NCBI GenBank assembly: GCA_021780395.1
Contig: JAJXYU010000202.1
Span: forward strand, 1-15,054
Direction of reading: 5' to 3'
Source of the DNA: Pseudomonadota bacterium
GTDB lineage: Bacteria; Pseudomonadota; Gammaproteobacteria; Steroidobacterales; Steroidobacteraceae
DNA length: 15,054 nt
Shown here piece by piece: positions 1 to 15,054 of this stretch. The notes beneath the pieces are model-generated. The model was given only the letters and a program-made list of their open reading frames with translations, was not told the origin of the DNA and did not search any database. The stretch's first letter is position 1, and each line of letters opens with the position of its first letter. The position numbers and the translations under genes were made by a program.

Positions 1-1638
1 AGCATCACGCCGGACGTGAACCTCGAGCGGCAGCTGTCGGGCCGCGTGGAGCTGCTGATCCAACCGAACTCCAAATGGCGGGTGAACCTGCTCGCGCTCG
101 GCCAGCAGATGAACATCGGCGGCTACGACGAGTTCGACCTGCCGCCGGGTCCGAGTCACCTGACCCACTACGAGCCGTATCCGATCGCCGAGCGGATCCA
201 TGACCGCGCCAGCATCTTCTCCGCGACGATCAAGGGAAAGCTCGGCTTCGCGGACCTGACGAGCGCGACCGGCTATTTCGAACGGCAGCCGTGGCAGGTG
301 CAGGACGCGTCCGAAGCGACCTCCTGGACCCTCGAGTCCTTCCTGGTGACCCCGGCGCAGATGGCGGCGATCGGCATGCCGACCTACATCAACACGTCGA
401 TCTACGAGGCGGAGCCGGAACACGAGTTCAGTGAGGAGCTGCGGCTGAACTCGGCTGGGAACACCAAGCTCCACTGGGTCACGGGGCTCTTCTACAGCAA
501 GCTGAACTCCGCGTTCGTCGAGTCCCAGTACGCGCCCTACATCGCGCAGCTCTCGCAGATGCTCTCGCCACCGATGAACAATCCGGCGGGCTTGACGTTC
601 GGTCTCGACAACCTCTACGAGATCTCGCAGAAGGCGGCGTTCGCGGACGCCTCCTGGCGCCTCGCCCCGTCGTGGAAGCTCGAAGGCGGCCTGCGCTGGT
701 ACCGGTACGACACCTCGGCGTACAACAACGAATGGGGATACTTCTTCACCCCGCAGGCGGCGCCGCTCGCGAACCCGCCGGGCCAGTCCTCGAGCGCCTC
801 GGGGGTGATTCCCCGCGTCGACCTCGCCTGGCTGCCGTCGAGCAAGGTGATGATGTACCTGTCCGCGTCCAAGGGCTTTCGTCCGGGCGGCGCGAACATG
901 GCGATCCCGTTGACCGCGTGCCCGCTCGGCGGTCCGAAGTCGTTCAATCCGGACACCGTCTGGGACTACGAGCTCGGCGGCAAGTCGATGCTCGCGAACG
1001 ACCGCATCCGGATCAACGGCGACCTCTACTACATCAAGTGGGATCAGGTGCAACAGACCGCGCTGCTGTCGTGCGGCACCCAGTACGTGACCAATGCCGG
1101 CAACGGGCGCAGCTACGGTCCGGAGCTCGACTTCGCGGCGCGGGTCGCGGAGCACTGGACCGTGCACCTCGCCGGCACCTGGACCCAGGCCGACATCACC
1201 CATCCGAGCGCGGCCTACGTCGGCTCGCTCGCCAATTCCGGCTACAGCTTCCCGAGCTGCCCGGTCGGCGGGCCCTGCAACAGCATTCCGATCCTGAACG
1301 TGCCGAAGGAGACCGGGAGCGCATCGCTGGATTATTCGATACCGGTCGCCGACAAGACCTTGACCGTGCGTCTCGACGGCACCTACACCGGCTCGTCGTG
1401 GGACGAGGCCTACTCGGTGATCCAGTTGCCGGGCTACGCGATGGCGAACCTGCGGGTCACGCTCGCCGCGAAGCGCTGGACGGGCGCGTTCTTCATCACG
1501 AACCTGACGAACAAGGTACCCTGGGTTTCCGCGAACAACACGAGCTTCAGTTTCAACATCGGACCGCTGACGCGGATCTCGACCCTGCAGCCGATGACGA
1601 TCGGCACGCAGTGGAGCTTCAAATTCGGAGGAGAGTGA
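1..1638 (+). CDS. TonB-dependent receptor, C-terminal part (5' end outside window)
   Basis: This is the C-terminal 545 residues of an outer-membrane TonB-dependent receptor, which imports a bulky or scarce ligand using energy from TonB-ExbBD. The reading frame is already open at base 1, so the plug domain and signal peptide lie upstream. What is visible is a beta-barrel: alternating aromatic strands, the typical segment SKGFRPGG near residue 290, the strand LGGKSMLANDRIRINGDLYY, and a C-terminal strand ending WSFKF. Several loops carry cysteines (ACPLGG, LLSCGT, SCPVGGPC), perhaps disulfides. After the usual terminal Phe there are three extra residues, GGE, encoded by the ribosome binding site of the next gene. 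The stop lies one base before the cyclase ATG, so this is the upstream member of a coupled catabolic-looking operon and probably imports that operon's substrate. The ligand cannot be told from sequence. The family call is secure. Confidence 0.93.
   Translation, partial: SITPDVNLERQLSGRVELLIQPNSKWRVNLLALGQQMNIGGYDEFDLPPGPSHLTHYEPYPIAERIHDRASIFSATIKGKLGFADLTSATGYFERQPWQVQDASEATSWTLESFLVTPAQMAAIGMPTYINTSIYEAEPEHEFSEELRLNSAGNTKLHWVTGLFYSKLNSAFVESQYAPYIAQLSQMLSPPMNNPAGLTFGLDNLYEISQKAAFADASWRLAPSWKLEGGLRWYRYDTSAYNNEWGYFFTPQAAPLANPPGQSSSASGVIPRVDLAWLPSSKVMMYLSASKGFRPGGANMAIPLTACPLGGPKSFNPDTVWDYELGGKSMLANDRIRINGDLYYIKWDQVQQTALLSCGTQYVTNAGNGRSYGPELDFAARVAEHWTVHLAGTWTQADITHPSAAYVGSLANSGYSFPSCPVGGPCNSIPILNVPKETGSASLDYSIPVADKTLTVRLDGTYTGSSWDEAYSVIQLPGYAMANLRVTLAAKRWTGAFFITNLTNKVPWVSANNTSFSFNIGPLTRISTLQPMTIGTQWSFKFGGE
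1627..1635 (+). promoter_or_regulatory. Strong ribosome binding site for the cyclase gene
   Basis: GGAGGAGAG lies 4 to 6 bases before the ATG at 1640 and is a near-perfect Shine-Dalgarno. It is inside the receptor reading frame and encodes the receptor's last residues GGE just before TGA, so the two genes are translationally linked. Confidence 0.8.
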
Positions 1639-1639
1639 C

Positions 1640-2542
1640 ATGAACGATCTTCGACTTCGCCTTCGCACCCGCTTCGTGAGCGGCGCCCTCGTCGCCGTGT
1701 TCGCCCTGCCGTTCGCCGCCCACGCGGCCGCGACGCCCACGCCCGCGCGGCCGGCGGCATCGGCGGCGCACGCGCCGGCGTTTCCGTTGTGGTCGATCTA
1801 TCGCCGCTTTCTCGCCGGCGCCCGCTACGTGGACCTGACGCACACGTTCGGGCCCGACACGCCGCACTGGAAGGGCTTCGGACCGATGACCGTGCGCACG
1901 CTGTACACCATCCGCAAGGACGGCTTCCACGTCGACGAGTATTGTCACGTCGGCCAGTGGGGGACCCACGTCGATGCGCCGGCGCACTTCCACCACGGTC
2001 TGCGGACGGTCGATCAGATCCCGGTGGACCAGATGCTGATGCCGCTCGTGGTGATCGACGTGCACCAGAAGGTCGCGAAGGATCCGGATTATGCGATCAC
2101 GATGGGCGACGTGCGCGCCTGGGAGCACCGTTACGGCAGGATCCCGCCGCACTCGTTCGTCGCGATGCGCACCGACTGGTCGAAGCGCTGGCCGAGCCAG
2201 GCCGCGATGCAGAATAGGGATGCGCACGGCGTGGCGCACTACCCCCGGTGGAGCCTGCCGGTGCTGAAGTTCCTGTTCACGCAGCGGCACGTCACCGCGA
2301 TCGGTCACGAGACCACCGATACCGACGGCGGTCTCGGCGCGTCGAAGGACGACTACTCGCTGGAGTCCTACGTGCTCGGCACCAATCACTACCAGATCGA
2401 GGTGCTCGCGCACCTGGACCGGGTTCCGGACGCCGGCGCGCTCGTGATGGTGTCGTTCCCGAAGCCCGAGCACGGCACGGGCTTTCCCGCGCGCGTGGTC
2501 GCGATCGTTCCCCGCGGCGACTCCGGCGCAGGCGCGCGATGA
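1640..2542 (+). CDS. Secreted cyclase-family metal hydrolase (kynurenine formamidase-like)
   Basis: This is a 300-residue protein of the cyclase family (PF04199), which includes bacterial kynurenine formamidase and isatin hydrolase. These are metal-dependent hydrolases acting on amide or ring-carbonyl bonds. Residues 1-30 form a signal peptide (basic start, hydrophobic 13-26, cleavage near AHA), so it probably acts in the periplasm. The family core is at residues 103-117, HVGQWGTHVDAPAHF, with metal-ligand candidates H110, D112 and H116; DLTHTFGPDTPHW near residue 65 and IGHETTDTD near 221 are further family blocks. Compared with the usual HxGTHxDxPxHF, the first His position is Gln106, with H103 three residues earlier. 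The protein is longer than KynB (about 210 residues), partly because of the leader and Ala/Pro linker. It lies between a receptor and a cupin with coupled starts. True formamidase activity is not shown. Confidence 0.88.
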   Translation: MNDLRLRLRTRFVSGALVAVFALPFAAHAAATPTPARPAASAAHAPAFPLWSIYRRFLAGARYVDLTHTFGPDTPHWKGFGPMTVRTLYTIRKDGFHVDEYCHVGQWGTHVDAPAHFHHGLRTVDQIPVDQMLMPLVVIDVHQKVAKDPDYAITMGDVRAWEHRYGRIPPHSFVAMRTDWSKRWPSQAAMQNRDAHGVAHYPRWSLPVLKFLFTQRHVTAIGHETTDTDGGLGASKDDYSLESYVLGTNHYQIEVLAHLDRVPDAGALVMVSFPKPEHGTGFPARVVAIVPRGDSGAGAR

Positions 2543-2922
2543 GCACGTTACCGAGCAAGACCCGGGTCCCGCACTACCGCTGGGACGATCTGCCCGCCGA
2601 GCCCTTGAAGGGGGGCATCACCCGCAAACTCATCAGCGGTGAACGCATGATGATCGCGCACGTCCATCTGAAGAAGGGTGACGAGGTGCCCCGCCACTCG
2701 CATCACAACGAGCAACTGACGTACATCCTGTCGGGCGCGCTGCACTTCTGGTTCGGACCGGAAGGCGACTCCGAGATCACGGTGCGCGCCGGCGAAGTGA
2801 TCGTGATCCCCTCGAACCTGCCCCACCGGGCGCTCGCGCTCGAGGACACGCTCGACGTGGACGTGTTCTCGCCGCCGCGCGAGGACTGGTTGACCGGCAC
2901 CGACGCGTATCTGCGGGGCTGA
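2539..2922 (+). CDS. Small cupin-domain protein
   Basis: This is a 127-residue single-domain cupin beta-barrel. The metal motif is visible as H53, H55 and E58 in PRHSHHNEQLTYILSG, and the second motif as VIPSNLPHRAL with H96, giving the usual three-His/one-Glu metal site. Its ATG overlaps the cyclase stop as ATGA, and its TGA directly abuts the next ATG. This argues for the start at 2539 rather than the longer upstream reading frame, whose N-terminal part is only the Arg-rich shadow of the cyclase. There is no signal peptide, so it is cytoplasmic. Small cupins of this type include isomerases, dioxygenases, lyases and non-catalytic sensors. In this operon an enzyme acting on the imported substrate is likely, but the reaction cannot be named. 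Confidence 0.88.
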   Translation: MSTLPSKTRVPHYRWDDLPAEPLKGGITRKLISGERMMIAHVHLKKGDEVPRHSHHNEQLTYILSGALHFWFGPEGDSEITVRAGEVIVIPSNLPHRALALEDTLDVDVFSPPREDWLTGTDAYLRG

Positions 2923-4002
2923 ATGCGCACCTACGACGTCGATCCGGGCATTGCCGCCGCGCTTCGGGGATTCACCCTGCCGGAGCGGCTCGGCTTCGGG
3001 CTCGTGAACGCACCGGTGATGTACAGCGCGACCTGGCGCGACGGCGTCTGGAGCCGGGGACAGCTCCTGCCGTACAGGCCGATCGAGCTATGGCCGGGGT
3101 CGCGCGCGCTGCAGTATGCCGAACTGGTGTTCGAGGGGCTCAAGGCGTACCGCGTCGGGCGGGAACGGCCGAACTTGTTCCGGCCCGGCGAGAACTGCCG
3201 CCGGCTGGCGCGCTCGGCCGTCCGGATGTCGATGCCCGTCGTGCCGGAATCCTTGTTCTTCGAGGGCATCGAGGCCGTGGCCGGCACGTGCAGCGACTTC
3301 ATTCCGTCGCAGTCCGGGCGGTCGCTCTATCTGCGCCCGTTCCTGTTCGGCACCGAGAACAGCTACCTGCTGAAGAACTCCTCCACGTTCCGCTTCATGG
3401 TGATCGCGAACCCGGTCGAATCGTACGCCTCCGGCGCGCTGAAGGTGACGATCGAGCGTGCCGACGTGCGCGCGGCGCCGGGTGGCATCGGCGAAGCCAA
3501 GGCGGCGGCGAACTACGCCGCCTCGCTGCGCGCCTCCACGGCGGCGGTGAACCGGGGCTGCACCGTGGCGCTGTGGCTCGATGCCGCGCACCATCGCGAC
3601 GTCCAGGAACTCTCCGGGATGAACGTGTTCGTGGTGATCGATGGCGAGCTGCACACGCCCGAGCTCGACGGCACGATCCTGCCCGGAGTCACCCGGGACT
3701 CGTTGATCCTGCTGGCGCGAAGCCTGGGCTACGCGGTTCACGAGCGGCGCATCGCGATCGACGAGATCATCGACGGGATCCGCAGCGGTGCGTGCACCGA
3801 GGTGTTCGCGTGCGGGACCGCGGCGATCGTGAGCCCGATCGAGTCGCTCTGGGAGAGCGACGGGCGGCATCATTCGCCACCGATCGTCGACGGGGTCGCG
3901 AAGCGCCTGCGCGAATCGCTGCTCGCGATTCAAGAGCGACGCGCGCCGGACCCCTTCGGATGGACGAAGGAGATCGCCTCCATCGAGGATCCAATTCCAT
4001 GA
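2923..4002 (+). CDS. Class IV PLP aminotransferase, branched-chain (IlvE/BCAT) type
   Basis: This 359-residue fold-type IV PLP enzyme resembles branched-chain amino acid aminotransferases, which exchange the amino group between Leu/Ile/Val (or related acids) and 2-oxoglutarate. Family blocks appear in order: VFEGLKAYR (69-77), LFRPGENCRRLARSAVRM (85-102), LRPFLFGTE (137-145), GGIGEAKAAANYAASL (187-202) with the Schiff-base lysine K193, QELSGMN (228-234) with the PLP-binding Glu229, TILPGVTRD (251-259), and EVFACGTAA (293-301). Length and motifs match the large bacterial/eukaryal BCAT subgroup. The ATG follows the cupin stop with no gap, and the stop overlaps the next ATG. In an operon with a TonB receptor, a cyclase and a cupin it may act on a dedicated substrate rather than serve housekeeping Leu/Ile/Val synthesis. 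That is inference, so the symbol ilvE is not assigned. Confidence 0.9.
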   Translation: MRTYDVDPGIAAALRGFTLPERLGFGLVNAPVMYSATWRDGVWSRGQLLPYRPIELWPGSRALQYAELVFEGLKAYRVGRERPNLFRPGENCRRLARSAVRMSMPVVPESLFFEGIEAVAGTCSDFIPSQSGRSLYLRPFLFGTENSYLLKNSSTFRFMVIANPVESYASGALKVTIERADVRAAPGGIGEAKAAANYAASLRASTAAVNRGCTVALWLDAAHHRDVQELSGMNVFVVIDGELHTPELDGTILPGVTRDSLILLARSLGYAVHERRIAIDEIIDGIRSGACTEVFACGTAAIVSPIESLWESDGRHHSPPIVDGVAKRLRESLLAIQERRAPDPFGWTKEIASIEDPIP

Positions 4003-4982
4003 CCGACACGACTCGAGCGATCGTGATCCACGAGGCCGGCGGACCGGAAAAACTCGTCTGGGAGTCCGTGCCGGTCGGCACGCCGGGACCCGGGGAGGTC
4101 TTGGTCCGCCATACCGCGATCGGCGTGAATTTCCACGATACCTACGTGCGCTCCGGGCTCTACCAGACGCTCCGGCTGCCGGGGATCCCGGGGATCGAAG
4201 CGGCCGGGGTCGTCGAACGACTCGGCGACGGCGTCACGGGACTCGCGATCGGCGACCGGATCACCTACATCGACGCGACCTACGGGGCGTACTCCGAGGC
4301 GCGCGTGCTGCCTGCGCGGCTCGCGGTGCGACTGCCGCCGGGCGTCGCCGACGACGTCGCGGCGAGCCTGACGATCAAGGGTTTCACCGCCTCGATGCTG
4401 CTGCGATCGGTGCATCGCGTGCACGCCGGGGAGACCGTGTTGATCCACGCGGCCGCGGGCGGCGTCGGCCAGCCGCTGGTCCGCTGGGCGAAGCATCTCG
4501 GCGCGACCGTGATCGCGACCGCGGGCTCGGCCGAGAAGCTCGCGATCGCGCGCGACTGCGGGGCGGATCAGCTGATCAATTATCGCGAGGAGAACTTCGT
4601 CGAGCGCGTCGCCCAACTGACCGGGGGCCGCGGCGTCGACGTCGCGTACGACTCGGTCGGCGCCGCGACGTTCCTGGGATCGCTCCAATGCCTCGCGTAC
4701 CAGGGACTGCTCGTGAACTTCGGCCAATCCTCGGGTCCGGTCGCGCCGTTCAGCCCGTCGCTGCTCGCGAACCGCTCGAACGGCGTGGTGCGTCCGATGG
4801 TGTTCCACTACATTCGCGAACGCGCCGCGCTCGACGCGATGGCCGCGGAGGTGTTCGGCGCGATCGAACGCGGCATCCTGCGCGCGCCGACGATCACGCG
4901 CATACCCCTGGCGCGCGCGGCGGAGGCGCACGCCCTGCTCGAGTCTCGGCGCTCCGCCGGACCGATCGTGCTCCTGCCCTGA
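3999..4982 (+). CDS. QorA-like NADPH:quinone oxidoreductase (zinc-free MDR family)
   Basis: This 327-residue medium-chain dehydrogenase/reductase is the length of E. coli QorA (about 327). The GroES-like N-terminal half carries the QOR signature NFHDTYVRSGLY (44-55); the nucleotide-binding half has the glycine-rich AAAGGVG (151-157), then KLAIARDCGAD and INYREENF. The zinc-ligand cysteines of alcohol dehydrogenases are absent. It should reduce quinones or alpha,beta-unsaturated carbonyls with NADPH in the cytoplasm. The start at 3999 overlaps the aminotransferase stop as ATGA and has GAGGA about 9 bases upstream; longer upstream readings in this frame are shadows. It is the last of five coupled genes, and a 51-base gap follows before the propeller gene. 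A role in reducing an enone intermediate is plausible but unproven. Confidence 0.92.
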   Translation: MTDTTRAIVIHEAGGPEKLVWESVPVGTPGPGEVLVRHTAIGVNFHDTYVRSGLYQTLRLPGIPGIEAAGVVERLGDGVTGLAIGDRITYIDATYGAYSEARVLPARLAVRLPPGVADDVAASLTIKGFTASMLLRSVHRVHAGETVLIHAAAGGVGQPLVRWAKHLGATVIATAGSAEKLAIARDCGADQLINYREENFVERVAQLTGGRGVDVAYDSVGAATFLGSLQCLAYQGLLVNFGQSSGPVAPFSPSLLANRSNGVVRPMVFHYIRERAALDAMAAEVFGAIERGILRAPTITRIPLARAAEAHALLESRRSAGPIVLLP

Positions 4983-5019
4983 GCCGACCCCGGCCCGGGC
5001 CCCTGCAACCGCCCCGATC

Positions 5020-5025
5020 GAGGAG
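5020..5025 (+). promoter_or_regulatory. Ribosome binding site for the SMP-30-like gene
   Basis: GAGGAG lies eight bases before the ATG at 5034 and fixes that start. The 51-base gap also holds a 10-base GC palindrome at 4992-5001. It has no T-tract and I do not call it a terminator, so read-through from the upstream operon is likely. Confidence 0.65.
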
Positions 5026-5033
5026 ATCGAATC

Positions 5034-5954
5034 ATGAAAGCCACCCGCAAGGTCGTTCTCGCCGCGTTCGCGCTGCTCTGCGCCGCATCGGTACGCGCGA
5101 CCGAAGTCACGGTCGTTCGCAACGTGCGGGGTCCCGAGGGTCCGCTGTACGTCGACGGCAACCTCTATTACGTCGGCTGGGTCTCGAACACGCTGTCACG
5201 ATGGAACGGGCACGAGAGCACCGTGCTGAACCATATCCCCGGCTGCAACCAAAACGGTCTCGCGCTCACGAAGCAGCACACCTTCCTGCTCGCGTGCACC
5301 GCCGAACGGGGCGCGATCCTCGAGGTCGACATGAACGGCAAGATCTTGCGGCGCTGGGACGCGGACGACAAGGGACGCAAGTTCATCGGCGGGATCAACG
5401 ACTTGATGGTCACCGCGAACGGCGGCGCGTACGCGACGGTGTTCGGCACGTACAAGGCCGTTCCCGCGGGCGTGACCGGCAAGATCCTCTATCTCGCGCC
5501 CGGCGCCCGGCAGTGGGTCCAGGTCGCGACCGACCTGGACTACGCGAACGGGATCGGCATATCGCCCGACCAGAAGACGCTCTACGTCGACGAAACCGTC
5601 GGCGACTGCATCCTGAAGTTCACCGTGAATCCCGACGGCACGCTCAGCCACCGCGCGAACTTCGCGCTGCTCTACGTCCTGGTGCCGAACAAGGTCAACG
5701 CCTGGTGGATCGGACCGGACAGCATGAAGGTCGGCCGGCACGGCAACCTGTACGTCGCCCAATGGATGGGCGGCAAGGTCCTGAAGATCTCCCCGGGCGG
5801 CAAGCTCCTGCATGTCTTCGACATCGCCGCGGGTGACGGCACCACGAATGTCGCGTTCGGGCCCGGCGAGAAGGACCTGTACGTGACGGTGGTGAAGGAT
5901 CCGAACGATCCGCTCGCGAGGGGCAGCATCGTGCGGATCCCGAACGTTCGCTGA
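5034..5954 (+). CDS. Exported SMP-30/gluconolactonase-like beta-propeller
   Basis: This 306-residue protein has a clear signal peptide (MKATRKVVLAAFALLCAASVRA, cleavage near residue 22), so it is periplasmic or secreted. The mature part is a six-bladed-propeller sequence of the SMP-30/gluconolaconase/LRE type: repeated blades ending in motifs such as GNLYYVGW, GKILYLAPG, KTLYVDETVG, GNLYVAQWMGGKVLKI and KDLYVTVV. Candidate divalent-metal ligands of the lactonase site are E35 (PEGP), N122 (GINDL), N172 (YANGIG) and D229 (GPDSM). These match the Glu/Asn/Asn/Asp pattern of the family, so lactone or ester hydrolysis is possible. It follows the five coupled genes on the same strand after 51 bases, with a strong RBS. 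The assignment of ligands is by eye. A non-catalytic binding role cannot be excluded. Confidence 0.85.
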   Translation: MKATRKVVLAAFALLCAASVRATEVTVVRNVRGPEGPLYVDGNLYYVGWVSNTLSRWNGHESTVLNHIPGCNQNGLALTKQHTFLLACTAERGAILEVDMNGKILRRWDADDKGRKFIGGINDLMVTANGGAYATVFGTYKAVPAGVTGKILYLAPGARQWVQVATDLDYANGIGISPDQKTLYVDETVGDCILKFTVNPDGTLSHRANFALLYVLVPNKVNAWWIGPDSMKVGRHGNLYVAQWMGGKVLKISPGGKLLHVFDIAAGDGTTNVAFGPGEKDLYVTVVKDPNDPLARGSIVRIPNVR

Positions 5955-5959
5955 AGCCC

Positions 5960-5965
5960 TATAAT
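5960..5965 (+). promoter_or_regulatory. Candidate sigma-70 -10 box before the YncE-like gene
   Basis: TATAAT is an exact -10 consensus, conspicuous in such GC-rich DNA, located six bases after the SMP-30 stop. No -35 match is seen 16-18 bases upstream and there is no extended TGn. If real, transcription would begin near 5972 and give a leader of about 43 bases before the ATG at 6015. The alternative ATG at 5964 falls inside this box. Confidence 0.4.
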
Positions 5966-6014
5966 GTCGCCGGCACGCCCGCAGGGGCACACGATCGGAC
6001 TCGGGAGCATCGCC

Positions 6015-7067
6015 ATGCGACAGCGCGGATGGGCAGGGACTCGGTTGGCGGTCGCGATCCTCGTCGTCGGCGGACTGTTGGCGGCGCAGGGCGCATCGAG
6101 TGCGGCGACGGGCGCGTCGAGCGGCGCGCCCGGTGCGCCGTCGCACATCGTCGCGATTCCCGGCGGCGCCCACGGGATCGGTTTCGATGACATGGGCTAC
6201 GTCCCCGAGCTCCACCGTATCGTCGTCCCGGCGGGACAGACCGGGGCGCTCGCGCTGATCGATCCGCAGTCGCTCGCCCTGACCCTGATTCCGGGAATCA
6301 GCACGCCGCGGCGCACCGCCCGGGGCCACGGTGAGGGCACGACCTCCGCCACATACGCCCACGGTTTCCTGTTCGCGAGCGACCGGGACACCCATCAGGT
6401 CGTGATCGTCGATCCGCGCGGACATGCGGTGCTCGGTCGCGTTCCGTTGAGCGGCGGTCCGGACTACCTTCGCTACGATCCGATCGCGCGCGAACTCTGG
6501 GTCACCGAGCCCGGCGCCCGGCAGATCGAGATCTTCGGCGTCGACTTCTCACCCCGTCCGACGTTGCGGCGCGTCGCGACGATCCCGGTCCCGGGCGGCC
6601 CCGAGTCGCTGATCATCGACGCCAAACGCGGGATCGCGTACACGAATCTCTGGAAACGCGACACGCTCGTGATCGGCGTGGCGGACCGACGCATCGAGGC
6701 GCGCTGGCCCGACGGATGCGAGGGGCCGCGCGGACTCGCGTGGGATGCGCAGTCGCGCTTCCTGTTCGTCGGTTGCGCCGAAGGAAAGGTCAGCGTGCTC
6801 GATGCCGGTCATGGAGGGCGGGTGCTCGGAACGGCCACGACCGGCCGCGGCGTCGACATCATCGCGTACGACGCGTCGCGGCACCGGGTGTATGCGCCCG
6901 GCGCGCGCAGCGCCACGATGACCACGCTGCACGTCGATCCGCAGGGGCACCCGACGCTCGAGGCGGTCCATCGCACCGCTCACGGCGCGCATTGCGTCGC
7001 CGTCGCCCCGACCGGACGGGCATTCGTGTGCGATCCGCGGCACGGGCGCGTATTGGTCTTCGATTGA
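6015..7067 (+). CDS. Exported YncE-like beta-propeller protein
   Basis: This 350-residue protein has an N-terminal signal (MRQRGWAGTRLAVAILVVGG, then an Ala/Gly/Ser-rich stretch to about residue 42) and should be exported. The body is a seven-bladed propeller of the YncE/NHL-lactonase kind, with recurring strand pairs such as GFLFASDRDTHQVVIVDP, RELWVTEPGARQIEIF, GIAYTNLWKRDTLVIGV, RFLFVGCAEGKVSVLDA and RAFVCDPRHGRVLVFD. No catalytic motif is recognised; these proteins usually bind ligands, partner proteins or DNA. I chose the ATG at 6015 because GGGAG lies about seven bases upstream and the signal peptide then starts at residue 1. The in-frame ATG at 5964 would add 17 residues in front of the signal and overlaps a candidate promoter. 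It lies on the same strand as the SMP-30-like gene, 60 bases downstream. Specific function unknown. Confidence 0.83.
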   Translation: MRQRGWAGTRLAVAILVVGGLLAAQGASSAATGASSGAPGAPSHIVAIPGGAHGIGFDDMGYVPELHRIVVPAGQTGALALIDPQSLALTLIPGISTPRRTARGHGEGTTSATYAHGFLFASDRDTHQVVIVDPRGHAVLGRVPLSGGPDYLRYDPIARELWVTEPGARQIEIFGVDFSPRPTLRRVATIPVPGGPESLIIDAKRGIAYTNLWKRDTLVIGVADRRIEARWPDGCEGPRGLAWDAQSRFLFVGCAEGKVSVLDAGHGGRVLGTATTGRGVDIIAYDASRHRVYAPGARSATMTTLHVDPQGHPTLEAVHRTAHGAHCVAVAPTGRAFVCDPRHGRVLVFD

Positions 7068-7095
7068 GCCCGACCCCGATCGGCGCGAGCCGTCG

Positions 7096-7875
7096 ATGAA
7101 CGAAGCGCTTCTCAGGGCCGGCACCTTCACGGGGCTCGTCGCGATCCTCGCGATCGCCGAGTGGCGCTGGCCGCGGAACCCGGCGGCCCCCGATCGCCGC
7201 CGTCGCTGGCCGGTGAACTTCGTGCTCGGCGCGGCCAACGTCGTCGCGGTCCGCCTGCTGATGCCCTGGGTCGCGGTCGATGCGGCGCGCTGGAGCGCGA
7301 TGCATCACACGGGCCTTTTGCAATTCCTGGGCGCTTCACCGGCGCTCGGCGCGGCGTGCGGCTTCGTGGTCCTGGATCTCGCCGTCTATGCGCAGCACCT
7401 GGTGTCGCACCGAGTTCCGGTGTTGTGGCGGCTCCACCGGCTGCACCATACCGATCTCGCGCTCGACGTGAGTTCAGCGGTGCGGTTCCACCCGCTCGAG
7501 ATCCTGCTCTCGATGGCGTTCAAGATCGGCGTCGTGCTGCTGCTCGGCGTCTCTCTGCCCGCCGTGATCGCGTTCGAAACCGCATTGAGCGCGTTCGCGC
7601 TGTTCACCCATGCGAACCTCGCGTTCCCCGTCGCGGTGGACGACGCGTTGCGCGCACTGTTCGTCACCCCGGACATGCACAAGATCCACCATTCGGTGGA
7701 ACGTACCGAGCACGACCGCAATTTCGGCTTCCAGTTCTCCGTCTGGGACCGCCTGTTCGGCACGTACCTCGCGCGCGCTTCACAGCCGCCCGCGCGGATC
7801 CGGCTCGGACTGCGCGAGTTCCGTTCGCCGGCCGAGCAACGCTTGCCGGCGCTGCTGATCCAACCCCTGCGCTGA
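7096..7875 (+). CDS. Fatty-acid hydroxylase / sterol-desaturase family membrane di-iron enzyme
   Basis: This 259-residue integral-membrane protein belongs to the fatty acid hydroxylase superfamily (PF04116), which uses a di-iron centre and O2 to hydroxylate or desaturate lipids. The histidine boxes are all visible: HLVSH (101-105), HRLHH (114-118), H132 in VRFHP, H172 in FTHANLAFP, HKIHH (195-199) and H206. Hydrophobic spans near residues 7-21, 42-60, 84-100 and 142-170 fit four membrane segments. The gene starts 28 bases after the YncE-like gene and precedes a phospholipid-type transferase, so it may modify a membrane lipid. Possible substrates include fatty acyl chains, hopanoids, sterol-like lipids and carotenoids, and the sequence does not decide. 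No convincing RBS is seen. ATG 7096 is the first start that gives the full N-terminal helix. Confidence 0.9.
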   Translation: MNEALLRAGTFTGLVAILAIAEWRWPRNPAAPDRRRRWPVNFVLGAANVVAVRLLMPWVAVDAARWSAMHHTGLLQFLGASPALGAACGFVVLDLAVYAQHLVSHRVPVLWRLHRLHHTDLALDVSSAVRFHPLEILLSMAFKIGVVLLLGVSLPAVIAFETALSAFALFTHANLAFPVAVDDALRALFVTPDMHKIHHSVERTEHDRNFGFQFSVWDRLFGTYLARASQPPARIRLGLREFRSPAEQRLPALLIQPLR

Positions 7876-7930
7876 ACCCGGACGGCCCCGGCAACCCCGC
7901 AGACCTCGATCCCACGGAGACCGCCGTCAG

Positions 7931-8515
7931 ATGCTCGACAGCCAGGCGCGCCGTTTCGTCGAACCGATGTTCCGTCATGCCGCGCTCGCGCTGCGACGAC
8001 TGGGGGTCTCCGCGAACGCGGTCTCGTCGACCGCGCTGCTGGTCGGGCTCGGCGCCGCGGCCGGTGTCGCACGCGGCCACCCCGGTGTGGCGATCGTCCT
8101 GCTGTGGGTCTCGGGCACGCTCGACGCGGTCGACGGCACGCTCGCGCGCCTGACCGCGAGCACGCCGATCGGTGCGATCCTCGACATCACCTTCGATCGG
8201 GTCGTCGAGACCACGGTGATCGCGGCGCTCGCGTGGCGGCACCCCGCGCTGCGGTTCGAACTGCTGCTGCTCGTGGGCGCGATCGCGATCGCGATGTCCC
8301 TGTTCCTGTCGATCGCGGCCGCGGTGCTCAACCGGTCGGTGAAATCGTTCCATTACGCGCCCGGTCTCGGCGAACGCACCGAGGCGTTCCTGTGTCTCAC
8401 CGCGATGATCGCGGATCAGCGCCGGCTCGCATGGTGGACCGCGCTGTTCATCGCGGTGATCGTGATCACGATGGCACAGCGCCTGCGCCACGCCGTCCGA
8501 CTGCTCGCCCGGTGA
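7931..8515 (+). CDS. ynjF: CDP-alcohol phosphatidyltransferase, YnjF-like
   Basis: This 194-residue membrane enzyme is of the CDP-alcohol phosphotransferase family (PF01066), which joins a CDP-activated lipid or alcohol to an acceptor alcohol. The signature is present at residues 65-89: D65, D68, G69, A72-R73, G81, D85 and D89. The spacing between R73 and G81 is seven residues, whereas eight or nine is usual. Hydrophobic spans near 33-48, 52-64, 92-102, 108-132 and 168-181 agree with a six-helix enzyme. GGAG lies about 11 bases before the ATG. It is 55 bases behind the hydroxylase gene on the plus strand and converges with the ynjD-like gene. I use ynjF because E. coli YnjF has the same family and size and lies beside ynjBCD; identity at gene level is inference, and its lipid product is unknown. 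Confidence 0.87.
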   Translation: MLDSQARRFVEPMFRHAALALRRLGVSANAVSSTALLVGLGAAAGVARGHPGVAIVLLWVSGTLDAVDGTLARLTASTPIGAILDITFDRVVETTVIAALAWRHPALRFELLLLVGAIAIAMSLFLSIAAAVLNRSVKSFHYAPGLGERTEAFLCLTAMIADQRRLAWWTALFIAVIVITMAQRLRHAVRLLAR

Positions 8516-8530
8516 GCGCCCGGCGTCCCG

Positions 8531-8544
8531 GCGTCCGCGGACGC
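8531..8544. terminator. Palindrome between convergent genes, possible bidirectional terminator
   Basis: GCGTCCGCGGACGC is a perfect 14-base palindrome (5-bp stem, 4-base loop) lying in the 31-base gap between two convergent stop codons. It is preceded by a tandem CGGCGTCC repeat (8521-8536). There is no T-tract on either side, so intrinsic termination would be weak. The position is the main support. Confidence 0.35.
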
Positions 8545-8546
8545 GG

Positions 8547-9305
8547 TCAGTCCGGCCCCGACGCGTCGGCCGCGGCACTCCAGAACGCGACCTCCGCGGC
8601 GACCCCGTTGGCGGGATCGGCGCAAAACGCGGGACGGTCCTCATAGAGCCGGCAGCCGCCGTCGCGGATCGCCGCGAACTGGTCGCCGACACGCAGGCAT
8701 TCCTTGAGATCGTGCGTGACGAAGATCGCGGTGATCCCCCGGCTTCGGGCGACCTGCCGGAACAGCGCCTGCATCGCGAGACGGGTCGCCGGATCGAGGC
8801 TCGCGAACGGCTCGTCGAGCAGCAGGACCGCGGGCTCCACCGCGAGCGCACGACCGAATGCGACCCGCTGGCGCTCGCCGCCGGAGAGCGTCAACGGATC
8901 GCGCCGCTCGAGGCCCTGCAGGCCGAGCGCCTCGATCAGGGGATCGACCATCGCGGCGACCCGGGCGGCGTCGCGGGAGCGAAGCCGCAGGCCGAACGCG
9001 AGGTTCGCGCGCACGTCGAGGTGCGGGAAGAGCAGCGGCTCCTGGTTGAGGTAGACGATGCCACGGCGATGCGCCGGCAGCCGGTCGACCCGCCGGCGGT
9101 CGACTTCGATGCATCCCGCCGCGGCGTCGCCGAGCCCCGCGAGCACGCGCAACAGGCTCGTCTTGCCGCTGCCGGACGCTCCGATCACCGCGAGGGTCGA
9201 GCGGTGGCCGACCGTGAATTCGACGTCGCGCAGGATCGTCCGACCGCCGAGCCTCACCGCGAGGCCGGTCACGCGCAATCCCTGGGGTGACACAGGGCCC
9301 GTCAT
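8547..9305 (-). CDS. ynjD: ABC transporter ATP-binding protein, YnjD-like
   Basis: This 252-residue ATPase powers an import-type ABC transporter. All motifs are intact: Walker A GASGSGKT (42-49), Q-loop Gln88 in LNQEPLLFPHL, signature LSGGERQ (140-146), Walker B VLLLDEP (160-166) with D164 and catalytic E165, D-loop SLD, and H-loop His198 in VTHD. After about residue 215 it has a short tail, without the TOBE-type regulatory domain of Pot/Mal ATPases, as expected for the YnjD/ThiQ type (about 217-235 residues). The ATG is one base past the stop of the preceding permease gene, so it is coupled. It is the last gene of the minus-strand operon. The symbol rests on family type plus neighbours (YnjB-like protein upstream, YnjF-like enzyme adjacent). 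The substrate is unknown. Confidence 0.9.
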   Translation of the reverse strand: MTGPVSPQGLRVTGLAVRLGGRTILRDVEFTVGHRSTLAVIGASGSGKTSLLRVLAGLGDAAAGCIEVDRRRVDRLPAHRRGIVYLNQEPLLFPHLDVRANLAFGLRLRSRDAARVAAMVDPLIEALGLQGLERRDPLTLSGGERQRVAFGRALAVEPAVLLLDEPFASLDPATRLAMQALFRQVARSRGITAIFVTHDLKECLRVGDQFAAIRDGGCRLYEDRPAFCADPANGVAAEVAFWSAAADASGPD

Positions 9306-9306
9306 C

Positions 9307-10080
9307 TCAAAGGTCCCATTCGCCCGCGAATGTTGGAGGTCGCCGTTGCGCCCGCACGGCCAGCGCGATCACCGGTGGCAGCAACAGGATCAACCCGCTC
9401 GCGGCGGCCAGGCGCAGATCGCCGGCGAGCAGGAATTGGTACAGACTCGTGGTCAAGGTCGCCACGCGTCCTTCGCCGATCAGCAGCACCAGCGCGTAAT
9501 CGAACCACGAGATCAGAAAGGTCTGCACCAGGCACAGGACCACCAGCGGTCGAGCGATCGGCAGGAGCACGCGGATCCACGCTTGTCGGGGCGTGGCGCC
9601 GAGCGTCGCCGCGCCGTCCAGATAGGCTCGGGTTCGCGCGTTCCACAGCCCGCAGAACAGGATCACCGCATACGCGTACGCGAGAATGCCTTGCGCGAGC
9701 GCGACACCGACCATGTGTCCCGCGAGTCCCGCGCGCAGGAACGAGTACTCGAGGCCGACCCCGAGCACCACCGGTGACAACGCGAACGGCAGGTGCAACA
9801 GCCAGCGGAGCGCCACGCCGGACCGCGCCTCGACGGCGCTGCGGCTCGTGACGAAGCCGAGGCTGGTCGCGACGAGCGCAACCGCGCCCGCGATGCCGAG
9901 CGAACGCAGCGCGGCCGCGCCCAGCCCTCCGGTCGCGGCGAGACCGGTCCAGGCCGATGCCTGCCAACGCTCCGGCAGCGGCGCGGGCCAAGGCCACCGC
10001 CAGGCGAACGACCAGCCGAGCAGCAACGCCACCGGCGCGAGAAATGCCGCCCAGAGGGCGATGCCCGCCGCCCGGCGCAT
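9307..10080 (-). CDS. ABC transporter permease, second subunit (equivalent to YnjC C-half)
   Basis: This 257-residue inner-membrane permease of the binding-protein-dependent transport family has about six hydrophobic spans (near 8-24, 60-76, 92-110, 122-144, 174-200 and 226-243). The EAA loop that docks on the ATPase is seen at 155-162 as DGAATLGA, followed by W168 and LLPIARP (172-178). The Glu of the EAA motif is replaced by Asp155 and Gly156 occupies the first Ala position. Its ATG overlaps the stop of the first permease gene (ATGA), which selects this start over a longer Arg-rich upstream reading. It should pair with the upstream permease as a heterodimer. E. coli YnjC carries both halves in one chain of about 511 residues, so the gene here is split. 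No gene symbol is given for that reason. Confidence 0.88.
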   Translation of the reverse strand: MRRAAGIALWAAFLAPVALLLGWSFAWRWPWPAPLPERWQASAWTGLAATGGLGAAALRSLGIAGAVALVATSLGFVTSRSAVEARSGVALRWLLHLPFALSPVVLGVGLEYSFLRAGLAGHMVGVALAQGILAYAYAVILFCGLWNARTRAYLDGAATLGATPRQAWIRVLLPIARPLVVLCLVQTFLISWFDYALVLLIGEGRVATLTTSLYQFLLAGDLRLAAASGLILLLPPVIALAVRAQRRPPTFAGEWDL

Positions 10081-10988
10081 CAGGCGCCCTCCGATCGGGC
10101 CGCGCGGGGGCGCGCCCGCAGCACGATGGCCGAGCACGCCGCGACCACGAGGGTGTAGAGCAACGCGACCGCGTAGGCCTGCGGGCGGGTCGACAGGTCG
10201 AATTGACCGAACAGTTGCACGACCCGGATCGACAGCATCGTCGGGTAGGATGCGCCGACGAGCAGCGGAATCTCGAACGCGCCGCTGAGCGCGAGAAAGT
10301 AGACGCCGAGCGTCGGCGCCGCCGCTCGCAGCACCAGGGGCGTCCCGACGCGCCGCCACGCACCGACTGGTGACGCGCCGAGCGTCCGGGCGGCCTCGAC
10401 GAGCTCCCCGACCCGGTGCAGCCGCGCCAGTCGGCCGAACAACACGACCAGGAACGGCAGCACCAAGGCGGTCTGGGTGACGATGATCCCGAGGCCGTCG
10501 CGCGAGTAGAGCGGCGATGGAAACTCGGCCGGCCGACGGATCCAGCCGAGCGCGTAGGCCCAGCGCGCGAGTTCACCCGCGTTGCCGAGCCAGAGCACCG
10601 CGGTCAGACCCGCGACCATCGGCGGCACCGCGATCGGCAGGAACCACGGCGTGACGCCCACGGCCTCGCCCGCCATCGCTGCGGCCGGGCGCAAAGCGAG
10701 CACGAGCAGCGCGCCGACGATCGACGCGCCGAGACTCGCGGCGCCGACCCAGAGGGAGAATCCCAGGCTGATCCAGGTCACGCGATCGCGGAGCACCGCG
10801 GCCCATGCCGTGAAACTCAGGCCGTGGGCGAGCAGTCCCGCAAGCCCGAGGCTGTAGGCGGCCATGAACGAGACGCCGAGGAGCATTGGACCCCCGACGA
10901 GCGCCCAGACCACCACGGCGCTGGTGCTCCCGGCACGACCGCCGCGCCCGCGGCGCAGCCATCGCGGGCCCTCAGTGCTCGAGCACAT
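10080..10988 (-). CDS. ynjC: ABC transporter permease, first subunit (equivalent to YnjC N-half)
   Basis: This 302-residue inner-membrane permease has hydrophobic spans near 22-46, 72-98, 113-134, 166-184, 222-242 and 275-292. The EAA loop is canonical, EAARTLGA (198-205), followed by AWRRVGTPLV. It should form the translocation pore together with the second permease and be driven by the YnjD-like ATPase. The chosen ATG lies 17 bases inside the end of the binding-protein gene. The first 20 residues are basic and uninformative, so a later start is possible; no good RBS decides it. The stop overlaps the next ATG. The call as YnjC N-terminal half depends on gene order and on the YnjB-like neighbour. 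Confidence 0.87.
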   Translation of the reverse strand: MCSSTEGPRWLRRGRGGRAGSTSAVVVWALVGGPMLLGVSFMAAYSLGLAGLLAHGLSFTAWAAVLRDRVTWISLGFSLWVGAASLGASIVGALLVLALRPAAAMAGEAVGVTPWFLPIAVPPMVAGLTAVLWLGNAGELARWAYALGWIRRPAEFPSPLYSRDGLGIIVTQTALVLPFLVVLFGRLARLHRVGELVEAARTLGASPVGAWRRVGTPLVLRAAAPTLGVYFLALSGAFEIPLLVGASYPTMLSIRVVQLFGQFDLSTRPQAYAVALLYTLVVAACSAIVLRARPRAARSEGA

Positions 10989-12234
10989 CGCGGCGGAAGT
11001 CCCTCGACAACGCGATCATCAGCGACGCGGAGGGCTCAGGTCGCGCGAACGCCTGCAGCGCGGCTCGCGACGGCGCGTGCGTGCGCCGCGCGGCCGCGGC
11101 GAACCGTGCCCGCCACCGCGGCGGCAGCCGTCCGACGTCGAGCACGGTGCCGTCACCCCAGACCGCGGGGTCGAGCTTGCGCCATTGCGCCCACGGCGAG
11201 ATCAGCTCGTTGATCACCACCATCGCCGCGGCAACGTGGGCCGAGCGGGCGACGATTCCAAGGTAGTGACTGTTCTGGATCATTCCGCTACGCAGAGAGA
11301 ACCCCTCCGCCGTCGGCGGGAAAGCGCCCGTCGCGACCCGGTGATCGACCTCGCCGTCGGTGAAGCTCATCGTGAAATCGACTTCGCCATCGGCAAACAG
11401 CTGGTCGAGCTGCGCGGTGCTCCGCGGAAACGTCGCGCCATGCCGCCACAGGTCCGGGCGCACCGACCGGATCCATGCGAACACCGCATCCCGCAGGCGA
11501 AGGTAGCGCGCCTCGTCGAACGGACCCTGTAATTGTGCCGGATTCGCCGCGAACGCGTACATCAGCGACTTCAGGAAACTGAGGCCGGTGAAGCTCGTGT
11601 CGAACGTGAACCGGCCGGGATGGCGATGGATCCACGCGGCGAGGCTCGCCGGGTCCGTCGGCGGCCGCGGCACCCGCCGCGAGTCGGTGATCATCAGCAA
11701 CTGCGCATTGCCCCAGGGGCACTCGTAACCCGCGATCGGTTGCTGGAAATCCCGCGAGATATAGGGGTTGCGCCAGTCGATGAAGCGCGCGTTCGGCAGG
11801 CGCGCGGTGAACGGTCCGAACAGCGCATGGATCTCGCGCAGCTGGTAGAACGTTTCGCCGTTGATCCACACGATGTCGTACCCGCTCGGGCGCCGGTGCG
11901 CCTCGATCTCGGTCATCAGCGCACTGACGATCTGCTCGCCCTGGGCCGGGACGAAGCGCAATCGGATGTCGCGCGAACGTTGCAGCGCCGGCGCGATCAC
12001 GCGCTGCAGGTAGGCATTCACCGCCGGATCCCCGCGCCACATCGCGATCGTCACGGTCTGGCCGCGGGCGGCCGCGACGATGCCCGCCCAGGACGCGGGC
12101 AACGGCGGCGACGGTGCGTTCACCGGGCGCGTGCGCGTGCAAGCGCCGAGCGTCGCGCACGCGAGGATCGCCGCGGCGATCGCGACGCCGCGCGCGCGCC
12201 GCGGCGGGCGCCGGATCAAGCGCGCCGCCGCCAT
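10972..12234 (-). CDS. ynjB: YnjB-like ABC substrate-binding lipoprotein
   Basis: This 420-residue extracytoplasmic binding protein has a basic N-terminus, a hydrophobic stretch at 17-29 and a lipobox LGAC at 29-32, so it is probably a lipoprotein anchored through Cys32. The mature start resembles E. coli YnjB: ASWAGIVAAARGQTVTIAMW, GDPAVNAYLQ, YDIVWINGETFYQLRE, LPNARFIDW and ECPWGNAQL. These blocks, with the neighbouring permeases and ATPase, support ynjB. The ATG at 12234 puts the signal at residue 1 and overlaps the upstream fusion gene by 19 bases. A longer reading from a GTG at 12405 would only add a shadow of the fusion gene. The ligand of the YnjB family is not established as far as I know; conserved Trp/Asn/Glu in the pocket region cannot be interpreted by eye. 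Confidence 0.85.
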   Translation of the reverse strand: MAAARLIRRPPRRARGVAIAAAILACATLGACTRTRPVNAPSPPLPASWAGIVAAARGQTVTIAMWRGDPAVNAYLQRVIAPALQRSRDIRLRFVPAQGEQIVSALMTEIEAHRRPSGYDIVWINGETFYQLREIHALFGPFTARLPNARFIDWRNPYISRDFQQPIAGYECPWGNAQLLMITDSRRVPRPPTDPASLAAWIHRHPGRFTFDTSFTGLSFLKSLMYAFAANPAQLQGPFDEARYLRLRDAVFAWIRSVRPDLWRHGATFPRSTAQLDQLFADGEVDFTMSFTDGEVDHRVATGAFPPTAEGFSLRSGMIQNSHYLGIVARSAHVAAAMVVINELISPWAQWRKLDPAVWGDGTVLDVGRLPPRWRARFAAAARRTHAPSRAALQAFARPEPSASLMIALSRDFRRDVLEH

Positions 12235-14360
12235 GCGTGATAACGCTGCATCATGCGCAGGACCCGCTCGGGCGCGTGAGCCTTGCGCCAGACACCGGCG
12301 GCGTACTTGTTCGCCTCCGACCAGGTCGGGTATGGGTGGATCGTCCGCAGGATCCGGCCGAGCCCGAGTCCCTCGCGCATCGCGAGCGTGAATTCGGCGA
12401 GCCACTCGCCGGCCCCCCGTCCGACGATGGTCACGCCGAGTATCCGGTCCTTGCCGGGCACGGTCAGCACGCGGACGAAGCCGGTCGCCTGTCGTTCCGC
12501 GATCGCCCGGTCGAGGTCCGCCAGATCGTACACGGTGAGCTCGTAGGGGACACCCGCCTGCCGTGCGCTCGCCTCGTTGTGGCCGACCCGGGCCACCTCC
12601 GGATCGACGAAGGTCACCGCGGGCATCACCGCATAGTCCACCCGGAAACGTCGCACGCCGCCGAACAGCGCATTCACCGCCGCATACCAGGCTTGATGAG
12701 CCGCCGCGTGCGTGAATTGATGAGGCCCGGCGACGTCGCCGCAGGCGTAGATGTTCGGATGCAAGGTGGCGAGGTACTCATCGGTCTCGATCGTCGGCGC
12801 CGAGGTGATCCCGAGGGCCTCGAGACCGAATCCGCTCGTGCGAGGCCGCCGGCCGAGCGCGATCAACAACTGATCGTACGGCAGGCGCACCTCTCCGCCC
12901 GGCCCCGCCACCACGAGCGCCCGGCCCGTGGCGCTGCGCTCGATCCGGACCGGCCGACTGCCGGTGCGCACGTCGACCCCGTCGGCCTCGAGCCGGGCAC
13001 GGACGAAGTCCCCGACCACCGGATCCTCGCGGCTGAGCACGTGGGTTCCCCGCTGCAGCAGCGTGACGCGAGACCCGAGGCGGGCGAACGCCTGGGCGAG
13101 TTCGCAACCGACCGGACCCGCGCCCAGCACGACGAGTCGTGGCGGCAGGGACTGCAGCGACCAGAGCGACTCCGACGTGAGGTAATCGTCGGGCCCGAGA
13201 CCCGGCAGATCCGGCACGACCGGTTCGGCGCCGGTCGCGACGATGATCGCGCGGGTCGTGATCATCTGCCCGTCGACCTCGACGACCCACGGCGACCGGA
13301 TCGTCGCACGACCGCGGCGGACGTCGACGCCGAGTTCGCGGTAGCGTTCGACCGAGTCGTGCGGCGCGACCTGCGAAATCGCCTCGTGCACGCCGCTCAT
13401 CACCGCTCGAAAATCGACCCGCGGGTCCCCGCAGTCGACCCCGGCCGCCGCTCCCGCCCGCGCGGTCGCGACGACCCGTGCGGCGTGAATCAGCGCCTTC
13501 GAGGGAACGCAGCCGGTGTTCAGGCAATCCCCGCCCATGCGCCGCCCTTCGATCAACGTGACCTTCGCGCGCACCGCCGCGGCGATGTACGCGCTCACCA
13601 GCCCGGCCGAACCCGCACCGATCACGACCAGATTGCGGTCGAACCGCTTCGGGCGCGGCCACGGTCCCTGCGACCGGCGCGCCTTCAGGCGGCCGGCGAG
13701 ATGACGAGCGACCCACGGGAAGACGCCGAGCAACGCGAGCGATCCGGCCACGGCGGGCGAGACGATCCCGTGGAGTCCGTCGAGACTCGCGAGCCGGGTA
13801 CCGGCGTTCACGTAGAGCAGGGTTGCGGGGAACATCCCCACCTGGCTCACCCAATAAAACGTGCCGGGGGCCATCGTGGTCAGGCCCATCGCGAGGTTCA
13901 CCGCGAAGAACGGGATCACCGGCACCATCCGCAGGCCGAACAGGTACACCCCACCTTCCCGCGCGAGCCCCCGATCGATCGCCTGCAAGTGCGCTCCGAA
14001 TCGCCGAGCGGCGGCGTCTCGAAACACATGCCGTGCGGCCAGGAACGCGAGCAGCGCCCCGAGACTCGACGCAAAGGACACGATCACGGTGCCTTCGAGG
14101 ACACCGAACACCGCGCCGGCGAGCAGCGTCAACGCCGTCGCGATCGGCAGCGACGCCGCCGCGGCAAGCACGTAGGCGGCGAAGAAGCCGAGCGCCAGCA
14201 GGACCGGGTGCGCGGCCTGCAGTCCACCGAGGGTGCGCAAATGCGAACGGACCTCGCCGAGCGCGCCGGAGCCGTGCAAGCCGATGCGCATGGACACGAG
14301 CAGCGCGCCGACAATGATCGCCAGCAGAAGCACTTTGCCGAACGTGGACTTCGAGATCAT
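12216..14360 (-). CDS. TVP38/TMEM64 membrane domain fused to a FAD-dependent disulfide oxidoreductase
   Basis: This is a two-domain protein of 714 residues. Residues about 5-225 are a TVP38/TMEM64 (VTT, DedA-like) membrane domain, with GAVFGVLEG, SLGALLAFLAAR and PFFAVNLAMGLT; relatives act in lipid scrambling or transport across membranes. Residues about 243-714 are a cytoplasmic pyridine nucleotide-disulfide oxidoreductase: FAD site GAGSAG (248-253), redox pair in GGDCLNTGC (Cys279, Cys284), NAD(P)H site GAGPVG (413-418), second FAD motif YACGDVAGP, and the dimer-interface His675/Glu682 in HPYPTWSE. It lacks the metal-binding N-domain and the C-terminal Cys-Cys of mercuric reductase, so I do not call it merA. 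ATG 14360 is preferred; TTG 14372 would add four residues. It is first in the ynj-like operon, overlapping ynjB by 19 bases. Such fusions are known, but the substrate is not. Confidence 0.9.
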   Translation of the reverse strand: MISKSTFGKVLLLAIIVGALLVSMRIGLHGSGALGEVRSHLRTLGGLQAAHPVLLALGFFAAYVLAAAASLPIATALTLLAGAVFGVLEGTVIVSFASSLGALLAFLAARHVFRDAAARRFGAHLQAIDRGLAREGGVYLFGLRMVPVIPFFAVNLAMGLTTMAPGTFYWVSQVGMFPATLLYVNAGTRLASLDGLHGIVSPAVAGSLALLGVFPWVARHLAGRLKARRSQGPWPRPKRFDRNLVVIGAGSAGLVSAYIAAAVRAKVTLIEGRRMGGDCLNTGCVPSKALIHAARVVATARAGAAAGVDCGDPRVDFRAVMSGVHEAISQVAPHDSVERYRELGVDVRRGRATIRSPWVVEVDGQMITTRAIIVATGAEPVVPDLPGLGPDDYLTSESLWSLQSLPPRLVVLGAGPVGCELAQAFARLGSRVTLLQRGTHVLSREDPVVGDFVRARLEADGVDVRTGSRPVRIERSATGRALVVAGPGGEVRLPYDQLLIALGRRPRTSGFGLEALGITSAPTIETDEYLATLHPNIYACGDVAGPHQFTHAAAHQAWYAAVNALFGGVRRFRVDYAVMPAVTFVDPEVARVGHNEASARQAGVPYELTVYDLADLDRAIAERQATGFVRVLTVPGKDRILGVTIVGRGAGEWLAEFTLAMREGLGLGRILRTIHPYPTWSEANKYAAGVWRKAHAPERVLRMMQRYHAWRRRA

Positions 14361-14406
14361 CGGTGGTTCCAATCCCGCCCGTGGACGCGCCGCGAACCAC
14401 GGCTGC

Positions 14407-14433
14407 TTTCTAGAGAGGCCGCGCAGACGTCAA
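14407..14433 (-). promoter_or_regulatory. Candidate promoter of the TVP38-fusion/ynj operon
   Basis: Read on the minus strand, TTGACG (14433-14428) is followed by 15 bases and TAGAAA (14412-14407). That is five of six -35 matches and four of six -10 matches, with a spacer slightly shorter than optimal. Transcription would start near 14400, about 40 bases before the ATG. The locally AT-richer stretch supports a promoter here. Confidence 0.35.
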
Positions 14434-14466
14434 AGGATTCGCGGCCTCACCCACGATGCCTGCTCC

Positions 14467-14480
14467 GCCGGAAAACCGGC
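14467..14480. terminator. Small hairpin downstream of the hydrolase remnant
   Basis: GCCGG-AAAA-CCGGC forms a 5-bp stem with a 4-base loop, starting nine bases after the remnant's stop on the minus strand. It may be the old terminator of that gene. There is no T-tract, so it is weak. Confidence 0.25.
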
Positions 14481-14488
14481 TCGACACC

Positions 14489-14625
14489 TCAACCCGGCGG
14501 ATCGTTGCGCTCGAGGAAATTCACGATCGCCTCGAGCATCTTCTCACGGGTCGCACTGTGCGAGAGCCAGTGATCCTCGTGCGGCAGGCTGATCAGCTGC
14601 GCCGGCTTGCCGGCGTGCCGCAGGG
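14489..14625 (-). pseudogene. Remnant: C-terminal end of an S9 prolyl-oligopeptidase-type alpha/beta hydrolase
   Basis: On the minus strand, about 44 in-frame codons before TGA (14491-14489) read LRHAGKPAQLISLPHEDHWL, then SHSATREKMLEAIVNFLERN and DPPG. This is the characteristic tail of S9-family peptidases, in which the usual form is AGKPVEL..LPGEDHWLS...TR..ML...FLE. The catalytic His of the triad is kept in EDHWLS. The frame runs back only to a TAG at 14683-14681 and contains no Ser or Asp catalytic region; the upstream sequence stops resembling the family at about base 14625. The gene is therefore truncated to roughly its last 45 codons. It has no plausible start or RBS. It lies between the second receptor and the fusion gene, with the same direction as both. 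Confidence 0.68.
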
Positions 14626-14670
14626 TCGGGTCCGTCGGCCCCGACACGCCAACGAGTGTACCGAGCGGAC

Positions 14671-14706
14671 GGTGTGCCGCCTAGCCGCTGTGCGCGGCGG
14701 CACGCC
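14671..14706. repeat. Inverted repeat downstream of the second TonB receptor
   Basis: GGTGTGCCGCC (14671-14681) and GGCGGCACGCC (14696-14706) pair over 11 positions, eight of them consecutive perfect pairs, around a 14-base loop. It begins about 39 bases after the receptor stop on the minus strand and could end that transcript, but no T-tract follows. On the minus-strand RNA one pair becomes an A/C mismatch. It also sits just upstream of the hydrolase remnant, near the presumed deletion point. Confidence 0.35.
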
Positions 14707-14744
14707 GAGCGCTCCCCCGCGCCTCCCTCGCGGAACGAATCGAC

Positions 14745-15054
14745 TCAGAAGTCGACCGCGATCGTCCCGAAGAACGCAGCCGGCTCTTCGTAGATCGCCC
14801 GCACGAACGGCGTCCCCGCGTAGGTCGTGTCGCCGTAACCGAACGTGTAGTAATGCCGGTTCAACACGTTGTCGACGTGCAACGCGAGCTTCAGATCCTT
14901 GAGCATGCCCCAATGCAGCGGCAAGGTGTCGCGAACGGTGAAGTTCATCACCGCGTAACTCGGGATCGTCTCCGCGCCCGGGATCCCCGCGTTGTATTCA
15001 TAGACGTACTGCGATCCGGCATAGTGTTCGCTGAGATCGGCGCGCCAGGTCCGC
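14745..15054 (-). CDS. TonB-dependent receptor, C-terminal end (5' part outside window)
   Basis: The last 102 residues of a second TonB-dependent receptor are encoded here; the frame is open to the window edge. The pattern is typical of the final barrel strands: AVMNFTVRDTLPL, LKLALHVDNVLNRHYYTFGY (the conserved V-D/E-N-L-x-x-x-x-Y block), YAGTPFVRAIYEEP, and a last strand FFGTIAVDF ending in the terminal Phe needed for barrel insertion. It is outer-membrane and imports an unknown ligand. It differs in sequence from the receptor at the left edge, which has a three-residue extension after its last Phe. Downstream lie the inverted repeat and the hydrolase remnant, so the receptor may once have been in one transcript with that hydrolase. 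Confidence 0.9.
   Translation of the reverse strand, partial: RTWRADLSEHYAGSQYVYEYNAGIPGAETIPSYAVMNFTVRDTLPLHWGMLKDLKLALHVDNVLNRHYYTFGYGDTTYAGTPFVRAIYEEPAAFFGTIAVDF

What the first reader, a model, noticed from the sequence alone, without database searches (positions are those of the whole stretch)
7931..14360. A rearranged ydjX-ynjBCD-ynjF-like module joining transport, thiol redox and lipid enzymes
In E. coli (recalled) ydjX, ydjY and ydjZ precede ynjA, B, C, D, E and F. YdjX and YdjZ are TVP38/TMEM64 proteins, YnjBCD an ABC importer, YnjF a CDP-alcohol phosphatidyltransferase, and YdjY, YnjA and YnjE redox or sulfur-related proteins. Here one locus has a TVP38 domain fused to a disulfide oxidoreductase, then ynjB, a split ynjC and ynjD, with a YnjF-like enzyme adjacent but inverted. 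Persistence of the combination despite fusion, splitting and inversion argues for one functional system. Hypothesis: the importer supplies an alcohol or thiol head group or redox substrate, the phosphatidyltransferase attaches it to lipid, and the TVP38 domain moves the lipid or couples redox to the membrane. The function and substrate are not known to me.
Basis: partly seen in the sequence, partly recalled or inferred. Interest (0 to 1): 0.78.

Follow-up and report, generated by a model that had tools for sequence, protein, structure and literature searches.

The report
Importer coupled to lipid head-group enzyme
A small-molecule importer and a lipid-building enzyme, both of unknown function even in E. 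coli, travel together across very different bacteria, and in one bacterial family the importer is replaced by a nucleoside-type transporter, which suggests that cells fetch a ribose-containing compound from outside and attach it to a membrane lipid.

Summary
The genes are real: a TVP38/VTT–FAD-oxidoreductase fusion, YnjB, two permeases, YnjD, and a convergent YnjF-type CDP-alcohol phosphatidyltransferase (CDPT). The "inversion" is not one: E. coli ynjF is convergent too. Association is far beyond chance: a CDPT lies within 6 kb of ynjB in 35 of 51 genomes against 0.5 expected, VTT in 22 of 51 against 0.8. The core is importer plus CDPT: a clearly separated YnjF subfamily occurs in 49 of 51 ynjB genomes and 11 of 347 others, with 14 of the 49 unlinked. 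VTT/redox is frequent but optional: 37 of 58 fusions are in ynjB-free genomes. In one family lacking ynjB, a NupC-type nucleoside transporter stands directly upstream of the CDPT in 24 of 27 CDPT genomes; these keep all three ribose contacts but have lost most nucleobase contacts. Best reading: import of a riboside-like alcohol that the CDPT attaches to lipid. Coupling is strongly supported; substrate and lipid are inferred.

The parts
12216..14372 (-). TVP38/VTT membrane domain (residues 78-192) fused to a MerA-like FAD pyridine-nucleotide oxidoreductase (residues 247-691), 718 aa; CLNTGC at 283-288, HPYPTWSE at 679-686
   Evidence: PF09335 73.8 bits, PF07992 205.8, PF02852 90.9; NF004991 482 bits below cut-off 620, MerA 368 below 454; motifs
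10972..12234 (-). YnjB-type periplasmic substrate-binding protein, 420 aa, with the WINGETF form of the family motif; lipoprotein-like N-terminus (by eye)
   Evidence: NF008633 367 bits, cut-off 203; AlphaFold2 mean pLDDT 92.7
10080..10988 (-). permease subunit 1 (first half of YnjC), 302 aa
   Evidence: PF00528 22.0 bits, under the cut-off 26.4; best NCBIfam match is a 2-aminoethylphosphonate permease, far below cut-off
9307..10080 (-). permease subunit 2 (second half of YnjC), 257 aa
   Evidence: PF00528 25.5 bits against 26.4; searches used a wrong frame for this gene
8547..9305 (-). YnjD-type ABC ATPase, 252 aa
   Evidence: PF00005 103 bits; none of the 25 NCBIfam matches shown (of 187) is over its cut-off
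7931..8515 (+). YnjF-type CDP-alcohol phosphatidyltransferase, 194 aa, convergent with ynjD
   Evidence: PF01066 35.1 bits; D65 D68 G69 A72 R73 G81 D85 D89 invariant in 17 of 17 aligned relatives; the gene at the same place in G001 scores 239 bits against the family profile
7096..7875 (+). fatty-acid hydroxylase family protein (PF04116), possible accessory member; also beside the CDPT in 5 of 6 f18 loci and in f36, farther off in f32 and some f61 loci (3.6 kb in L229)
   Evidence: PF04116 96 bits; neighbourhoods
14745..15053 (-). C-terminal end of what reads like a TonB-dependent receptor, cut by the window edge; TonB receptors stand upstream of the fusion in 6 of 6 f18 loci and L112, and just before ynjB in f32
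   Evidence: by eye only: no Pfam match for the 102-aa piece; receptors in L080 and L112 by Pfam, in the others by profile

Best explanation
The core is a coupled pair: the YnjBCD ABC importer brings in a small hydroxylated solute, most likely a riboside-like compound whose aglycone is not a standard nucleobase, and the YnjF-type CDP-alcohol phosphatidyltransferase transfers a phosphatidyl group from CDP-diacylglycerol to it (or to a product of it), making an unusual membrane phospholipid. The TVP38/VTT domain and its redox partner (MerA-like FAD enzyme here; 4Fe-4S YdjY or dicluster-like proteins in other lineages) act on the substrate or the lipid at the membrane, for example reducing the imported group or moving the lipid. 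Shown by computation: identity of the parts, near-obligate co-occurrence of importer and CDPT in the phylum sample, frequent linkage to VTT/redox genes, replacement of the importer by a CNT transporter with an intact ribose site. Inferred: that the imported solute is the CDPT acceptor, that it is a riboside, the lipid product, and the roles of VTT and FAD.
For: YnjF-type CDPT in 49 of 51 ynjB genomes and 11 of 347 others; scores bimodal, at or above 178 or at or below 83 bits. Relatives sample: 5 of 5 ynjB genomes and 0 of 55 others have a strong CDPT. Within families, among genomes visible in the truncated tables, 30 of 31 against 7 of 45. Linkage 35 of 51 against 0.53 expected. CDPT and VTT linkage go together on the YnjB tree (about 6.6 independent pairs same way, 0 opposite, median p 0.016). 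Importer slot taken by a CNT nucleoside-type transporter, matched regions 2-29 bp apart (49 bp in one), upstream and same strand, in 24 of 27 f61 CDPT genomes, 15 of 16 genera, with ynjB absent genome-wide in 27 of 27. In those CNTs the ribose contacts Glu332, Asn368, Ser371 are conserved in 24 of 24, while base contact Gln154 is lost in 24 of 24, Thr155 is Val in 24 of 24 and Phe366 is Val in 18 of 24; Glu156, a water-mediated base contact, is kept in 24 of 24 (residue roles from passages of PMC4139061). Other nucleoside hints: a gene annotated nucleoside hydrolase about 80 bp before ynjB in Peptoclostridium, an 8-oxoguanine deaminase gene after the CDPT in G072. In E. coli ydjXYZ-ynjABCD is listed as an operon directly activated by FNR (PMC3688515, passages).
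Against: No direct substrate evidence. The YnjB model matches sugar, glycerophosphocholine, sulfoquinovose, polyamine, iron and phosphonate binders with close scores. No known riboswitch near ynjB in 13 relatives' loci plus the window. 14 of 49 CDPTs are unlinked; 13 of 51 phylum-sample and 21 of 60 named ynjB loci have neither VTT, FAD enzyme nor CDPT within 6 kb, among them 14 of 15 alphaproteobacterial named loci. Two ynjB genomes (G146, G340) have no YnjF-type CDPT. The nearest solved or modelled CDPT relatives use inositol phosphate, not nucleosides. Six CDPT genomes of f71 have neither ynjB nor the fusion, and no CNT near the CDPT was found with the NupC query. The three f61 genomes of genus g238 have no CNT beside the CDPT (two have one 6.7 kb away). 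The nucleoside-hydrolase match is weak (81 bits against 450). A CNT next to a CDPT need not carry the same solute as YnjBCD. No such lipid turned up in the paper listings.
Confidence: 0.42

Rival explanations
1. Arsenosugar- or metalloid-related pathway: the system imports and reduces an organo-metalloid riboside (arsenosugar-like) and fixes it as a phospholipid, or detoxifies it; arsenosugar phospholipids are known natural products (recalled).
For: Genes that NCBI names arsenosugar-biosynthesis glycosyltransferases stand between ynjD and the VTT-FAD fusion in L085, L086, L090 and L197 (TIGR04282 over cut-off in L085; TIGR04283 in L197); TIGR04282 is in 7 of 55 ynjB genomes and within about 10 kb of ynjB in 5 of these 7; a fused TIGR04283-TIGR04282 gene stands with CDPT, VTT-FAD and DUF547 in L211; MerA-like active site; arsenosugars are ribofuranosides (recalled), which fits the CNT ribose site.
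Against: ArsS radical-SAM enzyme (TIGR04167) in 0 of 55 ynjB genomes; TIGR04282 in only 7 of 55; vcCNT binds 5'-deoxyuridine very poorly (PMC4139061), and arsenosugars lack the 5'-hydroxyl (recalled); too specialised for an FNR-activated E. coli operon.
Confidence: 0.1
2. Phosphonolipid or other head-group uptake: the importer is a divergent 2-aminoethylphosphonate-type system and the CDPT makes a phosphonolipid or related lipid.
For: YnjC and YnjD are nearest (below cut-off) to 2-aminoethylphosphonate, molybdate/tungstate and sulfate permeases and ATPases; Foldseek top hit STM0429 (recalled as PhnS).
Against: All far below curated cut-offs; no invariant Arg, Lys or His in the 14-sequence YnjB alignment, odd for an anion site (but Lys353 is invariant in the 55-sequence alignment); the CNT replacement does not fit a phosphonate.
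Confidence: 0.08
3. No shared substrate: importer and CDPT are both envelope-maintenance functions kept together by co-regulation or horizontal transfer as one island.
For: DedA-family proteins are linked to lipid-carrier recycling (PMC10127716, start of abstract in listings and passages); the window's ynjB type differs from that of the same-genus genome G005, so the block seems to move horizontally.
Against: 14 genomes keep both genes unlinked, which co-transfer does not explain; one transporter type is swapped for another in the same slot.
Confidence: 0.2
4. Nucleoside recycling: the CDPT makes an ordinary lipid and releases CMP, and the transporters recycle nucleosides.
For: CNT beside CDPT; in E. 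coli ynjF is next to nudG.
Against: The CNT base site is not that of the solved uridine carrier.
Confidence: 0.07
5. Chance neighbours of unrelated genes.
For: Each family is common in bacteria.
Against: 35 of 51 against 0.53 and 22 of 51 against 0.79 expected; 49 of 51 co-occurrence.
Confidence: 0.01

Closest known systems
E. coli K-12 ydjXYZ-ynjABCDE / ynjF
   Same: YnjB family, YnjC/D, two VTT proteins, convergent ynjF; ydjXYZ-ynjABCD listed as directly activated by FNR (PMC3688515, passages)
   Different: VTT not fused to FAD; redox partner is YdjY (annotated 4Fe-4S); YnjC is one long gene; YnjA and YnjE not seen in the window; function unknown there too
COG0398 DedA proteins fused to pyridine-nucleotide oxidoreductase
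   Same: Same fusion, described as the commonest domain fusion of that subfamily (PMC10127716, passage)
   Different: The passages seen do not link it to an importer or a CDPT
Phosphatidylinositol-phosphate / archaetidylinositol-phosphate synthases
   Same: CDP-alcohol phosphotransferase family and catalytic Asp motif; nearest solved structures by sequence and nearest NCBIfam models
   Different: Scores 72 and 44 bits against cut-offs 180 and 170; consensus GLxERTE near the end
Choline uptake plus phosphatidylcholine synthase (recalled)
   Same: Imported alcohol attached to lipid by a CDP-alcohol phosphatidyltransferase
   Different: Other transporter families; not tested here
Concentrative nucleoside transporters (vcCNT, nwCNT, hCNT3)
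   Same: Two module CNTs aligned with solved structures over nearly full length; all 24 keep the ribose contacts
   Different: Nucleobase contacts Gln154 and Thr155, and Phe366 in 18 of 24, are replaced

Membership tests
YnjB family (NF008633) | profile score over curated cut-off | tested here: met
   367 against 203 bits
TVP38/DedA (PF09335) | VTT domain over gathering score | tested here: met
   73.8 against 33.9 bits
Binding-protein-dependent ABC permease (PF00528) | profile score over gathering score | tested here: not met
   22.0 and 25.5 against 26.4 bits; E. coli YnjC scores 30.7, so the window genes are divergent rather than foreign
CDP-alcohol phosphatidyltransferase (PF01066) | score and complete D..DG..AR...G...D...D motif | tested here: met
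   35.1 against 22 bits; motif at residues 65-89
Phosphatidylinositol- or archaetidylinositol-phosphate synthase | NCBIfam equivalog cut-off | tested here: not met
   44 against 170 and 72 against 180 bits
Mercuric reductase MerA | TIGR02053 cut-off; C-terminal vicinal Cys (recalled) | tested here: not met
   368 against 454 bits; last residues HAWRRRA hold no Cys; but MerA-like Tyr in the dyad position
Glutathione / lipoamide disulfide reductases | catalytic His of the His-Glu dyad | tested here: not met
   Tyr in its place, HPYPTWSE, against HPHPTLSE in the aligned lipoamide dehydrogenase; Tyr in 54 of 55 FAD enzymes of the loci, His in one lying 5.7 kb from ynjB (L065); the Glu position is Glu in 34 of 55
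2-aminoethylphosphonate transporter PhnSTUV | equivalog cut-offs of PhnT and the permease | tested here: not met
   177 against 499 and 33 against 247 bits
Arsenosugar biosynthesis locus | ArsS (TIGR04167) in the genome | tested here: not met
   0 of 55 ynjB genomes
Nucleoside-importer identity of YnjBCD | ligand binding by YnjB | not testable with these tools
   fold search gives many ligand classes with close scores
CNT nucleoside transporters (for the f61 replacement gene) | PF07662 and ribose-contact residues | tested here: met
   212 and 203 bits in the two scanned; Glu332, Asn368, Ser371 in 24 of 24; but NCBIfam nupC 272 against 442

The most novel reading that the evidence does not exclude
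Bacteria of several phyla, E. coli included, import a non-canonical riboside and attach it to CDP-diacylglycerol with a dedicated phosphatidyltransferase, making a riboside phospholipid that has not been described, with a VTT-redox unit acting on it at the membrane. The importer can be an ABC system (YnjBCD) or a CNT carrier whose base site has been rebuilt.
Probability: 0.27. Interest if true: 0.93.

Novelty: new variant of a known kind. Interest (0 to 1): 0.72.

Why it matters
ydjXYZ-ynjABCD and ynjF are uncharacterised genes of the best-studied bacterium, and the operon is FNR-activated. The data reduce the module to a testable core (importer plus CDPT), say which parts are accessory, and give a substrate class to try first. 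If right, this reveals a widespread membrane lipid and a function for two orphan protein families and for some TVP38 proteins.

Tried and rejected
Inversion: rejected, E. coli has the same convergent order. Chance: rejected. Arsenosugar locus: ArsS 0 of 55, kept only as a rival. Riboswitch as substrate clue: 14 sources scanned at gathering scores (window, 12 named loci, plasmid locus L120); only T-boxes, tRNAs and one sRNA, none directly upstream of ynjB (nearest a T-box about 4 kb upstream in L159). Structure as substrate clue: many ligand classes close together. PDB sequence relatives of YnjB: none with the single sequence, two weak with a profile. Fusions of module genes other than VTT-FAD: none among the 13 profiles compared in the loci. 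Neighbours of the 14 unlinked CDPTs and of the six f71 CDPTs without ynjB: no shared head-group hint, though only a few were annotated; GCV_T-like genes beside two of the latter. Papers, listed rows only (several lists were capped): ynjB/C/D, ydjX/Z/ynjF, arsenosugar and TVP38, TIGR04282/3, TVP38 with CDPT, DedA with selenite, ynjA/E/F and ydjY, arsenosugar lipids, nucleolipid with CDPT, TVP38 with NupC: no description of this module seen. Error of mine: permease 2 was first translated in a wrong frame (and one seed row of the Perm2 profile); corrected; the profile served only as a label. Limits: all 17 rows of profile A3 come from ynjB loci, so it may favour that subfamily; in the phylum searches only the 8 best first-look candidates per genome were scored for A3 and 2 for the fusion. 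In one search, 20 of the 80 named loci were dropped for short flanks, and those 80 are the ones most like the window's YnjB. The within-family count uses only genomes shown in truncated tables, counted by hand. L211's CDPT was missed by my own labels but found. Distances are between matched regions, not gene ends.
Full report
On the minus strand the window carries a 718-aa VTT-FAD fusion (12216-14372), ynjB (10972-12234), two permease genes (10080-10988 and 9307-10080) and a ynjD-type ATPase (8547-9305); on the plus strand, convergent, a CDP-alcohol phosphatidyltransferase (CDPT, 7931-8515) and a fatty-acid-hydroxylase family gene (7096-7875). YnjB is over its family cut-off (367 against 203 bits). 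The E. coli K-12 record confirms the recalled order and shows that ynjF is convergent with ynjBCDE there too, so the window has the same layout, not an inverted one.

Chance is excluded. In an even sample of 398 genomes of the phylum, 51 have ynjB over cut-off. In these 51, a CDPT lies within 6 kb of ynjB in 35 and a VTT gene in 22, against 0.53 and 0.79 expected from genome-wide counts and genome sizes. In 60 named loci with enough flank (of 80 fetched, the ones most like the window's YnjB), CDPT is near in 36, VTT in 36, both in 33, and none of VTT, FAD enzyme or CDPT in 21; Bacillota 25 of 28 with CDPT, Actinomycetota 6 of 7, Spirochaetota 2 of 2, Alphaproteobacteria 1 of 15. Twenty-four labelled gene orders occur. 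On a tree of 130 YnjB proteins the CDPT label changes at least 16 times and the VTT label 15; in independent pairs they go the same way in about 6.6 and the opposite way in none (median p 0.016).

The strongest result is co-occurrence. A profile of 17 YnjF-type CDPTs splits genomes cleanly: matches listed at E 1e-15 or better score 178 bits or more, or 83 or less. Strong matches are in 60 of 398 genomes: 49 of the 51 with ynjB and 11 of the 347 without. In 14 of the 49 the two genes are unlinked, so linkage alone does not drive this. Among 60 relatives of the window's genome, the 5 with ynjB over cut-off are the 5 with a strong CDPT; 18 of the other 55 are of the same genus. Among genomes visible in the tables, within families that hold both kinds, 30 of 31 ynjB genomes and 7 of 45 others have the CDPT.

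VTT-FAD is accessory. Strong fusions are in 58 of 398 genomes, 21 of them with ynjB (Fisher 4e-7), with a VTT gene near ynjB in 16 of these 21; 37 are in genomes without ynjB. Five of the 11 CDPT genomes without ynjB have the CDPT within 6 kb of a fusion. In other lineages the redox partner beside VTT differs: YdjY (E. coli, L134, L140), or proteins nearest to NF045663, below its cut-off (L146, L193). The FAD enzymes of the loci keep the CxxxxC pair (55 of 55); where lipoamide and glutathione reductases have His, 54 of 55 have Tyr, as MerA does, and one (L065) has His; the neighbouring Glu is kept in 34 of 55. This speaks for a MerA-like electrophile reductase rather than a thiol-disulfide reductase.

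The substrate clue comes from genomes that have the CDPT but not ynjB. In family f61, 27 of 199 genomes have the YnjF-type CDPT; ynjB is absent from all 27 genome-wide. In 24 of the 27, from 15 of 16 genera, a CNT (NupC-type) transporter gene lies upstream of the CDPT on the same strand, the matched regions 2-29 bp apart (49 bp in one), usually with the VTT-FAD fusion farther upstream (VTT within 6 kb in 23 of 27). Two of these CNTs were aligned with solved nucleoside transporters over nearly their whole length. Taking residue roles from passages of PMC4139061, the three ribose contacts Glu332, Asn368 and Ser371 are conserved in 24 of 24; the base contact Gln154 is Val in 23 and Pro in 1, Thr155 is Val in 24, Glu156 is kept in 24, and Phe366, which stacks on base and ribose, is Val in 18 and Phe in 6. 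Two CNTs 6.7 kb from the CDPT in the same family keep Gln154. So the replacement carrier should bind a riboside with an unusual aglycone. Weaker hints: a gene annotated nucleoside hydrolase before ynjB in Peptoclostridium (weak NCBIfam scores) and an 8-oxoguanine deaminase gene after the CDPT in G072.

Mechanism, with its steps marked. Shown: part identities, coupling of importer and CDPT, transporter replacement. Inferred: the imported riboside-like alcohol is the acceptor of the CDPT; the product is a phospholipid; VTT-FAD acts on substrate or lipid. The YnjB model (mean pLDDT 92.7) has the fold of binding proteins for sugars, glycerophosphocholine, sulfoquinovose, polyamines, iron and others, with close scores; the 14-sequence alignment has no invariant Lys, Arg or His but invariant Trp, Asn, Asp and Glu, which fits a neutral or cationic polar ligand better than an anion, though Lys353 is invariant in the 55-sequence alignment.

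What is known. PMC3688515 lists ydjXYZ-ynjABCD among operons directly activated by FNR, and ynjE separately (passages); PMC7660256 lists a PdhR-bound site upstream of ydjX (passage). PMC10127716 reports the VTT-oxidoreductase fusion (passage). None of my ten paper searches listed a description of the module or of the importer-CDPT coupling; the library holds only open-licence papers and some lists were capped. The system is therefore best called a new variant of a known kind (imported head group plus CDP-alcohol phosphatidyltransferase, as recalled for choline), with a substrate and product that remain to be found.

Noticed in passing
L117 (NZ_MH760469.1, IncC plasmid) 4677-10066: A copy of VTT-FAD, a TIGR03169-type oxidoreductase and ynjB, followed by a hypothetical gene (permease-like by profile) and then IS26, beside a drug-resistance island; described only.
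   Followed up: no
L085, L086, L090, L197: Loci grouping with Vreelandella, without a CDPT near ynjB, have instead an APH/choline-kinase-like gene before ynjB and TIGR04283- and TIGR04282-like genes between ynjD and VTT-FAD. The genomes of L085, L086 and L090 still have a YnjF-type CDPT elsewhere; that of L197 was not checked.
   Followed up: partly
L115/window against L112: Two distant YnjB types occur in one genus (G001, G007, G020 against G005), both with CDPT and VTT-FAD, pointing to repeated horizontal acquisition.
   Followed up: partly
L080:8311-9219, L081:6165-7013: A DUF547 protein sits between VTT-FAD and ynjB in f18, f36 and L112, beside VTT-FAD in f32, and also near ynjB in Spirochaetota L170 and L200.
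   Followed up: no
L069, L073, L114, L117: An MbnB/DUF692-type gene lies near the module in four loci; L117 also has DUF2282 and DoxX genes.
   Followed up: no
L228, L233, L245, L248: A YnjA-like (AhpD/CMD) gene follows the CDPT closely in f61 loci without ynjB (weak profile scores, 24-31 bits; order drawn for three of the four), echoing E. coli ynjA.
   Followed up: no
window 1-7067: Upstream genes on the plus strand: TonB receptor (5' end cut), putative cyclase, cupin-like, class IV aminotransferase, quinone-oxidoreductase-like, SMP-30-like and YncE-like proteins (some by eye); no link to the module looked for beyond the neighbour counts.
   Followed up: no
G007:C8:23075-25225: The same-genus VTT-FAD match is reported with one TGA inside the matched stretch or frame.
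   Followed up: no
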